In this document: one piece after another, positions 1 to 64,000 of the stretch
How positions within the stretch are numbered: the stretch's first letter is position 1
Layout of the letters: each line of letters begins with the position of its first letter
Assembly (NCBI GenBank): GCA_019308995.1
Contig: JAFDHD010000008.1
Span: 1-64,000 of the forward strand
Direction: 5' to 3'
Source of the DNA: Deltaproteobacteria bacterium
GTDB taxonomy: Bacteria; Desulfobacterota; Desulfarculia; Adiutricales; JAFDHD01
Length of the DNA: 64,000 nt
Notes under the pieces: model-generated
What the model was told of the DNA's origin: nothing
What the model saw: the letters and a program-made list of their open reading frames with translations, nothing else
Databases searched by the model: none
Translations under genes and position numbers: made by a program

Positions 1-2
1 CC

Positions 3-554
3 TGTGTGCTCGGTTACTCCATGGGCGGACGAATCGGACTCCAGTTTGCGTTGAAATATCCTGAAATGGTTACGGGGCTGGTCTTCGCCAACAGCGGCGT
101 TATGTTGCCAGACATACAGCCTTCGCCTGAACAGATCGCCGAGATGATGGAACGCCGGGAGCAGATGATGGATTTGATAGAAACCGATGATATCGAGGCG
201 ATCGCTGACGCCATGGCTGAGCGTTCTCTTTCACCCGGCTTCAAGGACAAGGAGCCAGCTACATTTCAAAGATACAAAGAAGTCAAGCTGCAAAATAATC
301 CCAAGCCATACCTTCCAATTATGCAGGCCATGACCGAGGCTATGGCCAACCCGCCGGACCTGACCCAATTGAGATGCCCGGCTTTAATTATCGCTGGGGA
401 GCATGATAGCTTTATGGCCGTGGATGTAGCTAGCTCGATGGAAAAAGCCATCAAGGACGCGACGGTAAAAATCCTGCCGACAGGACATGCCGCTGCCATT
501 GAAGCGCCGGAGGAATTCAACAAGGCCGTGCTTGGTTTCATGAACAGTTTGTAA
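3..554 (+). CDS. alpha/beta hydrolase, C-terminal part (5' end outside window)
   Basis: The frame is open to the left edge, so the N-terminus lies outside the window. The visible part begins at the nucleophile elbow: GYSMGG fits the G-x-S-x-G motif of serine alpha/beta hydrolases. The late acidic residue is probably the D in CPALIIAGEHD and the catalytic His the one in LPTGHAAAIEAPEEF. All three triad members are therefore visible. The lid region between elbow and acid is rich in charged and Met residues. The substrate cannot be told from sequence; the family includes esterases, C-C bond hydrolases and lactonases. The next gene follows after about 77 bp with no strong terminator, so cotranscription with nudC is possible. 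Confidence 0.85.
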   Translation, partial: CVLGYSMGGRIGLQFALKYPEMVTGLVFANSGVMLPDIQPSPEQIAEMMERREQMMDLIETDDIEAIADAMAERSLSPGFKDKEPATFQRYKEVKLQNNPKPYLPIMQAMTEAMANPPDLTQLRCPALIIAGEHDSFMAVDVASSMEKAIKDATVKILPTGHAAAIEAPEEFNKAVLGFMNSL

Positions 555-631
555 CGGTCAGTACGACCGATTTTTTTTGGCGGTTAGGATAGAATTTTTT
601 TATCGGCTCTTCTCTATAATAAGAGACTCCT

Positions 632-1447
632 ATGCGTTTTATACCGGCCATGATGTCTTCTTCAAAAGGGACTGGACCTGCCTGGTGGTTTTTATTTCGT
701 GAAGACAAGCTTCTGGCCAAACAGCAGGATGGAGTCACCGCCATCCTGTATCTTACTGACCTGGCCGCATTAAACCTGAAGCCAATACGCACCCAATACC
801 TGGGTAAACTTAACGGCAGCCCGTGCTATTCAGGGGAATTAGACCATGATGCGGCGGCGCCTTCCGGAATGACCTTTTTAGGGCTGCGGCGTCTGTTTGA
901 ACAGGTTGAACAGGATTTATTTAACATAGCCGGTCGTGCTTTTCAGATCGTTAAGTGGGATCAAACACATCAGTATTGCAGCAGATGCGGCGCGCCTACC
1001 GAAACCAAAAGCGACGAGAGAGCTAAAATCTGCCTCAAATGCGGGCTTATAAATTATCCACGAATCTCCCCGGCCATCATCGTGGCAGTGGTTAAAAAAA
1101 ACCAGATACTCCTGGCCCGCAGCGAACGGTTTCCCACCGGATTCTATAGTGTGCTGGCCGGCTTTGTGGAGCCTGGAGAAACATTTGAAGACTGTGTAAA
1201 GAGGGAAGTCAAGGAGGAAGTTGGTCTAGATGTGAAAAATATACGCTACTTTGGCAGCCAACCCTGGCCATTCCCGGATTCTCTTATGGTTGGCTTTATA
1301 GCTGATTATGATGGTGGCAAAATACTGATAGATAAAACTGAGATTAAAGATGCCGGCTGGTTTACAGCTCACGACCTTCCTCAAATTCCTGGTAAAATCA
1401 GCATCGCCCGGCGTCTGATTGACTGGTTCGTGCAGAACTATCAATAG
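632..1447 (+). CDS. nudC: NADH pyrophosphatase (NudC-type Nudix hydrolase)
   Basis: 271 residues, close to the usual NudC length. NudC cleaves NAD(H) to NMN(H) and AMP and removes NAD caps from RNA. A four-Cys zinc ribbon is visible (CSRCG then CLKCG). It is followed by the Nudix box beginning GFVEPGE and ending REVKEEVG, with the catalytic glutamates present. SQPWPFP just after the box is the sequence that separates NudC from other Nudix enzymes. The N-terminal domain is less conserved. The ATG has only a weak ribosome binding site. The gene converges on the antiporter gene downstream, with about 250 bp between them in which I see no clear terminator. Confidence 0.93.
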   Translation: MRFIPAMMSSSKGTGPAWWFLFREDKLLAKQQDGVTAILYLTDLAALNLKPIRTQYLGKLNGSPCYSGELDHDAAAPSGMTFLGLRRLFEQVEQDLFNIAGRAFQIVKWDQTHQYCSRCGAPTETKSDERAKICLKCGLINYPRISPAIIVAVVKKNQILLARSERFPTGFYSVLAGFVEPGETFEDCVKREVKEEVGLDVKNIRYFGSQPWPFPDSLMVGFIADYDGGKILIDKTEIKDAGWFTAHDLPQIPGKISIARRLIDWFVQNYQ

Positions 1448-1694
1448 ATACTTATTACAACCTGGCTAGTATTCAAATACGGATTTCATGATAATCGCTG
1501 TTTCCATGTGAAAAGAAACAGGCCTTTAACCGGTAAGTGACATCAATTAATCTGGAGAAGAATCTAATTTTATAAAACAGATAAATATATCACGCCTGAT
1601 ATAACAGCCATGTGCCTGTTTTATCTTCAAGCTTTTTCAGTTAAAAAAATCAGGACGGCATTAAAAAGCTCTGGGAAATCTTTATCTTAAAGGC

Positions 1695-2888
1695 CTAACT
1701 CGAGTTTCGGGCGGGGCCGGTTCCGACCTCTTTTAGGGAAACGAGTGAAATTCTCGTCAACAACGGCCCGATTATTTCGAACAGAACCGTTGAGGCTATG
1801 ACAACAGGGAGGATTATCTCACCTAGGTCTGGACGTCGTTCAACTGCAAGAAGGGCCATGCCCAGGGCGATTCCGGCCTGAGGCATCAAGGCCATTCCCA
1901 TCCATCGCTTAAATGGCGGGTCGGCCTGACTCAGAACTCCCCCGCTCACAGAACCAACAAAACGTCCTATAATCCGAAAGATAATATAGGCCAATCCGAG
2001 CAAGCCGATCTGCGAGAGCGATCCAGCCTGGAGCGAAGCTCCTGCCAAGACGAAAAACAGGATCATAAAAGGCCATTCAATACCTTCAATGGCATGGAAA
2101 GGACGCGAATGATGGTGGGCCAGATTTGCAACCACGGCCCCCAGAACCATCGAGGCCAGTAAAAATGAAACATCAAGCCACATTGCGACTCCGCCGCATA
2201 AAAAAACCAAACCCAGCGCCTCAACCAAGGTGGGTTCTCCCGGCCGAATCCGGCCGGTCAGGAAGGCCATGGGGAGGCCCAGGCCGACACCGACAAGAAT
2301 AGCACCGCCAATCTCCCAGGCACCGGTCAGCAATGTGGCCAGGCCTTCACTATGTCCACCGAAGGCCTGGGCCGCGGTAAGCAGGAGGCTGAAAACAATC
2401 AGGCCCCAGACGTCATCAACGGCTACAATACCAAGCAGGGTGCGCGTGAACAGACCATCTGATTTGGTTTCGTAAACAACGTCAATCGTGGCCGCCGGAT
2501 CAGTGGCTGCAGCGATTCCTGCAAGCAGCAAAGCGATCTCTACCCGCACCCCAATCAAGAGCAGACCGACCAGGACCACCGAGACCGTCATCACTACCTC
2601 AGAAACAGAAAACCAAAGCACCAGTTTGCCATGCTGGCGCAAGGCGGAAAGTGTAAATTTCTCTCCCAGGAGAAAGCCGATCATGACCAGGGCCAGGTTC
2701 GTCACTACAGAAAACCACGGCTCGTCTTCTGGAGACAACAGGTGTAAGCCAGAGGGGCCAATCACGAAACCAAAAATCAACAGGAGCGTAACACGAGGCA
2801 ATCGAGTGCGGCGGCCGATCAGATCAGTCGCAAGTCCTAAAAGAAATAACGCACCTAAAGTAATGATTATTCTAGCCGAATCATGCAT
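1695..2888 (-). CDS. cation:proton antiporter (monovalent cation/H+ exchanger, CPA superfamily)
   Basis: 397 residues made almost entirely of hydrophobic segments, about 11 to 13 predicted membrane spans. The protein starts with a short periplasmic or cytoplasmic end and a first span near residues 8-20. The region GIAAATDPAATIDVVYETKSDG carries the ATDP motif of sodium/proton exchangers, where the Asp is the proton/cation site. It lacks the C-terminal TrkA-N/TrkA-C nucleotide-binding domains of full-length KefB-type proteins, so it is a membrane-only exchanger. Na+/H+ exchange is the default guess; K+/H+ cannot be excluded. It appears to be a single-gene unit, convergent with nudC and transcribed away from the small zinc-ribbon gene. 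Confidence 0.85.
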   Translation of the reverse strand: MHDSARIIITLGALFLLGLATDLIGRRTRLPRVTLLLIFGFVIGPSGLHLLSPEDEPWFSVVTNLALVMIGFLLGEKFTLSALRQHGKLVLWFSVSEVVMTVSVVLVGLLLIGVRVEIALLLAGIAAATDPAATIDVVYETKSDGLFTRTLLGIVAVDDVWGLIVFSLLLTAAQAFGGHSEGLATLLTGAWEIGGAILVGVGLGLPMAFLTGRIRPGEPTLVEALGLVFLCGGVAMWLDVSFLLASMVLGAVVANLAHHHSRPFHAIEGIEWPFMILFFVLAGASLQAGSLSQIGLLGLAYIIFRIIGRFVGSVSGGVLSQADPPFKRWMGMALMPQAGIALGMALLAVERRPDLGEIILPVVIASTVLFEIIGPLLTRISLVSLKEVGTGPARNSS

Positions 2889-3052
2889 CTTTCTTTACAA
2901 ACTTTGGCACTGTCCTCTCAGCTTTCCAAGAACAAACTTAGAAGGATAAGAAAGATTAAATCTTTCTGATTAATAATGGTTCTTTATGTCCCAGGGTATG
3001 AGGGTCATGATACTTGCCCATGGCCCTGGTTTTTTCTCATGGATAATACGGT

Positions 3053-3274
3053 TTATTCTCTGCTCATTACTGTCCCACACTTACTGCATTTCTGATCATA
3101 GCATGGAACCCCCAATTGATGAGGATCTCTTTGGCCGCAGTTTGGGCAGACGCAGAATCCGCCGGGGCCTGCCGCCCGGCCGCCTTGTCGGCCTCGGCCT
3201 CCGCCCCCTTGGCCTCGGCCTCCGCCTCCGCCGGCAGCTCCGCCGCTCGGTCCTGTCCCGTCTCCTCTTGGCAT
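3053..3274 (-). CDS. small Gly/Arg-rich protein with C-terminal zinc ribbon
   Basis: 73 residues. The N-terminus starts MPRGDGTGP, the opening typical of small Gly-rich proteins (DUF5320 style) found in sulfate reducers and methanogens beside iron-sulfur cluster and Mrp/NifB-type genes. Residues about 10-38 are nearly all Gly, Arg, Ala and Gln. The C-terminal third holds two CPxCG-like pairs (CPNCGQ and CSKCG) plus C in GVPCYD, so it should bind zinc or a cluster. A good ribosome binding site (aaaggagaa) lies six bases before the ATG. Function is unknown. A longer reading frame on the opposite strand is an artefact of the GC-rich repeat codons. Confidence 0.7.
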   Translation of the reverse strand: MPRGDGTGPSGGAAGGGGGRGQGGGGRGRQGGRAAGPGGFCVCPNCGQRDPHQLGVPCYDQKCSKCGTVMSRE

Positions 3275-3496
3275 TTTCGCTTCTCCTTTCTGTTCGCTTT
3301 AAAGAATTTTATTCACCTGTGCGCATATTCGAGCGTAACTTCCTGAAAAAATTTCCGCGAATGCATCAAATAAAGCTCCAGGTCTTTGGCAAAACATACA
3401 TATCCAGCTAGAAACACCCTGCTTCACGGCGCCCCTTGGTTGCAGCTATCTCCAGCGTAGCAACCGGCTCACTCCTTTAAGCCCTTTCTCATCAGG

Positions 3497-3976
3497 TTAG
3501 TCTTCGCTACTGGCAGCAGCCTCCTCAGTTGACATCCTGTAGGGATTTATAGTCAGAACAGGAATTGGGGATTTTTGAACAACATGATTTGCAACACTCC
3601 CGAATACAATTCGCTTGATCATCCTTCGGCCGTGAGTACCCATGATGATAAGATCAATGTCTTGTGACTGAGCGTATTTCAGAATCTCCTCGGCAGGATA
3701 TCCAGAGACGACCTTGACCTTGACCGGATAATCTTTGAAACTGGCGGCTATGAATTCTTCAAGCTTTTTTTCAGCGCCTTTTACAATTTCAGATTCAAAG
3801 TCGCTCATATAGGCGTAAGGCATATCAATACTGACGTAGTATCCGGTGACATGCGCCACAAAAACAACATGAATTTCCGCTTCGAACTTATCGGCCATAT
3901 CTTGAACATAAGAAACGATATGAGCTGAAGCCTCAGAAAGATCCACAGGAAACAATATCTTATTGAATTTCGTCAT
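3497..3976 (-). CDS. universal stress protein, UspA family
   Basis: 159 residues, a single Usp domain. The N-terminus KILFPVDLSE is the usual first strand and nucleotide-contacting Asp. The ATP-binding signature G-2x-G-9x-G-S is present near residues 118-132 (GTHGRRMIKRIVFGS), so this should be an ATP-binding Usp rather than the non-binding type. The C-terminus PIPVLTINPY is the last beta strand of the dimer interface. A strong ribosome binding site (aaaggaga) precedes the ATG. It stands alone, separated by about 480 bp from the two-component genes further right. Its role is presumably in energy or redox stress, as for the family. Confidence 0.93.
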   Translation of the reverse strand: MTKFNKILFPVDLSEASAHIVSYVQDMADKFEAEIHVVFVAHVTGYYVSIDMPYAYMSDFESEIVKGAEKKLEEFIAASFKDYPVKVKVVSGYPAEEILKYAQSQDIDLIIMGTHGRRMIKRIVFGSVANHVVQKSPIPVLTINPYRMSTEEAAASSED

Positions 3977-4456
3977 GGTATTCTCCTTTTTTATCCGGAA
4001 TTCACAGCTACTATTTTACTCTCTTGGTATTGACCAGCCATAACATCCATAAGATCAATATAGATTTCTCATTCTCTACTTATTTATTTACTACTTACCT
4101 CCAATAATTTCAAATAATCTTCTTGGATTAGCCTTGCATCTTCCTTGTTTCCTTAGAAAATGCACCCGGGAACCACAAGGACCCTATTTAAAATCATTCT
4201 AGGCATGAAGCGTGCCATCTTATGATGATCCTAGTAAAGACTGTAAATTCAGACAGTTGTCATCGTAGATTCCCTGAAATTTTTTTTCATCCAGCCAAAT
4301 TTAGAAAAAATTCGAAATTCTGCTTCTTAAAAATTCAAAACAAACGGTTCAATATAAATAATATTAATATTTACATTATTTAAGAAATATATCTTTTGAG
4401 AGGAATAATTGGCTAATTTGGAAACTGATGAATATGCAGGCATGATACAGAAAGGT
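3977..4456. other. AT-rich intergenic region
   Basis: About 480 bp between the start of the uspA-type gene and the end of the sigma-54 activator gene. Strongly AT-rich, with several A and T runs. I see no credible reading frame, no long hairpin and no clear sigma-70 or sigma-54 promoter. A 10-base string (ttcgaaattc at 4311-4320) also occurs twice at about 22.9 kb. Confidence 0.6.
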
Positions 4457-5845
4457 TTAATCTATCCCTAATTTTTTTTTGCGGTAACGAAAGGTGTGGT
4501 GGTTTATATTTAGAAGTTTTGCGGCCTTACTTTCGTTTCCCTTAGCCATCCTGAGGGCCTCCTCGATATAGAACTTTTCCATTGATTTCTGAATGGAGGA
4601 TATGTCAATACCTGCTGGGGGAATGGGCGGGAACTCAGGTTTCTCCCTAACTGGCTCCACCATTTCACCTTTATTCACTCCTTCTAGCTCAAGGTCTTGG
4701 ATTGTCAGCTCTGGCCCTGGGCCGGTCAGCACTCCTCTTTCAATAAGGTTTTTTATTTCACGCACATTACCAGTCCAGTTGTAGTTTTCCAAGGCACGTA
4801 TTGCCTCGGGAGAAATATCTGTAAATGTTTTTGAAAATTTTTTATTGAACTCATATAAGAAATATTTGGCCAGAGGAAGAATATCATCCCGTCGCTCATT
4901 GAGCGAGGGAACTTTCACCTTCACCACGCCTAACCGGAAAAAAAGGTCTTTTCTGAACAGACCTTGGTCCATCATGGTGTCTATATTCTTATTAGTCGCT
5001 GAGACCACTCTGGTTTTGATTTTTAACTTTTTTGTTCCGCCAACTCTATAAAATTCACCGCCTTCGAGGAATCGGAGAAGCTCTGCCTGGGCCTCTAAAC
5101 TCAAATCACCTACTTCATCGAGAAACAGAGTCCCATTAGCCGCATCTTCTATCAATCCTTTTTTACCTGTAGCGCTTGCCCCGCTAAAGGCTCCCTTTTC
5201 ATACCCGAAGAGTTCGCTTGCGATAAGATCTTTTGGGATGGCGGCACAATTCACCACGGTTAAAGGGCCCTTGAAATTGGGGCTCCTGTAATGAATGGCG
5301 CTGGCAATCAGTTCTTTACCTGTACCAGTCTCACCGAGAATAAGAATCGGGGTGTCCGGGCTTTGAGCGACCTTCTTTATAAACTCCATCGTGTTCTGGA
5401 TGACGTTGCTTTCCCCGATGAAGCAAGGGACGTTCTCTTCAAGGTATGTTTCCTGGAGGAGCTTGACCTCCTTCCTCAGCTTGACGGTTTCGAGGGCATT
5501 CTGAATGGTCACCTCCAAGCCATCCATATAGATAGGTTTTACCACATAATCATAAGCGCCAAGTTTCATGGCGGAGACCACGGTGTTGATGTCTTCATAG
5601 GCGGTGATCATGATGATCACAATCTCAGGATCCAGGGCCTTGATTTCACGAAGCGCATCAATCCCATTCATGCCTGGCAATCCAATGTCGAGCAGAACCA
5701 GGTCAGGCGGATTGTTTTTGATGGCTTCAATCGCCTCTTCGGCTGCGGGAAAGGTCTCCACCTGATAATCTGACTCAAGGGCCATGGTTATGCCTTCCCT
5801 GATAGTCTGTTCATCGTCAATAACATATAAGGAGAAGGAAATCAT
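4457..5845 (-). CDS. sigma-54-dependent response regulator (NtrC family)
   Basis: About 462 residues from the ATG at 5845; an in-frame TTG at 5881 is less likely because it overlaps the kinase gene. Three domains are in order. The receiver (about 1-120) has an acidic pocket at 10-12, phospho-acceptor D53 and K104 in VVKP. The AAA+ sigma-54 interaction domain has Walker A GETGTGKE at 171-178 and Walker [11 protein letters not shown] near 238. A Fis-type helix-turn-helix lies at about 420-460. The sigma-54 contact loop reads GAFSGA rather than GAFTGA, a conservative change. It starts only 7 bp after the kinase stop, so the two form an operon. Targets are unknown. Confidence 0.95.
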   Translation of the reverse strand: MISFSLYVIDDEQTIREGITMALESDYQVETFPAAEEAIEAIKNNPPDLVLLDIGLPGMNGIDALREIKALDPEIVIIMITAYEDINTVVSAMKLGAYDYVVKPIYMDGLEVTIQNALETVKLRKEVKLLQETYLEENVPCFIGESNVIQNTMEFIKKVAQSPDTPILILGETGTGKELIASAIHYRSPNFKGPLTVVNCAAIPKDLIASELFGYEKGAFSGASATGKKGLIEDAANGTLFLDEVGDLSLEAQAELLRFLEGGEFYRVGGTKKLKIKTRVVSATNKNIDTMMDQGLFRKDLFFRLGVVKVKVPSLNERRDDILPLAKYFLYEFNKKFSKTFTDISPEAIRALENYNWTGNVREIKNLIERGVLTGPGPELTIQDLELEGVNKGEMVEPVREKPEFPPIPPAGIDISSIQKSMEKFYIEEALRMAKGNESKAAKLLNINHHTFRYRKKKLGID

Positions 5846-5852
5846 TTTCAGT

Positions 5853-8417
5853 TTAAAGGGCCCTTTTAACTGGAATTTCAATGATGAATTCAGCCCCGCC
5901 CCACTTACTGGTAGATACTCCCAAAGATCCGCCGTGGTCAGTAATAATTCTTTGATTGAGGCTGAGGCCTATCCCTGTGCTGTCTGTCTTGGTGGTATAA
6001 AAAGGATCAAAAATTTTATTCCTCAGATTTAATGGCACACCCGGACCTGAATCAGAGACCTTCACGATAATATGGTCATCTTCAATAGACGAGGTCACTC
6101 CTATTTTTCTAATGCCATCTATATTTTTCATGGCTTCAGCGGCATTAGTAACCAGGTTTAAAACCACCGCTTCGATCAGGTGTGGATCCATGTGGCACTT
6201 GGGCAGGTTCTCAGCCAAGGCTTTCTCAATCGTAATCCCGCTTCTCCGTAAGCTTACCGAGGAGAGGTTAACGGCTTCTTCGATAGGATGATTGATATCT
6301 GCTAAAACAAATTTAGGTTCACTCGGTTTGGAAAAATCCATGACCCTTTTGATAACGGACTCGATCTTGCTGGAAGCGGATTGAATTTGTTTCAGAATTT
6401 TTGGCACCTTTTCCAGATTTTCCGCTTTTTCGTAAATCTTTTCCAGTGTGTTCAAATAGATGTTGATCCCTGAGAGGGGATTCCTTATCTCATGAGCGAT
6501 GCCAGCGGCAATACGCCCCAGGGAAGACATTCTATCTTTTATCGTTAGAAGGTTTTCCAGCTCCTTGGCCCGACTCATATCCATCATGTTGAACAGGGTC
6601 GCTTCCCTGCCTTGATATTCAATCAGGCTAGCCCGGCAATCAACCCATTTCATATCAGGCTTACTACCCATTTTGCCTGCAGGATAAAACCTGAAATCCG
6701 CGTCTAAAGTCTTGGCTTCCCCGGAAATGACACGCTGAAAAAACTGCTTGACCTTTTCGACGTCATCCGGATGAAAATTTTCAAAATCTGCAAGGTTAAA
6801 TGATTCAGGCAAATCGCCGAACAGCCTTTTTTGTTCTGGATTCTCGTAAACGATCTTTCCATCCTGAACGATAAAGATGCCTGTTAATGAATTATCCACC
6901 AAATCACGCAAACTCTTCTCGCGCATCCGCACCGCCGCCTCTGCCTTCTCCCTTTCAATGATTCTTCCCAGACGCCCGGCAATAGCGTTGAGAAGGCTTT
7001 TCTCTTCGTCGAGAAAGGTTCTTCCCTTGTTCCCCAGTCTTTCTTCCAGGTAAAAAATCTCCAGAACACCGCTCAGCTCACCATGCACCATAACGTCAGA
7101 AGCCAGCTTCCAAGGAGTTTCCTTAAAATTCCTGGTCCTTGCTTCCAGACCTTCCAGGGTGACCCGGGCACACGCTATATCTGGAAACTCCAAGGCAGGA
7201 GGAATAAGGTAAACAACTCCCTGAAGCATCTCCCCGAGAGAAATCCCCGGTCTTTCAACTAAGCGAGAAATGGCAAAGAGACAATTCAGCTCCTTGACAC
7301 GCTCGTTAAGCTTGTAAACCGTGTCCCGCAGCGCTTCTTCCGCCCGCTTGCGTTCCGTGATGTCCCGGGCCACCGTGGAAGTCCCAACAACCTTGCCTTC
7401 TGCATCTCTGATCGGAGATATGGTCAAGGAGACAGGTAGCAGTGTTCCGTCTTTCCGGGCGCGAATGGTTTCAAAGCGATCCACTTTCCCCCCCTGACTG
7501 ATTTTCGACAGAACCTGCGGTAATTCATCAGAATGCTTGGGAGGAACCAGGATAGAAATGGGTTTCCCCATGATCTCTTCAGCCGAGTAACCGTAAATCT
7601 TTTCCGCACCAGTATTCCAGGTTTGTATAACGCCGTCCAACGTCTTGCCGATGATGGCGTCGTCAGAGGATTCCACAATGGCGGCTAACTGGTTCACCGC
7701 CTCCTTTGTTCGTTTGCGATCTTTCTCCAGTTCGAAATTACGCAAGGCAGAGGCAACATCTTCACCAACATCCTTTAAAAGCTCTCGCTCTTCCTCTTCT
7801 GATATGAATTCCCTTGGAATGGACGCACTCAAAAGACCATAGATTTTTTCTTCGTAGGCCAGCCGAAGAGTCATGGCCGCCCGGCCAGCGTAGTTTAAGG
7901 CTAAGGGGCAGTTCGTGCAGGTGGAGATTGGATTTTCGATGCAGACTACCTCAGATTGAGCCAGCGCTAAACGCGCGCAGTCAGTTAATTCACCACGCCT
8001 CAACTGTTCGACCATAGGCAAAAAATTCTGACCTAGCCCGGCCGCGGCAGCCTCAACCAGTTTCCCGGCCTCATCCAACAAAGCAATCCAAACGTTGTAA
8101 TACCCTCGATTTTCTATAAGGATATCGCAGATGCCTTGAAGCAGCCTGGAGCGATCTTTTTCCTTGGCCAAAAACTGGTCAACATTCCGTACAGCCCGCA
8201 GTGAAAGATTAAGGTGCCTTATCTTCCTTTGGTCCTGCCTGAGCCTCAAGCTCCACAACCCAATGATCAAGCCGAAACATCCACCCAAAAGGACGGGAGT
8301 AACGTAACCTTTTAAAACGAGAGGAGCCTCCACCACGATTCTTTGCAAGGTGTAAAGCAGGCCAAACACAACTGCTCCAAGTAAAAATGATAGGACTCCG
8401 ATGATCAACCTTGGCAT
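5853..8417 (-). CDS. membrane-bound PAS/GAF sensor histidine kinase
   Basis: 854 residues. Two membrane spans lie at the N-terminus (about 4-24 and 36-57) with almost no periplasmic part. They are followed by a GAF-like domain (about 75-225), a PAS domain (about 245-355, SSDDAIIGK start), a second GAF-like region (about 375-490) and a second PAS (about 505-615). The HisKA domain has phospho-acceptor H642 in AAGIAHEIRNPLSG, and the HATPase_c domain has N, G1 and G2 boxes. The first GAF holds four closely spaced cysteines (C147, C159, C167, C170), suggesting a metal or redox sensor. It is cotranscribed with the NtrC-type regulator downstream, its likely partner. The signal is probably cytoplasmic. 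Confidence 0.93.
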   Translation of the reverse strand: MPRLIIGVLSFLLGAVVFGLLYTLQRIVVEAPLVLKGYVTPVLLGGCFGLIIGLWSLRLRQDQRKIRHLNLSLRAVRNVDQFLAKEKDRSRLLQGICDILIENRGYYNVWIALLDEAGKLVEAAAAGLGQNFLPMVEQLRRGELTDCARLALAQSEVVCIENPISTCTNCPLALNYAGRAAMTLRLAYEEKIYGLLSASIPREFISEEEERELLKDVGEDVASALRNFELEKDRKRTKEAVNQLAAIVESSDDAIIGKTLDGVIQTWNTGAEKIYGYSAEEIMGKPISILVPPKHSDELPQVLSKISQGGKVDRFETIRARKDGTLLPVSLTISPIRDAEGKVVGTSTVARDITERKRAEEALRDTVYKLNERVKELNCLFAISRLVERPGISLGEMLQGVVYLIPPALEFPDIACARVTLEGLEARTRNFKETPWKLASDVMVHGELSGVLEIFYLEERLGNKGRTFLDEEKSLLNAIAGRLGRIIEREKAEAAVRMREKSLRDLVDNSLTGIFIVQDGKIVYENPEQKRLFGDLPESFNLADFENFHPDDVEKVKQFFQRVISGEAKTLDADFRFYPAGKMGSKPDMKWVDCRASLIEYQGREATLFNMMDMSRAKELENLLTIKDRMSSLGRIAAGIAHEIRNPLSGINIYLNTLEKIYEKAENLEKVPKILKQIQSASSKIESVIKRVMDFSKPSEPKFVLADINHPIEEAVNLSSVSLRRSGITIEKALAENLPKCHMDPHLIEAVVLNLVTNAAEAMKNIDGIRKIGVTSSIEDDHIIVKVSDSGPGVPLNLRNKIFDPFYTTKTDSTGIGLSLNQRIITDHGGSLGVSTSKWGGAEFIIEIPVKRAL

Positions 8418-8962
8418 AAAAGCATCCAGATTTTATTTAATAATGTAGATCCAAATCATAATTGCCAGACATCGCTTTTTTGAAGCTCGCGGTCCGGGTT
8501 AACTCAATTCCTGTCCGGCAAGTACTTCCGCTCCATGACAAGCCACTTTACCATGTTCTTGGAAACACGATCATCCAGATTATTAAGTTTCAGTTTAGCA
8601 CCTTTGTCTCTTCTTGCAAAGGGGATACCCGGTCCTAGGTGCGCCCTCAACTTTACCAGGAAGCATCATACGAGTGAAGGAAATAAGAACGAGCACGTCC
8701 AGAAAAGGCGAATAAGTTGCAAGTAAAAAAACCTTCACCTTGAAGGACTGCTTCCTGTCCCTGGTTTTTCGACGCGATGAGTGGCATACACTTAACTCTT
8801 GCTATGAAGGAACCATCCGATGTAAATTGAAATAATCGGTTCTCCTGATTTCAGGATTGAGGCGCCTTGCAGTCATGCGGCCTGGGGTTTTAATTCATGT
8901 CATTAGGGGGCCGGATTAATTTTTGATGGTAAAAGTTCTCAAGACACTGTTAGAGGAATGTC
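8418..8962. other. divergent intergenic region
   Basis: About 545 bp between the divergently transcribed kinase and MoxR genes, so both promoters must lie here, but I cannot place either with confidence. A 6-bp hairpin at 8732-8746 is followed, on the minus strand, by a run of seven T. It looks like a small intrinsic terminator with no visible minus-strand gene before it. A 5-bp hairpin lies at 8843-8856. A plus-strand frame of 63 codons in this stretch has no coding character. Confidence 0.5.
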
Positions 8963-9820
8963 ATGGCTGAAATATCGAAGCAGTTGAAAATCCCTCAGCC
9001 TGATCCGAACTTTTTTATTTTGAGGGATCACAAGAAAAATTTGGATAGATTTGAAAAGATGTCGGAAAAGCATCCGGTAAATATACTTACAACCGGGAAC
9101 CAAGGATGCGGCAAATCATCGCTTGTGAGGCAATTTGCCTATATCTATCAGAGGCCCCTGGTTACCTTTCAAATTGGGCTTCTGCTTGAGTCCGGCCAGC
9201 TCTTTGGTCAGCAAAGACTGAAAGGGGGCGAGACTTATTACCAGGAATTTTTATTTCCCAAAGCCATCCAGACGCCGGGTTGCATCATCCATCTGGAAGA
9301 GATAAACCGGTCAGAGAGCCCTTATGCCTTAAACGAACTTTTTTCCGTTCTGTCTGAAGATCGAAGCATCTGGATAGATGAACTGGGTTTTGTGGAGGTG
9401 GCCCCACGCGTCATCTTTTTCGCCACGATGAATGAGGGTGACGACTTCACAGGGACCGAGGAACTGGATGCGGCCTTAAAGGACAGGTTTTATCACATTC
9501 ATCTCGAATACCTTCCCCCTGATGTGGAGAAGGAGGTTTTGGTCCGAAAAATCGGCTTGGATGAATCAAAGGCCGACCGCATTCTAAGAGTAGTAAATAG
9601 CATCAGAAACAATGATGAGCATGGGATGAGCATCTCGATAAGACACAGCTTGATGATCGCAGAGCTTGTCTCCCTGGGGGCGTCTTTAAAAGAAGCGATG
9701 ATTTACAGTCTTCATTTATCAAAGGATACTCTGGAATCAACGCTCCTGGCCGTGCATGTCGAAACTCAAGAATTTGAGGGAAAAGAGGATGAGTATATCC
9801 TGTTTCTCCCGCAAGGGTGA
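8963..9820 (+). CDS. MoxR-family AAA+ ATPase
   Basis: 285 residues. Walker A is GNQGCGKS (about 45-52), and the Walker B region reads IHLEEINRSE (about 109-118). Sensor 1 lies in VIFFATMNEGDDFTG, and the arginine finger is in LDAALKDRFYHI. This is the pattern of the MoxR/CbbQ/NorQ/CobS group, which work with a VWA-domain partner as metal-insertion or protein-activating chaperones. The partner is the next gene, 27 bp downstream. A ribosome binding site (gagg) precedes the ATG. No obvious client enzyme is adjacent, so the target is unknown. It is divergent from the PAS/GAF kinase. Confidence 0.9.
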   Translation: MAEISKQLKIPQPDPNFFILRDHKKNLDRFEKMSEKHPVNILTTGNQGCGKSSLVRQFAYIYQRPLVTFQIGLLLESGQLFGQQRLKGGETYYQEFLFPKAIQTPGCIIHLEEINRSESPYALNELFSVLSEDRSIWIDELGFVEVAPRVIFFATMNEGDDFTGTEELDAALKDRFYHIHLEYLPPDVEKEVLVRKIGLDESKADRILRVVNSIRNNDEHGMSISIRHSLMIAELVSLGASLKEAMIYSLHLSKDTLESTLLAVHVETQEFEGKEDEYILFLPQG

Positions 9821-9847
9821 CCGGCATGGACGGCCTATTATAAAGCG

Positions 9848-11548
9848 ATGAAAGCTTATTCGAAATACTGGCGAAAAAATCGCTCTGAGCATGAAGCAGC
9901 TGAGCTTGCCTTGAGTTTGAGGGCTTTACGCAAGGTGGCGGGCCATATTGGACAAAATACTAAACCGATTTTTTGGAAAGGGATGGTCGAAGCCGGTGAG
10001 AACGCTCTTCTTCTGGATGCGGAGGATATTAAAAACCTGCACCCCATTCCTCACCATAGGTTTGACATCCTGGTGGGCAAGGTTGTGCTGGAAGAACTGT
10101 CCACGACCGAATGGACTGACGCAGTAACAGAAAAGGTGTTTGAACAAAATCCTGATCTCGTTGAATCCGTGAAACCCTACCTGGCAAGTATCATAGATGC
10201 TGCGGAGGATATCTATATCCATGAACTGGTCAGGCCGCATGTTTGGTCCTTCTATTTATCAAAATACTGGCAGATTGAACTTCTGACGGAAAAGAGGAAT
10301 TCGACCCCACTGCCAAGTCCGTCGAACCTCGCCAGCATCTGGAGGAGAAAGGTCATTGTCGGCGAGCAGACTGAGCACTTACCTTACTATTTTCAGGACC
10401 TTTTGAATATTTTGATCAGTTATACGACCGCTATCAAGGCGGTTATCTCTCTTCCCTCTTCAGTAAAAAGGAGGGACAGGAGAGTGGACCTCTATCTGAG
10501 AATGTGGTCTGAGGTTTTTCAAATCCTCTCCCAATGGGAAGAAAACCCGCTTAACCCTGATGCAACTGATTGGTTCGATGAGGCGCGCTCCAGGATCGAG
10601 AAGTTCGATGTCAGAAGCATGGGAAGGAATGAGCAAGAAGAAAGACAAAAGGATAAGCAAGAAACTGATGGACTCGAGGAGGATCTTGCTGCAAAGGTGA
10701 GCCGGCTTATGGAAGGGAAAGGATTCGACCAGACCCAGGGTCTAGCCGTTGCCATGGAGAGTCCTGCGGCATCTTCCATGGGAACCGTGTTCACGCGCAG
10801 TGAGATCAGAACGAATATCAAGCCTGATGAAAGGATCGTAAGACACCTTAAAAGAATTTTCAAGAAGCAGAAGGCCCTCATAAGAAGGTCAAAAAAAAAG
10901 TATATCAGAAGGAGACTGCCAGCAGGCAAGTTGGACGCTCGCCGCCTTTACAGGGTGCCGTTTGACGAAAAGGTGTTTAAGAACAAAGAAATCCCCCGTT
11001 CCGACCCCATGTGGCAAATTTGTATCGTGACCGATGCCTCGGCCTCCATGGCTGGTAGGGGGCAGAGCCAAGTACCCTGGGAAATCGCAGAAAGGACCTT
11101 TGTTTCCCTGGCAGCCGCCGCCAGAGGATTTAAGAATCATCTGGATATATACGCTTACAATGAAGAGAAAAAAATATGTCAATTAATTCAACTCTATCGC
11201 GGCGGAGAAATCTATTCAGTGGCTCCTGCCGGCCGGACACCTTCTGGAGAGGCCATTATGGCTGCCGCCATGAGGCTCAAGAAAAAATATCAAAAGAGCA
11301 TCATCATTCACATCACCGACGGGGCAACCAACTGCGGGTTGCCTCTCAGCGAGGCGGCCAGATACTGCCTAGACAACAAGATTGAAGTGTTTACCATTGG
11401 CTGTGGTTGCAGTAGACAGACAAAGGATTATTTAAGGCAATCTTTTCCAACCAGCCGTCTCTATTTTATGAAAGATATAAATTTGTTGGCCGAGGGCCTG
11501 GAGCAGTTATTCAAGAAGAAGATCTTCAACCAGACTTATAATAATTAG
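9848..11548 (+). CDS. VWA-domain protein, partner of MoxR ATPase (CbbO/CobT-like)
   Basis: 566 residues. The N-terminal 250 residues are helical and without a recognised motif. Residues about 255-290 are highly charged (Glu, Lys, Gln), and about 335-360 are very basic. The C-terminal von Willebrand A domain (about 388-560) has a complete MIDAS: D396-x-S398-x-S400 in TDASASM, the Thr in AGRTPSGEA, and the Asp in HITDGATNCG. The architecture of long N-terminal region, charged linker and C-terminal VWA is that of CbbO, NorD and CobT, which pair with MoxR ATPases to activate metalloenzymes. It lies 27 bp after the ATPase gene. No signal peptide, so it is cytoplasmic. Confidence 0.88.
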   Translation: MKAYSKYWRKNRSEHEAAELALSLRALRKVAGHIGQNTKPIFWKGMVEAGENALLLDAEDIKNLHPIPHHRFDILVGKVVLEELSTTEWTDAVTEKVFEQNPDLVESVKPYLASIIDAAEDIYIHELVRPHVWSFYLSKYWQIELLTEKRNSTPLPSPSNLASIWRRKVIVGEQTEHLPYYFQDLLNILISYTTAIKAVISLPSSVKRRDRRVDLYLRMWSEVFQILSQWEENPLNPDATDWFDEARSRIEKFDVRSMGRNEQEERQKDKQETDGLEEDLAAKVSRLMEGKGFDQTQGLAVAMESPAASSMGTVFTRSEIRTNIKPDERIVRHLKRIFKKQKALIRRSKKKYIRRRLPAGKLDARRLYRVPFDEKVFKNKEIPRSDPMWQICIVTDASASMAGRGQSQVPWEIAERTFVSLAAAARGFKNHLDIYAYNEEKKICQLIQLYRGGEIYSVAPAGRTPSGEAIMAAAMRLKKKYQKSIIIHITDGATNCGLPLSEAARYCLDNKIEVFTIGCGCSRQTKDYLRQSFPTSRLYFMKDINLLAEGLEQLFKKKIFNQTYNN

Positions 11549-11594
11549 TTTATTTATATAATCGAGGCTGAAGATCGCGGAGGGAAGTTTAGAC

Positions 11595-11626
11595 TTGACA
11601 ATCATGCAACTTAGTTGCATGATTGT
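11595..11626 (+). promoter_or_regulatory. promoter covered by a perfect 29-bp palindrome (probable Zur/Fur-family operator)
   Basis: A -35 box TTGACA (11595-11600) is followed, 17 bases later, by a -10-like CATGAT (11618-11623). A perfect inverted repeat at 11598-11626, two 13-base arms (acaatcatgcaac and its complement) around TTA, covers the spacer and the -10. It lies about 40 bp upstream of a zinc-type ABC operon that ends in a Fur-family repressor gene. The simple reading is an operator for that repressor. Confidence 0.8.
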
Positions 11627-11666
11627 TTTTAGTTGTATTTATATTTACATTTATAAAGAAAAAAAC

Positions 11667-12518
11667 ATGAAACGGCTCATCACGTCCGGGATATCATTGG
11701 CCTTTCTGCTTTGCGCTGGATATGCCCATGCGGATTCGATGAAGGTTTTCGTGAGCATCGTGCCTCAGAAGTATTTTGTACAAAAAATTGGTGGGGACCT
11801 GGTTGATGTTGCCGTTATGGTTGAACCCGGCGCCAGTCCGGCCACGTATGAACCCAAACCAGCCCAGATGGCCGCCCTGTCCAAGGCCAGGGTTTATTTT
11901 GCCATCGGGGCGCCTTTTGAGAAGGTCTGGCTGGAAAAGATTGCCGCGATCAATCCCAGGATGCAGGTCGTGCATACGGAAGAAGGGATAAAGAAACGCA
12001 CCATGAAAGGCCATGGTCATTCTCGTGGCGGCATTAAAGATCCCCATGTCTGGCTTTCGCCCCCGGCGGTCAGAATTCTAGCTGGCAATATCTTTAAAGC
12101 CCTGTATGCCCTTGATCCGGTCAACGCCATGGTCTACGAGGCCAACTTCCATAAATTCATCGCAGAAATTGAAGAAATTCATACCGAACTGAAATCCATA
12201 CTTAACGGGCATGTAGGCATGCAATTCATGGTTTTTCATCCGGCCTGGGGATACTTTGCTGACGCTTACGGACTGAAACAGCTCCCCATCGAGATAGAAG
12301 GCAAAGAACCAAAACCCGCTCAGCTGATGGCATTGATCGAACACGCCAGAAAACGCGGCGTCAGGATCATCTTTGTGCAGCCTCATTTTTCCATTAAAAG
12401 CGCTGAAATCATTGCCAGGGAGATCGGCGGGCAGGTGGTTTTCGCCGATCCTTTGGCAGAAAATTGGGCGGATAATTTACGGAAGCAGGCCAAAAAAATC
12501 AGAACCGCTCTGAAATAG
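11667..12518 (+). CDS. znuA: metal ABC transporter substrate-binding protein (ZnuA-like)
   Basis: About 283 residues from the ATG at 11667; upstream in-frame codons lie within the operator/promoter and cannot be coding. A Sec signal peptide is clear (residues 1-21, basic start, hydrophobic core, cleavage near AHA-DS). Cluster A-I family features are DPHVWLSPP with a metal-ligand His, FHPAWGYF with another, and FADPLAENW near the end. A short His-containing loop (GHGHSRGG) is typical of zinc-specific members. The usual first ligand, in G-x-x-P-H-x-Y, is replaced (GASPATYEPKP), so the site may use another residue. First gene of a four-gene uptake operon. Confidence 0.9.
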   Translation: MKRLITSGISLAFLLCAGYAHADSMKVFVSIVPQKYFVQKIGGDLVDVAVMVEPGASPATYEPKPAQMAALSKARVYFAIGAPFEKVWLEKIAAINPRMQVVHTEEGIKKRTMKGHGHSRGGIKDPHVWLSPPAVRILAGNIFKALYALDPVNAMVYEANFHKFIAEIEEIHTELKSILNGHVGMQFMVFHPAWGYFADAYGLKQLPIEIEGKEPKPAQLMALIEHARKRGVRIIFVQPHFSIKSAEIIAREIGGQVVFADPLAENWADNLRKQAKKIRTALK

Positions 12519-12520
12519 GG

Positions 12521-13288
12521 ATGAAAATGGATACCCCGATTATAGAAGTCAATAATGTCTGGTTTTCTTACAATGGAGCGCCGGTTCTTAAAGACGTTCA
12601 TCTCCGGGTTCACCGGGAGGATTTTTTAGCCATTATTGGGCCGAACGGCGGCGGCAAGACCACCTTGGTCAAGCTAATGCTCGGCCTGCTGGAACCTGAT
12701 CAGGGGACCATCCGGGTGTTAGACGTTTCTCCCAGGGAAGTCTCCCCCCGAACCGGGTACATGCCTCAGGACATTGGTATCAACCAGAGTATTCCGATGA
12801 CCGTAATGCAGGTCGTTCTCATGGGTACAATGCGGGGCGGCGGCGGCTGGCGCCGGTTTTCCAAGGCCGATCTCAGGGCCGCTCAGGAAACCCTTGAACA
12901 TATTGATATGTGGGAACACCGCAAACAGCGCATCGGTGAGCTGTCCGGCGGGCAAAGACAGCGGGTGCTGCTGGCCAGAGCCATGGTCGGTCAGCCGGAA
13001 CTGCTTTTTTTGGACGAACCGACGGCCAGTATAGATACGAAAGGGCAGACGGATTTTTATGAGTTTCTGAAAGAACTCAACAAGACGACCACTATCGTGG
13101 TGGTCAGTCACGATTTCATGGTGCTTTCAAGCTATATCAAATCCATAGCCTGTGTTAATGAAAAGCTTTTCTTTCATGATCGCCCGGAACTCACCAAGGA
13201 TATGCTGGAAATGGCTTACCACTGCCCGGTGGAGTTGATAGCCCACGGTATGCCTCATCGCGTTTTGCATATCCATGAGGACGAATGA
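12521..13288 (+). CDS. znuC: metal ABC transporter ATP-binding protein (ZnuC-like)
   Basis: 255 residues. Walker A GPNGGGKT, the ABC signature LSGGQRQR and Walker B LLFLDEPTAS are all present, and the switch His is in VVVSHDF. The sequence has the layout of manganese/zinc-type ATPases that energise ZnuB permeases. It begins 2 bp after the binding-protein stop; an alternative ATG at 12527 has a slightly better upstream purine stretch. A long His and Glu-containing tail (about 225-255) follows the core. Works with the next gene as the importer motor in the inner membrane. Confidence 0.93.
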   Translation: MKMDTPIIEVNNVWFSYNGAPVLKDVHLRVHREDFLAIIGPNGGGKTTLVKLMLGLLEPDQGTIRVLDVSPREVSPRTGYMPQDIGINQSIPMTVMQVVLMGTMRGGGGWRRFSKADLRAAQETLEHIDMWEHRKQRIGELSGGQRQRVLLARAMVGQPELLFLDEPTASIDTKGQTDFYEFLKELNKTTTIVVVSHDFMVLSSYIKSIACVNEKLFFHDRPELTKDMLEMAYHCPVELIAHGMPHRVLHIHEDE

Positions 13289-13289
13289 C

Positions 13290-14150
13290 ATGCTGGAAGC
13301 CTTAAGTTTTGAATTCATGCGAAACGCCCTGTTGGCTGGTCTGCTGGCCGGTATTACCTGCGGGATCATCGGTACATTCGTCGTTGTCAACCGCATTGTT
13401 TTTATCTCCGGCGGCATCGCCCATGCGGCCTACGGCGGGGTCGGTCTGGCTTTTTTCTTAGGATTGTCCCCGCTGGTGGGCATCCTGGGGTTTTCTCTTT
13501 TTGTCTCGTTCCTCATGGCCATGATCAGCCTGAAGACAAGACACCGGGCAGACACGGTTATCGGCGTCCTCTGGGCGGTCGGCATGGGCCTGGGCGTGAT
13601 CTTGATTGATCTGACACCGGGATACAATGTGGACCTGATGAGTTACCTCTTTGGCAGTATTCTGACCGTTCCCGCTTCTGATCTCTGGATAATGCTGGTC
13701 ATAAATATCCTGATCATCCTGATCGTGGGATACTTCTATCATGATCTGGTAGCCATGTCCTACGACGAGGAATTCGCCCAGGTTCGAGGCGTTCCGGTCA
13801 GAGTGCTCTATTTCATGCTCATGGCCATGATCGCTCTTTCCGTGGTCATGATTGTTCAGGTCGTTGGGCTGATTCTAGTCATCGCCCTTTTGACCATCCC
13901 GCCTTATATTGCGGAAAAGTTTTCCGGATCAATGCTTCAAATGATGATTTATTCCATCCTCCTTAACCTGATTTTTTCCTCGACCGGACTCTGGCTCTCC
14001 TTTACCTTCAACCTGACCTCTGGGGCCTCAATCATCATGGTCGCGGCCGCGTGCTTCTTTTTCGTTTTGTTTTTGAGCCGTTTTTGGCCCAAGACAACCA
14101 AATGGAATTCTGAAACTAAAGCCGAATACTTGACTAAAAATCTTTCATGA
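13290..14150 (+). CDS. znuB: metal ABC transporter permease (ZnuB-like)
   Basis: 286 residues from the ATG at 13290, which has gagg eight bases upstream; an earlier in-frame ATG (13275) overlaps znuC and lacks a ribosome binding site. Seven to eight hydrophobic spans. The motif GGIAHAAYGGVGLAFFLG near the N-terminus and the segment ALLTIPPYIAEKF are characteristic of the ABC-3 permease family for zinc, manganese and iron. The region DEEFAQVRGVPV corresponds to the cytoplasmic coupling helix that contacts the ATPase. It is translationally close-coupled to znuC (1 bp gap) and to the Fur-family gene downstream (22 bp gap). Confidence 0.92.
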   Translation: MLEALSFEFMRNALLAGLLAGITCGIIGTFVVVNRIVFISGGIAHAAYGGVGLAFFLGLSPLVGILGFSLFVSFLMAMISLKTRHRADTVIGVLWAVGMGLGVILIDLTPGYNVDLMSYLFGSILTVPASDLWIMLVINILIILIVGYFYHDLVAMSYDEEFAQVRGVPVRVLYFMLMAMIALSVVMIVQVVGLILVIALLTIPPYIAEKFSGSMLQMMIYSILLNLIFSSTGLWLSFTFNLTSGASIIMVAAACFFFVLFLSRFWPKTTKWNSETKAEYLTKNLS

Positions 14151-14172
14151 CTTGCTTATATGGAGAAGGCTT

Positions 14173-14607
14173 ATGAACGTCAGCGTTGATTTCGCAGAGT
14201 TGCTTGATATTTGCGGTATACCTGCCACGCCGCATCGTTTGGCGGTTCTTAAGGTAATTTCTGAAAGCCCGTCTCCGGTGCGGGCCCAGGATATCCTGGA
14301 AAAGCTTCATAAAACCAAAAACATCAACAAGGTCACTGTTTATCGTATCCTGGATTTGTTTGTGGAGAAGCATCTTGTGGAGCGTATCAGCTCCGGAGAC
14401 CGATCATTTCGATATGGGCTGGCCACACAGGTCCACGGCCGGCCTCACGCCCATTTCTACTGCACAACCTGCGGCACCATGGAGTGCTTGAGTCCGGAAG
14501 ATTTAAAGATAGACACCAGGCGGCTAAACCGTGCCTTCCCAGGGGCGATTAAAAAATTCGAAATCCGCCTGGACGGGACCTGCAGTAACTGCCTTAAGAG
14601 CTATTAA
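14173..14607 (+). CDS. zur: Fur-family transcriptional regulator, probably Zur
   Basis: About 144 residues from the ATG at 14173, preceded by ggagaagg. The N-terminal winged helix includes the recognition region around KVTVYRILDLFVEKHL. The dimerisation half has the HAHFYC metal-site segment, a structural zinc pair CTTC and a second pair CSNC at the C-terminus, as in Fur/Zur/PerR. Being last in the znuABC-like operon, whose promoter sits in a perfect palindrome, it probably represses its own operon when zinc is plentiful. The metal is inferred from the neighbours, not from specificity residues. The terminal region abuts a decayed gene on the other strand. Confidence 0.9.
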   Translation: MNVSVDFAELLDICGIPATPHRLAVLKVISESPSPVRAQDILEKLHKTKNINKVTVYRILDLFVEKHLVERISSGDRSFRYGLATQVHGRPHAHFYCTTCGTMECLSPEDLKIDTRRLNRAFPGAIKKFEIRLDGTCSNCLKSY

Positions 14608-14611
14608 AAAA

Positions 14612-15074
<463 letters not shown>

Positions 15075-15403
15075 TTATTCTAAGGTTTAGTGCCGGCTCA
15101 TTCTTTTTATTATTGTGCATGCTTGGCCCCCGTCCCCTGGCTGTCTCATTATGTAACGCGTTCTGGATAAATGTCTTAAAAAGTTACAAGTAGTTGATTA
15201 TATGTGCAACATTAGGCCGATGCCAACCACCCTGAAAAACCTGGAAGATAAAAGAGTTACAATAAGTTAGAAGCCACACCATCCGTTTGGCCCTTTTTTT
15301 GTTCTAATTAATATGTTATTAGATTTATTGGGATATCAAGAGACAGTGAGCTCGCAAGGCTCGATGATTAACTGCGTAAGCAACATAGCCCCAGGAGGTA
15401 AAA

Positions 15404-16792
15404 ATGGCCGTAAATTCTGAAAAAATGGGTGCAACGGGATTGGATGCGGATGAGCTGCGTCAAAAGGCTCTCCTTTATCATATTCCAGCCGTTACTCCCA
15501 AAGAGGACAGGGAAAAACAAGGCGCATGGATCATAACCAAAGGAGAAGGCGCAAAGATTTATGACATCAACGGCCGCGAGTATCTGGACGCCGTGGGCGG
15601 CGGGACCCTGGCCGTGGGACTGGGTTATGGCAGCGAAGAAATGGCCAAGGCCATCTATGAGCAGGCCCGTCAGATGCATTATACCGCGCCTTATCTCGGG
15701 GTGACGCCGTCAACCATCCTGCTGGCGGAAAAACTGGCTGAAATAACCCCGGGCAGCCTGTCAGCGACCTGGTTCACCAGCGGCGGGTCCGAGGCCGTGG
15801 AATCAGCTGTCAAGCTGGCCAAGCAGTATCATTTTTTTACGAAATCCAGGGAACGATACAAAGTCATTTCACGTAATTACGCGTATCATGGGACCACGGC
15901 CGGCGCTTTAAGCCTGACCGGACCCTGCCAGTCCCATGAATTTTTAAGGTTCCTGGGTGAACCTGCCTTGATGCCCGGCGTCTCTCATATCTGCGCTCCT
16001 TACTGCTACCGCTGTGAACTCGGACTCGAATATCCAGGTTGTGACATCGCCTGCGCTAAGGAGCTTGAAGAGGAAATCGAGAAACAAGGCCCAGAGACAG
16101 TGAGCGCCTTTATCGGTGAGCCGGTTATCGGAGCGGGCGGCTGCATTCCGCCGGTGCCTGAATACTGGCCCATGATTCGCTCCATCTGCGATAAATACGG
16201 GGTGGTCATGATTGCAGACGAGGTCATTAACGGCTTTGGCCGCACGGGCAAATGGTTTGCCTGCGAACATTGGGGTATTGAGCCTGACATCATGACCATG
16301 GCCAAGAACATCAGCGGCTGCTATATCCCCCTGGGCGCAACCATCATTAAGGCTGAGATGGTCGAAAAAATACCTCTTTTCATGCATGTGTATACCTTTA
16401 GCGGACATGCCGTGGCCTGTGCTGCTGGGCTGAAAGCCATTGAGATCATGGAAAGGGAGAAAATGATAGACCATGTGGCTGAGGTCGGGGCCTATATGCT
16501 TGATGGACTCAAGACCTTATATGATCATCCTACCGTGGGGGACGTCAGAGGTCTGGGTCTTATTGCCGGAGTCGAACTGGTCAAGGACCGGAAAACCAAG
16601 GAGATTTTTAACGCCCGCGAAGCGGTGTCGGATAAGGTGGCTAACCGGGCTCTGGATTATGGTGTTTTTATTCGAGGTTCAGGGAACAGTGTTATCGAGA
16701 TTGCCCCAAATTATAACTTTTCCAGAAAGAATGTTGACACGCTGTTAGATGTGCTTGACAGAAGCTTGACGGATATTGAGAAGGAGCTCTAG
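15404..16792 (+). CDS. class III aminotransferase (PLP-dependent)
   Basis: 462 residues, full length for the family. Features are the fold-I phosphate-binding TSGGSEAVESAVKLA, the aromatic YAYHGTT segment stacking on PLP, the acidic IADEVINGFGRTGKW motif (Asp pairs with the pyridine nitrogen) and the Schiff-base Lys in TMAKNISGCYIPLGA. The family moves an omega-amino group (beta-alanine, 4-aminobutyrate, taurine, diamines or similar) to an oxoacid; the substrate here is not clear. A cysteine-containing insert (CAPYCYRCELG.. CDIAC, about 191-208) is unusual and could bind a metal or form disulfides. A strong ribosome binding site (aggagg) precedes the ATG. Monocistronic by appearance. Confidence 0.9.
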   Translation: MAVNSEKMGATGLDADELRQKALLYHIPAVTPKEDREKQGAWIITKGEGAKIYDINGREYLDAVGGGTLAVGLGYGSEEMAKAIYEQARQMHYTAPYLGVTPSTILLAEKLAEITPGSLSATWFTSGGSEAVESAVKLAKQYHFFTKSRERYKVISRNYAYHGTTAGALSLTGPCQSHEFLRFLGEPALMPGVSHICAPYCYRCELGLEYPGCDIACAKELEEEIEKQGPETVSAFIGEPVIGAGGCIPPVPEYWPMIRSICDKYGVVMIADEVINGFGRTGKWFACEHWGIEPDIMTMAKNISGCYIPLGATIIKAEMVEKIPLFMHVYTFSGHAVACAAGLKAIEIMEREKMIDHVAEVGAYMLDGLKTLYDHPTVGDVRGLGLIAGVELVKDRKTKEIFNAREAVSDKVANRALDYGVFIRGSGNSVIEIAPNYNFSRKNVDTLLDVLDRSLTDIEKEL

Positions 16793-16841
16793 CCTGATGA
16801 ACCATACATGGCCTTGTTATTTGAGAATGGAAAATTGAAGC

Positions 16842-16982
16842 TCCCTGCTGCAAGCAGCAGGGAATCTTCCAAATGTAAGGTAAGTTGGGCCATTTTAATT
16901 TCGCTCGCATTCCCCGCAGCAAGCTGCGGGGAATGCGCTCGCAGGCATATAGATACCCCCGGGCTTGCCCGGGGGTATCTAT
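16842..16982. repeat. cluster of three perfect palindromes with two-base loops (REP-like)
   Basis: Three consecutive inverted repeats. 16842-16863 has 10-bp arms with loop aa. 16906-16937 has 15-bp arms with loop aa. 16949-16982 has 16-bp arms with loop tt. All share a gc-aa-gc or gc-tt-gc centre and GC-rich arms flanked by AT-rich sequence, as in REP/BIME-type elements. No T run follows closely, so they are not simple terminators, although they could block transcripts from either side. Confidence 0.85.
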
Positions 16983-17049
16983 CTCCGGCTAAGTAATCAG
17001 TAGCTCGTATCGTTTCCATGGGCCTCTTGCCTCCGGTTTGAAAAAGACG

Positions 17050-17169
17050 CCATGTAATAGCATGAGCGCGCTTGTACCTGTTGAAGTTCAGTAAAGACAT
17101 CCCTAAAAAGACACCAGTGCCATGCAGCAGATCACGCCGAGTTATGGATTTTTTCAGTAATACCTTCAC
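17050..17169 (-). pseudogene. remnant: N-terminus of a Tat-exported protein
   Basis: From a GTG at 17169 the frame reads a twin-arginine-like leader: SITRRDLLHGTG, then a hydrophobic stretch (VFLGMSLLNF) and an AHA-like end. The RRDLL-x-G form is typical of Tat leaders of oxidoreductases. After about 40 codons coding character is lost, and the frame runs into the palindrome cluster and stops at 16789. No mature domain follows. Probably the stub of a gene truncated next to the REP-like cluster; a random hydrophobic frame is the alternative. Confidence 0.4.
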
Positions 17170-17229
17170 CTTTCCTTAGCTTCATATCCAATACTTGTTC
17201 AACGATAGTACAAACACGAATACTCATTT

Positions 17230-18228
17230 TTATTCTATCTCAGGCTCCTCCGATTCTTCACGCATCCATACCACTGGCCTGTACTCCCGAGGCACAACGC
17301 CCTCCTGCTTGAAATCGGGCCAGCCCAAAACCAATGTAGTCACCACACGCCAGGGAGGTTTAAGTCCGATCTTATCTGCGATTTCAGGGGAATTGGCGGG
17401 GGCGGCCAAAAATCCGACCCAGCAAGCTTTGATCCCTAATGAATTGGCCACGAGGTTCATGTTCTGGCCCGCGATCCCGATGTTCAGCTCCGGGCTTCCT
17501 ATGGCCCGTTCATCCCCAGCTAAAAGAATCACACATGGAGCCTTGAGAGAGGCAGGCATATTCTTTCTGGCAATCGAGCCCATGCCGCCTAATGCCAGCC
17601 GAGGGTCAAACGTTCCTCCACCCGGACTGCTTTCAACCACAGGCACGAGATTCTGCACGGTTTCATCGTTCTTATACATGGTGTAAATCCCGTTTATCCC
17701 GTTATAAGCAATTTCGTCCATCTCATTGATCAGGCTCCTGTTTGTGATGACAAAGAATTTCCACGGCTGGCAGTTCCCGGCGCTAGGCGCGAATCGGCCC
17801 GCTTCAAGGACACGACGAATAAAAGATTCAGGCACGGGTTCGTCCTTAAAGTTCCTGACACTCCGGCGTTCCATAATTTCCCGCTCCACCGCATTCCACT
17901 TATCCGGATTCCCGTCAGCGTCTCCCGGCTCCATGGGCAGTCTCGCTTCAAGAGGCCCTGGGTCCGTTTTCCAGTATCCATCATCAACACGGTATGGTTC
18001 GGCAATGGAAATAGCCTCCGTTGGGCAGGCGACCATGCAGTTATAACAGCTGAAGCACTCGTACTCATCCTTCAGCCTGGGAAACTCATCTTCACCCATC
18101 TCCCAGGCCTTAAAAGGACAATTTAGAATGCACAATCCACAGCCGGTGCAAATGTCCTTATCTACCTCCATCACCCCCATGTGAACGGTTTCCGGGCGTA
18201 AAATTGATTTTACATCTTCCCAAGGCAT
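17230..18228 (-). CDS. nitroreductase-family protein with N-terminal two-cluster ferredoxin domain
   Basis: About 332 residues from the ATG at 18228, which has a strong aaggagg upstream. An N-terminal 2x[4Fe-4S] ferredoxin domain (CTGCGLCILNCP near residue 27 and CFSCYNCMVACP near 59) precedes a nitroreductase fold. That fold starts MERRSVRNFKDEPVPE and has the FMN-contact segment RFAPSAGNCQPWKFF. The family reduces nitro, quinone or other small electrophiles with FMN. The fused ferredoxin suggests electrons come from ferredoxin rather than NAD(P)H. Common in anaerobes. It precedes the SDR gene by about 190 bp in the opposite sense of reading, so it is probably separately transcribed. Substrate unknown. 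Confidence 0.9.
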   Translation of the reverse strand: MPWEDVKSILRPETVHMGVMEVDKDICTGCGLCILNCPFKAWEMGEDEFPRLKDEYECFSCYNCMVACPTEAISIAEPYRVDDGYWKTDPGPLEARLPMEPGDADGNPDKWNAVEREIMERRSVRNFKDEPVPESFIRRVLEAGRFAPSAGNCQPWKFFVITNRSLINEMDEIAYNGINGIYTMYKNDETVQNLVPVVESSPGGGTFDPRLALGGMGSIARKNMPASLKAPCVILLAGDERAIGSPELNIGIAGQNMNLVANSLGIKACWVGFLAAPANSPEIADKIGLKPPWRVVTTLVLGWPDFKQEGVVPREYRPVVWMREESEEPEIE

Positions 18229-18462
18229 AACTTCCTCCTTTATAATAAGGTAGTTTCCAAATTCGCCCACCATAAATCAAAATACTTCTGGCCGAAATTT
18301 GTTTGGATCATCAAGCGAAAAAAAATGAAAGAGCCGTTTTAAATAATTTTGTTGACAGCTAATCTCTGTCAGAAAAAATCGGGATTAATATTCTTCCTTC
18401 AAAACTTCCTGATGCACTGTCAGACCGGTCTCAGCATCGGCCGGTTTTCCAGGCGCAAGAAG

Positions 18463-19296
18463 TTAAACCTCCTCTATGCCGAGAACTTCCATCATAGGCG
18501 ATCTGATATCTTCACGATCAAGCATGCCCCCCCTGATTCCTCCATCCACGTGCAGGGCGGCTCCATTGACAAAGCTAGAATCGTCGCTTGCAAGCCAGAG
18601 GACGGCCTTGGCAATATCCTCGGGCAGGCCGCTGCGCTTGATGGCCTGAACGTTCTTAAAAATAGACTGGATCGGTTCAACGGTTTGTTTGGCTTCCTCG
18701 ATCGAAAACCCGAGCGCTCTCCCGAATAGAGGTGTAGCAATCCCGCCGGGACAGACGCAGTTCACACGGATATTGAACTCGCCTAGTTCCACGGCCACGG
18801 AACGGGTGAGGTGGATGACCGCGGCCTTACAGGCGCTGTAAGTGTGGCCGGCGAAACCCGTTTTGTGTCCGGCTACACTGGCGGTGCTGATGATGCTGCC
18901 TTCACCCTGTTTTTTCATAACCGGCGCGGCATATTTCATGCCCATAAACACGGCCCGGAAGAGTATGGCTACCGTTATATCAAAGCCCAGCATAGGGACC
19001 TCATCAATCAGCCCCCCGGCGCCGCCGATGCCAGCGTTATTGAATAAACAATCAAGGCGTCCAAATTTTTCCTGGGCATAGTCAACCATGGCTTTAATAT
19101 CATCTTCCTGAGCCACGTTAGTATGGAGGTAAATAGTGCTGGCCCCAAGCTCTTTAGCCAGCTCCTGGCCCTCGTCATCTAAAATATCAGCGATTACAAC
19201 TCGAGCGCCCTGCCTAATAAAGAGCCGCACCGTGGCCTCGCCAATCCCGCTCGCTCCGCCGGTTATTATAGCGACCTTGCCATCCAATTTCCCCAT
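18463..19296 (-). CDS. short-chain dehydrogenase/reductase (SDR)
   Basis: 277 residues, classical SDR. The nucleotide-binding motif TGGASGIG is near residues 12-19. The Asp in VVIADILDD favours NAD(H). NNAGIGG is the structural motif, the catalytic Ser lies in STASVAG, and YSACK supplies the Tyr and Lys. The C-terminal part has the usual PGGIATPLF substrate loop. A ribosome binding site (aggagg) is just upstream. Likely a 3-hydroxyacyl-CoA or alcohol dehydrogenase given thiolase and acyl-CoA dehydrogenase genes upstream on the same strand. A terminator-like hairpin at about 19.47 kb separates it from the thiolase. Confidence 0.9.
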   Translation of the reverse strand: MGKLDGKVAIITGGASGIGEATVRLFIRQGARVVIADILDDEGQELAKELGASTIYLHTNVAQEDDIKAMVDYAQEKFGRLDCLFNNAGIGGAGGLIDEVPMLGFDITVAILFRAVFMGMKYAAPVMKKQGEGSIISTASVAGHKTGFAGHTYSACKAAVIHLTRSVAVELGEFNIRVNCVCPGGIATPLFGRALGFSIEEAKQTVEPIQSIFKNVQAIKRSGLPEDIAKAVLWLASDDSSFVNGAALHVDGGIRGGMLDREDIRSPMMEVLGIEEV

Positions 19297-19793
19297 TCGA
19301 CTACCTCCTTGTTTAGTATTGACAATACCTGCCTCTTAAAATAGAGCAATTGGATAGTGGTTATCAATAAAGTAATCCACCTCGGATGAGAAAATTAATT
19401 CTCATTTCATTATTACTTCTATTCCAGTGAAACAGGATTCAGATATTAAAATTATAACTAAAAAAGCCTGCCGGCTCGAACCGGCAGAGGACTTATTATT
19501 TTCAGTACATTTTTAAAAAAATTCAGTTCGTTTTAATAAGGATAAGTTTTAAAGCTATTTATTGCTGTTTTAAAATTCTATTTCGTTTGAGTCAACACGA
19601 AAGTATCAGAATCGAGATTGCTCCATCGAGCCTGGCCAGAGCGAAAGAATAGGGCTCATAATGACATGCCTTTGTCAGTGCAATAAAGGCCATTACAATG
19701 AGCGCCAGCGACGCAGCAATCCCGGGGTTTCACTCGGAATGTGTCTTTGTCATTCATTCCAGTTCGCAGAAAAGCTCCTTATCGGCCCTTGAT
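19297..19793. other. intergenic region
   Basis: About 500 bp between the SDR start and the thiolase stop. It contains one strong minus-strand terminator (19461-19490) and should hold the SDR promoter, which I cannot place. No coding frame is credible. Confidence 0.55.
19461..19490 (-). terminator. intrinsic terminator downstream of the thiolase gene
   Basis: On the minus strand a hairpin with 7-bp GC-rich arms (CTGCCGG and its complement, loop of six) is followed within two bases by a run of T. It lies about 300 bp after the thiolase stop and before the SDR gene. Confidence 0.75.
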
Positions 19794-21044
19794 CTAAACC
19801 TTCTCCAGTATATGTATCATCATGGCGGCTTCGCCTTTTCCAATTGTGCCGCCGCCGTTTTCAGCCATGGCAAGGCGGTGGTTTTTTACCTGCCGCTCTC
19901 CCGCCTCTCCGCGGAGCTGGGTCACCAGTTCATAGATCTGGGCAAGTCCGGAAGCGCCAATGGGATGCCCGCGCGAAATCAGCCCTCCACTGGGATTGAC
20001 CGGGATTTCCCCGTCAAGAGCCGTGGCCCCGCTCTCAGCCAAAATCCCCCCTTCTCCGGGCGGGCAAAAGCCCAAGGATTCCAGCTGAGAGACTTCTCCA
20101 AAAGCAGTGGCATCATGAACTTCCATGACGTCAATATCTTCAGGCCCGACGCTGGCAATCTCATAAGCCTTCTTCGAGGCCCGTTCACTGACATCGTCCG
20201 GCCGAACGCGAGTCCCTCCTTCAAGTACCGATACCTTGATTTTAACCGCCCTGGAGGTTGGATGTTTCTTTAGAAACTGCTCGCTGCAAACGATGGCCGC
20301 GGCCGCGCCATCGCCGATGGGAGCGCACATGGCGCGGGTCAGGGGATAAGATACAACGCGATCCTGCATGACCTGTTCCACAGTCTGGGGAAAAGTATAC
20401 TGGGCCAGAGGATTCAGGGTTGAGTTGTTATGCGCCTTGGCCGCAATGACAGCCAACTGCCTTTGCGTTGAACTATATTTTTCCATGTGGGCGCGGGCTC
20501 CGGCGGCATAGAAATCCATGAACGCGGAATGACCGCCGGATTTTTCCTGCTGAATTTCTGTTCCCTTGTCCTTTGCCGCTTTTTCCCTCCGTTTTTTCTC
20601 TAACTCGCGCAACTGGGCTACCGTCCTGGTCATCTCCTCCACGTCCGTCCCCGCCATAAAGCTCCGCATCACCTTGGCCCGGTCTTGATCGTACAGCTTT
20701 TCAGCGCCAATGGCTAAGAGGCAGTCATAGAGACCGGCCTTAATAGCCATCCAGGCGCCGTTAAGGGCGGTGCTGGCGCTGGCGCAGGCATTCTCCACAT
20801 TGGTTACCGGGATGCCTTCCAGTCCGTTTGCCGACAGAGCCACCTGCCCGCGAATCGAATGTTGAAAACTGTACATACCCCACATGGTATTGGAAAACCA
20901 GGCGGCTTCGACATCATCTCGAGTAAGCTCGCAGTCCTTCAGGACCAAATCCAGAGCTTCACCGGTTATGTCTTTGATGCTTTTGTCAAGCCATTTTCCA
21001 AATTTGATCATTCCAACACCAATGATGTAAACATCTTCACCCAT
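19794..21044 (-). CDS. thiolase-family protein (SCP-x-type acetyl-CoA acetyltransferase)
   Basis: About 416 residues from the ATG at 21044, preceded by aaggaga; an upstream in-frame codon is less likely. The nucleophilic Cys is C87 in VENACASAS. The His motif is NPSGGLISRGHPIGASG. The usual second catalytic Cys motif (C-x-G) is replaced by GGGTIGKGEA, as in the SCP2-thiolase branch. The family cleaves 3-oxoacyl-CoA, or acts in lipid, steroid or aromatic side-chain breakdown. A highly charged insert (about 150-185, Lys and Glu rich) is present. It is followed upstream, on the same strand, by an acyl-CoA dehydrogenase with a terminator between. Confidence 0.88.
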   Translation of the reverse strand: MGEDVYIIGVGMIKFGKWLDKSIKDITGEALDLVLKDCELTRDDVEAAWFSNTMWGMYSFQHSIRGQVALSANGLEGIPVTNVENACASASTALNGAWMAIKAGLYDCLLAIGAEKLYDQDRAKVMRSFMAGTDVEEMTRTVAQLRELEKKRREKAAKDKGTEIQQEKSGGHSAFMDFYAAGARAHMEKYSSTQRQLAVIAAKAHNNSTLNPLAQYTFPQTVEQVMQDRVVSYPLTRAMCAPIGDGAAAAIVCSEQFLKKHPTSRAVKIKVSVLEGGTRVRPDDVSERASKKAYEIASVGPEDIDVMEVHDATAFGEVSQLESLGFCPPGEGGILAESGATALDGEIPVNPSGGLISRGHPIGASGLAQIYELVTQLRGEAGERQVKNHRLAMAENGGGTIGKGEAAMMIHILEKV

Positions 21045-21105
21045 TATCCTTCTCCTTAATGCCCTCAGGACCGGTTCATAAAAAGGCGTCCCAAAAGGCA
21101 TATTG

Positions 21106-21138
21106 CAAAAAAAGGGGGTAAATTGCGACCCCCCTTTT
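21106..21138 (-). terminator. intrinsic terminator between acyl-CoA dehydrogenase and thiolase genes
   Basis: On the minus strand, a G-run arm, an 8-base loop and a complementary C-run arm (GGGGGT and ACCCCC) are followed directly by seven T. This is a textbook Rho-independent terminator placed 18 bp after the dehydrogenase stop. Confidence 0.85.
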
Positions 21139-21155
21139 GTCCATTTAAACCTCGG

Positions 21156-22394
21156 CTAGATCAAGTCATCGGCGGCCGCTATACTGAGGGCGTTATTTTC
21201 CCCATCTTCGATCATGGCCGCTTTTGCATCCCTGAAGAGCTTCTCAATGATGTATTCTTTTGAGAGGCCGTTGCCGCCAAAGACCTGGATGGCTTCCGAA
21301 GCAACCTCGAAAGCGGTCCTGGTTGAAAGCACCTTAGCGGCGACGGCATGTAAAGCTGAACCATTTGGAGCCATGGCAGCGTTATACGCGGCCATGCGGC
21401 GTGCAAAACCCCGCGCCGCTTCGACCTTGATGAACATCTCGAAAAGCTGCAATTTGATATTCTTGTGTTCGAATATGGGCACACCGCCCTGGATTCGTTC
21501 TTTGGCATATTTGAGCGCCTCGTCATAAGCCGCCTGAGCCAGGCCGACAAAACTGAGCCCCATACCGCCGTTGGCACTGGTCAGGATCATCTTGGCAACG
21601 GCGGACATAATGGCGCCGTCCGTGATAATCATGTATTTTTTGGGGAGCTTTACCTCTTCGAAAAATATCTCACCCTGGTTCAGCGGCCGCTGGCCGATCT
21701 TGTCCAAAGGTTTGCCGCGCGTGATACCGGGCAGGTCCAGCGGAACCACGGCCAGTCCGGTGCCCTGCATCCCTTTGGAAGGGTCCAGGGAAACATGAAG
21801 AGCGGCATGAGTGGCGATCGTACCGTTACTGACCCAGGCCGATTTCTGGCCGTTTATAATGTATTCATCACCTTTCAGGACAGCTTTGACCTGGGGAGCG
21901 CACCTTGGATCGTCGAAAGATGGTAACGTGGACATGATCCAGTCTGATCCATGGTCAGGTTCGGTGATGGCCCAGCATCCAATAATCTTCCCTTCGGTGT
22001 CCCCGCAATAGTCTCGCACCAGTTGCTGCAATTCAGGCTCAGGCGACATGGCGGCAAAAGTTATGGGAAAAGCCGAGACTCCAAGGCAAATAGTTAAACC
22101 GGCGTCTCCATAGCCCATTTCCTGGGCGATCAATGGTCCGACCTTGGGGTCCATATCCTCAGCCAGCCCGCCAAACGCCTTGGGGACACCTGCCTTGTGA
22201 AGACCCAATTCCCGGTATGTCTTGATTACATCCCACATCTTTGATCCCGGAGTGATTACATCAGCCGGATCAACCAGCTTATCCAGTTCGATCCCGGCTG
22301 GTCGCATGACCTCCATGGCGAATTTTTTAACCGTTTCATACATGGCCTTTACTTCATCGCTGATCGTAAGATCCAGTTCCAAGTAACCCATCAT
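21156..22394 (-). CDS. acyl-CoA dehydrogenase
   Basis: About 412 residues from the ATG at 22394 (aaaggaga upstream). The FAD-dependent fold is complete. GCWAITEPDHGSDW is the FAD/substrate loop, NGQKSAWVSNG the middle beta domain, and RTAFEVASEAIQVFGGNGLSKEYIIEKLFRDAKA the C-terminal helical domain. In place of the canonical catalytic YEGT it reads IEDGENN, so the base may be one of these acids or lie elsewhere. It should oxidise an acyl-CoA to the enoyl-CoA and pass electrons to ETF. Its own terminator follows, so it is not cotranscribed with the thiolase by default. Confidence 0.92.
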   Translation of the reverse strand: MMGYLELDLTISDEVKAMYETVKKFAMEVMRPAGIELDKLVDPADVITPGSKMWDVIKTYRELGLHKAGVPKAFGGLAEDMDPKVGPLIAQEMGYGDAGLTICLGVSAFPITFAAMSPEPELQQLVRDYCGDTEGKIIGCWAITEPDHGSDWIMSTLPSFDDPRCAPQVKAVLKGDEYIINGQKSAWVSNGTIATHAALHVSLDPSKGMQGTGLAVVPLDLPGITRGKPLDKIGQRPLNQGEIFFEEVKLPKKYMIITDGAIMSAVAKMILTSANGGMGLSFVGLAQAAYDEALKYAKERIQGGVPIFEHKNIKLQLFEMFIKVEAARGFARRMAAYNAAMAPNGSALHAVAAKVLSTRTAFEVASEAIQVFGGNGLSKEYIIEKLFRDAKAAMIEDGENNALSIAAADDLI

Positions 22395-22834
22395 TACTCT
22401 CCTTTCTTCATGTCTCAAGATTCATGTTTCAGTTCGTCCAATAGACCCGCACCTTAATGATCTGAAGTTGTTTGAATCTTCATTATCTGAGCTTGAGGTC
22501 AGGCTTGGCCTGGCACTCAAAAAAATCATGGAAATATTTAGTCCAGAGCTCTTCAGTCATAACCGATTGATTTCAGGATCTGATAAAAATGAAACGCTGA
22601 AAATGAATAATCTAGTTATCGAAAAAAAGCAACTAAAAGAAAAAGGTTCTTTCCCTAAATCCTTGGCCCATTCAATGGTAAAAAACATGATTTACCTTAA
22701 GCAAGTCCCTTTCAAATGATTGCTTTTTTTAAAACTGTCTTGGTTAAAATTTTTCAGCCCACCGGTCTTTCATATCCTCTCGAATTTTTCGTTTTTTTTA
22801 ACTATAGCGATTGTCATAATTATGTTCCTTTTGG

Positions 22835-22884
22835 CTTCCTGGTTTCAGAACCTATTTCGGAACATTTTTTTGGCAATTGCTCTA
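22835..22884. repeat. 50-bp dispersed repeat, copy 1
   Basis: The stretch from cttcctggtttcagaacc to gcaattgctcta occurs again at 56772-56821 with one mismatch. Inside it two 10-base units, gtttcagaac and (in copy 2) gtttcggaac, stand in tandem two bases apart; here the second unit has changed to atttcggaac. Confidence 0.9.
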
Positions 22885-22919
22885 ATTGTACTTACTAATA
22901 TTATTTTTTATTCCCTTGT

Positions 22920-22960
22920 TTTCGAAATTCTTCTAAAGGAGATTTCGAAATTCTTCTAAA
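22920..22960. repeat. tandem 18-bp direct repeat, 23-bp period
   Basis: Two perfect copies of tttcgaaattcttctaaa begin at 22920 and 22943, separated by five bases. The 23-bp period is about two helical turns. It is about 170 bp upstream of the first gene of the kinase/transporter locus. Confidence 0.85.
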
Positions 22961-23127
22961 TTTGGCTTGGCCATATCATTATTTGCCACCGTTTACGAGA
23001 ATAACTGCTTGAATTTATAGGACTTATTCTTATGATAGACGAGTGGCATGCTTTGTGCTGCCATAAAGTTATGGCTGATAAGAGAGTATGGCTGCTCAAT
23101 CCCTGTCTAAACAAATCGAGGTCAAAG

Positions 23128-23550
23128 ATGGATTTATTCAGCAAATTAAGAGAGATGAAAATCTTACTCATAGACGACGATGAGTGGATCAGAGATTCTC
23201 TGTGTTTATTTTTTGAAGGCGAGGGGTGCCATTTGCTCGCTTTTGAGACAGCCGAGGAGGCCATGGAAGAGCTTAAGAGGCAGCCATATGACATTATCAT
23301 CACCGATTACAAATTACCAGGTATTGACGGCTTGGAGTTTCTGAAGCGGATTCAAAAGCCCTTCCCCGATGCCATGAAGATACTCATTTCCGCTTACGGG
23401 AGTGATGAGGTTGTAGCTGAAGCGATTAAGAATGGAATCCATGATTTCATAGAAAAACCCTTTAAAACCGAGACTATTGAAAAAGCCCTGATCAGGATCA
23501 TCGAAAAAAGGGAGTCGAAACTAGCCCCAAAAAAACGATGGCTGAAGTAA
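23128..23550 (+). CDS. stand-alone response regulator receiver
   Basis: About 140 residues from the ATG at 23128 (gagg upstream); 23155 is another possible start. A single receiver domain: acidic pocket DDD near 16-18, phospho-acceptor D60 in IIITDYKLPGIDG, Ser/Thr position in ILISAYG, and Lys in IEKPFK. After the domain only about 15 basic residues follow, so there is no output domain. It could act by binding a partner, as CheY or Spo0F do. It begins the eight-gene kinase/receiver/transporter locus and is followed after 72 bp by a kinase. Confidence 0.88.
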   Translation: MDLFSKLREMKILLIDDDEWIRDSLCLFFEGEGCHLLAFETAEEAMEELKRQPYDIIITDYKLPGIDGLEFLKRIQKPFPDAMKILISAYGSDEVVAEAIKNGIHDFIEKPFKTETIEKALIRIIEKRESKLAPKKRWLK

Positions 23551-23622
23551 TTGAATGGCAGATCACAAGGGAGATGCTCCAGGTGGAAAGAATGCCGCGA
23601 GGCAGCCGGAGACGAATTTAAA

Positions 23623-25356
23623 ATGACTACTGTTCCGGAAGGAGACAAGAAAATACCCATTGAAAAGGAATATTTCCAGAGGCTTCGCCTGCGCCTTAAA
23701 TTTGGACTCCTGTTGGCGCTGATGGTCCCGCTGGCGGCTCTCTCGTTTTATTTTCATTTTCAGTTCAACTCCACCTTGAAAGAGAGCGGGAAGGTCCCTC
23801 TGGCGGCCCTGGCCGAGAGCCAAGGCAATACGATTGACCTGTTTTTTCAGGAAAGGCTGGTCAACATATTCAGCCTTTTCCACAGTCAGGAGTTTAACCT
23901 TTCCCCTTCCAAAGAGGACATGATTCATTATCTGGCGAATTTAAGGCAGGCAAGCGATGCCTTTATTGACGTTGGATTCTTCGATGAACGAGGGACGCAG
24001 ATCGGTTACGCCGGTCCTTTTTCTGATCTTCATGGCAAGGATTACAGCGGCGAGAAGTGGCTCACAACGCTGATGAAAGAAGAGCGAAATTACTTCATCA
24101 GTGACATTTACGAGGGCTTTAGAAATAAACTCCATTTTACCATCGCGGTCAAACAGTTGATTGACAGGCAGCCGTATGTGATGCGGGCCACGCTTGATCC
24201 GGAGAAGTTTTACCTTTTCCTGCGCACTATCAGTCGAGGCAAGGGAGTTGACTCGGCTCTAATCAACAAGGAGGGCTTCTACCAGGTTGTCAATCCGGAG
24301 CGGGGTGAGCTTTTTGGCAAAAGCGAGTATATGCCTGCCAGAACCGAAGGGTCAGGCATTGAGGAGGTCAGGGTCAATGGTGATTCTGTGCTGATTGCCT
24401 ACGCCTGGCTCAAGGAAACACCTTGGGTGCTGGTGGTTAGCCAGCCCTTCAGCCTGGCCTACGCCAAGATGTACCAGACGAGGAGGATTATGATCGCGAG
24501 CACCGCCTTGATAGTGCTTATCATCGCGGGTGCTATCTGGTTTACGGTTGACCGTCTCGTCAAACGCGCCGAGGCCACGTCAGAGGCCAGGGAGGAGTTG
24601 AAGTCACAATTATACCACGCCTCAAAATTGGCTTCAGTCGGTGAACTGGCCGCCGGGGTGGCCCACGAAATTAACAACCCTCTGGCAATAATCTTTGCCG
24701 AAAGCGGACTCATAAGAGACATGCTGGATCCTGAGATCGAATTAGATGGGAGTCCGGGAAACATGAGGCAGGGGCTTGCCCACATTGATGCAGCGGTCTT
24801 CCGGGCAAAAGGAATTACCCAAAAATTGTTGAATGTCTCGCGCAAAACCACACCGCGGCTGGTTCCTTGTGATATCAACGAAATCATTGAAGACGTGGTA
24901 AGCGGACTCAAGGAGAAGGAGCTTCAGGTACATAATATTAAATTGATTCGCGATTATGACTATGACCTGCCAGAGATATCCCTCGATCCTGATCAAATCA
25001 GCCAGGTATTCTTGAACCTTATCAATAATGCGGGTGACGCCATCAAGGGGCCGGGGACGATTACCATTTCTACGCGCCGCGACAATAGATCCCTTCGTGT
25101 CACGATCAAGGATACCGGAGTGGGGATGACCTCGGAACAGATGAGTAAGATATTTCTGCCTTTTTATACTACCAAGGATGTGGGAAAGGGAACAGGGCTC
25201 GGCTTGAGCATCAGCTTGAGTGTCGTGGAATCATTAGGAGGCCGCATCGAAGTTCAGAGTATGTCTGATGCCGGGAGTTCGTTCACAGTTGTTTTGCCAA
25301 TTAATGAACCAGGAGAATCTGACTATGGTGGACGCGAAAACAGTAAAGGGAAATAA
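23623..25356 (+). CDS. Cache-domain sensor histidine kinase (DctB-like layout)
   Basis: About 577 residues from the ATG at 23623 (weak ribosome binding site). Membrane span 1 is at 26-46 and span 2 at 288-308; between them lies a periplasmic double-Cache domain of about 240 residues with the YAGPFSDLHGKDY segment typical of carboxylate and amino-acid sensors. The HisKA domain has H348 in AAGVAHEINNPLAI. The HATPase domain has NLINNAGDA, DTGVGM and GKGTGLGLS. No HAMP domain is evident between span 2 and HisKA. The stop lies 32 bp inside the next gene, so the two are translationally coupled: the natural partner is the receiver-transporter fusion. Confidence 0.93.
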   Translation: MTTVPEGDKKIPIEKEYFQRLRLRLKFGLLLALMVPLAALSFYFHFQFNSTLKESGKVPLAALAESQGNTIDLFFQERLVNIFSLFHSQEFNLSPSKEDMIHYLANLRQASDAFIDVGFFDERGTQIGYAGPFSDLHGKDYSGEKWLTTLMKEERNYFISDIYEGFRNKLHFTIAVKQLIDRQPYVMRATLDPEKFYLFLRTISRGKGVDSALINKEGFYQVVNPERGELFGKSEYMPARTEGSGIEEVRVNGDSVLIAYAWLKETPWVLVVSQPFSLAYAKMYQTRRIMIASTALIVLIIAGAIWFTVDRLVKRAEATSEAREELKSQLYHASKLASVGELAAGVAHEINNPLAIIFAESGLIRDMLDPEIELDGSPGNMRQGLAHIDAAVFRAKGITQKLLNVSRKTTPRLVPCDINEIIEDVVSGLKEKELQVHNIKLIRDYDYDLPEISLDPDQISQVFLNLINNAGDAIKGPGTITISTRRDNRSLRVTIKDTGVGMTSEQMSKIFLPFYTTKDVGKGTGLGLSISLSVVESLGGRIEVQSMSDAGSSFTVVLPINEPGESDYGGRENSKGK

Positions 25357-27391
25357 ACCATCGCCCAAAATTTTGCTGGTGGATGACGAGGACCAATTTC
25401 GCACGGCTTTGTCACAGCAACTATCTGTAAGGGGATATCAAGTTCTGGACGTGGACCGTGGGGATGAAGCTATCAAGGTCGTGCGCCATGAAAAGCCCGA
25501 AGTGGTGATCCTGGATCAGAAGATGCCGGGCATGGACGGAATCCAGACCTTAAAGGAGGTAAAGAAAGTAAGCCCTGAGGTTCAGGTGATCATGCTTACG
25601 GGCCATGGGAGTACTGATGTCGCCAGGGCCACTGGCAAGCATGATGTCTACTACTACCTGGAAAAGCCTTGTAGCCTGGATGAACTTATCAGGGTCATCG
25701 AGTCGGCGAGGCAGGAACGAGTGTATGCCATGGCCCGTCATGAAATTCCCGAGGTTCAAAAAACGAGCCTCAAGCAATGGCTTCTCGGCGCGCAGAATGC
25801 GCGTCCTGGATTGATCATGCTCGGTATTATTCTCTTCACGGCCATCGTGCTCATGCCTCCCCCGACCAAGCTGGTTTCATTTTTAAGCATGGAAAAGACC
25901 GGGAAGCTGGGTGAAAGCATCACCGGATACTCTGAGTACCGCAAGATGAACCTGGGACAGACTATCGCGGAATATTACAGTCAAAAGGCCGGGTGGTTTC
26001 AAAAAGTAAAAAACCCAGATGCTACGGTGACAAAAGTTCCTTTAGGCCCGGCCCAGGTGGCTTTTCGCGCCAAAGTCATGGTGGGAGTTTTGGTTGTGGC
26101 TGCTCTCTTTTGGGCTACTGGCGCCATCCCTATTGGTTTTACGGCTCTCCTGGTTGGAGTGCTCATGTATTTCTTCGGCATTTTTCCACCAAGCATGGTC
26201 GCCAAGGCCTACGCCAAGGATGCGGTCATTTTTATCTTTGGCGTGCTGGCCCTTTCCGCTGCCATAAGCAAAACCGGACTTGACCGACGAATCGCAATCC
26301 TGCTCTTGGGCACCAGCACCTCTATTAAAAAGTTCTTGTTCATCTTCGCTCCCCTTCTGGCCATGACGGCTTCCTTTCTTTCGGAGCACGCTCTGGTTGC
26401 TTTCCTGGCTCCGATTCTGATGCTGGTTTATATGGGAGCCATCAAGTCGGCAGGCTTAAAAAAGGACCGGAGCCTGGTGGTGATGATGCTGCTTCTCCTT
26501 ACCTATGCCGCCAATCTCGGAGGACCGGGATCTCCGGCTGCCGGCGGACGCAACGCCGTTATGCTCGGTATCCTCAACGATTACGGCCTGGCGCCCAGTT
26601 TCGGCCGGTGGGTCATGATGGGGCTCCCCTTTGTGCCGGTCATGGCGCTCGTTATCGCTGGTTACTTCTTCTTTGCATTCCGGAAAAAGATCAAGACTCA
26701 AGGAGTTAATATTGCGGCCGAGGTGAGGAGAGAGGCGGAAAAAATAGGCAAGATGACCTCAGACGAATATAAGGCCGCCGGAGTTCTGGTGCTTCTGATC
26801 ATTTTGTGGTCCACCTTATCCAGCCGGTTCGGGATGGGCGGCCCGGTCATGTTATGTCTCTTCCTCCTTAACATCCTGGGCATTCTTCGCTGGAAAGACA
26901 TTAACAGTATTCACCTGGATATTGTGGCGCTTTACGCCGCGGCCAGCGCCATGGGTTACGGCCTGGCAACCACCGGCGCCGCCCTCTGGCTTGCGGACAG
27001 CTTTATTTCCATGCTTCCAGAGACCTTGAAAAGCGGAACCGGTCTTCTCATGTCCACGAGCCTTATTACCGGTATCATGACTAATTTCATGAGCGATGGA
27101 GCCACCGTGGCCGCGGTCGGCCCTATCACCGTTCCCATGGCCACCATCTCCGGAACATCGCCTCTCATGGTCGGGCTGGCCACCGCCTTTGCTTCTTCCT
27201 TTGCTCACATATTGATCATCGGCACACCCAACAATGCTATTGTTTACAGCATGGCTCGCGATCCGGAAACAGGCGAGCAGCTGGTCACGATGAAGGACTT
27301 CTTTATCCATGGAACGGCGATTTTAATATTGAGCTTCGCCGTATTGTGGATCTGGGTATTCCTCGGATACTGGCGCTGGATACCTATTTAA
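25325..27391 (+). CDS. receiver domain fused to SLC13-type membrane transporter
   Basis: 689 residues from the ATG at 25325 (aggag upstream). Residues 1-125 are a complete receiver: acidic pocket D20-D21-E22, phospho-acceptor D64 in VVILDQKMPGMDG, T92 in MLTGHG and K114 in LEKPC. A linker of about 35 residues leads to a first span near 162-178 and a loop of about 70 residues. The SLC13/DASS-like core (about 248-689) follows, with duplicated re-entrant regions (AANLGGPGSP near 396 and GTPNN near 633). The two SNT substrate motifs are replaced by SEH (353-355) and SDG (590-592). The reading frame is continuous. Phosphorylation by the coupled kinase could gate transport directly. Substrate unknown; an organic or inorganic anion is the family default. 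Confidence 0.92.
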   Translation: MVDAKTVKGNKPSPKILLVDDEDQFRTALSQQLSVRGYQVLDVDRGDEAIKVVRHEKPEVVILDQKMPGMDGIQTLKEVKKVSPEVQVIMLTGHGSTDVARATGKHDVYYYLEKPCSLDELIRVIESARQERVYAMARHEIPEVQKTSLKQWLLGAQNARPGLIMLGIILFTAIVLMPPPTKLVSFLSMEKTGKLGESITGYSEYRKMNLGQTIAEYYSQKAGWFQKVKNPDATVTKVPLGPAQVAFRAKVMVGVLVVAALFWATGAIPIGFTALLVGVLMYFFGIFPPSMVAKAYAKDAVIFIFGVLALSAAISKTGLDRRIAILLLGTSTSIKKFLFIFAPLLAMTASFLSEHALVAFLAPILMLVYMGAIKSAGLKKDRSLVVMMLLLLTYAANLGGPGSPAAGGRNAVMLGILNDYGLAPSFGRWVMMGLPFVPVMALVIAGYFFFAFRKKIKTQGVNIAAEVRREAEKIGKMTSDEYKAAGVLVLLIILWSTLSSRFGMGGPVMLCLFLLNILGILRWKDINSIHLDIVALYAAASAMGYGLATTGAALWLADSFISMLPETLKSGTGLLMSTSLITGIMTNFMSDGATVAAVGPITVPMATISGTSPLMVGLATAFASSFAHILIIGTPNNAIVYSMARDPETGEQLVTMKDFFIHGTAILILSFAVLWIWVFLGYWRWIPI

Positions 27392-27426
27392 GCCGCTAAG
27401 AGGAATTGTAAACAAGAGGAAGAAAC

Positions 27427-27915
27427 ATGGAAAACAAAAAAATCAATCTTGTCATCGTGGACGATGAAGAGCAATTCCTGACCACAATCCGCAGGAGGCT
27501 GGAGATCAGAGGGTTCAATGTTATTGCGGTTGACCGAGGCGAAAAGGCCCTGGAGGCCGCGAGGGATTATCCCCTGGATATCGTTCTGCTGGACCTGAAG
27601 ATGCCCGGTCTGAGCGGCGAGCAGACCCTGAAAGCTTTGAAGCAGGAGCACCAGGATTTGGAGGTAGTTATCCTGACCGGTTACGCCTCTATAGATTCGG
27701 AGCTGGAATGTCGCCGCATGGGCGCATATGCCTATATAAGAAAACCTTGCGAATGGGAGCAGCTTCTGGCGGCCCTTACCGGAGCATATAAAAAGAAGGT
27801 CATGAACAAGGCTCAAATAAAAGAGCATGAAATGGACGAATTGCTCAAAAAAGTTGACTCCAATTCACCTCTAAGCGTCCTGAATAAACTCAAGGAGTTG
27901 GACAAAGGAAGCTGA
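27427..27915 (+). CDS. stand-alone response regulator receiver with short C-terminal tail
   Basis: 162 residues. The receiver domain fills residues 1-125: acidic pocket VDDEE at 11-15, phospho-acceptor D56 in IVLLDLKMPGLSG, Thr in ILTGYAS and Lys in IRKPCEW. A charged helical tail (about 126-162) ends in SPLSVLNKLKELDKGS. No DNA-binding or enzymatic domain. It begins 35 bp after the receiver-transporter gene and 11 bp before the second kinase, so it is clearly in the same operon. It may be an adaptor or phosphate sink between the kinases and the transporters. Confidence 0.92.
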   Translation: MENKKINLVIVDDEEQFLTTIRRRLEIRGFNVIAVDRGEKALEAARDYPLDIVLLDLKMPGLSGEQTLKALKQEHQDLEVVILTGYASIDSELECRRMGAYAYIRKPCEWEQLLAALTGAYKKKVMNKAQIKEHEMDELLKKVDSNSPLSVLNKLKELDKGS

Positions 27916-27926
27916 AGGGAAAAGTC

Positions 27927-29624
27927 GTGGGAAACAATCGCTTTAAAAAAATTCGGCGCATGATCCTGGGCCGTGTTCTGTTGGCTCCCTTTATCATTCT
28001 CCTGCTGGTGTGCGGAACTCTGGTGTACTATTTCGCCGGTTATTCCCGAGATCAGGTCGAAACGGAACTGGTGCGCATAGCCGCGGACCACCGGCGAATG
28101 ATAGATCAATTTTTCGGCGAACGGGTTTCTGATCTGCAGTATATCTCCATTAGCTATACTTTTGATGAGCTGCGCCATCAGAGTAGCCTGGCCTCTGTCT
28201 TCTATAACCTCCAGGCGGGCTCAAAGGCATTTTTCGATCTTGGTCTCTTTGACGAAAAAGGAAACCACGTCGCTTATGTCGGTCCCTATGATCTGGCGGG
28301 CAAAAATTATGCGCAGACCGAATGGTTCAAAGAGGTTCGGGATAAAGGGCTGTATATCTCCGATGAATTTCTCGGATATCGCAATATTCCTCACTTCGTG
28401 ATCTCGATTCGCCGGAACGAAGGTAACCGAAGCTGGTATCTTCGAGCGACCATAGACACCTTTTCCTTCAACGACCTGGTGGAAAGCATTCGCATGGGAA
28501 AGACCGGCGAGGCTTACCTTGTCAACCGGCAAGGCGTACTTCAAACCAAGCGTCGGTCAGGGGGAAAATTGATGGAGCCGGATGCGGATTACGGCTTTTA
28601 CGAGATTGATGATGAAAGAATAACCTCCTTTTCCGCAGGCAGTTACTTGAATCAGCGCTATCTTTATGTTGTGGAGATCCTCAAGCACACCAATTGGCTT
28701 CTGGTGGTGCGGCAGGAAATGGGCGAGGCCTATGCCCCTTTGATGAGGGCGGTGCTGATTGCCATCTTTATGATAGTCGGCGGGGGAGCGGTGGTGTTCA
28801 TCATGGCCTATATCTTGGCTTCGAGTCAGGCAAACCAACTGATGCTTGCCGATATTGAAAAACGGGAGATGAAAACCCAGCTGATCATCGCCGGAAAGAT
28901 GGCTGAAGTTGGAGAGATGAGCGCCGGGCTGGCCCACGAAATTAATAATCCCCTTCAGGTGATGAAATCGGAGCAGACCCTGATTGAAGATATCCTCTCC
29001 GACATTGAGAAGAACGAAGTGATTCACGATCAGGAAAACCTTCGCCTCATCAAGGATTCGGTCAAACAGTTCGGTATCCAGATTGAACGCTGCGGTCAGA
29101 TCACGGCAGGGCTTCTTCGGTTCGCGCGGAGAACCGAAGGCTCAAAGGAATCTGTGCAAATACAAAAATTTTTACCCGAAGTGGTAAGCATGATCGAGCA
29201 GAGAGCTCGCGTGGAAAACATACGCATCGTTCAGGAGTTCGATCCCGACCTTCCTTCCATAACGGGCGATCCCAACCAGCTGCAGCAGGTTTTCCTTAAT
29301 CTTTTGAATAATGCCATGCACGCACTCAAAGGCAAGGATCACGGAGAAATACGTATCCGGGCCTTTCGAGAAAATACAAGCATTACCATATCGGTCGCCG
29401 ACGACGGATGCGGAATACCCCCCGAGGACATGGAAAAATTATTCATTCCTTTCTTCACCACCAAGCCGGTGGGTCAAGGTACAGGGTTGGGACTGAGCGC
29501 CATCTACGGAATCATAAAGGGACTTGGAGGCGAAATAACCGTATCCAGCGAGGTTGACGCCGGGACTGTGTTCACCATCCATCTGCCGTTGGATGCGCCT
29601 GGCGAAGAGGAAAATATTGGCTGA
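27927..29624 (+). CDS. Cache-domain sensor histidine kinase
   Basis: 565 residues from a GTG with gaaggga upstream. Span 1 is at about 16-37 and span 2 at 273-297. The periplasmic Cache domain between them includes YVGPYDLAGKNY and SDEFLGYRNIPHF, matching the layout of the first kinase of the locus. HisKA has H337 in SAGLAHEINNPLQV. HATPase has NLLNNAMHAL, DDGCGIP and GQGTGLGLS. The two kinases are paralogues and presumably sense related ligands. No HAMP domain is visible. It is followed after 25 bp by another receiver gene. Confidence 0.93.
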   Translation: MGNNRFKKIRRMILGRVLLAPFIILLLVCGTLVYYFAGYSRDQVETELVRIAADHRRMIDQFFGERVSDLQYISISYTFDELRHQSSLASVFYNLQAGSKAFFDLGLFDEKGNHVAYVGPYDLAGKNYAQTEWFKEVRDKGLYISDEFLGYRNIPHFVISIRRNEGNRSWYLRATIDTFSFNDLVESIRMGKTGEAYLVNRQGVLQTKRRSGGKLMEPDADYGFYEIDDERITSFSAGSYLNQRYLYVVEILKHTNWLLVVRQEMGEAYAPLMRAVLIAIFMIVGGGAVVFIMAYILASSQANQLMLADIEKREMKTQLIIAGKMAEVGEMSAGLAHEINNPLQVMKSEQTLIEDILSDIEKNEVIHDQENLRLIKDSVKQFGIQIERCGQITAGLLRFARRTEGSKESVQIQKFLPEVVSMIEQRARVENIRIVQEFDPDLPSITGDPNQLQQVFLNLLNNAMHALKGKDHGEIRIRAFRENTSITISVADDGCGIPPEDMEKLFIPFFTTKPVGQGTGLGLSAIYGIIKGLGGEITVSSEVDAGTVFTIHLPLDAPGEEENIG

Positions 29625-29649
29625 AATTATAGTAAGGAGGACGGACAAC

Positions 29650-30096
29650 ATGGCGAACATACAGTTGTTGTTAGTTGACGATGAAGAAAGGTTTTTAGAA
29701 ACTACCCAAAGACTCCTCAAAAAGAGAGATATCACTACCTATACCGCCACCAATGGCCTGGATGCCCTGAAACTCCTGGACGACCACCGGCTTGACGTGG
29801 CCATTCTCGATGTAAAAATGCCAGGGCTTGACGGCGTGGAGGTGCTGCGCCGGATGAAGAAAAAGCACGCCCTGGTGGAAGTCATCATGCTTACCGGCCA
29901 CGCCTCGGTTGAATCAGCGGTGGAAGGGCTGAAGCTGGGGGCTTTCGATTATCTGGTGAAGCCGTGTGATATTTCAGCCCTGGTGGAAAAGGTGAAGGAA
30001 GCATATGCCAAAAAACAGGGCATGGAAGAAAAGATCCGTAAGGCGAAGATAGACAAAATTATCAAGCATCCCCTGTCAGTGTTTGAAAAAGATTAG
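29650..30096 (+). CDS. stand-alone response regulator receiver
   Basis: About 148 residues from the ATG at 29650, which has aaggagga upstream. The receiver domain has the acidic pocket VDDEE, phospho-acceptor D54 in VAILDVKMPGLDG, Thr in MLTGHAS and Lys in LVKPCDI. A basic tail follows, ending HPLSVFEKD; the PLSV string is shared with the tail of the receiver at 27.4 kb. No output domain. It is 31 bp upstream of the second SLC13-type transporter and may act on it in trans, as the fused receiver would act in cis. Confidence 0.92.
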   Translation: MANIQLLLVDDEERFLETTQRLLKKRDITTYTATNGLDALKLLDDHRLDVAILDVKMPGLDGVEVLRRMKKKHALVEVIMLTGHASVESAVEGLKLGAFDYLVKPCDISALVEKVKEAYAKKQGMEEKIRKAKIDKIIKHPLSVFEKD

Positions 30097-30127
30097 CCTG
30101 CCTCTAAAATTCGGAAAAGGAAAGAAA

Positions 30128-31975
30128 ATGAGCGGTGATACCAAGAAAGCGACCGGATACGATAAGTACATCAACTGGAAGACTTTCATTATTCCTTTAA
30201 CGCTCCTGATCCTCATGCTGATCATTCCAACACCAAAAAGCATGCTTGATGTTGGCGTGGAATACTCGATGGGAACCAAATACGTTCAAGAATTCTTTTC
30301 CAAAGAGCTCTTTAACAAGCCCACTCATGAGTTGTCCCAGTGGCAGATACAGATGATCCGAATGATGGAAACCAGCATCAATAAATCATCATATAGTCAC
30401 GGAACCTTTCAGGCCCGGGATAAAAAGTGGTGCGAGAAAAATAAGATTGCCTGTACAGAGGAGCATCTGGAGCAGGTCAGGGAGTTTGCGCAAAAGATTC
30501 CCCCTGATGAGTTTAAAACGCTAATGCTAAAAGGACAAACGCTCCGGTTAAGTGAGCTGAGTTACGATCAGCTGACGGATCAGGAAAAAAAGAAGGCTAC
30601 CCGAGCTGGATTTCATGTCAAAGTGGCTGTGGGAATCGTGTTGTTTGTCGTACTCTGCTTCCTGACCGAAGCCATGCCGCTTCCCATGGTTGCTTTTTGT
30701 ATCGGTATTATTGCCTTGATGACCGGAATCGTAGACAGGCATAACGTGGCCGCACTCTACTGGTCTGACGCCACCTGGTTCATCATGGGCAGCCTCATGT
30801 TTGCGACGGCCTTTGTCAAGACGGGGCTGGACAGGCGCCTGGCCATGATGATGTTTGGCAGGTTAAAAAACCCAGACATCAAACGGATCACCCTTATCAT
30901 CATCCTGATTATTGCCCCGCTGACTATGTTCATGTCCGACCACGCCCTGGCGGCTATGTTCCTGCCAATCGGCATTTTACTGTATTCGACTTCTACCGCC
31001 GTCTCAGGCCGGGAAGACCCGGAACTGAGCAAGATGCTCATGATTACGATCGCCATGGCCTGCAATCTCGGCGGCTCCCTGGCCCCTTCGGGTGCGGCTC
31101 GAAACATCATCATGATGGGTTATGCAGAGGATATGTTCGGTATCTCCATCGGCTTCGGGCAATGGATGCTTTATTGCGTCCCATACCTCCTCTTTACCGT
31201 GCCGCTGACCTGGTTTATGATCAACTGGCGTTTCAAACCGCACATAACGAACCTGGGCGACTCGATTAATATCGTCAAGGAAGAGATAGTCAAGGACGGC
31301 GGCGGATGGACCCGGGGACAGATTGTTTCCCTGATCATTTTTTTCATTATGCTCTTTTGCTGGATTACGGAAAAGAACCTCATCCTGAATCTGACCGGCA
31401 TACGCTTTGGAATTGGCGTTTTTGCCGTTATGGGGGCCATCGCCTATATCTTTGCTGGTGTTGTAAACTGGCGTGATTACCAGTCTCGCGTGGATTGGGG
31501 CGTGGTTTGGCTTTACGCCGGCGCTATCATCTTTGGTCGTATTCTGGTTATGACAGGCGGGGCTTACTGGCTCGCCCGTTCCATCCTCGAGCTTACGGTT
31601 CCCCTGGGGCTCGGTCAAGGCATCGGCCTCCTCCTGAGCGGAAATGCCATCACGGCCTTTCTGACACAGCTAATGGCTGATGGTCCGGCCTGTGCGGCCG
31701 TGGGGCCTGTGACTCTGGCCATGGCAGGTATCGCCCACCCCGGTTCTGCCATGATTCCATTTGTGGCCATGAGCACAGCCATGGCTTCGTCCCTGGCTTA
31801 CTGCCTGGTCATTGGCACTCCGCCAAACGCCATTGTTTACGCCAGTGGCTATTTAGAGCCAAAGGATTTCCTAAGGGTCGGCGTTATTCTCCTGGTTACC
31901 AACTTAGGTGTGATGATGCTGCTGGCCTCGACATACTGGAGGTGGCTGGGCTGGTCCAACCTGGCGTCTTTCTAA
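30128..31975 (+). CDS. SLC13-type anion transporter (no fused receiver)
   Basis: About 615 residues from the ATG at 30128 (aaaggaaag upstream). It starts with one span (about 18-34), then a hydrophilic loop of about 130 residues, then the SLC13-like core with two inverted repeats. The repeat segments read CNLGGSLAPSG and VIGTPPNAIVY. The expected SNT motifs are SDH (in MFMSDHALAAM) and ADG (in QLMADGPACAA). It is a paralogue of the receiver-fused transporter upstream: same order of span, loop and core, and the same replacements, but no receiver. The extra-large loop between spans 1 and 2 is probably periplasmic. Confidence 0.9.
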   Translation: MSGDTKKATGYDKYINWKTFIIPLTLLILMLIIPTPKSMLDVGVEYSMGTKYVQEFFSKELFNKPTHELSQWQIQMIRMMETSINKSSYSHGTFQARDKKWCEKNKIACTEEHLEQVREFAQKIPPDEFKTLMLKGQTLRLSELSYDQLTDQEKKKATRAGFHVKVAVGIVLFVVLCFLTEAMPLPMVAFCIGIIALMTGIVDRHNVAALYWSDATWFIMGSLMFATAFVKTGLDRRLAMMMFGRLKNPDIKRITLIIILIIAPLTMFMSDHALAAMFLPIGILLYSTSTAVSGREDPELSKMLMITIAMACNLGGSLAPSGAARNIIMMGYAEDMFGISIGFGQWMLYCVPYLLFTVPLTWFMINWRFKPHITNLGDSINIVKEEIVKDGGGWTRGQIVSLIIFFIMLFCWITEKNLILNLTGIRFGIGVFAVMGAIAYIFAGVVNWRDYQSRVDWGVVWLYAGAIIFGRILVMTGGAYWLARSILELTVPLGLGQGIGLLLSGNAITAFLTQLMADGPACAAVGPVTLAMAGIAHPGSAMIPFVAMSTAMASSLAYCLVIGTPPNAIVYASGYLEPKDFLRVGVILLVTNLGVMMLLASTYWRWLGWSNLASF

Positions 31976-32286
31976 AAGACGGAAACGCGCATGAGATAAA
32001 GATTAACGATAGGTTTAGATGCGATGTCGACGCCAAGAAAAGTCCGGCTGCGGATAAAGTACAAAACCATAAGGTTGTCTCAGTCTTATTTCTTTCACAC
32101 TGTCTCGGAGCCGATATTAAATCCTGGGCAGTTCTATAAAGAACAGGCCGTCCATGACAATTGTACTGCCGCTCCTTATTGGCTATGGTTAATGTAACTT
32201 ATGCAGATTCATTTCAAATGATAACCACATCAGATAGAGGCCGTTAGGCCTAGACTTCTTTGAAACCCAAAAGGGGGATTCTTGAA
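31976..32286. other. intergenic gap inside the transporter locus
   Basis: About 310 bp with no credible gene. No strong hairpin terminator is visible. The receiver-CBS gene downstream might have its own promoter here, but none is clear. Confidence 0.5.
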
Positions 32287-33198
32287 ATGGATAAAAAAAT
32301 AAAAGTGCTGATGGTAGATGACGAAGAGCAGTTTCGTGTCACAACTAAAAAGATCCTCGAAAGAAGGGGATTTGAGACGATCCTGGCAGGAAGCGGTGAA
32401 GAAGCCATCGAAAAAATCAAAGAGGGCCCCGACGTGATTATTTTGGATATCAAAATGCCGGGTATGGACGGCCTGGAGGCATTACAGAAAATTAGCGCTC
32501 TCGAAGAGGCCATCCCCGTTATCATGCTCACTGGACATGGTTCTGAGCCATCTGCCAAGCAGGCCTTGCAAGAAGGCGCCTTTGATTATCTGGCCAAGCC
32601 TTGTGATATAAATCTTCTTGCTTCCAAAATCGTGGACGCCTTTCAGCACAGGAAGGAGGAAATCCCGGCTGAAGAAAAACTGGTAAGAGATGTTATGATT
32701 CCCACAGAGGAGTATACCACTCTGACCATGCAAAACACTGTTCAAGATGCCATTGAGAGTTTGAAAGAGTCATTTACAGCCAAAATATCAACCAGTCGCA
32801 TCATGGAAACCGGTCACCGTTCGGTCTTGGTGATTGACCAAAAAGGGAATATGCAGGGCATCCTGACTATTGTGGACCTTTTGCAAGGGATAATGCCTCC
32901 TTACCTTTTCGCTCCCAAGCCTTCCATGGCTGACACCATTCAGTATTCTCCGATGTTTTGGAAGGGCATGTTTACTGGGAATATTCAGGATCTGAGCAAG
33001 AGAAGCCTGCAAGAAATCATGTCACCGGCGCCCCCTACCATTGCCGACGATAAAAACCTCATGGAAGCTGCCTACACTCTGGTGAAAAATCAAGCCCGAA
33101 GATTGGCCGTCATGCGCGAAGGTAAATTGGTGGGAGTGGTTCGAGAGCAGGATTTATTTTTTGAAATGGAGAGGATTTTAGGGAAAACGATTAAATAA
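32287..33198 (+). CDS. receiver-CBS protein
   Basis: About 303 residues from the ATG at 32287, preceded by aaaaggggg. The receiver (1-120) has acidic pocket DDEE at 11-14, phospho-acceptor D54 in VIILDIKMPGMDG, Thr in MLTGHGS and Lys in LAKPCDI. A CBS pair follows (about 137-300): VRDVMIPTEEYTTLTMQNTVQDAI opens the first CBS motif, SVLVIDQKGNMQGILTIVDLL closes it, then LQEIMSPAPPTIADDKNLMEAA and RRLAVMREGKLVGVVREQDLFFEM form the second. CBS pairs bind adenine nucleotides and often gate channels and transporters. This could tie the phosphorelay to cellular energy state. It ends the locus; a convergent Hdr operon begins 116 bp further. Confidence 0.92.
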   Translation: MDKKIKVLMVDDEEQFRVTTKKILERRGFETILAGSGEEAIEKIKEGPDVIILDIKMPGMDGLEALQKISALEEAIPVIMLTGHGSEPSAKQALQEGAFDYLAKPCDINLLASKIVDAFQHRKEEIPAEEKLVRDVMIPTEEYTTLTMQNTVQDAIESLKESFTAKISTSRIMETGHRSVLVIDQKGNMQGILTIVDLLQGIMPPYLFAPKPSMADTIQYSPMFWKGMFTGNIQDLSKRSLQEIMSPAPPTIADDKNLMEAAYTLVKNQARRLAVMREGKLVGVVREQDLFFEMERILGKTIK

Positions 33199-33314
33199 TG
33201 TCTCAGGCCTTATATATTTTCAAGATAGAATATATTTTTATCATTCACCTTAATGAGGATATCATTTCTTGAATAAACATTCTTATGAAGTAAGTGTGCT
33301 GAATGTAACGTCTT

Positions 33315-35777
33315 CTAGACAGCCTCTTTTTCAGCGTCCTTTGCCTTTTTGCCTTTGGACTTGCTTTTCTGTTCCAGCAGTATACGTTTGGTCTCGGCTA
33401 CCTCTTCCTCGGTCACGCTTCGCCTCAATTGTTCCATTTTCTCCATGACCTCTTTGAAGCGAACGCCTTCAGCAGCACTGATCCATTCCAGCTGAAGCCT
33501 CTCCGAACGGATGCCTAAACGTCCCATTTTTTTCCACATCCTTTTGACGCGCCGCTCTGTCCAGTGATTGGCGTCAATGTAGTGGCAGTCTCCGATATGG
33601 CAGCCTGAAACCAGCACCACGGGCGCTCCCTTCTCAAAAGCACGCCATATGAACTTATCGGTCACCCGGCCTGAGCACATGGTTCGGATCAGCCGAGCAT
33701 TTGATGGATATTGAAGCCGGGACACACCCGCGAAATCCGCGCCAGCGTATGAACACCAATTGCAGGCAAAGGTCAGGATGCGATCCATGGACTCCTCTTC
33801 GAGGAGGGCGTCAATCTGCGCCTCGATTTGCGCATCGGTGAAATGATGCATCTCGATGGCGCCGGCGGGGCACTCTGCCGCACAGGCGCCGCACCCGGCG
33901 CATGCTGCGGTAGTGACAAGCGCCGGAGTTTTGGATCGGGTATCCACGCTGATGGCGTTAAAAGGGCAGACCTTGGCGCAGATACCGCAGGATGTGCATA
34001 ACTGCGGGTCCACCTCAGCGGTCATGGCTTCCACCTTGAGCTTGCCAGGCGTCATGAGCCGCATGGCCCGCGAAGCCGCGGCTGAGGCTTGTGTGACCGA
34101 TTCCCTGATATCCTTGGGCCCTTCAGCGCAGCCGGCGAAGAAGATACCACGGGTGGCGGAATCCATCGGCTGCAGCTTGGGATGGGCTTCAAGATAGAAG
34201 CCGTCTGAGCTTTTTTGCAAGGCCAGCATTCCCTGAATTACCTTCATATCCTCGGGCGGATTCACACCAACGGCCAGGATCACCATGTCAGCGCGGTGAG
34301 TTTCGAGCTCATTAGTTGAAGTGTTCTCTACCGTCAGGATAAGATTTTTGGTCTTGAGCTCTTCCTTGATCGAGCCGGGCAAGCCCCGGATATAGCGTAC
34401 CCCCACGCCTCTGCTGCGCCGGAACAGGTCCTCAAAACCCTTACCAACAGCCCGGATATCTATATAAAAGACCTTGATGTCAATATCAGGATAATGCTCC
34501 TTGAGCATGAGCGTGCTTTTAACCGTGTTCATACAGCAAATGTTGGAACAGTAAGGGTTACCCCTCCGCTGCGAACGAGAACCGACGCACTGGATAAACG
34601 CCACAGATTCTGGCCGCTTCCTGTCTGTAAGCCTGATAACCTCGCCCTGGGTGGGTCCGCCAGCGTTGATTAACCGCTCCAGTTCCATTGAGGTCAGCAC
34701 ATTCTCGTAGCGGGTGTAGCCGTATTCATCGAGCACGGTCGGATCATAAAGGTCCATGCCCGTAGCCACGATGATGGTCCCGATTTTGAAAGTCAGTTCC
34801 TCGTCGTTCATATTGAAGTCAATACAGTTTTTTTCGCATTTTTCGATGCACTTTCCGCAGATGATAGGATTATGTCCGAGGCAGCTGTCAATATCAACCA
34901 CATAGGATGAAGGAACCGCCTGGGGGAAAGGCTGATAAATAGCCCGCCTGGAGCTGAGTCCCATGTTGAATTCATCCGGTACGATAACCGGGCAGACGTC
35001 AACGCAGTCGCTGCAGGCGGTGCACTCATCCTCCACAACATACCTGGCCTTCTTAAGGATGTGTACCTCGAAGTTGCCGACGTACCCCGTGGCTGATTTA
35101 ACTTCACTCAGTGATAGTAAGGTTATGTTTGGATGTCGCCCGACATCCGTCATCTTCGGACCCAGTATTCAGATGGAGCAGTCCATGGTTGGAAACGTTT
35201 TGTCCAGCCTGGCCATAATCCCGCCGACACTGGGTTCTTTTTCGACCATGATTACTTTGAAACCGGAGTCGGCAAGGTCAAGAGCCGCCTGGATTCCCGC
35301 CACCCCGCCGCCAATGATCAAGGTGGTTTGTTCGATCGGCACCTCAATTTCAACCCTGAGACTGAGATGTCGGGCGCGGGCGATGGCCGAACGCACCAGG
35401 TCCTTGGCCTTGAGCGTGGCCCCTGCCGGGTCATTGGTGTGAACCCAGGAGCATTGCTCGCGAAGATTGGCCATTTCCAGGAGATAAGGATTCAGCCCGG
35501 CTTCCTGGATACATTGCCTGAAAGTCGGTTCATGAAGTCGTGGCGAGCAGGAAGCAGCAACCACGCGATTGATGCCGTGCTCCTTGATATCAGCCTTGAT
35601 CTGGTTCTGGCCCGGCTCTGAGCAGAGGTAGGCGTCATGACGGGAGATCACCACATCGGGCAGACCCTCCGCATACTCGGCCACCGCTTCGCAGTCCACC
35701 ACCCCGGCTATATTCAAACCGCAGTGGCAAACGTACACGCCGATCCGAATTTCATCATTGGCTTCTTTTGATAGCAT
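33315..35777 (-). CDS. hdrA: HdrA-MvhD fusion, probable selenoprotein (UGA at 35169-35171 read as Sec)
   Basis: 820 residues if the in-frame TGA at codon 203 is selenocysteine. The N-terminal 140 residues are the HdrA cap domain (VYVCHCGLN). The FAD-binding motif is [11 protein letters not shown]. The cluster motif is MDCSI-Sec-ILGPKM, where other HdrA proteins have Cys. Four-Cys motifs follow at about 252-263, then CCM-containing repeats and two [4Fe-4S] ferredoxin motifs at about 594 and 626. An MvhD-like domain from about 672 ([11 protein letters not shown]) ends the protein. Both halves are strongly conserved in one frame with nothing missing. HdrA is the flavin subunit that bifurcates electrons. 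Last gene of the Kor/Hdr operon; ribosome binding site aggaag. Confidence 0.88.
35131..35171 (-). promoter_or_regulatory. UGA codon and bacterial SECIS-like hairpin
   Basis: The UGA is at 35171-35169. Twenty bases later the message folds into a hairpin with 7-bp arms (GGATGTC and its complement) and a GGGC loop at 35148-35131. The loop begins 27 bases after UGA and starts with G, which fits the published description of bacterial SECIS elements (loop 16-37 bases after UGA, G in the first two loop bases). Confidence 0.7.
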
Positions 35778-35878
35778 CTTGCGCTTCCTCTCTTCAGGGA
35801 AAAAATATATTATTTTAAATGAGCCTTAGACCCGGCCATGGTTCATTAAACGGCTAAACCACGATTTTCGGTCAAGAC

Positions 35879-37075
35879 TCATCTCTTCTCCGATCCAATT
35901 GCCTTCTCTCCTTCCGACCACTCGATTCGATCAGCCAGCACGTTCGCCAGGTCGCGGATTTCCATGGAAAGAGAACCGCGCTGGACTGGGTCCCGCATGG
36001 CGCAGGTCAGGTGGATCATGCACTTGGGACAGGCGGTGACCAAAAGGTCCGCTCTGGTCGCTTTGGCTTCTTTGAGTCGCTCGATCTGAATTTGCTTGGA
36101 GTAAGCGTCACAATTGATAAAACTATTGTTCCCGCAGCAGATGGCGCTGTGCCTCGAATTTTCCATTTCCTTTAGCGCCAGATCGGGAATCATGTTGAGC
36201 AAGGCACGCGGCTCCTCGTACCGACCTAACGTTCGGCCCAATCGGCATGGATCCTGGTAAGTTGCCTTTCGTTTAAAAGGCTTAAATGACACGCCTCCTT
36301 TACGGATCTCCCGCTCCAAGAGATCAATGAGCAGGGTTACCTTGAGGTCAAATTCCGGGATTACTTCAGGCATGAAGCAACTTAAAACCTGGTAGCATTC
36401 CGGACAGGACACCACGACCTCCTCGACCCCGGCGGCCTTGAACTCCTCATAGTTCAGCCAGCAGAGAGTCTCGAAGTTCTCCCTGTCTCCGGTCCAGAGA
36501 AGATCGTGTCCGCAGCAGCGCTCTTCAGACAGGATTACCGGCTCGATATCCAGGAAATTCAATAGTCGGATGCTGTCTCGGGTGATGGAAAGGGTATCCA
36601 CTTCAATCCCGGCAAAGAAGACATCGAAATACGGCGTGCATCCGGTGAAGAAGGCTATGGGGCCAGACTCTGCGACCTTGAGGTCTGGAACGAGCCAGTC
36701 CATCCGATTCTGTTCGAGATCGGGAGACGTCATCATCCTCATCCAGGAATGCAAGGCCCCATCGTGAGCCCGGTAGCCCTTGAGGCCCTTGGCCTTGGCG
36801 AGAATGGTTCGCATTTCTAAAATGAATCGGCTGAACTCAATGCCAGAAGGACAGCGTTCCTCGCAAAGCCCGCAGGTCAAGCACTCCCAGACCGAGTTCT
36901 CGATAAAGGCCTCGTCTTCCGGTTCGACGATAAGCTTCTGAGCCAGAAGTCTGGGTGAGTACTCCTTACCAGTAAGCATCCTGGGGCAGGACGCGGAGCA
37001 TTTGCCGCACTCCAGACACATGTAGAGGGACCTGTCCCTGATGATCTCTTTGATCTTGGGATGGTCCAGCTTCAT
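35879..37075 (-). CDS. heterodisulfide-reductase-like iron-sulfur protein (HdrC-HdrB fusion, HdrD type)
   Basis: About 398 residues from the ATG at 37075, which overlaps the upstream stop (ATGA) and has gggagg before it. The HdrC-like N-terminus has two [4Fe-4S] motifs (CLECGKCSASCP and CLTCGLCEERCP). Two CCG domains follow. The first has C in FFTGC, CCG in ERCCGHDL and CPEC. The second has C in YQDPC, CCG in AICCGNNS and CPKC. Both sets are complete, so both non-cubane [4Fe-4S] clusters of HdrB-type active sites could form. The natural disulfide or electron acceptor in non-methanogens is not settled; DsrC or thiol proteins are candidates. Cytoplasmic. Confidence 0.9.
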   Translation of the reverse strand: MKLDHPKIKEIIRDRSLYMCLECGKCSASCPRMLTGKEYSPRLLAQKLIVEPEDEAFIENSVWECLTCGLCEERCPSGIEFSRFILEMRTILAKAKGLKGYRAHDGALHSWMRMMTSPDLEQNRMDWLVPDLKVAESGPIAFFTGCTPYFDVFFAGIEVDTLSITRDSIRLLNFLDIEPVILSEERCCGHDLLWTGDRENFETLCWLNYEEFKAAGVEEVVVSCPECYQVLSCFMPEVIPEFDLKVTLLIDLLEREIRKGGVSFKPFKRKATYQDPCRLGRTLGRYEEPRALLNMIPDLALKEMENSRHSAICCGNNSFINCDAYSKQIQIERLKEAKATRADLLVTACPKCMIHLTCAMRDPVQRGSLSMEIRDLANVLADRIEWSEGEKAIGSEKR

Positions 37076-37497
37076 GACGCCTCCCGCTCCTGCCGCGGCT
37101 TGGCGGGATGGGTCCCTAAAGCCTCGATCTGTCTGGCAAACTCCCAAAGCGCTCCGACCAATTCCTCTCGTTCATGAGCCGCAAAACTGCGCTCTACCAA
37201 ACGATTCTGGCCGACGCCAAGAAGGTGCAGAAGCCGGCGCACCCTTTTGACATTGGTGTGACCCATTTCCGGTCCTGGGCCATAGCGACAATCCTCGTCT
37301 TTACACTCCAAAAGAATTACGCCATCCGCGCCGAACTCAAAGGCCCTCAGTATCAGAGCCTGGTTGATGCGACCGATGCACATGACACGTATCAGCCGAA
37401 AGTTCGGCGGCATCTCCATTCGAGCCATGCCAGCCGCATTGTAGCAGGCATAGGGGCTCCAGTTACAACAGATACCCAGGAGATTTGCCCGGCCCAT
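37072..37497 (-). CDS. MvhD-like electron transfer subunit
   Basis: About 141 residues from the ATG at 37497, two bases after the stop of the gene before it; the upstream part of the frame is the overlapping end of that gene. Conserved cysteines of the MvhD/VhuD [2Fe-2S] protein are present: GICCNWSPYAC, VMCIGRIN and CKDEDCRYG, with the HTNVKRVRRLL segment. In methanogens MvhD carries electrons between hydrogenase and HdrA. Here it lies between an HdrA-like fusion and an HdrD-like protein and probably bridges them. The last gene of the operon carries a second MvhD domain. Confidence 0.88.
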   Translation of the reverse strand: MGRANLLGICCNWSPYACYNAAGMARMEMPPNFRLIRVMCIGRINQALILRAFEFGADGVILLECKDEDCRYGPGPEMGHTNVKRVRRLLHLLGVGQNRLVERSFAAHEREELVGALWEFARQIEALGTHPAKPRQEREAS

Positions 37498-37498
37498 A

Positions 37499-40400
37499 TC
37501 AGCGTTCCCCGGCCAGGGTGCCCATGACGATCTCTTCGAGCAGTTGATTGGAAAAATAAGGCATATCCATGGCTGTGACCGGGCAGCGGCCAACGCAACC
37601 GCCGCAGCCGACGCAGTTATATCGCAACACTTCAGCCGTATAAATACCTCTATGGTCGGACACCAGCGTTACCGCGTCAAACGGGCAGATCTCAACGCAG
37701 CGGCCGCATCCTCTACACCGCTCCGGGTCAACGCGGGGACTTAACTGGTGATCCTTCAAGAACGCTTCAGCCGCAGCGGTGGCCACCTCAGCAGCCAGGG
37801 CCGCGCCAGCCTCGTAAGCGCTCACCCTCTTCAAGGTTCGAGGCAAAACCCGGTACAGCCCGACTTGAGGCGAATGAAAAAAAGCGAAATCATAGCGGTA
37901 GAATTTCTTGAGACCCATCATATCTTCATGAATGGCAAGCGGCAGCACGTTCTCATCAGTCAGGCAGACGATATCAGCGCGCCACCGCCGCCGGGCGGCC
38001 CCATCCCTGGCCGTGACCCTGAAGTCCCCGATGTGACCCTGAATCTCCCCGATCTCCGCCTCTTTCACTAAACTGATAGACCGGTCAAGACCTCGAGGCG
38101 CACGCCTTTTACGGATCTCCTCGGGGAGGTCCGAGCCTGGGAGCCGGCACCGGTTGACCAGCTTCACTTTAAATCCTTGAAGCGCTAAATTTTTAGCGCA
38201 GCTTATACCAACCTCCGAACCGCCCAGAATCAAAATTTGCCTGCCAATTTCGGTTATGCCTTGCCTTAACGGCCCCATGAAGCGGGATCGGATAAAGGCC
38301 GCCCGAAGAAGGTCCCTGGCTCTTTCAACAATCTCATCCTCTGATTGATCTCCGCTTAGCAGGTGGTCACGCAGATTGATCATCTCGAAACGGCTGCGTT
38401 CCAGTCCCAGCCGCTCGAAAAGATGAATCCTGGCACGGTTTCGCTGATCATTGCATGAGATGCATTGGAACTCCAGCGGACAGCAAACGCATGAAGCCAG
38501 GATTACCCGCGCCAGATGGTTTTCGCGCACGGCCCGGGCGATCCTCTCCGCCCCGCCGGGGTGGCAGGCTGAAAAAATCAATTCGCTATGTTCGATCCCG
38601 GGGATTGAATCGGCCAGTTCACGTATGCGCTCGAGCGCGCTCTGAGGCGCCATGGTCCCATTGCAGGTGCAAAGGAAAAATCCAAGCCGCATCTCGTCAG
38701 GCCAGCCGAGCGTTTCTGTTTCCACTGGAACTGACGAAGCCCTGAGATTCAGTGTCTCGGCCATGATTCGGCCAGCCGTGGCGCTCCCCGCCACCAGCAC
38801 GTCCATGAGGTCGGTAGCGCCCTGGAAATGTTCTGCCTTATAAATGCCTTCACCAAACTCAGAGACTGGTTCAGGCAGCTCCGCTTCGTCAGCCACGAGC
38901 ACGGCCGGAGTTTCGAGCTCGATGTGCTCGCCGGTTCTGAAGTGATTGATAGCGCCGATATCAACACAGACCGACTCGCACAACCGACACTCACAGCAGC
39001 TACTGCACTGCAGGCATCGTTTTGCTTCGGAGATCGCCTGTTCGGTCGTGAAACCGAGGTCCACTTCAAGAAAGTCACGACGCCGTGCTTGGGGCTGTCG
39101 CTGAGGCATCTCCTGTCTGGGCTGTTTGGGAACATCCTCTGAAATCTCTACATAGTCGCCAACACCGCGTGTCTCAGCCATGAATTCTTCAAACGGGAAC
39201 GGCTTCCGGGTCAGATATTCTATAATTCGCCCGGCTGCCATGCGGCCGTCAGCCATGGACTGTATGACGGTGGAAGGGCCGGTAACCACATCACCGGCTG
39301 CGAAAACACCCTGGCAGGAGGTACGCAGCTTCCTGTCCACTACCAGCCTTCCCCCGGGTCCGGTTTTGAGCGCTTTATCCAGGCCTGACTGATCGAGATG
39401 CGGCCTTTGGCCAATGGCGACAATGACCGTGTCCGCATCCAGGGTAAAGGTTTTTTCGGAGTCGAACACGATTCGGGGCGGCGCTGATTCAGAAAATTCC
39501 CAGTGAGCCGGACGACAGATAACCCGCTCCACCAGTCGGTCTCCTTCAAATGCAACTGGCGCAGCGCCAAGCCTGAATCGAACACCTTCTTCTCCGGCTT
39601 CACGAACCTCATCGGGACTGGCGGGCAATTCGTCTTCTTTTTCAATAGCCAGCACCGTAACCTCTGCTGAACCCAGCCGTAAGGCCGTTCGCGCCGCATC
39701 CATGCTTGAATTGCCGCCGCCAATGATAACGGTGCGAGCGCCAACCTCGCCCTGGCCTTTGATATTGACGCCGGTGAGGAACTTAACGCAGGGATGGATA
39801 CCCTCCAGATCCTCACCGGGGATGTTGAGTCTGAGGTCAGAATGCGTCCCTGTTGCCAGGAGAATCGCTTTGTAGCATTGATCGAACAGTTTCTCAATGG
39901 AACTTATCGTGGTGTTGGTCTGTATTTTCACTCCCAGGTCAGCCAGGGCCTTGATTTCCGCATCCAAAACCTTTCGGGATAATCGAAAGGCGTTGATCCC
40001 GGCCCGCAGCATCCCACCGGCTTTAGGGAAGGATTCGAATATGGTGACCTTAAACCCTGCCCGGTGGAGGAAATACGCCGCGGTGAGGCCTGAGGGGCCG
40101 GACCCGATGATGGCCACTCTTTCCGGACGTTCCTTCCGCTCAGGTATCTTGAATCGAGGTGGACCCTGCGCAGCCTCGTAATCAAAAAGAAAGCGTTTCA
40201 GAGCGCGAATCGCCAGTGGCTGGTCAAGGTCGCTCCTGCGGCAGGATGACTCGCAAGGGTAATGACAAACACGGCCGCACACGCCGGGTAAGGGGTTGTC
40301 TTCTCTGATAACCGCCAGGGCCTCTTCAAAACGACCGGCCGCAGTGAGGGCCATATATGCCTGTACGTTCACCCCCAAGGGACAGCTCTCTCGACAGGGA

Positions 40401-40855
40401 CTGACTTTTCTCTTGTCCAGCTCGAGCGCCCGGGAGGGGCAGTAAGCTGGAGTACGTGACAGGGGAGGCTGATCACTCTCCTGCAGGGGACAGATTTCCA
40501 TGCAGCGGCTGCAGCCTATACAGAGGTCGTAATCAATATACATTGGAGACTGCTCGACTACCACCTTATAGCCGTCTCCACTTTTATCAATGGACGTGAC
40601 GTGCGCTCGAGTCAGCGTCGTGATCAGGGGGTGACGAGTCACCCGCAGGTAGAGAGGTCTGAACTGGAAGTTAAGGTCTTCGGGCCATTCCCTGAAGCCT
40701 TCAATCCCACCTGGCAGCTCAAGGAAATGCTGGGCCCGAGTGACCCAAACCGCCGGAATGGCAGACTGGGCCATATCCTCTGCGATCTTGAGAGCCCCGT
40801 ATCCCGAACCCAGAATCAATACCGCATTTTTCGGCGTTTTCGATTTTTCAGTCAC
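37499..40855 (-). CDS. giant HdrA/GltD-like flavin and iron-sulfur fusion protein
   Basis: 1118 residues, GTG start overlapping the korC stop (GTGA). Order: HdrA-like Rossmann segment (about 10-105); [4Fe-4S] motif CIGCSRCMEICP near 112; GltD-type Cys motifs CRESCPLGVNVQAYM and CGRVCHYPCESSC; FAD motif IIGSGPSGLTAAYFLHRAG; NAD(P) motif IIGGGNSSMDAA; GVFAAGDV; a Cys-dense segment CLQCSSCCECRLCESVC; a second HdrA-like half with LILGGSEVGISCAKNL; and two terminal ferredoxin motifs CRGCGRCVEICP and CVGCGGCVGRCP. Proteins with GltD-type modules exchange electrons with NAD(P)H. It could link NAD(P), ferredoxin and Hdr in one polypeptide. The frame is uninterrupted. Confidence 0.88.
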   Translation of the reverse strand: MTEKSKTPKNAVLILGSGYGALKIAEDMAQSAIPAVWVTRAQHFLELPGGIEGFREWPEDLNFQFRPLYLRVTRHPLITTLTRAHVTSIDKSGDGYKVVVEQSPMYIDYDLCIGCSRCMEICPLQESDQPPLSRTPAYCPSRALELDKRKVSPCRESCPLGVNVQAYMALTAAGRFEEALAVIREDNPLPGVCGRVCHYPCESSCRRSDLDQPLAIRALKRFLFDYEAAQGPPRFKIPERKERPERVAIIGSGPSGLTAAYFLHRAGFKVTIFESFPKAGGMLRAGINAFRLSRKVLDAEIKALADLGVKIQTNTTISSIEKLFDQCYKAILLATGTHSDLRLNIPGEDLEGIHPCVKFLTGVNIKGQGEVGARTVIIGGGNSSMDAARTALRLGSAEVTVLAIEKEDELPASPDEVREAGEEGVRFRLGAAPVAFEGDRLVERVICRPAHWEFSESAPPRIVFDSEKTFTLDADTVIVAIGQRPHLDQSGLDKALKTGPGGRLVVDRKLRTSCQGVFAAGDVVTGPSTVIQSMADGRMAAGRIIEYLTRKPFPFEEFMAETRGVGDYVEISEDVPKQPRQEMPQRQPQARRRDFLEVDLGFTTEQAISEAKRCLQCSSCCECRLCESVCVDIGAINHFRTGEHIELETPAVLVADEAELPEPVSEFGEGIYKAEHFQGATDLMDVLVAGSATAGRIMAETLNLRASSVPVETETLGWPDEMRLGFFLCTCNGTMAPQSALERIRELADSIPGIEHSELIFSACHPGGAERIARAVRENHLARVILASCVCCPLEFQCISCNDQRNRARIHLFERLGLERSRFEMINLRDHLLSGDQSEDEIVERARDLLRAAFIRSRFMGPLRQGITEIGRQILILGGSEVGISCAKNLALQGFKVKLVNRCRLPGSDLPEEIRKRRAPRGLDRSISLVKEAEIGEIQGHIGDFRVTARDGAARRRWRADIVCLTDENVLPLAIHEDMMGLKKFYRYDFAFFHSPQVGLYRVLPRTLKRVSAYEAGAALAAEVATAAAEAFLKDHQLSPRVDPERCRGCGRCVEICPFDAVTLVSDHRGIYTAEVLRYNCVGCGGCVGRCPVTAMDMPYFSNQLLEEIVMGTLAGER

Positions 40856-41448
40856 CGTTGCGCTTTCCCCCGGCTCCGATCTTGCTTAGACCTGCTCTTG
40901 AGTATGGCCGCCCCATACTCCCGTCCACGGTCAAATGCCTGGGAGTTGCTTTCCTTGGTGCGGGGCGGCACCGAGCTGAGCACGGCTTCTTTGAGGGACT
41001 CGACGGTGACAAGGTTGCTGATTACTGATAAGAAGCCGAGCATTACGATGTTGGCCATCATCTTATTGCCCAGTTCTTCAGCGAACCTGGTGGCTGGAAT
41101 ATGGTAAGCCGACCAGTTTGGGTCGAGGTTCTTGGGTTGGACTAAATCGGTATCCCACACGAGAAGTCCCTTAGCGACAAGGGATTCCACGTTTTTCTCA
41201 TAGCCTTCCTGGTTCATGCAGATCAATACTTCTGGCTGCTCCACGTAAGGAGAGAGGATCTCCTCGTCACTTATGATGAGCTGGGAGGAGCAGGACCCAC
41301 CGCGGGCCTCAGGTCCGTATGACTGAATCATGATGGCGTGCCGACCGTCGTAGATAGTTGCCGCCTTGCCCAGGATGTTGCCGGTCAGGATGATGCCCTG
41401 ACCGCCGAATCCGGTAATAACAACTTCTGTTTCTTTTTTAGCCGCCAT
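40852..41448 (-). CDS. korC: 2-oxoacid:ferredoxin oxidoreductase gamma subunit (KorC-like)
   Basis: 198 residues. GFGGQGIILTGNILGKAA opens the family-typical catalytic gamma domain, followed by QSYGPEARGGSCSSQLIIS. The C-terminal 20 residues are very basic. It forms the fourth part of a Kor-type enzyme (alpha, beta, gamma, delta), which oxidatively decarboxylates 2-oxoglutarate or a similar oxoacid to the acyl-CoA with ferredoxin as acceptor. It lies 5 bp after korB, and its stop overlaps the GTG of the giant flavoprotein. Confidence 0.93.
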   Translation of the reverse strand: MAAKKETEVVITGFGGQGIILTGNILGKAATIYDGRHAIMIQSYGPEARGGSCSSQLIISDEEILSPYVEQPEVLICMNQEGYEKNVESLVAKGLLVWDTDLVQPKNLDPNWSAYHIPATRFAEELGNKMMANIVMLGFLSVISNLVTVESLKEAVLSSVPPRTKESNSQAFDRGREYGAAILKSRSKQDRSRGKAQR

Positions 41449-41453
41449 GGGTG

Positions 41454-42353
41454 TTAGCTTGAGGCCTGCTCTTCTGGCACAAAGGCCTTCGGTTCGAGAG
41501 TCGGCCAGTCTCCCAGCTCTCGGCGATTCATCAATTGGTAATTATCCAGGAATGTGGGACGTTCTATGTCCACAAACGTGCCGACTACCAGGTTTTTATT
41601 GAAGTCCAGGACCGCGTCTTGAGGGTCTATGCCGTTTCTGATGACTGAACGTTCATGAAAGAACCGAACGAGATCAAGAGGGTTGCGGATCCTGTTGCGC
41701 CGGCCGAATGAGGTCGGGCAGGGAGATAGGATTTCGACGAAGGAAAAGCCCGGTTTTTGCATGGCCTCGGAGATCGAGCCGGTGAGCCTTCGGATATGAA
41801 GTGCGGTCCAGCGGGCCACATAGACAGCTCCACAGGAGGCCGCCAGGGCGCACATATTAAACGGCTCCTCGGGACTCCCGACAGGGCTGGTGGTCGTTTT
41901 GGCTCCAAAGGGTGTGGAAGGAGCGAGCTGGCCGCCGGTCATGCCATAGTTGAAGTTATTGACACAGATGACGGTGAGGTCCATATTGCGCCGGGCGGCG
42001 TGGATGAAGTGGTTGCCACCGATGGCCAGAAGATCGCCATCGCCTGAAGCAACGATGACACACCCTTCAGGATGGGCAAGTTTCAATCCGGTGGCAAAGG
42101 GAATGGCGCGGCCGTGGGTGGTATGGAACGAATCCAGTTTAATGTACCCTGCCATTCTGCCCGTGCATCCGATGCCCGATACCATGGCTATATCATCAAG
42201 CTCAAATTCGGATTTCTGAATAGCCGCGATGACGCAGCTGAACACGGTGCCAATCCCGCAGCCGGGGCACCAGATGTGAGGCAGGCGGTCGGTCCGCAAG
42301 AGCTCGTCTTGCGGATGCCGCTGTACAGCCTTTTTCTTTCTTTTAGCGCTCAT
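41454..42353 (-). CDS. korB: 2-oxoacid:ferredoxin oxidoreductase beta subunit (KorB-like, TPP-binding)
   Basis: 299 residues. The cluster/TPP start IWCPGCGIGTV is followed by SGIGCTGRMAGY and the thiamine diphosphate motif GDGDLLAIGGNH, with NNFNYGMTGGQ (Asn holds Mg2+). These are the hallmarks of KorB/OforB subunits. The N-terminal residues are basic. The start ATG overlaps the korA stop by one base frame (ATGA). The enzyme is oxygen-sensitive and cytoplasmic. Confidence 0.95.
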   Translation of the reverse strand: MSAKRKKKAVQRHPQDELLRTDRLPHIWCPGCGIGTVFSCVIAAIQKSEFELDDIAMVSGIGCTGRMAGYIKLDSFHTTHGRAIPFATGLKLAHPEGCVIVASGDGDLLAIGGNHFIHAARRNMDLTVICVNNFNYGMTGGQLAPSTPFGAKTTTSPVGSPEEPFNMCALAASCGAVYVARWTALHIRRLTGSISEAMQKPGFSFVEILSPCPTSFGRRNRIRNPLDLVRFFHERSVIRNGIDPQDAVLDFNKNLVVGTFVDIERPTFLDNYQLMNRRELGDWPTLEPKAFVPEEQASS

Positions 42354-43510
42354 GACGCCTCCTTAAGCGTCGCTTCGATAGCCTCAAGGATGGTCCTGGG
42401 TCTGATGATGGCCCCGCCGGGATGGGAAACCAGCTGTACATGGCAACGACCGGCAGCACACCGTTCGAGTTCAAGCACCATCTGACCCATGTTGATCTCC
42501 GCCATGATCATGGCCTTCACGCTGCCGGCCAGATCATGGATCATCTTTTCCGGGAAGGGCCATACTGTATTCAGTTTAATAAAACCGGCCCGAAGCCCCT
42601 TTCCCCTGGCATCCATAATTGCCCGCCTGGCTGACCTCGCGCTGATGCCGTAAGAAACCACCACCACCTCAGCATCGTCCATGTAAAAATTTTCGTAATT
42701 TATAATTTTGTCGGCATTAGCCCGGATCTTCCTGAGGAGCCTGTTTATCATTTGCTCCTGGGCGGTAGCGTCCATAACCGGGTATCCGCGCTCATCATGG
42801 GTTAGACCGGTGACATGCATGCGAAAGCCGTCTCCAAAATCCGCCATGGGCGCCACGTGGTCACGATCCGGCTTATAAGGTAGATACTTCTTCGGGGAAA
42901 CCGACGGCTTTTTACGGTTGACAATCTTAATTTTACCTTGGGCAGGAATCACCACCCTCTCAATCATGTGTCCCACGACCTCATCCGCCATGATCATGAC
43001 TGGCACCCGGTACTGCTCCGCAAGATTGAAGGCCCAGATGGTGAAGTCGAACATCTCCTGAGGTGACGATGGTGATACGGCGATGATCTCATAATCTCCA
43101 TGGGAGCCCCAGCGCGCCTGCATCATGTCCGCCTGGCCCACAAGCGTAGGCAACCCGGTGCTGGGACCGGCTCGCTGCACGTTGCAAACCACACAAGGCA
43201 CCTCGGTACATGCTCCCAGGCCGATGTTTTCCATCATCAGGGAAAACCCCGGCCCCGAAGTACTGGTCATAGCCTTGACGCCTCCCCAGCTTCCTCCCAG
43301 GACAGTGGCCATGGCGGCCATCTCGTCCTCCATCTGGATGAAGGTGCCGCCCACCTCGGGCAGCCGCTGCGACATCCGCTCGGCAGTCTCCGTGGCCGGC
43401 GTAATGGGATACCCGGCGAAAAGGCGACAACCAGCGGCTAAGGCTCCCTCACAGCAAGCCTCATCTCCATTCATGAAATGAATTCCGGTTAATACCGCCT
43501 GCCCGGGCAC
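42350..43510 (-). CDS. korA: 2-oxoacid:ferredoxin oxidoreductase alpha subunit (KorA-like)
   Basis: 386 residues from a GTG with aaaggag upstream. The pyrimidine-binding domain begins NGDEACCEGALAAGCRLFAGYPITPATE, a typical KorA start. MTSTSGPGFSLMMENIGLG follows, and the C-terminal domain includes VVVSYGISARSARRA. The lack of a fused gamma domain and the presence of separate gamma and ferredoxin genes point to the four-subunit 2-oxoglutarate type, though branched-chain or aryl oxoacids are possible. The gene lies about 140 bp after the ferredoxin gene and overlaps korB. Confidence 0.95.
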   Translation of the reverse strand: MPGQAVLTGIHFMNGDEACCEGALAAGCRLFAGYPITPATETAERMSQRLPEVGGTFIQMEDEMAAMATVLGGSWGGVKAMTSTSGPGFSLMMENIGLGACTEVPCVVCNVQRAGPSTGLPTLVGQADMMQARWGSHGDYEIIAVSPSSPQEMFDFTIWAFNLAEQYRVPVMIMADEVVGHMIERVVIPAQGKIKIVNRKKPSVSPKKYLPYKPDRDHVAPMADFGDGFRMHVTGLTHDERGYPVMDATAQEQMINRLLRKIRANADKIINYENFYMDDAEVVVVSYGISARSARRAIMDARGKGLRAGFIKLNTVWPFPEKMIHDLAGSVKAMIMAEINMGQMVLELERCAAGRCHVQLVSHPGGAIIRPRTILEAIEATLKEAS

Positions 43511-43651
43511 GAGGTTTCTCCTTTAATTCGTTTGAAGACTTCCAAGTCCTGATAAAAATTTATCATTCCTGAATTTACCTATGTCACCTAACCCTTGGCC
43601 CCACCCAAGGGCGAACGCGATTAAGATTGAAGCATGGATCACCTGCCAGGG

Positions 43652-43921
43652 CTAGTGAGCTGTTTCTGGAACCTCAACCGAGAAGATAGCGAATTCAGGG
43701 CAGAGAGCCTCGCAGAAGTGACAGTTGACGCACATACTTTCATCTACCACTTCCGGGAAATGATATCCCTTGACATTGAATGATTTGGACATTCTCAGGA
43801 CATCGCGAGGACAGTAGTTAATGCAGTATTCGCAGCCCTTGCATCGCTCCTCGATGATGATCACTTTGCCTTTACTTACCTGGATGACACCCAGGTCAAG
43901 AGGCTCTCTCCAAAATTTCAT
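43652..43921 (-). CDS. korD: two-cluster ferredoxin, delta subunit of the oxidoreductase (KorD-like)
   Basis: About 89 residues from the ATG at 43921 (gggag upstream); a GTG at 43942 would add seven residues. Two 4Fe-4S motifs are present: CKGCEYCINYCP and CVNCHFCEALCP. The layout with a short N-terminal extension (REPLDLGVIQVSKGKVIIIEERC) is that of the KorD/OforD subunit. First gene of the long Kor/Hdr operon, so the operon promoter should be just upstream, between 43.94 and 44.2 kb. Confidence 0.92.
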   Translation of the reverse strand: MKFWREPLDLGVIQVSKGKVIIIEERCKGCEYCINYCPRDVLRMSKSFNVKGYHFPEVVDESMCVNCHFCEALCPEFAIFSVEVPETAH

Positions 43922-43942
43922 CCTGGCTCCCTCTGACGACAC

Positions 43943-44382
43943 ACGGAGAGGTTAGAATAACTGTTGCGTAAAGAAGAACATCTGGTGGGTTCCAAGAGTC
44001 TCGTCGTGTGCTTCGCCCTGTCACCAATTTTGATGCTTAGATATCACCTAATCTTTAAAAATGCAAATGGAAAACACAGGGACAGAAGCCGTTGTTTTTT
44101 TTAAAAAGCCGATTTATTTGACCAAATTAGGGTTCAGATGCAGTTTTACAGGTCTGTCATGAAAAGGAATTTATTTTAAGGATTGACAAAGTGCCATCTC
44201 TGCATACAATCAAGGTGTATGTAAATATATTCAATCACTTCAAGTTGACTGGGCTGAGAGACTGGAAACCGTGTCTTGTCATGGATCATTATGATCAACT
44301 TGATACTAAGCCAGATTACACGCCTTGAGCAGGCCGCTCCCATGTGAAGCATCCGTTGCAGGCATATATTTAGGAGGTATGA
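43943..44382. other. divergent intergenic region
   Basis: About 440 bp between the Kor/Hdr operon (left) and the acyl-CoA synthetase gene (right). It must hold both promoters. A good sigma-70 promoter faces right; I cannot place the one facing left. Confidence 0.6.
44183..44210 (+). promoter_or_regulatory. sigma-70-type promoter for the acyl-CoA synthetase gene
   Basis: TTGACA (44183-44188), 16-bp spacer, TACAAT (44205-44210). The predicted start of transcription is near 44217, leaving a leader of about 165 bases. Confidence 0.65.
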
Positions 44383-45822
44383 ATGGAACCATCAATAAAA
44401 AAACTTGACTATCTTTTTGCGCCCCGGTCCGTAGCGGTCATTGGAGCTTCAGGAAGTTTTGGCAAATGGGGTTTTGGCATTATCCACCAGGTACTCAAAT
44501 TCAAAGGTGATTTCTCGGTTTATCCTATCAACCCTAAGATGAAGGAAGTCCTCGGAGTCAAGGCTTACCAAAACATCACCCGTGTCCCTGGAGACATAGA
44601 TTTTGCGGTGATTGTCATTCCGCCGCAGAACGTTCCAGCGGCCATGGCAGATTGCGCGTCAAAGGGAGTCAAGGCAGTCCTGGTCATCACGGCCGGTTTC
44701 AGGGAGATTGGTGAAGAGGGGGCCAGGCTTGAAGCCGAGATGCTGCAGATCGCGAGGCAGGCCGGAATAAGGGTGGCGGGGCCGAACTGCAACGGCCATT
44801 TCAACACGGCCATAAATTTATTTACCATGGGCATTCGTGGAATTAAACCGGGCCCCCTGAGCCTCATCTCCCAGAGCGGTAACTTCGGGGGCTTTATTGT
44901 CGGACAGGGCATTGAGAGAGGGATCGGCTTCAGCAAGTACATCAGCAGCGGGAACGAAGCGGATGTGACGATCGAGGATTACATCGAATATCTGGGTGAT
45001 GATCCGGAAACCAAAATTATCTGCGCCTATGCAGAGGGACTCAAGGACGGAAGGCGTTTTTTCAACCTGGCTCGAAACATTACCAGGGAAAAACCGATCA
45101 TCATGATGAAGGTTGGCCGGACCGAGGAAGGGGCAAACGCAGCTAGGTCGCACACCGGCTCTTTGAGCGGTTCGACCGTTATCCACGATGCGGCCTTGCG
45201 TCAGGCGGGTGTGATTCAGGTTTACAAGGCGGATGAGATGCTGGACGTTGCCTCAGCCTTGATTCGTCAGCCCCTGCCTCGAGGCAGAAGGGTTGGGATT
45301 GTCACCGGCGGCGGCGGTTTTGGTGTTGTGGCCGCGGACGCATGTCGAAGCCTCGGTCTTGAAATTCCTGAATTATCCGAAGAAACCATTACTAGCCTGA
45401 ACCGATGGATGCCTTCGCGCTGGTCCCATGCCAATCCGGTGGATATGGCCGGAGACTCTTACGGCTCCATCCCCACTCTGGGCACCATGCTCAAATCTGA
45501 GAACGTGGATGCGGTACTGGCGGTAAGCTGCCTCGGATTTCCTGCCCAGCCGCCTGAGGAGTTTCCGCTTGAAATCCGGGAAGAATTCAAGAAGTACCAA
45601 AAACAGATGGTAGAGGGGGAAGTCTCTCTTATGGATGGTTTGATCGAACGCATGGAACGGTATAACAAGCCGCTCATCATCGCCGCGGTCAGCGGTCGCG
45701 ACCGGTCTAAGGCGATTGCCAAACTGGAGGAAAACGACATTTACACCTACCGCTCACCCGAGGATGCCGCCAGTGTCATGGCTTACCTGGCAAATTACGC
45801 CGACTATCTTTCCAGATCGTAA
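44383..45822 (+). CDS. acyl-CoA synthetase (ADP-forming), alpha-subunit type
   Basis: 479 residues. CoA-binding domain with SVAVIGASGSFGKWGFGI, then VAGPNCNGHFN, the ligase-CoA domain with SLISQSGNFGG, and the phospho-acceptor His in ARSHTGSLSGS. The order is that of the alpha chain of ADP-forming acetate-CoA ligase, which forms ATP from an acyl-CoA, ADP and phosphate. The ATP-grasp beta part is missing here, and no beta gene is next to it, so the partner must be elsewhere. aggagg precedes the ATG. A good promoter lies 170 bp upstream. Leads a cluster with a hydrolase and a dienoyl-CoA-reductase-like gene. Confidence 0.9.
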   Translation: MEPSIKKLDYLFAPRSVAVIGASGSFGKWGFGIIHQVLKFKGDFSVYPINPKMKEVLGVKAYQNITRVPGDIDFAVIVIPPQNVPAAMADCASKGVKAVLVITAGFREIGEEGARLEAEMLQIARQAGIRVAGPNCNGHFNTAINLFTMGIRGIKPGPLSLISQSGNFGGFIVGQGIERGIGFSKYISSGNEADVTIEDYIEYLGDDPETKIICAYAEGLKDGRRFFNLARNITREKPIIMMKVGRTEEGANAARSHTGSLSGSTVIHDAALRQAGVIQVYKADEMLDVASALIRQPLPRGRRVGIVTGGGGFGVVAADACRSLGLEIPELSEETITSLNRWMPSRWSHANPVDMAGDSYGSIPTLGTMLKSENVDAVLAVSCLGFPAQPPEEFPLEIREEFKKYQKQMVEGEVSLMDGLIERMERYNKPLIIAAVSGRDRSKAIAKLEENDIYTYRSPEDAASVMAYLANYADYLSRS

Positions 45823-45881
45823 GAGAGACTCAAAGCAATGATTTGGACTGTAGCGTTAACAATGAATGAAGGAGAGGGATT

Positions 45882-46718
45882 ATGTCCTGGTTAGAAAAGG
45901 GAAACATTCGGCTTTATTATGAAGACGTGGGTAAAGGAGCGCCGATTATAACCAATCATGGTTTAAGTGAGGATTGCGGTTACTGGAGCGAGACGGGCGT
46001 TACCGCGAAATTAGCTGAAAATTACAGAGTTATTTCTATAGACATGCGGGGTCATGGCCGCACGGTGGTCGAGGGCGAGCCTTATGGTTACGATGCGGAC
46101 ACCATGGCTGATGACTTTGATACGCTCGCTGACGAATTGGGTCTGGAACGGTTCCATTTATTGACGCATGCCACTGGCGGGATGGTCGGTGTGCGTTATG
46201 CCATGACCAGGTCTGATCGGCTTATCAGCCTTATGCTGACCGACACCGGTTCTGCCACATTGGTTGAAATGCCTGATCAAGAGGAGATCACAGAGCAGGA
46301 GCGCGCCGCGCGAATAAACAGGATGCTGACTGCGACCGTAGAGGAAAAGATGGCCAGAATTAAAACCGAACCGGGACCTTTCCTGTTTAAGATGGCTGAA
46401 CACCCGAACAATGAAGGGATGTGGAAGATTTATGAAGGATTCCTGCGCCGCCAGAATCCAAAGGCAGTCCTGGATTTTATATTGAGCTTTTATACTGATC
46501 CTGACCCGCGGGTTGAATCGCTCAGACAGATCAAGTGCCCGACCCTGATCTTGCTCGGTGAATTCGACGTCGTCTTTCTGAAGCCGAGCGCCTTGATGGC
46601 CAGGGAAATTCCGGACGCAAGGCATGTGATTCTGGATGGTCTCGGACATATGACGGCCATTGAAGACCCGGAGCGAACGATAAAGGAGCTCCTTAATTTT
46701 CTTAAAACCCTTTCTTGA
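45882..46718 (+). CDS. alpha/beta hydrolase-fold protein with altered nucleophile elbow
   Basis: 278 residues. The fold is clear: TNHGLSEDCGYWS oxyanion loop, IDMRGHGRTVVE, PTLILLGEFDVVF (acid) and LDGLGHMTAIEDPE (His). The elbow, however, reads LLTHATGGMVG: where L-x-GHS-x-GG is expected the nucleophile Ser is Ala. It may use a neighbouring Thr, be a non-hydrolytic member (such as RutD-like or cofactor-free enzymes) or be inactive. aggagagg-like ribosome binding site. It lies 59 bp after the acyl-CoA synthetase and 81 bp before the flavoprotein, so probably the same operon. Confidence 0.88.
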   Translation: MSWLEKGNIRLYYEDVGKGAPIITNHGLSEDCGYWSETGVTAKLAENYRVISIDMRGHGRTVVEGEPYGYDADTMADDFDTLADELGLERFHLLTHATGGMVGVRYAMTRSDRLISLMLTDTGSATLVEMPDQEEITEQERAARINRMLTATVEEKMARIKTEPGPFLFKMAEHPNNEGMWKIYEGFLRRQNPKAVLDFILSFYTDPDPRVESLRQIKCPTLILLGEFDVVFLKPSALMAREIPDARHVILDGLGHMTAIEDPERTIKELLNFLKTLS

Positions 46719-46799
46719 GCTACGGGAAGCCGGTCAGTCCAAGGACCTGTTGATATTTTATTTCCATACTAATTCGACTATGTTCCCGGGAGAAGTGAA

Positions 46800-48761
46800 A
46801 TGAAAGAGACAAGAAAAATCTTCGAACCAATTGAGATTAATGGCATGAAGCTGAAGAACCGGATAGGATTTGCACCTTTGCTCAATATGCCCAGGGCAGA
46901 AGACCGCAGCCCCAACGATCTGACCGCCAGGTGGTTTGAAGAAAGGGCCAAAGGAGGAACCGGGCTGATAATGACCGGGACTTTTAATCCAATTCATCCG
47001 CTCATGCCCGGGGGTCCGGAGCGTTTTGCCAAATTGGCCGATGCGGTCCACGCACACGGCGCCAAGTTAGGTGTGCAGATTGGAGCCGGGGGTCCCATGG
47101 GTGGAACAGGCCCTTCGCCCATGCCTTACCCTGATGAGCATCATCCCAAGGATTCCATATTCGAAATATTGACCGGAAGTATATCACCCATGCCCGGCAT
47201 CACCAGTGTCACTGAATTTCCGGTCGAGCAAATTGAGCAGTATAAAAACGCTTTCGCCAGCGCCGCCCTGGCCCTGAAAAAAGCAGGGGTTGATTGTGTC
47301 GAGCTTCATTGCGCCCACGGCGGGGCGACGCTTTACTGTTCTTTTATTTCACCGTTTTATAATCGGCGTGAGGATGAGTATGGCGGAACCTGGGAAAAGA
47401 GACTTCGTTTCCCCACGGAGACGATAAAAAAAATGAGAGAGGTGGTTGGTAAAGATTATCCTCTGTTTGTCAGGATCAGCGCCGATGAGTTACTGGGGCA
47501 GGCGGGAATCACCCTGGAGGATGCCACCAGTATCATTGTCCCGGCCATGGAAGAGGCTGGCGTGGACTGTCTCGACGTCTCGCAGGGCTCAATCCTTCAT
47601 ACTCCCCAAGGTATCACCATCCCGATGTATTATCCGAGAGGGTGCTACATCCATCATGCCGAGGCGGTAAAAAAGGTAACCAAGCTGCCAGTCATCGGCG
47701 TGGGCCGGATTGTTGACCTCGATATGGCCGAGAAATTCCTGCAGGCGGGGAAAGCTGACATCATTTACATGGGCAGACAATTAACCTCTGATCCTGAAAC
47801 CCCGAAAAAGTATTATCAAGGGCGAACAGATGACATCAGAAAATGTATCGGATGTCTGGAAGGCTGCGGCACGCCCTGCCCCATTAACTATGATATCGCC
47901 CCGGGGTCCATTCCTTTAACCCCGGCCAGCAGCCCTAAGAAGGTTTTGATTATAGGCGGCGGTATCGCGGGCATGGAGGCTGCCAGGGTGAGTGCCAGCC
48001 GCGGTCATAAGGTTACCTTGATTGAAAAAAGCGCCAAGCTGGGCGGCACTGTGGCTGCGCTCGCGCTCGATCCCCTCACCGCTGAATTTGGAAACATAGT
48101 AGAATACCTCGGCGCCCAGATGAGGAAGCTGAATCTAGATGTGCGACTTTGTAAGGAAGCTGATAGGGCAGATATTGAGGAATTGAATCCTGACGTCATC
48201 TTTTTAGCGACAGGCGCATCTTTGAGAATACCAGAACTAGCCCTGGAAAAAACCGGCGTTATGGACCACATCGAGGCCTTAAGGCATAGAAATAAAATAG
48301 GCCAACGAGTTGTGGTTTGGGGCCTGATGTATGGAGCTGAACTGGCCGTCTCCCTGGCCGAAGAAGACCGGGAAGTGGTTTTAATGGGTGAAGCGGGTGA
48401 AAATTCATTGGCCAGTCACGCTTCAAGCAATCGCATATGGTGGGTCTTAAAAAAGCTCACGGATATCAATGCTGTTAGAGAGAGACCCGAATCGGTGCGG
48501 GTCAGCAATCCAGAAGTTTTATTTCATGTGAAAGTGAAGGAAATAAGTGGCGGGGGAATTTCGATTACGAATAAGGACGGGAAAAAGAGTATCCTTCATT
48601 ATGACACGCTTATTATTTCTAGAGGCCGGAAAAAGAATGATTCCCTTTTTGAAGAACTCAAGGGAAGGGTACCGGAAATTTACAAAATCGGAGACTGCTC
48701 GGCAGCCGGGAATATACTCAGGGCCGTGTGGAGCGCCAACGAAACAGCTAGAAGGATTTAA
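46800..48761 (+). CDS. 2,4-dienoyl-CoA reductase-like flavin/iron-sulfur oxidoreductase
   Basis: 653 residues. The N-terminal Old Yellow Enzyme barrel (1-355) has LKNRIGFAPLL, the ELHCAHGGATLYCSFISP active-site segment and IGVGRIVD. A [4Fe-4S] motif follows, CIGCLEGCGTPCPIN (about 353-367). The C-terminal FAD/NAD(P) part has VLIIGGGIAGMEAARV near 382. It matches FadH, trimethylamine dehydrogenase and bile-acid enoate reductases. The NAD(P) domain looks somewhat degenerate (VVVWGLMYGAELAV). It should reduce an enoyl or dienoyl compound; the substrate is unknown. Follows the hydrolase by about 80 bp. Confidence 0.9.
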   Translation: MKETRKIFEPIEINGMKLKNRIGFAPLLNMPRAEDRSPNDLTARWFEERAKGGTGLIMTGTFNPIHPLMPGGPERFAKLADAVHAHGAKLGVQIGAGGPMGGTGPSPMPYPDEHHPKDSIFEILTGSISPMPGITSVTEFPVEQIEQYKNAFASAALALKKAGVDCVELHCAHGGATLYCSFISPFYNRREDEYGGTWEKRLRFPTETIKKMREVVGKDYPLFVRISADELLGQAGITLEDATSIIVPAMEEAGVDCLDVSQGSILHTPQGITIPMYYPRGCYIHHAEAVKKVTKLPVIGVGRIVDLDMAEKFLQAGKADIIYMGRQLTSDPETPKKYYQGRTDDIRKCIGCLEGCGTPCPINYDIAPGSIPLTPASSPKKVLIIGGGIAGMEAARVSASRGHKVTLIEKSAKLGGTVAALALDPLTAEFGNIVEYLGAQMRKLNLDVRLCKEADRADIEELNPDVIFLATGASLRIPELALEKTGVMDHIEALRHRNKIGQRVVVWGLMYGAELAVSLAEEDREVVLMGEAGENSLASHASSNRIWWVLKKLTDINAVRERPESVRVSNPEVLFHVKVKEISGGGISITNKDGKKSILHYDTLIISRGRKKNDSLFEELKGRVPEIYKIGDCSAAGNILRAVWSANETARRI

Positions 48762-49040
48762 TCGAATCAGGTGAGGCAAGAGATTATTTATACCTAATTG
48801 AACCACTTAATCCCGACGGTGGTTCAGAGGGCTGGGGCAACCCATGAGGGCGACAGGCATTGCCCGGTTGGCTGAGATCGTCAATCAATTAAGCCTCTGA
48901 CTCTTGGCCTGGCCAAGACATTATGAGCCTTTTTCACGAAAAATTTTTTCAGCAGCATTAAGTTCAGCAGCACAGGCAAAGGTCATGAAAAAAAGAAATA
49001 AAAACAGATTGAATTTACTAGCAGGGCCGCGAGTTCCGCG

Positions 49041-49763
49041 ATGAGAAGGACAAAGGAACAAGCAGAGATAACAAGGAAAAAGATACTCAGGGCGGCGCGT
49101 GAAATATTCTGCAGAGAAGGTTATTCCAGTACGCGTCTGGAGGAGGTGGCGAAAAAGGCAGGAGTGACTCGCGGGGCCATCTACTGGCATTTCGGTGATA
49201 AATATAAGCTATTCGTCAGTTTATTAGATGAGGGTTTTCGCGGATATTCCAAGCGGATCGTGGAAATTATTAATGGCGACGCCTCTCCTGTCACTAAAAT
49301 CCGCAATCTGATGAAGGAGGCCCTTATTTCCCTGGACGAGGATAAAAAGTACCGCAGTGCTCTGGAGCTGTACTCCTTAAAGGCAGAGTTTACAGAGAAG
49401 CGTGCCAGGCAGTGGGAGGAGCTGCAGAAGCAGCAGGAGGAATTGCAACAGCGGTTGATGAGCGTGCCCGAAGCCCATCAATGGCTTAGAAAAGCGGTGG
49501 AGGATTTAATTCAAGAAGGAATTGTCATTGGTGAGATTGTTCCCGACATTGATCCTAAATTGGCCGCTTTGGCATTAATGAGCTATCTCAGCGGTGTGCA
49601 GTCAACCTGGCTGGATGATCCTCAGGCTTTTTCAGGCAAGGAGACGCCGGATGAACTGGTGGAGTTTATATTAAGCAGGATTATTAACCCAAAAGGCAGG
49701 TTAGAGCTTTATTTAAAAAAGCACAGTATTTCATTGGAGAAACCTTACCAAAAAGGAGGGTAA
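49041..49763 (+). CDS. TetR-family transcriptional regulator
   Basis: 240 residues. The N-terminal helix-turn-helix (about 10-57) reads TRKKILRAAREIFCREGYSSTRLEEVAKKAGVTRGAIYWHFGDKYKLF, which is split here as TRKKILRAAREIF and VTRGAIYWHFGDKYKLF. The C-terminal ligand domain resembles AcrR-type regulators of efflux or lipid genes. A Gln and Glu-rich helix (about 125-145) lies in the middle. The ATG has a weak ribosome binding site. It is about 280 bp after the flavoprotein gene on the same strand; it may control that cluster. No palindromic operator is obvious. Confidence 0.92.
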   Translation: MRRTKEQAEITRKKILRAAREIFCREGYSSTRLEEVAKKAGVTRGAIYWHFGDKYKLFVSLLDEGFRGYSKRIVEIINGDASPVTKIRNLMKEALISLDEDKKYRSALELYSLKAEFTEKRARQWEELQKQQEELQQRLMSVPEAHQWLRKAVEDLIQEGIVIGEIVPDIDPKLAALALMSYLSGVQSTWLDDPQAFSGKETPDELVEFILSRIINPKGRLELYLKKHSISLEKPYQKGG

Positions 49764-49961
49764 CGATGGGTTAAAAAAAGATCTAGTGAAATAGAATTAT
49801 TTTAATTTAAGTACTTCGGAATTTAATTTCTTCTGCATAACAGACTAGTATGACATTATAGGAGCGTATTTTTTCCATTTTTTCCAGAAAGCACCAAAAC
49901 GCTGAAAATGGAGAAGCATTCCTTTAAGGTCATCATTTTTCGCTTGATTCCAGACAACAGG

Positions 49962-50032
49962 CGGGTCGCGTTGAGCCAGGCCTGAGGGGAAGGCTGGTTC
50001 TCCTTAACGGTGAGAGGGGTTGGCTTGACCCG
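49962..50032 (+). other. candidate structured RNA leader upstream of rubrerythrin
   Basis: A region of paired segments. CGGGTC at 49962-49967 can pair with GACCCG at 50027-50032. AGCCA just inside pairs with TGGCT. An internal hairpin (CCAG...CTGG) and a second GC-rich part sit within. It ends about 45 bp before the rubrerythrin ATG. Could be a leader fold or chance; no known riboswitch class was recognised. Confidence 0.3.
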
Positions 50033-50076
50033 TAAACTGGTTTACCGCTATCTTGAAAAATAAGGAGTTTATCGTT

Positions 50077-50577
50077 ATGTCAGAAAAGACGGAAAAAAAT
50101 CTGGCCTATGCGTTTGCTGCCGAATCTAAGGCTGCTATCCGAAATGCTGCCTTTGCTAAAAAAGCCGAAACAGAAGGCTATGCGCAAATAAGCCGCTTGT
50201 TTAGGGCCGTTTCAGACGCGGAATCCGTGCATGCTAACCGATACATCATGTTGATGCGCGGCAAGATTGGACCTACAGAAGAAAACCTCGAAACGGCTTT
50301 TCAAAACGAGATTAAAGCCAATGTGGAAGAATATCCCCAGCTAATCAAGGAGGCATCTGAGGAAAGCGATGAGATGGCATTAACGGCTTTTTCACAGGCT
50401 AAGGACGTTGAGAGCCGTCATGCCGAGCTTTACAAAAAGGCCATGAACGATATGCTTTCAGATCGAAAGACAGACTATTATGTCTGCCAGGTTTGCGGCT
50501 ATATCAGTGAGGATGAGCCTCTAGAAAAGTGCCCTGTCTGCGGAGCGGAAAAAGAAAAATTCAAACACGTCACTTAG
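50077..50577 (+). CDS. rubrerythrin
   Basis: About 166 residues from the ATG at 50077 (aaggag upstream). A ferritin-like diiron domain (about 1-130) has paired Glu/His motifs (FAAESKAA, DAESVHANRY, ESRHAELY). A C-terminal rubredoxin-like domain has CQVCGY and CPVCGA Cys pairs. Rubrerythrin reduces hydrogen peroxide and protects anaerobes. The N-terminal order is that of classical rubrerythrin. A GC-rich hairpin at 50611-50632 could be its terminator. The IS element lies just downstream. Confidence 0.95.
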   Translation: MSEKTEKNLAYAFAAESKAAIRNAAFAKKAETEGYAQISRLFRAVSDAESVHANRYIMLMRGKIGPTEENLETAFQNEIKANVEEYPQLIKEASEESDEMALTAFSQAKDVESRHAELYKKAMNDMLSDRKTDYYVCQVCGYISEDEPLEKCPVCGAEKEKFKHVT

Positions 50578-50610
50578 CAATATCTCACGCAAGACAATAC
50601 TAAAAAATAT

Positions 50611-50640
50611 AGCCTGCCCGCACCTTCAGGCTGTGTCTTT
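50611..50640 (+). terminator. possible terminator after rubrerythrin
   Basis: AGCCTG and CAGGCT form a 6-bp hairpin with a ten-base loop at 50611-50632, followed by a T-rich stretch. Weak but well placed. Confidence 0.45.
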
Positions 50641-50684
50641 AAATGGCACTTTGTGTCAATGACATTTTAAAATGACCGGTGTAT

Positions 50685-52031
50685 GTAGCACATCAATTGA
50701 CCGATGAATCGAAGGAGCCCAGTGGCGAGACACTTGTAAGCGATACCTCCAATTAGTGTCGCGCTGCAAGTGGCGTGACACTGGGCGGGGCTTCTTGTTG
50801 GTCATTTATGATTTGTCCCTGGTCATTATATTGAGCCAGCTTACGGGGACCATGGAAGACGGCATAAGTTCCGTCTGCATATTCATGGAGCCGCACCCTG
50901 GTCTTTACGTAATGGTAGCGATGTTTGTCCGGCGGGATTTGTAGGACAAGGCCCTTATAACGAACGGTATTATCGTTACTGACCGTTCGTTCTTCCTGCA
51001 CGCTCAGAATATCCTCCAAGCGACCCCCCACCCAAGGGACGAAAGCGCTGCCTTCCTCTGTGGCCGGGGCGGCGAAACGACGATTATGCTCGGGCAAGTA
51101 TTTGGCCTTTAAAAAGCGGTTGGCCTCTTCCATATCTGTAATACCGTGGAGGCGCAGCTCTTGGGGCAGGCGATTTTGCAGGGTCTCAAACATCCGTTCT
51201 GAACGTCCCCTGGCTTCTGGAGAGTAGGCCGGGATCAATTCGATGCCTAACTGTATCAGGGCTCGACCGACCTGGGTCGGTCTGGTCCGGTCCACCTGAC
51301 CGCCGGCCTGGGGAGTGTGCCAGTAGTGGGAAGCTCGGTCGGCATACAAGGAACTGAACAGGCCCTGTTTCCGGATGACTTCCCCCAGACCCAGGAAAGA
51401 ACTCATGGTCCCTTCCTCTGCTACAAAAAAGGCGGAATAGATGACGCTGGTGGCGTCATCCATGGTCACGATCAAGTCCCAGATTTTCCCTGGAACCCAT
51501 TCATGGCTTGATCCGTCCTGGTGCAGCATCATCCCTGGCAAAGGCCGTCGGGGTCGTTTGCGGCGATGAGCCCCTCGCCGGGGAGCTTTCTTTACTAACC
51601 CATTGTCCTGCAAGACCTTTTTGGTCCAGGTGTAGCTTCGTTGAATACCGTGGCCCGCCAGCTTCTCGTGAAAGTGCTTGACTGTAAAATCATAGTACCT
51701 GGTTTTAAACAAAGTCAGCACCCCCATGACCTCGTCCACCGGCGCCCGGCGATGCGACAGCTTGCCCAACCGCCGATCCGCCAGACCCGACAGGCCCTCT
51801 TCTTCATAACGCTGGCGCATGCGGTAGAATGTGCTCACCGATGTCCCCAATAACTCCGCCGCGTCTTCACAACTCAAGGTCTTCGTTTGATAGCGACCAT
51901 ATGTGTCCTCAAACCGCATCATCCTCACCTCTTGTAGCACCTCTGCTCGTTTCATGTATCATCCTCCTAAAGAGGATCATCCATGATCGGTCAACTCATG
52001 TGCTACCTAATTCGGTCATATCATGTGCTAC
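50685..52031. mobile_element. insertion sequence with repeated terminal inverted repeats
   Basis: The left end starts gtagcacatcaattgaccga (50685). The same motif, inverted, ends the element at 51986-52006 (5 of the 21 bases differ or fewer) and again as a second copy at 52012-52031. A diverged outer left copy may begin near 50653. Each end thus has two tandem copies about 26 bp apart. One transposase gene lies inside. No clear target-site duplication was found. Confidence 0.8.
50753..51955 (-). CDS. IS transposase, DDE type (ISNCY-like)
   Basis: 400 residues. An N-terminal helix-turn-helix (about 27-55, CEDAAELLGTSVSTFYRM) is followed by a second winged part and an rve-type DDE catalytic core. 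D is in MMLHQDGSSHEW, the second D in LYADRASHYW, and the Glu in YSPEARGRSERM. The C-terminal Mu-like beta barrel is intact. The reading frame is complete, so the element may still be active. Inverted repeats flank it at about 50.7 and 52.0 kb. It inserted between rubrerythrin and the FecCD-type transport operon. Confidence 0.9.
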   Translation of the reverse strand: MKRAEVLQEVRMMRFEDTYGRYQTKTLSCEDAAELLGTSVSTFYRMRQRYEEEGLSGLADRRLGKLSHRRAPVDEVMGVLTLFKTRYYDFTVKHFHEKLAGHGIQRSYTWTKKVLQDNGLVKKAPRRGAHRRKRPRRPLPGMMLHQDGSSHEWVPGKIWDLIVTMDDATSVIYSAFFVAEEGTMSSFLGLGEVIRKQGLFSSLYADRASHYWHTPQAGGQVDRTRPTQVGRALIQLGIELIPAYSPEARGRSERMFETLQNRLPQELRLHGITDMEEANRFLKAKYLPEHNRRFAAPATEEGSAFVPWVGGRLEDILSVQEERTVSNDNTVRYKGLVLQIPPDKHRYHYVKTRVRLHEYADGTYAVFHGPRKLAQYNDQGQIINDQQEAPPSVTPLAARH

Positions 52032-52052
52032 TGACAATGCTTTTTTTAATAG

Positions 52053-52080
52053 TTGACATACCCTGCATGAATGATATACT
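52053..52080 (+). promoter_or_regulatory. sigma-70-type promoter upstream of the FecCD-type operon
   Basis: TTGACA (52053-52058), 16-bp spacer, TATACT (52075-52080). It lies only 22 bp beyond the IS end, so the IS did not remove it, but upstream control sequences may have been displaced. Confidence 0.65.
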
Positions 52081-52148
52081 CACCCGGTAAAGTGGGCATG
52101 AAGTCCACGATATAAACATAAAAAAAACAATATAAGATAGAAAATTCA

Positions 52149-52203
52149 GGCCGCGAAGGCAGTTTCCTCAGAAGAGGAAAATGAACTGCGCGGCCTTTTT
52201 TTT
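52149..52203 (+). terminator. strong intrinsic terminator, possibly an attenuator
   Basis: A long hairpin pairs AGGCCGCG (52149-52156) with CGCGGCCT (52090s, 52190-52197), with an inner stem of GCAGTT/AACTGC and CCTC/GAGG, and is followed by seven T. It lies about 65 bases after the predicted transcription start and about 50 bases before the permease start, so it would act on the operon's own leader. Confidence 0.8.
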
Positions 52204-52253
52204 CTTGGGACACCATATATGGCTGAGCCGGCAGGCGCAGAATGGAGATCTAG

Positions 52254-53375
52254 GTGAATTTTGCAGTGGCGTCAATAAGAAAGGATGAAGCAGTTACCCA
52301 CGAGCCCGGTCAAATCATCGAGACATACAAGGCAGCCATCAGAAGCAAGGTTTATCTTTTTATGGTGCTTCTCTTTCTACTTCTGGCCCTGATGATCGTT
52401 GCCATTGCCGTGGGTTCATATGATTTATCCGTTATTAGGATTATTCGTACTCTTTTCGGTTTGGAAGAGGGTCCTCAAAGAATCATCGTCTGGAACATCA
52501 GGATGCCGCGTATCTTGGCCGCAATCGTGGTTGGGTGCGGGCTGGGCCTGTCAGGCGTGGGCACACAGAGCCTGCTCCGGAATCCCCTAGCTTCTCCGTT
52601 TACCCTGGGCATCAGCCAGGGCGCGGCCTTTGGCGCGGCTTTCTCGATAGTGTTTTTAGGGGCCGGAGGTATGCTGGATAGCGCTCTGAGAACCGCTGAC
52701 ACCAACACCTTTACTATCCACAGTGTCTACACTGTGACCTTCTTCGCCTTCATCGGATCAATAACGGCTACGGCGGTGATCCTTTTACTGGCCCGGCTGA
52801 AAAAGATGTCGCCAGAATCAATCATTTTAGCCGGTGTGGCCCTGTCATCGCTTTTCACTTCCGGTACCATTCTGGTTCAGTACTTTGCCTCAGAAGTGGA
52901 AATAGCCACAGTGGTTTTTTGGACCTTCGGCGACGTGGCCCGTTCCAGCTGGCAGGAAATTTGCGTTTTAAGCATAGCCACCTTTCTGGTGGTCATTTAT
53001 TACGTGCTCAATCGCTGGAACCTCAATGCGTTGTCCACAGACGAGGATGCCGCCAGAGCCTTGGGCGTGAATGTGGAAAAAGTGCGGCTGCTAGGCATGT
53101 TTCTGGCGGCCTTGGTAGCGGCGCTGGCTACAGCCTTTCACGGTGTGATAGCATTTTTAGGTTTATTAGCTCCTCATATCGGACGCCAGCTCGTGGGCGC
53201 GGATCATCGGTTCTTGATACCCTATGCCTGCCTCATAGGAGCGCTGCTCTTGGTGGCGGCAGATACTATCGGCCGTCTGCTGGTGGGATCGGGTACGCTG
53301 CCCGTGGGCGTTCTGACCTCCTTCATGGGGGCGCCGCTTTTCCTTTATCTCCTTATAAGGGGATTAAATAAATGA
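52254..53375 (+). CDS. FecCD-family ABC transporter permease
   Basis: 373 residues from a GTG with ggag nine bases upstream. The N-terminus is a 40-residue charged cytoplasmic extension, then about nine to ten spans. Motifs of BtuC/FecCD permeases are visible: RMPRILAAIVVGCGLGLSGVG, LASPFTLGISQGAAFGAA, and HGVIAFLGLLAPHIGRQLVGADHR. It forms the channel for a siderophore, heme, cobalamin or other metal complex. A 12-codon frame (52219-52257) overlaps its start by four bases. It is the first gene of a five-gene unit, overlapping the ATPase gene (ATGA). Confidence 0.92.
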   Translation: MNFAVASIRKDEAVTHEPGQIIETYKAAIRSKVYLFMVLLFLLLALMIVAIAVGSYDLSVIRIIRTLFGLEEGPQRIIVWNIRMPRILAAIVVGCGLGLSGVGTQSLLRNPLASPFTLGISQGAAFGAAFSIVFLGAGGMLDSALRTADTNTFTIHSVYTVTFFAFIGSITATAVILLLARLKKMSPESIILAGVALSSLFTSGTILVQYFASEVEIATVVFWTFGDVARSSWQEICVLSIATFLVVIYYVLNRWNLNALSTDEDAARALGVNVEKVRLLGMFLAALVAALATAFHGVIAFLGLLAPHIGRQLVGADHRFLIPYACLIGALLLVAADTIGRLLVGSGTLPVGVLTSFMGAPLFLYLLIRGLNK

Positions 53376-54151
53376 TTCTTTCAGTAAACGGCGTCCAATT
53401 CAGCTATAACAGCCATCCTGTCTTAAGTGACCTAAGCTTTGATTTACCGCCGGGACAAATCCTGGGGATTCTCGGCGTCAACGGGGCAGGTAAAACGACC
53501 TTACTTAAGTGCATCAATAAAATCCTCAAACCTCAAACCGGTACCGTTCTTTTAGAAAAACAGAGCGTTTTCCGTATGAGCGGAAACGAGATTGCCAAGC
53601 ACTTTGGTTACGTCCCTCAAAAGTATGGGGATGAACCTCTGAATGTTTTTGATACGGTTCTTTTGGGCCGCAAACCGTATATCAAATGGGCGGTTACAGA
53701 ACATGATCTGGAAGTAGTTGAACGGATCTTGAGACTGATGCACCTGGAACATATGGCCCAACGGCCACTCAGATATCTCAGCGGCGGTGAAACGCAGAAG
53801 GTTATCATGGCTCGGGCTTTGGCTCAGGAGCCGGAGGTGCTTCTCCTGGATGAACCGACAGCCAATTTAGACCTGAAAAACCAACTGCAGGTCATGGACC
53901 TGGTGACGAACGCAGTCCGTGAGCAGGGACTCTCCGCCGTGGTGTCCATGCATGATATAAATCTGGCCTTCCGCTTCGTTGATTTTTTCCTGATGCTCAA
54001 AGACGGAACCGTTCATACCCTGACCCCAAAAGAGGCTGTTTCTCCGTCAATGATTCAAGAAGTCTATGGTGTTGAGGTTATCCTCAGTCAAATTAAAGAT
54101 TACACCGTTGTGATTCCAATCAGACATCAACAGGAGGATAGAAAGTTATGA
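53372..54151 (+). CDS. FecE/BtuD-type ABC transporter ATP-binding protein
   Basis: 259 residues. Walker A GVNGAGKT, ABC signature LSGGETQK and Walker B LLLDEPTANLD, with the switch His in VVSMHDINLAF. The layout is that of the FepC/BtuD group that powers iron-complex and cobalamin uptake. Start and stop overlap both neighbours by four bases (ATGA at each junction), so the three transporter genes are translationally coupled. Confidence 0.94.
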   Translation: MILSVNGVQFSYNSHPVLSDLSFDLPPGQILGILGVNGAGKTTLLKCINKILKPQTGTVLLEKQSVFRMSGNEIAKHFGYVPQKYGDEPLNVFDTVLLGRKPYIKWAVTEHDLEVVERILRLMHLEHMAQRPLRYLSGGETQKVIMARALAQEPEVLLLDEPTANLDLKNQLQVMDLVTNAVREQGLSAVVSMHDINLAFRFVDFFLMLKDGTVHTLTPKEAVSPSMIQEVYGVEVILSQIKDYTVVIPIRHQQEDRKL

Positions 54152-55242
54152 AGAGGTTTCTGTTCATTTGTTGTGCCTTGATAGCAGTTCTGGTCATAAC
54201 GAGTGGCGACTGGGTGCAGGCCGGGAATAAGATTGCCATCAAAGATATGGTTGGACGTGAGGTAATTGTGCCTCAAAATCCTGACCGAATTATCTGCGTC
54301 GCACCCGGCACGCTCAGGCTGATTATCTACCTGGGCGGAAAGAATAAGGTGATTGGTGTAGAAGGTATTGAAAAGAGATTTCCCTTCACCAGGCCTTATT
54401 GGATTGCTAATAATGATCTGGGCCGATTGCCTTCTATCGGACCGGGCGGCCCGAATTCCATCAACAAGGAGCCAGACCTGGAGGCGATTCTGGCGGTAAG
54501 CCCGGAAGTGATTTTCATCAGTTACATGGAAAGAGATAAAGCCGAAGCGCTTCAAAAAAAGATCGGCATCCCTGTGGTCGTTTTGACCTACGGACCTTTT
54601 GGCACTTTTAATGAGGTGGTGTACGACTCCCTCCGCGTGGCCGGTCAGGTTCTCGCTAAAGAAAAGCGGGCTGAAGAGGTGATCTCCTTTATTGAAAGCG
54701 CCAGGAAGGACCTTTTGTCGAGAGTGGAAGGGTTCCCGAAAACCAATAAGCCAAGCGTGTACGTGGGGGGCATTGGTTTTAAAGGCACCCACGGTATCGA
54801 AAGCACGGAAACCATCTACGCGCCCTTTGAATGGGTTAAAGCCAGGAACGCGGCCAAGGTCACAGGAAAGAAAGGCCATATGTTTATCAACAAGGAGAAG
54901 ATCCTGGCCTTAAACCCTGACATCATCTTTCTGGACGGTGGCGGCAGCGAACGCGTTCGGCAAGATTACGAAAAGAAGCCGGAATTCTACCAGAGTCTCA
55001 AGGCATTCAAAAAGCGGCAGGTCTACATGCTTCATTCCTTTAACTGGTACATGACCAATATCGGTACCGTCATTTCCGACGCCTACACGGTTGGCAAGAT
55101 ACTTTACCCCAAAAAATTTGCAGACGTGGACCTAGGCGTCAAGGCTGATGAAATCTATACCTTCCTGATCGGCCAGCCAGTATATGGGAAAATGATAAAA
55201 ATCCACGGTCCGTTGGGGCAAGTGTTACCGTATTTGAAGTGA
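54148..55242 (+). CDS. periplasmic metal-complex-binding protein (FecB/BtuF type)
   Basis: 364 residues. A signal peptide (about 1-25, ending near WVQA-GNK) begins the protein. DMVGREVIVPQNPDRIICVAPGTLRLI is the opening of the type III binding fold, and VIGVEGIEKR and KADEIYTFLIG follow. No lipobox Cys follows the leader, so it should be periplasmic rather than a lipoprotein. It is large for the family (364 versus about 300). The ligand is unknown: iron-siderophore, tungstate-like or corrinoid are possible. aggagg-like ribosome binding site. Confidence 0.9.
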   Translation: MKRFLFICCALIAVLVITSGDWVQAGNKIAIKDMVGREVIVPQNPDRIICVAPGTLRLIIYLGGKNKVIGVEGIEKRFPFTRPYWIANNDLGRLPSIGPGGPNSINKEPDLEAILAVSPEVIFISYMERDKAEALQKKIGIPVVVLTYGPFGTFNEVVYDSLRVAGQVLAKEKRAEEVISFIESARKDLLSRVEGFPKTNKPSVYVGGIGFKGTHGIESTETIYAPFEWVKARNAAKVTGKKGHMFINKEKILALNPDIIFLDGGGSERVRQDYEKKPEFYQSLKAFKKRQVYMLHSFNWYMTNIGTVISDAYTVGKILYPKKFADVDLGVKADEIYTFLIGQPVYGKMIKIHGPLGQVLPYLK

Positions 55243-55258
55243 GGATCTGCCAGCAAAA

Positions 55259-55939
55259 GTGGCCAGGGGAGCAATACATGGCTCTCGTGGCAATCCAGGT
55301 GGTGGAAGATTGTACGAACGCAAAGCATTCTATTTTGACTCACAGGTCGAGGCGCCCTGGGCGGCACAGGATTACGGCCCAGAAGAAAGGGCTAAATTGG
55401 GCCGGCTTTTTGCCCAAATCAAATCGCTTGAGGGATTGGCTGTACTGGAACCTGGATGCGGCACAGGCAGGCTGACTGAAATCTTGTCCGACCACGTCGG
55501 ACCGAATGGTCGGGTGATAGCTTTGGACATCAGCTCCAAAATGGTCGAAGCCGCCCGCCTCCGGGTGGACGATCGTCAGAATGTCGAAGTGCGCCTGTCA
55601 GAAGTTGAAACCTTTCCACTGGAGGATGGTAGCTTCGATCTGATTTTATGCCACCAGGTTTTCCCTCACTTTGAAGACAAGGAAAAGACTTTAAACATTC
55701 TCGCCAGGTCGTTAAAGCCGAACGGAAGGTTCATAATCTTCCATTTCATAAGCTTTGCTCAGATTAATGATCTGCACCGCAAGGTTCATACAGCCGTACA
55801 AAACGACATGATTCCAGAAGCGAGGGAGATGGAGCGCCTTTTCAAAAAAGCCGGGCTGAAAATTGAATTTATAAAAGATGATGATCAAGGTTATTTCCTG
55901 AGCGCGGTGCCGAAGAAAATTGAATCAACATCTTCTTAA
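55259..55939 (+). CDS. class I SAM-dependent methyltransferase
   Basis: 226 residues from GTG at 55259; a TTG near 55313 is an alternative and the start is uncertain. Motif I is VLEPGCGTGRLTEIL, motif II/post I has ALDISSKMVEAAR, and FDLILCHQVFPHFED corresponds to motif II. A Methyltransf_11-like fold. The target may be a small molecule, for instance an imported ligand or a metal, since it follows the binding-protein gene by only 16 bp. No membrane or metal motif is evident. Function uncertain. Confidence 0.85.
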   Translation: MARGAIHGSRGNPGGGRLYERKAFYFDSQVEAPWAAQDYGPEERAKLGRLFAQIKSLEGLAVLEPGCGTGRLTEILSDHVGPNGRVIALDISSKMVEAARLRVDDRQNVEVRLSEVETFPLEDGSFDLILCHQVFPHFEDKEKTLNILARSLKPNGRFIIFHFISFAQINDLHRKVHTAVQNDMIPEAREMERLFKKAGLKIEFIKDDDQGYFLSAVPKKIESTSS

Positions 55940-56022
55940 AATGTCAGCGATATAAAAAACTATAAATATTGGGAGCTTTTCTATTCGTGGCCGCAGAAAA
56001 CTCAAAAACAAGGCAAACCACA

Positions 56023-56544
56023 ATGGAGATAATTCTGAAGCCGGTGGGCCATGTCCGCAGTGAACTTAAAGCGCCCAGTTTAGTGGCCAGTTCAAGCGAC
56101 ATCAAACTCAAGAAAAACTTCGATCAGACCAGGAAAGAGGCCAGGGAAATCCGCACCTTAATCTCCGAATTAATCATAAACCCCGGTCTGGATGGCATCC
56201 TGGATGGACTTGAGGACTTTTCCCACATTCTTGTTCTTTACTGGCCACACCTGGTTCCACCAGAAGGGCGCACCTTGACCAAGGTTCATCCTATCGGACG
56301 TAAGGACCTGCCTCTGGTTGGCGTCTTTTCCACCTGCAGTCCGGCGCGGCCCAATCCTATCCTGGTGACTGCGGTTCGCCTTCTTGAACGAAATGAGAAC
56401 GTGCTAAAAGTCCAGGGACTCGAAGCAATAGACGGCAGCCCTATCATTGACCTCAAACCATATGTCCCCAGCTATTACTCCGCAGAAGAAGTCGAATTGT
56501 CAGAATGGATGATGCGAATCAATAAGGAGATTTCCGAAGCCTGA
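56023..56544 (+). CDS. TrmO/TsaA-like tRNA methyltransferase-family protein
   Basis: About 173 residues from the ATG at 56023. The TsaA fold is recognisable: KPVGHVRSE opening, HILVLYWPH, CSPARPNPILVTAVRLLE (the family's R-x-P-N-P core) and GLEAIDGSPIIDLKPYVP at the end. TrmO methylates the t6A base of tRNA. Related TsaA proteins are often found next to metal transport and metal-dependent enzymes, where their role is unclear. Here it ends the FecCD-type operon, 83 bp after the methyltransferase. Confidence 0.88.
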   Translation: MEIILKPVGHVRSELKAPSLVASSSDIKLKKNFDQTRKEAREIRTLISELIINPGLDGILDGLEDFSHILVLYWPHLVPPEGRTLTKVHPIGRKDLPLVGVFSTCSPARPNPILVTAVRLLERNENVLKVQGLEAIDGSPIIDLKPYVPSYYSAEEVELSEWMMRINKEISEA

Positions 56545-56719
56545 GCCTGAACTCTCTTGACAAGACTTCCTCCATAAATTTTAAGTGTTTCTTGAATTGA
56601 TCCGTTATTTCAAAATGTTATTATTTTTTGTAAGTGAAAACGGGAATATCTTGTGCCAGAGTGAGCTTGTGAGCTAACTTATGAGGTTGACATGAGGGTT
56701 CCCTGAATTTTTTACGATA

Positions 56720-56943
56720 GTCCCGTTAGGGACACCTGATAATAGCCCGGTAATCCATTACCGGGTTATAACTTCCTGGTTTCAGAACCTGTTTCGGAAC
56801 ATTTTTTTGGCAATTGCTCTAGATATTTGTAAAGAGTCAAGTCCCATAGGGACGATTGAAATTCCTTTGATGGGCTAATTTTTCAAGCGTCCCGATGGGA
56901 CGCAAATTTTTTTCGCCATTGGCCCAGCGCTAAAGCACTGGGC
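56720..56943. repeat. REP-like palindrome cluster
   Basis: Five inverted repeats in about 225 bp. gtccc/gggac at 56720-56733. A 9-bp arm repeat at 56746-56765. gtccc/gggac at 56841-56853. A 7-bp arm repeat (gcgtccc) at 56887-56903. gcccag/ctgggc at 56922-56943. Two share the gtccc/gggac core. A 50-bp dispersed repeat lies in the middle. The style is that of REP elements mobilised by RAYT-type transposases; no such gene is present in the window. Confidence 0.85.
56772..56821. repeat. 50-bp dispersed repeat, copy 2
   Basis: Matches 22835-22884 at 49 of 50 positions. This copy keeps two tandem 10-base units gtttcagaac and gtttcggaac with two bases between. It is flanked on both sides by REP-like palindromes, so it may belong to that element. 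Confidence 0.9.
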
Positions 56944-57234
56944 TATTATCATATCGTCCTCCGGACAAAGAGCCTCTGAAAACCTCTATTTTTAGGGAAA
57001 GTCCTGGCATATCTTTTTCCTTGAAAGCTCAGGAAAGGAGATGGTATGAATGATTAATCTGAGGCGGTATTATCCGGTTGAGTTAAGATCAAGCGGAGCA
57101 GACGGGTCACAAGCTCTATTCTTTATGTGAGGCCTTGACCTTGGGGGGGATTTACCAAAAAAAAGAAAAAGTGTAAACTATAAGTTAATTTATCTGGAGT
57201 AAACAAATCATCATAAGAAGAGGAAGAGGAAACT

Positions 57235-58965
57235 ATGGCCAACTCGATCCGGATTGACCGAGATATTCCCATGAAGACACGAGACGGCGTAGTGCTGCGC
57301 GCAGATGTTTATCGGCCTGACGATAAGGATAAACACCCTGCCATTTTGATCCGTTCCCCTTATAACAAGCAACTGTCAGGGAAGAGCGACTACTTATCGG
57401 CCGTGGATGCCGCCTTTGCCAGATATGCCTTTGTGGTACAGGATACCAGGGGTAGATTCACATCCGAAGGCGATTACATGCCTGGCATGCCCGAAGGCCT
57501 TGACGGTTACGATACCGTGGAATGGATAGCATCCGAACCATGGTGCGACGGCAACGTGGGTATGGCCGGTGGCTCCTACCTCGGACGCATTCAGTGGCAG
57601 ACCGCCATGGAGGCACCTCCCAGCTTGAAGGCCATGGCCCCGCACATAACCACCGCCGGGCCTTTGAGCGAAACCAGAATGAGCGGCCCTCTGGATTTCG
57701 AACAATCCGTAAGCTGGTTTGCGCTCATGGCCATTGATATGATTGATAAGTTGGAGAAGCAGGGAAAAGATGTTTCAAAAATGCGGGAAATGATTGATCG
57801 GGCCCGATTCAATACGGACGAAGTGATCAATTACCTCCCCTTTAAAGACGTTCCTCACTTTAATTTTGAGGGAGTGCGTCAGGGCTTCCAGCCCGGTAGG
57901 GTGGATGCCATTCTCGCAGCCCTCAAGTCTGAGAAGGATCTCTACTGGTCTTATGATAAGGTCCAGGTTCCTTGTATGCATGCCGCTGGCTGGTATGATC
58001 TCTTTGTGGGATCCCTGTTTAACAATTTCCTCAGCATGCGGGAAAAAGGCGGTTCGAAAATAGCCCGGGAGGGGCAGTACGTCTTATGCGGACCATGGGC
58101 TCATGGGGCAAATTTATTAGCCTTTGTGGGAGGACTTCATTTTGGACCTGTAGCCAGGGGAGTGGCAGCCTTTGTCCAGGAACGGCATCTGGCCTTCTTT
58201 GACAAATACCTGCGAGGGATTGATAAAGATATTCCTTTGGTGCGTTACTTTGTCATGGGCCGGGATAGATGGCAGAACGCTGACACCTGGCCCCTGCCTC
58301 AAACCGACTGGCAGCGCTTTTATCTTCATAGCAAAGGCCGGGCCAATACCGCATCTGGCAATGGCGTATTGAGTCGAAACGAACCCGGTTCTGAACCGTC
58401 TGATATCTTTGTTTACGATCCGCGCTTTCCGGTTCCGACTCTGGGCGGCAGGAATCTGCCTACCGGCAGGCTGGTTCCAGGCCCCTTTGATCAAACGCTG
58501 AATGAAAATCGTAGTGATGTTTTATGCTATACCACGCCTGAGCTTCAGGAAGACATGGAGATTACCGGCCCCCTGACCCTTCATCTCTTTGCTTCCACCT
58601 CAGCCAAAGATACGGATTTCACGGCCAAGCTGATTGACGTCTATCCCCATGGCGCGGCTTACAACGTTGCCGAAGGATGCATCCGGGCCAAGAACAGGAA
58701 GTCGGTCCTCAAGCCTGAGCCCATAACGCCTGGAGAGGTTTATGAGTTTACCATAGACATGGCTCACACCAGTATTGTTCTTCACAAGGGTCACCGCATC
58801 CGCCTAGACGTATCAAGCAGCAATTTCCCTCGGATTGATCGCAACATGAACACCGGTAACGCCTTCGGGGAAGACGCTCAAGGTGTGCCAGCAGTGCAGA
58901 CGATATTTCATCAGTCTGAGTATCCATCATACATTGATCTGCCCGTAATACCGGGCAACAAGTAG
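57235..58965 (+). CDS. CocE/NonD-family hydrolase (X-Pro dipeptidyl-peptidase-like)
   Basis: 576 residues. The opening PMKTRDGVVLRADVYRP is followed by GYDTVEWIASEPWCDGNVGMAGGSYLG. The nucleophile is probably S114 in GGSYLG. An acidic residue and a His complete the triad: D in PCMHAAGWYDLF and H in CGPWAHG. The C-terminal jelly-roll domain (about 385-570) closes with HKGHRIRLDVSSSNFPRIDRNMNTG, as in cocaine esterase. The family hydrolyses esters or Xaa-Pro peptides. No signal peptide, so intracellular. Strong ribosome binding site. Stands alone before the aminotransferase. Confidence 0.9.
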   Translation: MANSIRIDRDIPMKTRDGVVLRADVYRPDDKDKHPAILIRSPYNKQLSGKSDYLSAVDAAFARYAFVVQDTRGRFTSEGDYMPGMPEGLDGYDTVEWIASEPWCDGNVGMAGGSYLGRIQWQTAMEAPPSLKAMAPHITTAGPLSETRMSGPLDFEQSVSWFALMAIDMIDKLEKQGKDVSKMREMIDRARFNTDEVINYLPFKDVPHFNFEGVRQGFQPGRVDAILAALKSEKDLYWSYDKVQVPCMHAAGWYDLFVGSLFNNFLSMREKGGSKIAREGQYVLCGPWAHGANLLAFVGGLHFGPVARGVAAFVQERHLAFFDKYLRGIDKDIPLVRYFVMGRDRWQNADTWPLPQTDWQRFYLHSKGRANTASGNGVLSRNEPGSEPSDIFVYDPRFPVPTLGGRNLPTGRLVPGPFDQTLNENRSDVLCYTTPELQEDMEITGPLTLHLFASTSAKDTDFTAKLIDVYPHGAAYNVAEGCIRAKNRKSVLKPEPITPGEVYEFTIDMAHTSIVLHKGHRIRLDVSSSNFPRIDRNMNTGNAFGEDAQGVPAVQTIFHQSEYPSYIDLPVIPGNK

Positions 58966-59068
58966 AAGGAGCGCCGCGAAGCAATCTCGATCTTGATACT
59001 CTTGTATTCATTCAAACGGAACATAATTTTGACAACCACTATAATTCAAGAAATAAAGGAAGGTTGGC

Positions 59069-60364
59069 ATGTCAAATTTCAATAATCTCAGTTCTCAAGA
59101 ACTCCAGGAATACAAAACCAAATTGATGAAGCGCTACCATGAATTTCAGCTAAAAAATCTGACAATAGATATGACCCGAGGGAAGCCCTGTCCGGAACAA
59201 CTGGACCTCTCCATGGATATGTTGACCTGCATAAACGCTCAGGATTTTCAGAGCGAAGATGGAGTAGATTGTCGAAATTACGGAGGGTTGGATGGGATTT
59301 TAGAAGCAAAAAAGCTTTTTTCGACCTATCTTGAGGTTGAGCCGGATGAGGTCATTATCGGAGGAAATTCCAGCCTGACCATGATGCACGATATCATTTT
59401 GCAGGCCATGATTCACGGGGTGGCAGAAGGCAGTGTTTCATGGGGAAAATTATCTCAGGTGAAATTTCTATGTCCCTGTCCTGGTTACGATCGTCATTTC
59501 TCGATCTGTGAGCATTTAGGCATTGATATGATTCCCGTGGAAATGAAGGACTACGGCCCGGACATTTCTCAAGTTGAAAGGTTAGCGGCTGAGGATGACG
59601 CCGTCAGAGGCATCTGGTGTGTCCCGAAATACAGCAACCCCACCGGAGTGATCTATTCGGATGAGGTGGTGGACCGGCTGGCAAACATGAAAACAAAAGC
59701 CGAAGATTTCCGTATCTTCTGGGATAATGCCTATGCCGTTCATCACCTCACGGATCGCCCCAAGAAGTTGAAACATATACTTCAAGCCTGCAAAAAGGCA
59801 GGAAATCCGGATAGAGCGCTTATTTTCGGCTCCACTTCTAAAATTACTTTTGCCGGAGCGGGGCTGGCCATGATGGCGGGGAGCAAAAGAAATATAGATT
59901 TTGCCAAGAAGCTGATGTTCTTTCAGACCATCGGGCCGGACAAGTTGAATCAGCTTCGCCACGTAAGGTTTTTAAAGAACATGGAAGGCATTGAAAGCCA
60001 CATGAAAAAACACGCCGCGATCTTGAAACCCAAATTTGACATGGTGCTGAGTATCCTGGAAAAAGAATTAGACGATAAAGATATTGCAACATGGAGTCAA
60101 CCCGCAGGCGGGTATTTTATCAGCGTGGATACGCCGGATGGATGTGCCGAAGCAGTGATTAAAATGGCGGCAAAGGCAGGTGTCAAATTAACACCTGAAG
60201 GTTCCACGTTTCCCTATAAAAAGGACCCCAAAGATCGAAACATACGCCTTGCCCCGACCTTTCCCTCTCTGGAAGATATCCAGACGGCCATTGAGATTTT
60301 AACTATCTGTATTCAACTGGTGAGTATTGAAAATTTTGATTTAAGTTCATTCGTTACAAATTGA
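59069..60364 (+). CDS. class I aminotransferase (AspAT subgroup Ic type)
   Basis: 431 residues, a fold-I PLP enzyme. IDMTRGKPCPEQLDLS is the characteristic N-terminal stretch of the Ic-type aspartate aminotransferases, with NYGGLDGI following. The PLP site has PKYSNPTG, FRIFWDNAYAVHHL and the Schiff-base Lys in FGSTSKITFAGAG; RLAPTFP supplies the carboxylate-binding Arg. The product probably transfers the amino group between aspartate or alanine and 2-oxoglutarate. aaggaagg precedes the ATG. A terminator lies just after the stop. Confidence 0.92.
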   Translation: MSNFNNLSSQELQEYKTKLMKRYHEFQLKNLTIDMTRGKPCPEQLDLSMDMLTCINAQDFQSEDGVDCRNYGGLDGILEAKKLFSTYLEVEPDEVIIGGNSSLTMMHDIILQAMIHGVAEGSVSWGKLSQVKFLCPCPGYDRHFSICEHLGIDMIPVEMKDYGPDISQVERLAAEDDAVRGIWCVPKYSNPTGVIYSDEVVDRLANMKTKAEDFRIFWDNAYAVHHLTDRPKKLKHILQACKKAGNPDRALIFGSTSKITFAGAGLAMMAGSKRNIDFAKKLMFFQTIGPDKLNQLRHVRFLKNMEGIESHMKKHAAILKPKFDMVLSILEKELDDKDIATWSQPAGGYFISVDTPDGCAEAVIKMAAKAGVKLTPEGSTFPYKKDPKDRNIRLAPTFPSLEDIQTAIEILTICIQLVSIENFDLSSFVTN

Positions 60365-60376
60365 TTCTTAAGGTAT

Positions 60377-60414
60377 CCGCCTGTCTAGCTCATTTTAGAG
60401 CGGTTTTTCTTTTT
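60377..60414 (+). terminator. intrinsic terminator after the aminotransferase gene
   Basis: CCGC and TCTA pair with TAGA and GCGG (stem of 8 bp with a three-base bulge, eight-base loop), followed by a T-rich tail. It lies between convergent genes. Confidence 0.6.
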
Positions 60415-60424
60415 ATAGCTGTTT

Positions 60425-61714
60425 TCAGATGAACGACAGATTGCCTTGGCTGTCAAAATTGAAAGGCCCGGGTCTAGTCACCGCCTCCATAAGAGGGTGC
60501 TTACGCACTTTTGCCAGCATCGGCTCGGAAACCATGATTTCTGAAAGTTCGCGGGTATTCTTGATGCAGACGATACGGCAGTCCTCAGGTCTCACCCCAA
60601 CCAGGGTTTTCGCGGCGAGCTGAATGGCCTCCTGTTCGGTGTTCATGATTAAAGGGATAGACGCGCTATCCAGGTAAGTGGAGGTGATGGTATTGGTGTA
60701 TGTTGCGCTGATGTCCATCTTCCGATAGAGCTCCATGGTGATCACGTCGGCCAAACCCACGCCGGTGGCGTTCCCGTGTGTTTCCGCTGAGAGATTCAGC
60801 AGGACGATCTTTTTGACCAGGGGTCCTTTCCACTCAATGAATCGGTTGTTGCGGCCGGTGATATTAGGATCGAAACCCGCACCACTGATATCCTTGCCTA
60901 TCTCCTCAATGACCAGCACATCAATCATATCAAATAAGAGCCGGCCCATAAGTTCCTTGGAGCGTCTCTGCAAGCCGGCCTCCTCTTCGATTAGAGATTC
61001 GGCCGGAATGATTTTAAGGATGGCCGTTTCATGCAGAGCGTTTTCTACTATTCCCATTCCAAACAGAAAGGGCAGTTTATTCATGATGAAGTGGGCCGCT
61101 TGAGGCATCAAATCACCAAAGGCCCCGAAACCGTGAGTATGAAGCATGGTGGCCCCCTTGATTTTACCCATGCCGATGGCCATCATTTTCACGATCCCGC
61201 TTTCGATCGAGGCGCGGAAGTTAGTGTGGGGTTTAATGCGATTGATAAGAACGATTCCGTCTGCATCGCAAGCATATTGATCAATATGGATTGGAGTGCC
61301 GTCATCAAGGGCTCCGATTTCTTGAGTTTCCAGGGTCGAGCGGATGGGGCAGCCCGCATGATCTTCGGTGATGCCATAGTTTTCAAGGACCTGACGCTGC
61401 CCGGCCGCGGTCGCGGCCCCATGGCTGCCCATGGCCGGAAAAATAAACGGCCGACCGCCCAGGGCCTTGATTTCGGACACAACGGCTTTGGTAATTGCAG
61501 CGATATTGGTGACGCCACGGCTGCCACATCCGACAGCGATTGAAGAGCCGGGCTTGATCTTTTTTCGAATCTCCTCCCGCTTGAACTGCTCAACAACGGC
61601 CTGAACGACATTCTCGATTCTTGGCGCCTCGAAATTAACTCGCACTTTCACCATCTGAGGCAAAGGGATGTCCAGACCTCCGGCGATATTAACCTCTATT
61701 TGATCGTCAATCAT
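60425..61714 (-). CDS. LarA/DUF2088-family protein
   Basis: 429 residues. Contains the DUF2088 signatures: GCGSRGVTNI, AMGSHGAATA, and NRIKPHTNFRASIESGIVKMMAIGMGK, the segment that includes the Lys corresponding to the cofactor-binding Lys of LarA. LarA is a nickel-pincer-dependent lactate racemase; most DUF2088 proteins are uncharacterised racemases or epimerases of hydroxyacids. No cofactor-making LarB/C/E genes are in the window. The N-terminus is short and there is no signal peptide. Convergent with the aminotransferase gene. Confidence 0.85.
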   Translation of the reverse strand: MIDDQIEVNIAGGLDIPLPQMVKVRVNFEAPRIENVVQAVVEQFKREEIRKKIKPGSSIAVGCGSRGVTNIAAITKAVVSEIKALGGRPFIFPAMGSHGAATAAGQRQVLENYGITEDHAGCPIRSTLETQEIGALDDGTPIHIDQYACDADGIVLINRIKPHTNFRASIESGIVKMMAIGMGKIKGATMLHTHGFGAFGDLMPQAAHFIMNKLPFLFGMGIVENALHETAILKIIPAESLIEEEAGLQRRSKELMGRLLFDMIDVLVIEEIGKDISGAGFDPNITGRNNRFIEWKGPLVKKIVLLNLSAETHGNATGVGLADVITMELYRKMDISATYTNTITSTYLDSASIPLIMNTEQEAIQLAAKTLVGVRPEDCRIVCIKNTRELSEIMVSEPMLAKVRKHPLMEAVTRPGPFNFDSQGNLSFI

Positions 61715-61936
61715 CCCTGATTCCTGTTACTGGTCTGTAAAATCCCGAAGCTATCCCGCGGAACCTTTATAATATGGTTTAAGTAGAGCGAGAACAATTT
61801 TCTCAAGACCAGGACAGCCTGATCCCACTGTTATAAGTATCCTGGTATCCATGAAGCCGCTTTAAGGAAATGCTATCTCCTTAACGGCCCTCTGTCCTGT
61901 ATCATCACCATCCACAGTGTGGGCTGGAGTTATTGC

Positions 61937-63067
61937 TTACATTGGCCCCTGCTCGAGTAACCTTGCAAAGACTTCCTCATAATGGAAATCCGTATCACCG
62001 CACATGTACTCGCAGGATTTGGCTTTTCGATAAAAAAGCCCGATATCGCCTTCCCTGGTTGTCCCGATACCGCCATGGATCTGGGCGGCTCTTTCACTGA
62101 TGAATTTATAAACCTCATTTGCACAGGCCTTCAAGGCTGAAGCATCTCTGGCAAAATCCTCGCCTTCATCTATCATACAGGCGACTCGATACAGATAATT
62201 ATATGTGGTGTCGTATTCCAACAACATGTTGGCCATATAATGCTGTATGACCTGGAAACCGCCGATTGGCTTGCCATATTGTTCCCTCTGCTTGGCATAT
62301 TCAGCCGTGATATCAATACAGGCCTTGCAGCCTCCAACTATTTCGGCCGCCTTGGCCACGGCCGCCTTGGCGTTCATTTTCTCCAGGGTTTCTTTTCCAT
62401 TGCCAGGCGAGCCAATGATATTCGCCTTTGGTACTTTGACGTCGTTGAAAATAACCTCACAGTTATTGTCTTTGCCAATGGTGGGCATTTTACTGATGGC
62501 GACATTCGGATCATTGGCATCAACGAGGAAAAGCGTTACCTCCTCATTATCTGTCTTGGCGGCCACAATGAGTTTGTGCGCCACGTTGGCATCCATCACG
62601 AACAATTTGGTCCCACTTAAGATATAATCGTCCCCTTGAGCCTCAGCCTTCAGGTTGATGTCTTGGGGATAATAACTGCCATCCTCTTCATATTGAGCCA
62701 GGGCCATGATCAGGCTGCCTTCCGCAATCTGGGGTAGAAGGTCCTTTTTTTGATCTTCGGTGCCTCCTTCCAGGATAGTGAGCCCGCATTGGAGTATGGT
62801 GGAGAAAAAAGGACTTGGATAAACCGCCCGGCCGATGGCCTCCTGAATAATGACCATATCTACGAACTGTCCGGCGTATCCTCCGTATTCTTCAGGAAAC
62901 AGTAATCCCAGCCATCCGAGCTCGGCCGTTTTTTGCCACAGTTCTGGCGAATATCCGTCTTGACTCTCCTCCAATTCCTTCACCCGAGCATAGGGGCATT
63001 CTTTCGTCAAAAACCTCGTGGCTGCGTCCTTCAACATCTCATGTTCCGATGTAAAATCCAGATTCAT
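61937..63067 (-). CDS. acyl-CoA dehydrogenase, shorter member of an adjacent pair
   Basis: 376 residues. The N-terminal helical domain begins MNLDFTSEHEMLKDAATRFL, with YGGYAGQFVDMVIIQEAIG, ALAQYEEDGSYY at the FAD loop, and the C-terminal REQYGKPIGGFQVIQHYMANM and QIHGGIGTTREGDIGLFYRKAK. The canonical catalytic YEGT segment is absent (end reads HYEEVFARLL). The start has aggagg-like gaggggaaa. It follows the next gene by 11 bp on the same strand. Adjacent long and short members, as in pimeloyl-CoA and steroid side-chain dehydrogenases, suggest a heteromeric enzyme. Confidence 0.9.
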   Translation of the reverse strand: MNLDFTSEHEMLKDAATRFLTKECPYARVKELEESQDGYSPELWQKTAELGWLGLLFPEEYGGYAGQFVDMVIIQEAIGRAVYPSPFFSTILQCGLTILEGGTEDQKKDLLPQIAEGSLIMALAQYEEDGSYYPQDINLKAEAQGDDYILSGTKLFVMDANVAHKLIVAAKTDNEEVTLFLVDANDPNVAISKMPTIGKDNNCEVIFNDVKVPKANIIGSPGNGKETLEKMNAKAAVAKAAEIVGGCKACIDITAEYAKQREQYGKPIGGFQVIQHYMANMLLEYDTTYNYLYRVACMIDEGEDFARDASALKACANEVYKFISERAAQIHGGIGTTREGDIGLFYRKAKSCEYMCGDTDFHYEEVFARLLEQGPM

Positions 63068-63078
63068 CTTTCCCCTCC

Positions 63079-64000
63079 TTATTTAAACCTTGGGAGACCG
63101 ACACCAACCCAGGCGATGATATTGCGCTGAATTTCAGAGGAGCCAGCCGCTATGTTCATCCCCAGAGACCACTGATAGGCATCGGACATTACACCGTCAA
63201 GCGGGGCCCATTTGGAAGAGCCCAGTTGACCATGCAGGCCCATAATCTCTGTGGCAAAATTGGCCAGACGCTGAAAAAGTTCAGTGCCAAAAACCTTTGA
63301 TTCAGATGCGCCGGTGGCTGAAACAAGAAAGTTTCCTTTTCCCTGGTTCCAGGCAACTCTATAAGCCAGGTCTCGCCCGCGTTCGATGTCAATGTATAAC
63401 TTGGCTAGCTTTTGTCTGACCATAGGATTCTCATAGAGGAGTCTCCCACCTCTTTTGGTGGTTTTTACATACTCGAGGAGTTCTTCAAGCGACCGTTTAG
63501 CAGAGGCATAAGAACCCACGCTCGATCTTTCAAAATTCATGGTGGCCCGGGTTGATTTCCATCCCTCGTGCTCCGGGCCTATACGGTCATGTTCCGGGAT
63601 AATAACATCTGAAAAAAAGATCTCATTATACAGGTGTGTCCCGTCCATGTAATGTATGGGCCGCACCTCAATTCCCGGGATGCTCATATTTACGTTGAAT
63701 ACTGAAAGGCCGGAACTCCTTTTCTGGGAAGGGTCTGTCCGGGCCAAAAGAAACATACGGTCAGCCCTGTGAGCGCCGGTGGTCCAGACCTTTTGGCCGT
63801 TTACTACATAGTGATCGCCTTCTTTAATCGCAGTCGTTGTAAGCGCGGCCAGATCCGATCCGGCATTGGGTTCACTCCAGGCCTGGCAGTAATTCACCTC
63901 ACCTCGAGCGATTGGAGGCAGTAATCTTTCTTTCTGTTCCTCATTGGCAAATTGCATCAGGGTTGGCGCAAACATTCCCACACCAAAACCGTCTATGCCT
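63079..64000 (-). CDS. acyl-CoA dehydrogenase, partial (N-terminus outside window)
   Basis: About 305 C-terminal residues are visible; the frame is open to the right edge. WSEPNAGSDLAAL is the FAD/substrate loop, NGQKVWTTGAHRADRMFLLART the middle domain, and GLHGQLGSSKWAPLDGVMSDAYQWSLGMNIAAGSSEIQRNIIAWVGVGLPRFK the end, split here as GLHGQLGSS and AAGSSEIQRNII. As in FadE-type members, the YEGT catalytic Glu is replaced (AAGS). Its stop is 11 bp from the start of the shorter partner, so the two are co-expressed. Confidence 0.9.
   Translation of the reverse strand, partial: GIDGFGVGMFAPTLMQFANEEQKERLLPPIARGEVNYCQAWSEPNAGSDLAALTTTAIKEGDHYVVNGQKVWTTGAHRADRMFLLARTDPSQKRSSGLSVFNVNMSIPGIEVRPIHYMDGTHLYNEIFFSDVIIPEHDRIGPEHEGWKSTRATMNFERSSVGSYASAKRSLEELLEYVKTTKRGGRLLYENPMVRQKLAKLYIDIERGRDLAYRVAWNQGKGNFLVSATGASESKVFGTELFQRLANFATEIMGLHGQLGSSKWAPLDGVMSDAYQWSLGMNIAAGSSEIQRNIIAWVGVGLPRFK

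Follow-up and report, generated by a model that had tools for sequence, protein, structure and literature searches.

The conserved core of a perfect palindrome at the head of a znuA-znuC-znuB-zur operon in a deltaproteobacterial genome is very probably the operator (Zur box) for the Fur-family regulator encoded by the last gene, which would make this operon self-regulated. We hold zinc to be the regulated metal with somewhat less confidence, given that this assignment derives from the family of the transporter. From sequence comparisons we infer binding, repression and autoregulation at the predicted operator as follows. When zinc is plentiful, a dimeric, zinc-loaded form of the regulator would bind the inner 17 bp of the palindrome, ATGCAAC TTA GTTGCAT. 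These nucleotides fill the spacer between the -35 and -10 elements and contribute half of the -10 itself (its first three bases); the bound protein would thus block RNA polymerase. When zinc levels fall, the protein would release the DNA, and both importer and repressor would be made.

A palindrome upstream of a zinc-uptake operon

The + strand at positions 11598-11626 of the window (the whole stretch of 64,000 nucleotides that was analyzed) reads ACAATCATGCAAC-TTA-GTTGCATGATTGT. Its arms are fully complementary, as had been claimed in a sequence-only reading of this DNA, which described a perfect 29-bp palindrome with two 13-base arms around TTA. The outer bases of this TTA pair as well, such that the palindrome can equally be written as 14-1-14. 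The longer span given in that reading (11595-11626) is composed of the palindrome and the start of the -35 hexamer TTGACA. Perfect inverted repeats with arms of at least 13 bases (loop of at most 8) occur in 0 of 60 dinucleotide-preserving shuffles of the window. The window itself carries three with arms of at least 14, the other two being located at 16906-16982. Three consecutive hairpins lie at 16840-16982, after an aminotransferase-like gene whose stop codon is near 16792, and two of these (15-2-15 and 16-2-16) are longer perfect inverted repeats than the palindrome examined here.

The operon ends with its own Fur-family gene, as originally claimed: a gene with a FUR domain above the Pfam cut-off (56.7 versus 23.1 bits; E 3.5e-15) stands last, after znuA, znuC and znuB, and is one of four FUR-domain matches in the genome. 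Downstream on the - strand, a short open reading frame (14793-15044) resembles by eye an internal piece of the AAA domain of a sigma-54 activator, including GAFTGA, and is perhaps a gene remnant.

Table 1. Features of the operator region and operon (positions in the window)
Feature	Position	Strand	Basis
Perfect palindrome ACAATCATGCAAC TTA GTTGCATGATTGT, 13-3-13 or 14-1-14	11598..11626	.	Sequence and shuffles
Conserved operator core ATGCAAC TTA GTTGCAT, predicted Zur box	11604..11620	.	Published consensus and 56/67 orthologous operons
-35 hexamer TTGACA	11595..11600	+	Promoter scan; 9 bases before core, register common to 10/57 sites
-10 hexamer CATGAT, spacer 17; first three bases are right arm of core	11618..11623	+	Promoter scan and site alignment
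znuA, zinc-binding periplasmic protein of ABC importer	11667..12518	+	Pfam PF01297, E 5e-68
znuC, ABC ATPase	12521..13288	+	Pfam PF00005; best NCBIfam match AztA, below cut-off
znuB, ABC-3 permease (later start possible, ATG at 13290)	13275..14150	+	Pfam PF00950, E 3e-76
zur, Fur-family regulator, putatively of zur_D type	14173..14607	+	Pfam PF01475; conservation in 88 rows

The inner 17 base pairs are conserved among regulator orthologues

We searched the proteins of 84,980 species genomes with an alignment of the window regulator and five relatives, the latter being seeds from genomes chosen by motif. This search confirmed 271 relatives, and the best 80 of the 271 were kept; these 80 loci were thus picked by protein similarity alone, blind to the motif. 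Usable upstream regions, defined as 100 or more bases ahead of the operon's first gene, were available for 67 of the 80, and the other 13 were dropped at contig ends.

The core with two or fewer mismatches is present in 56 of the 67 orthologous upstream regions, where shuffles predict 0.18. The best match per region has no mismatch in 5 cases, one in 29, two in 22, three in 2, four in 1, five in 6 and six in 2, whereas the 0.18 regions expected from shuffling all carry two mismatches and none carries fewer. Gene-internal control segments yielded the core in 1 of 67 (at two mismatches), and a reversed pattern was found in 0 of 67, with no match below 4 mismatches. The 56 sites share ancestry and are not 56 independent inventions. 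Among the 11 regions that lack the core at this threshold, three (L052, L062 and L110) have it elsewhere in the locus, and in the DNA examined for four (L038, L041, L075 and L107), zur is not preceded by znu genes.

When these 56 sites are aligned with that of the window, ten bases of ATGCAA/TTGCAT are almost unchanged and carry approximately 1.5 to 2 bits each, while the flanks are scrambled and carry almost none. The next base toward the center is C or T on one side and G, T or A on the other. Outside the 17 bp, no conserved base is found in the 57 sites except for promoter signals. The arms are not extended by even one base in 35 of the 57 sites, and extensions of at least six occur only in the window (six), L088 (9) and L093 (6). 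Complementarity at positions 1, 2 and 4 outside the core (22, 23 and 20 of 57 sites, versus 14.5, 16.4 and 15.1 expected) is too weak to call. By these alignments, conservation of the predicted operator is confined to the inner 17 bp (ATGCAA-N5-TTGCAT), and the 29-bp length is particular to the window's site. The 29-bp operator originally proposed is supported as an operator, but the outer six bases of each arm are not shared.

The box occupies one of two promoter registers

The only promoter-like match within positions 11400-11800, upstream of znuA-znuC-znuB-zur, is TTGACA-17-CATGAT, whose score (10 of 12) is on its own not above chance (shuffle mean 1.3). As the sequence-only reading had noted, the palindrome encloses both the -10 and the spacer of this promoter. 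A hexamer resembling TTGACA (one mismatch or fewer) precedes the core in the scanned stretch of 36 of the 57 sites. In 10 sites, including the window, this hexamer begins 9 bases ahead of the core; in 22 the distance is 16 or 17 bases, and in 4 it lies elsewhere. In the nearer register the right arm of the operator forms the start of the -10 (CATAAT, CATGAT or CATACT), and in the farther one the -10 is the center of the operator (TATAGT, TATATT or CATAGT). The box therefore lies in two fixed registers, always on the -10 or between the -35 and the -10. In both, a repressor on the box would occlude the -10, and this position suggests repression by exclusion of polymerase.

Comparison with known Zur boxes

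In their Table 5, Rodionov and co-workers (2004; PMC545781) give ATGCAACnnnGTTGCAT as the 17-bp consensus of predicted ZUR sites, with one site each in Desulfovibrio vulgaris and D. desulfuricans, located before znuABC-zur_D operons. The core upstream of the operon in the window is an exact instance of this consensus. The sequence-only reading had concretely predicted a Zur site for this group; that prediction is supported but is not new, having appeared in this 2004 table. Its assignment as a Zur operator over a zinc-uptake promoter is well supported as a prediction, both by the orthologous operons and by the identical published motif, and sequence identity likewise makes the site a well supported member of the known, predicted zur_D-type Zur box. 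The tabulated Desulfovibrio system shares the core, the half-site spacing, the transporter-first and regulator-last gene order, and a Fur-family regulator. The window comes from another lineage of the phylum and has longer perfect outer arms, and the published consensus, drawn from two species with a single site apiece, is here relaxed to ATGCAA-N5-TTGCAT over 57 sites.

The E. coli Zur/znuABC system (PDB 4mtd; PMC6103462), as described there, likewise involves a Fur-family fold (judged by sequence; profile E 9e-14), and has in common with the window a box overlapping the promoter and four structural cysteines. However, its box has another sequence, and the position of its Cys88 is not a cysteine in the window regulator, which has one at 105 instead. 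The Bacillus-type Zur box, TAAATCGTAATnATTACGATTTA, predicted also for Geobacter sulfurreducens in PMC545781, is similarly a palindromic Fur-family box before znu genes, but bears no resemblance to the window core. Our search of mostly non-subscription literature returned no experimental test of the box.

General knowledge of zinc regulation is unchanged by these observations. What had been a prediction from two Desulfovibrio genomes is now a motif backed by 56 of 67 operons, with the operator trimmed to its core and its placement on the promoter defined. The site also offers a single-copy target with an adjoining regulator gene for a test of zinc sensing.

The regulator and its metal

The window regulator carries the CxxC...CxxC structural zinc site (Cys97, Cys100, Cys137 and Cys140) expected of the Fur superfamily. 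These four cysteines, along with His92, His94 and Cys105, are invariant in all 88 aligned regulators (the window's, those of the 80 loci, and 7 more). The Cys105 position is occupied by Glu and Asp in two other Fur-family proteins of the window's genome included in the alignment, and by Ala and Glu in two Fur-family proteins of another clade. The sensory cysteine of E. coli Zur is Cys88, and Zur sensory sites are described as N2OS (PMC6103462); in the stretch of the window regulator aligned to that cysteine (PDB profile alignment, position read by eye) there is no conserved cysteine. Conservation therefore leads us to guess that the sensed zinc is likely bound by a ligand set different from that of E. 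coli Zur.

In profile searches, the protein scores below the cut-off of every NCBIfam equivalog, with its top score going to a Fur model rather than to Zur, and reaches 44.9 bits against the 167-bit cut-off of the E. coli Zur equivalog PRK11639. The best PDB match of its profile is a Fur, and E. coli Zur is fourth. Might the box then be the operator of a manganese or iron regulator, considering that this ABC family also moves manganese? The leading NCBIfam models would fit such a reading, being Fur in the case of the regulator and MntC/AztC in that of ZnuA, although all of them score below cut-off. However, the zinc models AztA and AztB lead for the ATPase and permease, znuA is the sole ZnuA-family gene in the genome, and the clade-invariant Cys105 beside His92 and His94 suggests that sulphur takes part in the metal site, as it does in known Zurs. 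We consequently judge a manganese or iron regulator to be improbable, and favor zinc.

Could the palindrome be a transcription terminator?

The full palindrome was also flagged as terminator-like (0.3 expected), having a stem of 14 followed by a T-rich tail, but only 5 G-C pairs. Its RNA fold is predicted at -20.4 kcal/mol (z -6.0), a run of T residues follows, and it lies 50 bases past the stop codon of a vWA gene (11548). Conceivably, it could act chiefly as the rho-independent terminator of that gene, with an incidental resemblance to an operator, and indeed the outer arms and T run are parts that an operator can do without. This is very hard to reconcile with a core kept in 56 of 67 orthologous operons, with TTTT occurring within 14 bases after the core in just 9 of the 57 sites (window included), with arms that are unextended in 35 of 57, and with the few G-C pairs of the stem, and we give this explanation very little credence. 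The conserved role is not termination.

A second role in this genome is possible, if doubtful: the inner 17 bp would be the operator, and the whole 29-bp hairpin with its T run would also stop read-through from the vWA gene. The stem, tail and fold would serve this arrangement equally, and the 3 of 57 sites with arms extended by at least six bases (window, L088 and L093) exceed the expectation from flank composition. However, the hairpin extension is not conserved, and the -10 match puts the start of transcription after the hairpin, which would then exist only in read-through RNA. If the dual role were real, the importer would be expressed solely from the zinc-controlled promoter.

Gain or loss of the operon and its operator

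Of 40 genomes in the class, three contain a protein that matches the regulator strongly (E of 5e-37 or better): the window's own, G395 and G408. The latter two carry a site with one mismatch before transporter genes. In 13 examined class members that lack such a match, the fetched loci of 15 ZnuA-family genes contain no site at two or fewer mismatches. Among these genomes, the site accompanies the transporter only in those possessing the window-type regulator.

A MoxR-like AAA and vWA gene pair precedes the operon (8963-11548), and its counterpart (L156) in G405, a genome of the same genus, permits a syntenic comparison. There, an AAA gene with 85% identity and a vWA gene with 54-73% identity, the latter broken by a frame change, are followed by another gene, not znu. 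The vWA protein has no Pfam family at E 0.001. The znuABC genes of G405 are elsewhere, 43-48% identical and without the site. Because G405 lacks both operon and operator at the syntenic place, the two were either gained in the window's lineage or lost in G405 together. The G+C content of the operon (0.506) equals that of the window (0.499), and hence there is no compositional sign of recent gain. In the tree of 88 regulators no starred branch fixes the position of the window's protein, and therefore neither a donor nor vertical descent can be read from it.

We tentatively propose, with slightly less than even confidence, that the znuACB-zur genes and their operator are a self-regulated cassette gained as a unit, and that this regulator clade senses zinc via Cys105, elsewhere than in E. 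coli Zur, and recognizes ATGCAA-N5-TTGCAT, which is positioned on the promoter in either of two fixed registers. If so, regulator, importer and box would travel together, and zinc control would work on arrival.

The box elsewhere in the genome and phylum

A scan of the 3.78-Mb genome (228 contigs) for the palindrome near other zinc genes, which the sequence-only reading had suggested, revealed a singleton that marks only the znu operon. A 23-mer of the palindrome occurs once even allowing three mismatches, and the 17-bp core has a single exact match. ATGCAA-N5-TTGCAT with one mismatch is found at seven other places, versus one for the reversed control. The idea that the regulon extends past the znu operon here was rejected: of the five one-mismatch places that were read, L003, L111 and L112 are inside genes, and L113 and L114 are between open reading frames that have no neighboring zinc gene. 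Two further places with two mismatches (L004 and L005) are inside genes.

Across the phylum, the exact core is present in 11 of 395 genomes and the reversed control in 0 of 395. By our own estimate, chance would yield a few occurrences of 14 fixed bases, so this count alone proves little and it is the context that matters. In eight of the ten other genomes, the core precedes an ABC operon of the zinc type that is accompanied by a Fur-family gene. Five of the ten (G355, G213, G391, G352 and G276) have the window-type regulator, and the regulators of the five loci with exact boxes are 38-49% identical in the alignment with that of the window. In three (G111, G045 and G322), the Fur-family protein next to the zinc-type operon belongs to another clade. 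At L026, L027 and L028, an exact box lies before zinc-type ABC operons led by the other-clade regulator. The association of one box with two Fur clades means that it is either older than the window's clade or arose twice.

The remaining two genomes (G199 and G071) have the exact core with no recognizable zinc genes beside it. In G071, the box (L030, 115-131) precedes a gene for a putative membrane protein of 197 amino acids that matches nothing in Pfam or NCBIfam; efflux-like genes follow downstream. Two sites with two mismatches in L031 are behind, not before, an SO_0444-type permease gene and were not counted. The two ArsP_1 permease genes of the window's genome have no site in the fetched loci. 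In a Desulfocapsa metagenome-assembled genome (L093, 803-2671), a box with one mismatch precedes genes for an ArsP_1 permease and a TIGR03943 protein, adjoining znuABC-zur, and on the basis of this arrangement we consider these genes a candidate addition to the zinc regulon.

Follow-up and report, generated by a model that had tools for sequence, protein, structure and literature searches.

Here we describe a protein in which a complete receiver domain, a linker of about 30 residues and a full DASS/SLC13 transporter are joined in one chain. It is encoded in the window, a stretch of 64,000 nucleotides from contig JAFDHD010000008.1 of a Deltaproteobacteria bacterium, by a single open frame that runs on the forward strand from the ATG at 25325 to the stop at 27391 (688 aa), with the sequence AGGAG 9 nt ahead of the ATG. 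With slightly better than even confidence, we read this protein, REC-SLC13, as a transporter, probably of sulfate, with an activity that depends on phosphorylation of its built-in N-terminal receiver by HKa, the kinase encoded immediately upstream. The fusion gene belongs to a cluster of eight genes oriented in one direction (23032-33198), in the order RECup, HKa, REC-SLC13, RECmid, HKb, REC, SLC_b, and REC-CBS. The features of the locus are as follows.

23032..23550, + strand: RECup, single-domain receiver (Pfam Response_reg, 1.3e-26)
23551..25356, + strand: HKa, sensor kinase with the layout dCache_1 - HisKA - HATPase_c (Pfam; conserved H, N, and G boxes)
25325..27391, + strand: REC-SLC13 fusion protein, 688 aa (Pfam, alignment, trees, predicted model)
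25370..25699, + strand: receiver domain of the fusion, residues 16-125 (Pfam Response_reg, E 5.5e-27; D64 codon at 25514-25516)
25709..25804, + strand: linker, residues 129-160 (conserved in the alignment; 140-158 mostly of low confidence in the predicted model)
25805..25852, + strand: TM1, residues 161-176 (predicted model), followed by a loop, residues 178-241, that is probably periplasmic
26048..27382, + strand: DASS/SLC13 core, residues 242-686 (Pfam Na_sulph_symp, PF00939, E 1.7e-34)
27427..27915, + strand: RECmid, single-domain receiver (Pfam), weakly placed as sister of the fused receiver (SH-aLRT 68)
27927..29624, + strand: HKb, second dCache_1 sensor kinase (Pfam)
29650..30096, + strand: single-domain receiver beside the unfused transporter (Pfam)
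30128..31975, + strand: SLC_b, unfused DASS/SLC13 paralogue (TIGR00785 over cut-off; 35% identity to the fused core)
32260..33198, + strand: REC-CBS protein (Pfam), kept beside SLC_b in relatives

The earlier note on this DNA had placed a receiver and an SLC13 core in one uninterrupted frame and had assigned the receiver residues D20-D21-E22, D64, T92, and K114. The open frame and the Pfam domains bear out the former, and the residues are correctly placed: among 31 fusions, none of the six shows a substitution, with gaps in one fragment only. A degenerate receiver is ruled out by this invariance, and with a mean pairwise identity of 71%, close to the 75% of the transporter core, the receiver does not appear to be decaying; the corresponding values are 60% for the linker and 46% for the TM1-TM2 loop. 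Within the linker, R138, E140, I141, W152, G155, and R160 are invariant across 26 proteins. Independent translation of the transporter half, starting inside the frame, was considered and rejected, as the linker contains no conserved methionine (M136 and M165 vary among relatives).

The transporter half also matches the Pfam family CitMHS (residues 261-606), and the protein scores 162 bits against TIGR00785, under the cut-off of 198.6; it was assigned to DASS/SLC13 by fold and sequence family, not as a canonical Na+/dicarboxylate carrier. By Pfam, the fusion protein lacks SLC5, STAC, and kinase domains and so falls outside the CbrA type, and no second gene matching both the receiver and the SLC13 halves was found elsewhere in its own genome.

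An AlphaFold2 model was built from 49 sequences (mean pLDDT 83, pTM 0.70). The receiver part of the model adopts the (beta-alpha)5 fold of CheY and Spo0F, with Spo0F 3q15 matched by Foldseek at a TMt of 0.91 over 114 columns. The transporter part matches NaCT 8uvb (TMt 0.81 over 451 columns), VcINDY (0.78), and NaS1 (0.70-0.75), so the SLC13 fold is predicted to be intact. Because linker residues 140-158 mostly have a pLDDT below 50, we claim no contact between the receiver and the transporter. In the order of the model helices, the first hairpin, residues 334-375, comes after four crossings counted from TM1. The first hairpin of VcINDY opens to the cytoplasm, and by this correspondence the receiver would be cytoplasmic and the 178-241 loop periplasmic.

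The kinase gene HKa (23551-25356) overlaps the fusion frame by exactly 32 bp, as the earlier note had stated. The context needs correcting in that the eight-gene cluster includes a second kinase and, in addition, an SLC13 paralogue that is unfused and has a distinct receiver gene beside it. In HKa, the dCache_1 and HATPase_c domains score over their cut-offs and HisKA just under (26.6 vs 26.9 bits), and in an alignment of 27 HKa proteins the H, N, and G boxes, which contain the phospho-accepting histidine and the ATP-binding residues, are invariant or nearly so. In nearly all loci, HKa is the gene immediately 5' of the fusion, and it is the likely phospho-donor to the fused receiver, to judge from gene order and conserved residues. 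In several relatives (L032, L036, L037, L039, L055, L057, and L058), a receiver is joined to the N-terminus of HKa in a protein of about 690 aa. This arrangement, which in the window corresponds to two separate genes, suggests that RECup feeds into HKa.

SLC_b and its receiver are encoded by two genes and form the unfused counterpart of the fusion within the same locus. The SLC_b frame opens at the TTG at 30083, and the ATG at 30128 is the likelier start, in which case there is no overlap with the preceding receiver gene. The REC-CBS protein accompanies the unfused SLC_b in many loci, and other SLC13 relatives have CBS-only partners (for example, L082:4712-5338 and L049:4760-5314).

The fusion recurs in related bacteria. 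A scan of GTDB r220 with one genome per species yielded 51 loci, 30 of which, not counting that of the window, encode a receiver and an SLC13 transporter in one frame, each half being more than 50% identical; contig ends cut three of the 30 short (L053, L055, and L058). At least 25 genomes are represented, most of them metagenome-assembled genomes of Desulfobacterota, and the labels are mainly Desulfobacteraceae, Desulfobacula, Desulfosarcina, Desulfotignum, Desulfatitalea or Deltaproteobacteria. Full-length identity to the window fusion is 60-85% in 25 other aligned proteins, with 85% in L030, a relative of the same genus. The check proposed in the earlier note, that the fusion be sought in related genomes next to a kinase, thus gave a positive result, with 30 further loci and HKa upstream in nearly all, and a restriction of the fusion to this genome, which that note had listed as a refutation, is contradicted by the at least 25 further genomes.

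In whole-genome searches, only three of the 395 sampled genomes of the phylum, including that of the window, had a full-length fusion, which counts against our reading; ten full fusions were found in one family of 36 genomes; all motifs are kept in the seven of this family that were read. The large open-frame values of four further matches (G238, G098, G472, and G469) reflect separate receiver and transporter genes and do not represent fusions. Four loci carry labels of Planctomycetota (L031 and L052, both Pirellulaceae BS150m-G36, and L042, Pirellulales) or Nealsonbacteria (L033). Their clusters fall inside the Desulfobacterota clade, and the genome of L031 measures 11.7 Mb and carries a dsrA gene; probably, then, the bins are mixed or carry wrong labels.

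In the transporter tree, 30 fused proteins occupy one side of a branch with an SH-aLRT of 99, and the fused receivers likewise form one group in the receiver tree (99), where RECmid is placed next to them with weak support (68) and the receivers of unfused loci fall outside (82), both being quick trees built without bootstrap. As the fused proteins form one clade in both trees, a single fusion event, since retained, is indicated. The unfused relatives, 37-50% identical to the fused core, also sit among kinases, receivers or CBS proteins, and in four of these loci (L124, L135, L142, and L143) the transporter frame is preceded, at a distance of about 20-40 bp, by the end of a separate receiver gene. 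The functional pairing is therefore probably older than the fusion, and the simplest history suggested by these gene arrangements is one fusion of a receiver gene with the transporter gene next to it. A third, distant group of SLC13 proteins (22-28% identity; L046:12253-17386, L049:8296-9735, and L143:9982-11565) has single-domain receivers and a REC-HK hybrid as neighbours, so that the pairing of receivers with SLC13 transporters may extend beyond the fused clade.

The substrate was approached through the binding-site motifs and the genomic context. In a HMMER alignment to solved SLC13 proteins, both positions of the Ser-Asn-Thr motif are occupied by other residues, SEH (353-355) and SDG (590-592); the canonical hairpin-tip motifs are absent, and SEH and SDG are invariant in the fused clade, which points to a binding site that is conserved yet non-canonical. 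The corresponding motifs of SLC_b are SDH and ADG. Since the altered motifs are invariant, a degenerate transporter is unsupported. With both motifs replaced, neither sulfate nor dicarboxylate transport can be read from the sequence, and the substrate and the coupling ion are inferences. DsrA scored over the cut-off in all 20 genome entries tested, which amount to 18 distinct genomes of carriers or close relatives because two pairs have identical coordinates. The base rate among phylum genomes without a strong fusion match is 37 of 76, and the comparison of 18/18 with 37/76 gives a Fisher p of 2e-5, uncorrected for phylogenetic kinship. A DASS-TCS-CBS cluster was described in 2025 as a sulfate-uptake cluster in Desulfobacteraceae (PMC11887813). 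The substrate of the fusion is probably sulfate.

We propose that HKa detects an external ligand through its periplasmic Cache domain and would then pass phosphate to D64 of the fused receiver, which the conserved linker before TM1 would hold at the cytoplasmic face. The phosphorylated receiver may alter the conformation or the dimer state of the transporter and hence raise or lower its rate. Pfam detected no DNA-binding domain in any of the eight cluster genes (window 23032-33198), and because the core cluster has no DNA-binding regulator and the receiver is tied to the transporter, direct phospho-control of flux is the simplest reading. In this best explanation, the cytoplasmic receiver, HKa as the donor, sulfate, and a change of uptake on phosphorylation are the parts that we infer. 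The more general proposition, that the protein is a response regulator with a secondary transporter as its output domain, through whose phosphorylation the kinase has direct control of solute flux, seems to us evenly balanced between right and wrong.

Several other explanations were weighed. Phosphorylation-driven dimerisation is a common mode of action of receivers and SLC13 proteins are dimers, which would fit a receiver that acts on how much transporter is present, or on its membrane insertion, oligomerisation or degradation, and leaves its catalytic rate alone; the data lean neither way, and we consider this quite unlikely. It is slightly less likely still that the fused receiver, as a sink or branch point, drains phosphate from HKa and RECmid, with the transporter unaffected and the fusion merely a means of membrane placement. 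The position of RECmid directly 3' of the fusion and its likely, weakly supported sister relationship to the fused receiver would agree with such a role, but the retention of a single fusion across many genera, together with the conserved linker, suggests that physical coupling matters. Information could also flow in reverse, with the transporter acting as a co-sensor that docks on HKa by its receiver and adjusts kinase activity according to substrate occupancy or flux; HKa would then signal via the other receivers encoded there (RECup, RECmid, and REC-CBS). The co-occurrence of several receivers and two kinases in the cluster, the altered SLC13 motifs, which leave room for a sensor-like role, and the coupling of transporter and kinase on the sensor side known from CbrA (PMC7096432) all speak for this possibility. 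However, a receiver used only for docking need not keep every catalytic residue invariant, and HKa already owns a Cache sensor, so we regard it as rather unlikely.

Hardly any credence can be given to an artefact of assembly or gene calling. The source genomes are mostly metagenome-assembled, but full-length proteins of 60-85% identity recur in more than 20 independent assemblies and form one clade, which rules out assembly, gene-calling, chance, and sequencing-error artefacts alike.

Direct control of the transporter, if real, would not preclude control of its gene. Sigma-54 response regulators of the NtrC type and their kinases are encoded within a few kb upstream of the cluster in L034, L046, L048, L054, and L060, and L055 has such a regulator and kinase nearby on the opposite strand. 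These two-component pairs are candidates for transcriptional control, and their presence near several related loci suggests that transcription of the cluster is probably regulated too. In the window, four one-mismatch matches to a sigma-54 promoter were found against 4.5 expected, none of them near the cluster.

Two-component systems are usually interpreted as switching genes, and the fused clade suggests a direct route from kinase to transporter. Should phosphorylation prove to gate transport, response regulators would have a new class of output, and sulfate reducers a rapid post-translational means of adjusting the uptake of their respiratory electron acceptor, with which energy metabolism begins in these cells. 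With one transporter fused to a receiver and another beside a separate one, the cluster offers a natural comparison pair.

The cluster type itself is already known (PMC11887813); what appears to be new, within the open-licence literature, is the combination of a known domain, the receiver, with a known carrier family. The published cluster of Desulfosarcina variabilis and other Desulfobacteraceae resembles that of the window in its DASS transporters, Cache kinases, response regulators, and CBS proteins. In the portion of that source available, the response regulators are assumed to act on promoters and treated as WalR-type, the CBS proteins are taken as a second level of control, and no receiver-transporter fusion is mentioned; we offer a different reading of this cluster type.

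Among DASS transporters of sulfate reducers, group Cii includes HRM2_38300 and TOL2_19410 and proteins of up to 691 aa (PMC5840216), which is the length of the Desulfobacula fusion (L032). Some group Cii proteins have a proline at alignment position 260, possibly within the GGPGSP stretch of the window fusion, and the locus-tag number of TOL2_19410 is close to that of TOL2_19470, a group Ci DASS. PMC5840216 does not mention a receiver domain in group Cii. TOL2_19410 is probably a fusion of this kind. On HRM2_38300 that paper is of two minds, with high expression at low sulfate in section 24 and the opposite in section 16. The earlier note knew of no characterised receiver-SLC13 protein, and our search agrees insofar as no description of this architecture was found in the open-licence literature, a scope outside which the main response-regulator censuses lie, so that an earlier tabulated mention is possible.

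VcINDY, NaCT, and NaS1 share the fold of the fusion core over about 450 columns, but have no receiver and carry Ser-Asn motifs where the fusion has SEH and SDG. CbrA and the SLC5-STAC kinases, like the fusion, combine a transporter and two-component domains in one chain. In CbrA, however, the transporter is on the kinase side (the sensor side, in the words of the earlier note), and transport is not significantly affected by the kinase domain (PMC7096432). A precedent is LacS of Streptococcus thermophilus, a secondary transporter regulated through phosphorylation of a cytoplasmic phospho-acceptor domain fused to it (PMC10703360). LacS carries sugar and bears its PTS IIA domain, the target of phosphorylation by HPr, at the C-terminus, whereas the window protein is an SLC13 transporter with an N-terminal two-component receiver; by analogy, our best reading is that the fusion would work like LacS via a different phospho-route.

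Follow-up and report, generated by a model that had tools for sequence, protein, structure and literature searches.

A degenerate HdrA–GltD fusion as a proposed NAD(P)H adaptor in a conserved Kor–Hdr gene cluster of Desulfobacterota

Proteins that join HdrA to a pyridine-nucleotide module have been described in several anaerobes. HdrL of Desulfobacterium autotrophicum is a fusion of HdrA and glutamate synthase (PMC2702500), and type III HdrA, or HdrA9-11, was described as an HdrA that carries an inserted GltD and retains its flavin domain (PMC12054007, PMC9012536). In bifurcating HdrA, residues E356 and K409 have been linked to flavin positioning and to N5 (PMC12054007). Two gene clusters are also relevant: the reductive TCA cluster of Ca. 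Endoriftia, where KorABCD is placed between HdrA and HdrBC and Flx is the NADH module (PMC11636981), and the hdrA1 locus of D. multivorans, made of Dmul_C02770/80, mvhD1 and Dmul_C02800, whose HdrA1 was detected in butanol, propanol and butanoate cells (PMC5109826).

The locus studied here lies within a 64,000-nucleotide stretch of a Desulfobacterota contig (the window), in which no tRNA was found. The original prediction of an 1118-residue chain proved right, although the gene is on the minus strand: it is a single ORF of 1118 codons with a GTG start, bounded exactly by positions 37499-40855, and a plus-strand reading of the interval was ruled out by stops throughout. The fusion gene is embedded in an operon with the order KorD-KorA-KorB-KorC, fusion, MvhD, HdrCB and HdrA (Table 1), with four-base overlaps at KorA/KorB, KorC/fusion and MvhD/HdrCB. 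All four subunits of a 2-oxoacid:ferredoxin oxidoreductase are encoded (alpha, beta (TPP), gamma and delta (ferredoxin)); matches of Kor to the NCBIfam models PRK09627 and PRK09628 score under their cut-offs, and the substrate is probably 2-oxoglutarate, as judged from the protein sequences. As a point against a complex of the encoded proteins, a neighbourhood of Kor, fusion and Hdr genes can mean co-regulation only.

Table 1. Features of the Kor–fusion–Hdr operon, in window coordinates.
Feature	Position	Strand	Remark
KorD-like ferredoxin subunit, 89 aa	43652..43921	minus	
KorA, 2-oxoacid:acceptor oxidoreductase alpha	42350..43510	minus	PRK08659 572 bits, over cut-off
KorB, beta (TPP) subunit	41454..42353	minus	
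KorC, gamma subunit	40852..41448	minus	4-base overlap with fusion start
HdrA-GltD fusion (putative degenerate HdrL), 1118 aa; proposed NAD(P)H/FAD/Fe-S adaptor	37499..40855	minus	
First HdrA-derived Rossmann piece, residues 8-102	40550..40834	minus	degenerate FAD fingerprint, GSGYGA
[4Fe-4S] motif CxxCxxCxxxC, residues 112-122	40490..40522	minus	first cluster of HdrA inserted ferredoxin
GltD/NfnB module, residues 150-550	39206..40408	minus	DPYD-type Fe-S domain, FAD site 246-256, NAD(P) site 377-385
Cys 614/617 and 620/623/626/630, residues 614-630	38966..39016	minus	614/617 invariant
Collapsed remnant of HdrA flavin part 2, residues 623-701	38753..38989	minus	
HdrA N-terminal cluster domain (CxC...C...C), residues 720-868	38252..38698	minus	extra conserved Cys (CVCCPLEFQCISC)
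Second degenerate HdrA Rossmann remnant, residues 873-1034	37754..38239	minus	GGSEVG, no Glu
HdrA-type C-terminal ferredoxin, two [4Fe-4S] clusters, residues 1036-1115	37511..37750	minus	proposed MvhD dock
Stand-alone MvhD/FlpD, 141 aa	37072..37497	minus	
HdrC-HdrB fusion (HdrD/TfrB-like)	35879..37075	minus	two ferredoxin clusters, two complete CCG domains
HdrA with C-terminal MvhD domain	33315..35777	minus	read through in-frame TGA (Sec)
TGA, proposed selenocysteine codon at HdrA Cys197 position	35169..35171	minus	DCSI-U-ILGPKM
SECIS-like hairpin GGATGTC-GGGC-GACATCC	35131..35148	minus	20 nt past TGA, found by folding

Among 395 genomes of the phylum, 41 share the domain order of the fusion, and so do 11 additional loci, so that it is not a chance architecture; a search of plasmids yielded no full-length relative. 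The order of the operon was checked wherever the contigs extend far enough: the complete KorDABC-fusion-MvhD-HdrCB-HdrA set was found in 15 wide regions, with shorter loci being consistent, and no testable locus lacks the MvhD-HdrCB-HdrA tail behind the fusion. In another family of the phylum (genomes G031 and G068; type B clusters), the slot of the fusion holds a protein of 660 or 685 residues composed solely of GltD and the C-terminal ferredoxin, which clears the PRK12771 cut-off of 516 with a score of 527 and is followed by the same MvhD-HdrCB-HdrA. This points to the two modules as the functional core. A derivation of type B by loss of the HdrA halves was considered and set aside: type B is not nested within type A in the tree, and it may just as well have arisen independently. 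In type C clusters, KorDABC lies directly upstream of HdrA-MvhD, HdrC and HdrB, so the association of Kor with Hdr is independent of the fusion. Speaking against a Kor–Hdr complex, related Kor genes have no Hdr gene beside them in several genomes. No described Kor-Hdr-HdrL cluster of this phylum was found in the open literature, to which the search was confined, and the widely conserved gene set is apparently undescribed.

Taken together, the fusion, as a one-flavin, degenerate HdrL, is on balance probably an adaptor that oxidises NAD(P)H or reduces NAD(P)+ within a Kor–Hdr-like complex, wired by MvhD to the FAD of HdrA. The strongest competitor to this proposal is that the fusion resembles PadH and passes electrons from Kor to NAD(P)+, so that the two form a 2-oxoacid dehydrogenase linked to NAD(P), with HdrABC acting on its own and no bifurcation occurring through the fusion. 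The NADH-linked phenylglyoxylate dehydrogenase does contain a GltD-like subunit, the NCBIfam Pad models match the Kor subunits weakly, and the fusion gene overlaps korC; this arrangement is nevertheless unlikely, given the invariant Hdr tail mentioned above and the strictly conserved HdrA-type C-terminal ferredoxin.

The GltD module announced by the original prediction is indeed complete. Pfam and NCBIfam searches identified Fer4_20 at residues 151-230 (E 2e-22), Pyr_redox_2 at 246-537 (E 5e-45) and PRK12771 at 147-648 (E 4e-142), the last with 474.8 bits, under the curated cut-off of 516. Both of its nucleotide motifs are unbroken, GSGPSG for FAD and GGGNSS for NAD(P); the two motifs are retained throughout the relatives, with GxGPxG kept in 38 of 38 aligned, which supports the claim that an HdrA-derived scaffold houses flavin chemistry linked to NAD(P). 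In NADPH-binding GltD, the arginines of the NAD(P) site typically come from a YRR triplet; at this position the window fusion has AIE, some relatives have YRR and most of the distant (group-2) relatives have SWF, and the choice between NADH and NADPH is thus uncertain from the residues alone. An NADPH site in the N-terminal piece (GxGxxA plus Arg) was dropped as a candidate, the pattern being present only in group 1 and lost in group 2. In the AF2 model the GltD part folds like NfnA/NfnB (pLDDT 81; TM-score by target up to 0.80 against NfnB), and the top sequence and fold matches are NfnABC, StnABC and NfnAB chains. The b-FAD of NfnB is regarded as the place where NfnAB bifurcates (PMC9012536), and by that precedent the GltD FAD itself might bifurcate, giving the operon two such sites, GltD FAD and HdrA FAD. 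This is quite improbable: in glutamate synthase the same module is a plain hydride/one-electron switch, the operon encodes no NfnA-type partner, and sequence does not reveal the differences that would be diagnostic.

The remainder of the fusion derives from HdrA. The first ~120 residues align to HdrA 152-268 of 8rvu, with the Rossmann and cluster stretch at residues 10-126, with GltD inserted behind the first of the two clusters of the HdrA inserted ferredoxin. Beyond GltD, Cys 620/623/626/630 form the second cluster of that ferredoxin, which together with the start of flavin part 2 spans residues 623-667; Cys 614/617 are likely shared with the GltD clusters. HdrA profiles match again at 723-902 (HdrA2 1-170), and the C-terminal ferredoxin was recognised at 1041-1098 (1033-1117 against its HdrA counterpart, E 2e-17), so that both the HdrA N-terminal cluster domain and the C-terminal two-cluster ferredoxin are present. 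Conserved cysteines are found at 112/115/118/122, at 154/158/193/197/201/205 with 614/617, at 620/623/626/630, at 729/731/764/789 plus 791/792/798/801, and at 1047-1057 and 1081-1091. These sets exceed the at least five cysteine-rich regions foreseen, and the motifs suffice for about seven [4Fe-4S] clusters.

What these HdrA-derived pieces lack is a flavin site. Neither piece has a complete HdrA flavin domain, its second part being gone from both: ~190 residues carrying E356/K409 are deleted between residues 667 and 668, and the stretch 873-1034 has neither the inserted ferredoxin nor E356/K409. This segment was not found by hmmsearch in 38 fusion relatives (E >= 0.19), while the window HdrA (E 1e-104) and a full-length HdrL from the same genome (8e-119) matched. 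The fingerprint GxGxxG...E is absent from both Rossmann pieces in the alignment of 38 of 38 relatives; within residues 8-102, strand 2 ends without Glu and the HdrA Cys/Sec motif is gone. In fact, the Cys197-type ligand motif DCSxC/U is missing from the fusion altogether, and residues 1 to 111 hold no Cys. The two HdrA-like halves of the original prediction are thus real as HdrA-derived pieces flanking GltD but were not confirmed as functional halves; the C-terminal part of the AF2 model resembles HdrA, and only HdrA. The outcome that the original prediction named as its refutation, key flavin residues lost on alignment, was observed in both HdrA-like parts. Because fingerprints, Cys/Sec motif and E356/K409 stretch are all lost, the fusion is, from its motifs, a degenerate HdrL or type III HdrA with one FAD, and the suggested self-contained bifurcating enzyme is not borne out. 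That the fusion alone bifurcates, using flavins bound by GltD and by its HdrA-like parts, is accordingly very improbable, although one chain combines domains derived from HdrA with many Fe-S clusters and although the same genome has a true HdrL with such potential.

The flavin at which this system bifurcates most likely belongs to the separate HdrA, three genes downstream of the fusion, which is canonical in keeping the FAD motif and the equivalents of E356 and K409. This HdrA would be a selenoprotein, with the in-frame TGA proposed to encode selenocysteine: a TGA at the same codon and a SECIS-like hairpin were seen in all 23 distinct loci, the hairpin shows compensatory C-G/T-A covariation, and selB is present in the fusion's own genome, which was searched family by family. 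No Rfam match to a SECIS or other RNA was obtained in the operon.

From gene order, conservation, cofactor motifs and the Sec-HdrA signatures we infer the formation of a complex, its substrate and the path and direction of its electrons. Briefly, the fusion would be the NAD(P)H module of an electron-bifurcating or -confurcating Kor-HdrABC complex. Electrons would be exchanged between NAD(P)H, the GltD FAD and the GltD-type [4Fe-4S] clusters, and from these through the C-terminal two-cluster ferredoxin of the fusion and the stand-alone MvhD with the FAD of the selenocysteine HdrA, where the pair would be split or merged. Kor/ferredoxin, at about -500 mV, would be the exchange partner of the low-potential branch, and HdrCB would carry the high-potential branch on to a disulfide or comparable acceptor. 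Within the fusion, the HdrA-like pieces would serve as scaffold and Fe-S conduit inherited from an HdrA ancestor. The broader proposal can only be tentative, somewhat short of probable. In it, a complex dedicated to Kor, Hdr and NAD(P)H would be widespread among Desulfobacterota that reduce sulfate or live syntrophically. Flavin-based bifurcation at its selenocysteine HdrA would directly link the oxidation of 2-oxoglutarate, or else the reductive carboxylation of succinyl-CoA, with both NAD(P)H and a disulfide, and the fusion would be a former bifurcating enzyme, now without its bifurcating flavins and serving as an electron adaptor.

The Kor step is among the most strongly reducing of the TCA cycle and its reverse. 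If the proposal is true, this normally ferredoxin-driven step would become reversible with NAD(P)H, and, if the Kor–HdrABC–NAD(P)H link is fixed, many anaerobes would run or reverse it by electron bifurcation; such a link would bear on how oxidative and reductive TCA cycles operate near equilibrium. It would also mean that HdrA has been reused as a non-bifurcating adaptor, with the warning that an HdrA-GltD architecture by itself does not predict bifurcation.

Compared with known systems, the window operon shares with D. autotrophicum HdrL the presence of HdrA and GltD on one chain, an MvhD encoded next door and Sec in the system, but adds a link to Kor that was not described there (PMC2702500). 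The full-length HdrL of the same genome (1491 aa, 37% identical to the fusion over 12-655) retains flavin part 2 with E356/K409 twice, whereas both HdrA flavin domains have collapsed in the fusion. As in type III HdrA/HdrA9-11 of ANME-1 and Bathyarchaeota, GltD/NfnB is inserted into the inserted-ferredoxin domain at the same position, after the first cluster; unlike them, the window family has lost the flavin domain and has a second degenerate HdrA copy. With NfnB, GltD and NfnA of NfnABC (4ylf, 5jca, 9n5u, 9bov, 8oh5), the fusion has in common the FAD/NAD(P)/two-cluster module, at about 35-38% identity, but its partner domains differ and the NADPH-type Arg pair is replaced. The D. multivorans hdrA1 locus, which likewise groups a Sec HdrA, MvhD and a pyridine-nucleotide oxidoreductase, is probably the same locus, as compared by description, though neither the Kor link nor the HdrA-GltD fusion was described there (PMC5109826). 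Finally, Kor, HdrABC and an NADH module are encoded together here as in the Hdr-Flx cluster of Endoriftia, with the difference that in the window an HdrL-derived fusion would take the place of the NADH module and HdrA appears to be a selenoprotein with a fused MvhD.

The reading frame of 1118 codons was recovered at exactly the coordinates first described, 37499-40855. It lies on the minus strand and starts with GTG; the plus strand of this interval is closed by many stops. Its content in HdrA-like parts and a complete GltD module is likewise real, because Pfam and NCBIfam models place Fer4_20 at residues 151-230, Pyr_redox_2 at 246-537, a PRK12771-like region at 147-648, an HdrA-like region at 723-902 and a two-cluster ferredoxin at 1041-1098, and the first 126 residues align with HdrA residues 152-268 of 8rvu. 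A search for the same domain order yielded relatives over the full length in 11 loci of named genomes (one a fragment) and, at E <= 1e-150, in 41 of 395 genomes of the phylum.

HdrA is built from an N-terminal cluster domain, a flavin domain whose two parts flank an inserted ferredoxin, and a ferredoxin at the C-terminus (PMC12054007). From both HdrA copies in the fusion, some 190 residues in the centre of flavin part 2 are missing, among them the equivalents of E356 and K409, which position the flavin for bifurcation. The HMM of this segment matched the separate HdrA of the window (E 1e-104) and, in two copies, a 1491-residue HdrL of the same genome (8e-119), and did not find it in 38 fusion proteins (E >= 0.19). 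In the alignment of these 38, a complete FAD fingerprint was absent from both HdrA-derived Rossmann pieces, one carrying the degenerate GSGYGA or GATPAG and the other GGSEVG or GESEAA, and the GltD motif GxGPxG was kept in all. Neither was the Cys/Sec ligand motif of HdrA found in the fusion, whose first Cys is at residue 112. Since these three elements are lost and the GltD motif is kept, the fusion, on this evidence, would bind one FAD, located in GltD, and careful alignment does not support the self-contained bifurcation originally suggested. Judging from sequence, self-contained bifurcation with several flavins would be more plausible for the 1491-residue HdrL (L061:12172-16647, contig C14, minus strand), which combines GltD with two HdrA flavin domains, each with the E356/K409 segment; its first HdrA copy keeps CCMYAIK, the second has CCSHSVQ, and an MvhD gene follows.

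Where at least five cysteine-rich regions had been predicted, the invariant or nearly invariant Cys sets point to seven clusters, possibly eight. The extra conserved set 791/792/798/801 belongs to the motif CVCCPLxFxCxxCNDQR (residues 789-801; window 38453-38491), which lies in the HdrA N-terminal-like domain, is missing from the canonical HdrA of the window and could bind a further cluster. An AlphaFold2 model built with 33 aligned sequences (pLDDT 81, pTM 0.77) gave chains of NfnABC, StnABC and NfnAB as best PDB matches. Residues 638-1118 folded alone (pLDDT 76) matched HdrA chains best (E 2e-18 to 6e-16), over about 670 alignment columns for 481 residues, which in this model is consistent with deletions.

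Genes of the operon, and domains and cluster cysteines of the fusion (residue numbers)
Feature	Position	Strand	Remark
KorD	43921-43652	minus	
KorA	43510-42350	minus	
KorB	42353-41454	minus	
KorC	41448-40852	minus	
Fusion	40855-37499	minus	
MvhD	37497-37072	minus	
HdrCB	37075-35879	minus	two ferredoxin clusters, two CCG domains
HdrA	35777-33315	minus	fused MvhD domain, in-frame TGA
Flavin part 1, first inserted-ferredoxin cluster	8-126		
GltD	150-550		
Second inserted-ferredoxin cluster, very start of flavin part 2	623-667		
Very end of flavin part 2	668-701		joined directly to 667
HdrA N-terminal domain	720-868		
Second flavin part 1 remnant, only tail of part 2	873-1034		
C-terminal ferredoxin	after 873-1034		last domain
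Cys 112/115/118/122			one cluster
Cys 154/158/193/197/201/205 with 614/617			two GltD-type clusters; inferred ligand assignment
Cys 620/623/626/630			one cluster
Cys 729/731/764/789			one cluster, HdrA N-terminal type
Cys 1047-1057 and 1081-1091			two clusters

The fusion lies in an operon with 4-base overlaps between KorA and KorB, KorC and the fusion, and MvhD and HdrCB. The complete order is present in 15 wide regions, and shorter loci agree wherever the contig reaches. More distant relatives encode MvhD and HdrCB as one fused protein. On the opposite strand, an ADP-forming acyl-CoA synthetase alpha-like protein, an alpha/beta hydrolase and a 653-residue old-yellow-enzyme/BaiCD-like reductase adjoin the operon (44383-48761); past its 3' end, also on the opposite strand, lie a histidine kinase, two response regulators and a DASS-type anion symporter (27927-33198).

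The HdrA of the window aligns over its full length to 5odc_A (E 3e-239), retains both the flavin motif and the counterparts of E356 and K409, and appears as two ORFs, broken by a TGA (35169-35171) exactly at the Cys197 position. Each of the 23 distinct loci examined has TGA at this codon; 20 nt downstream follows a hairpin (GGATGYC-GGKC-GRCATCC) whose T-A/C-G changes are compensatory, and selB is present in the genome. From its sequence this HdrA looks like a conserved selenoprotein, which annotation pipelines would label a broken gene. In L060:13058-15140, an HdrA is interrupted a second time, one ORF ending at 14572 and the next beginning at 14664, through either a frameshift or a real division of the MvhD domain.

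In genomes without a full-score fusion, Kor genes belonging to this group were traced as well. Three fusions were shorter, cut by the contig end or under the score cut. In G031 and G068, KorDABC is followed by a short protein (660/685 residues) of GltD and a C-terminal ferredoxin, without the other fusion parts, and then by MvhD, HdrCB and HdrA (KorA and KorD of G068 are cut by the contig end, HdrA of G031 is partly seen). This short protein with its two-cluster ferredoxin (L084:11918-13897, L085:2531-4585) occupies the fusion's slot in another family of the phylum. In the GltD tree all fusions of the operon type group together (SH-aLRT 93, open fork) and the short form is not nested within them; therefore, it need not be a product of loss. 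In G102 and G009 and, less completely, in G285 and G041, no GltD module is adjacent, and KorDABC leads straight into HdrA-MvhD, which is unsplit, and HdrC/HdrB. The loci with this arrangement are L089, L092, L094 and L096 (HdrC/HdrB in L089 and L094), where Kor would be linked to Hdr and no NAD(P)H port is obvious. Kor has no adjacent Hdr in the stretch read in G229, G067, G252 and G208. At L093:2745-7140 an HdrC-like gene comes after the Kor genes and a TfrA-like fumarate reductase flavoprotein lies farther along, an arrangement that might carry electrons from Kor to fumarate.

The fusion most likely serves as the NAD(P)H port for a putative complex of Kor and HdrABC. Hydride would be transferred at the GltD FAD, single electrons would pass through the Fe-S clusters to the C-terminal ferredoxin and from there to MvhD, and the HdrA flavin would split or merge them between the Kor/ferredoxin branch, at a textbook value of about -500 mV, and the HdrCB disulfide branch. 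A PadH-like role, in which the fusion passes Kor electrons to NAD(P)+ and HdrABC is separate, appears unlikely. That the GltD FAD is a second, NfnB-like bifurcation site is more doubtful still. The host of this proposed NAD(P)H port is probably a sulfite/sulfate reducer, because dsrA scored above the cut-off; a CODH-type protein was found only in part.

Fusions of HdrA and GltD were already known as HdrL (PMC2702500), HdrA9-11 of ANME-1 (PMC9012536) and type III HdrA (PMC12054007). Two things are new here: the fusion family has lost both of its HdrA flavin sites, and the Kor-fusion-MvhD-HdrCB-SecHdrA operon is invariant. Neither was found described in the open literature, within an incomplete coverage. 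The hdrA1-mvhD1-Dmul_C02800 locus of D. multivorans is probably an ortholog, although it was described without the link to Kor (PMC5109826). A likewise grouped set of Kor, Hdr and NADH genes has been published for the Endoriftia rTCA cluster, in which KorABCD lies between HdrA and HdrBC and Flx is the NADH module (PMC11636981).
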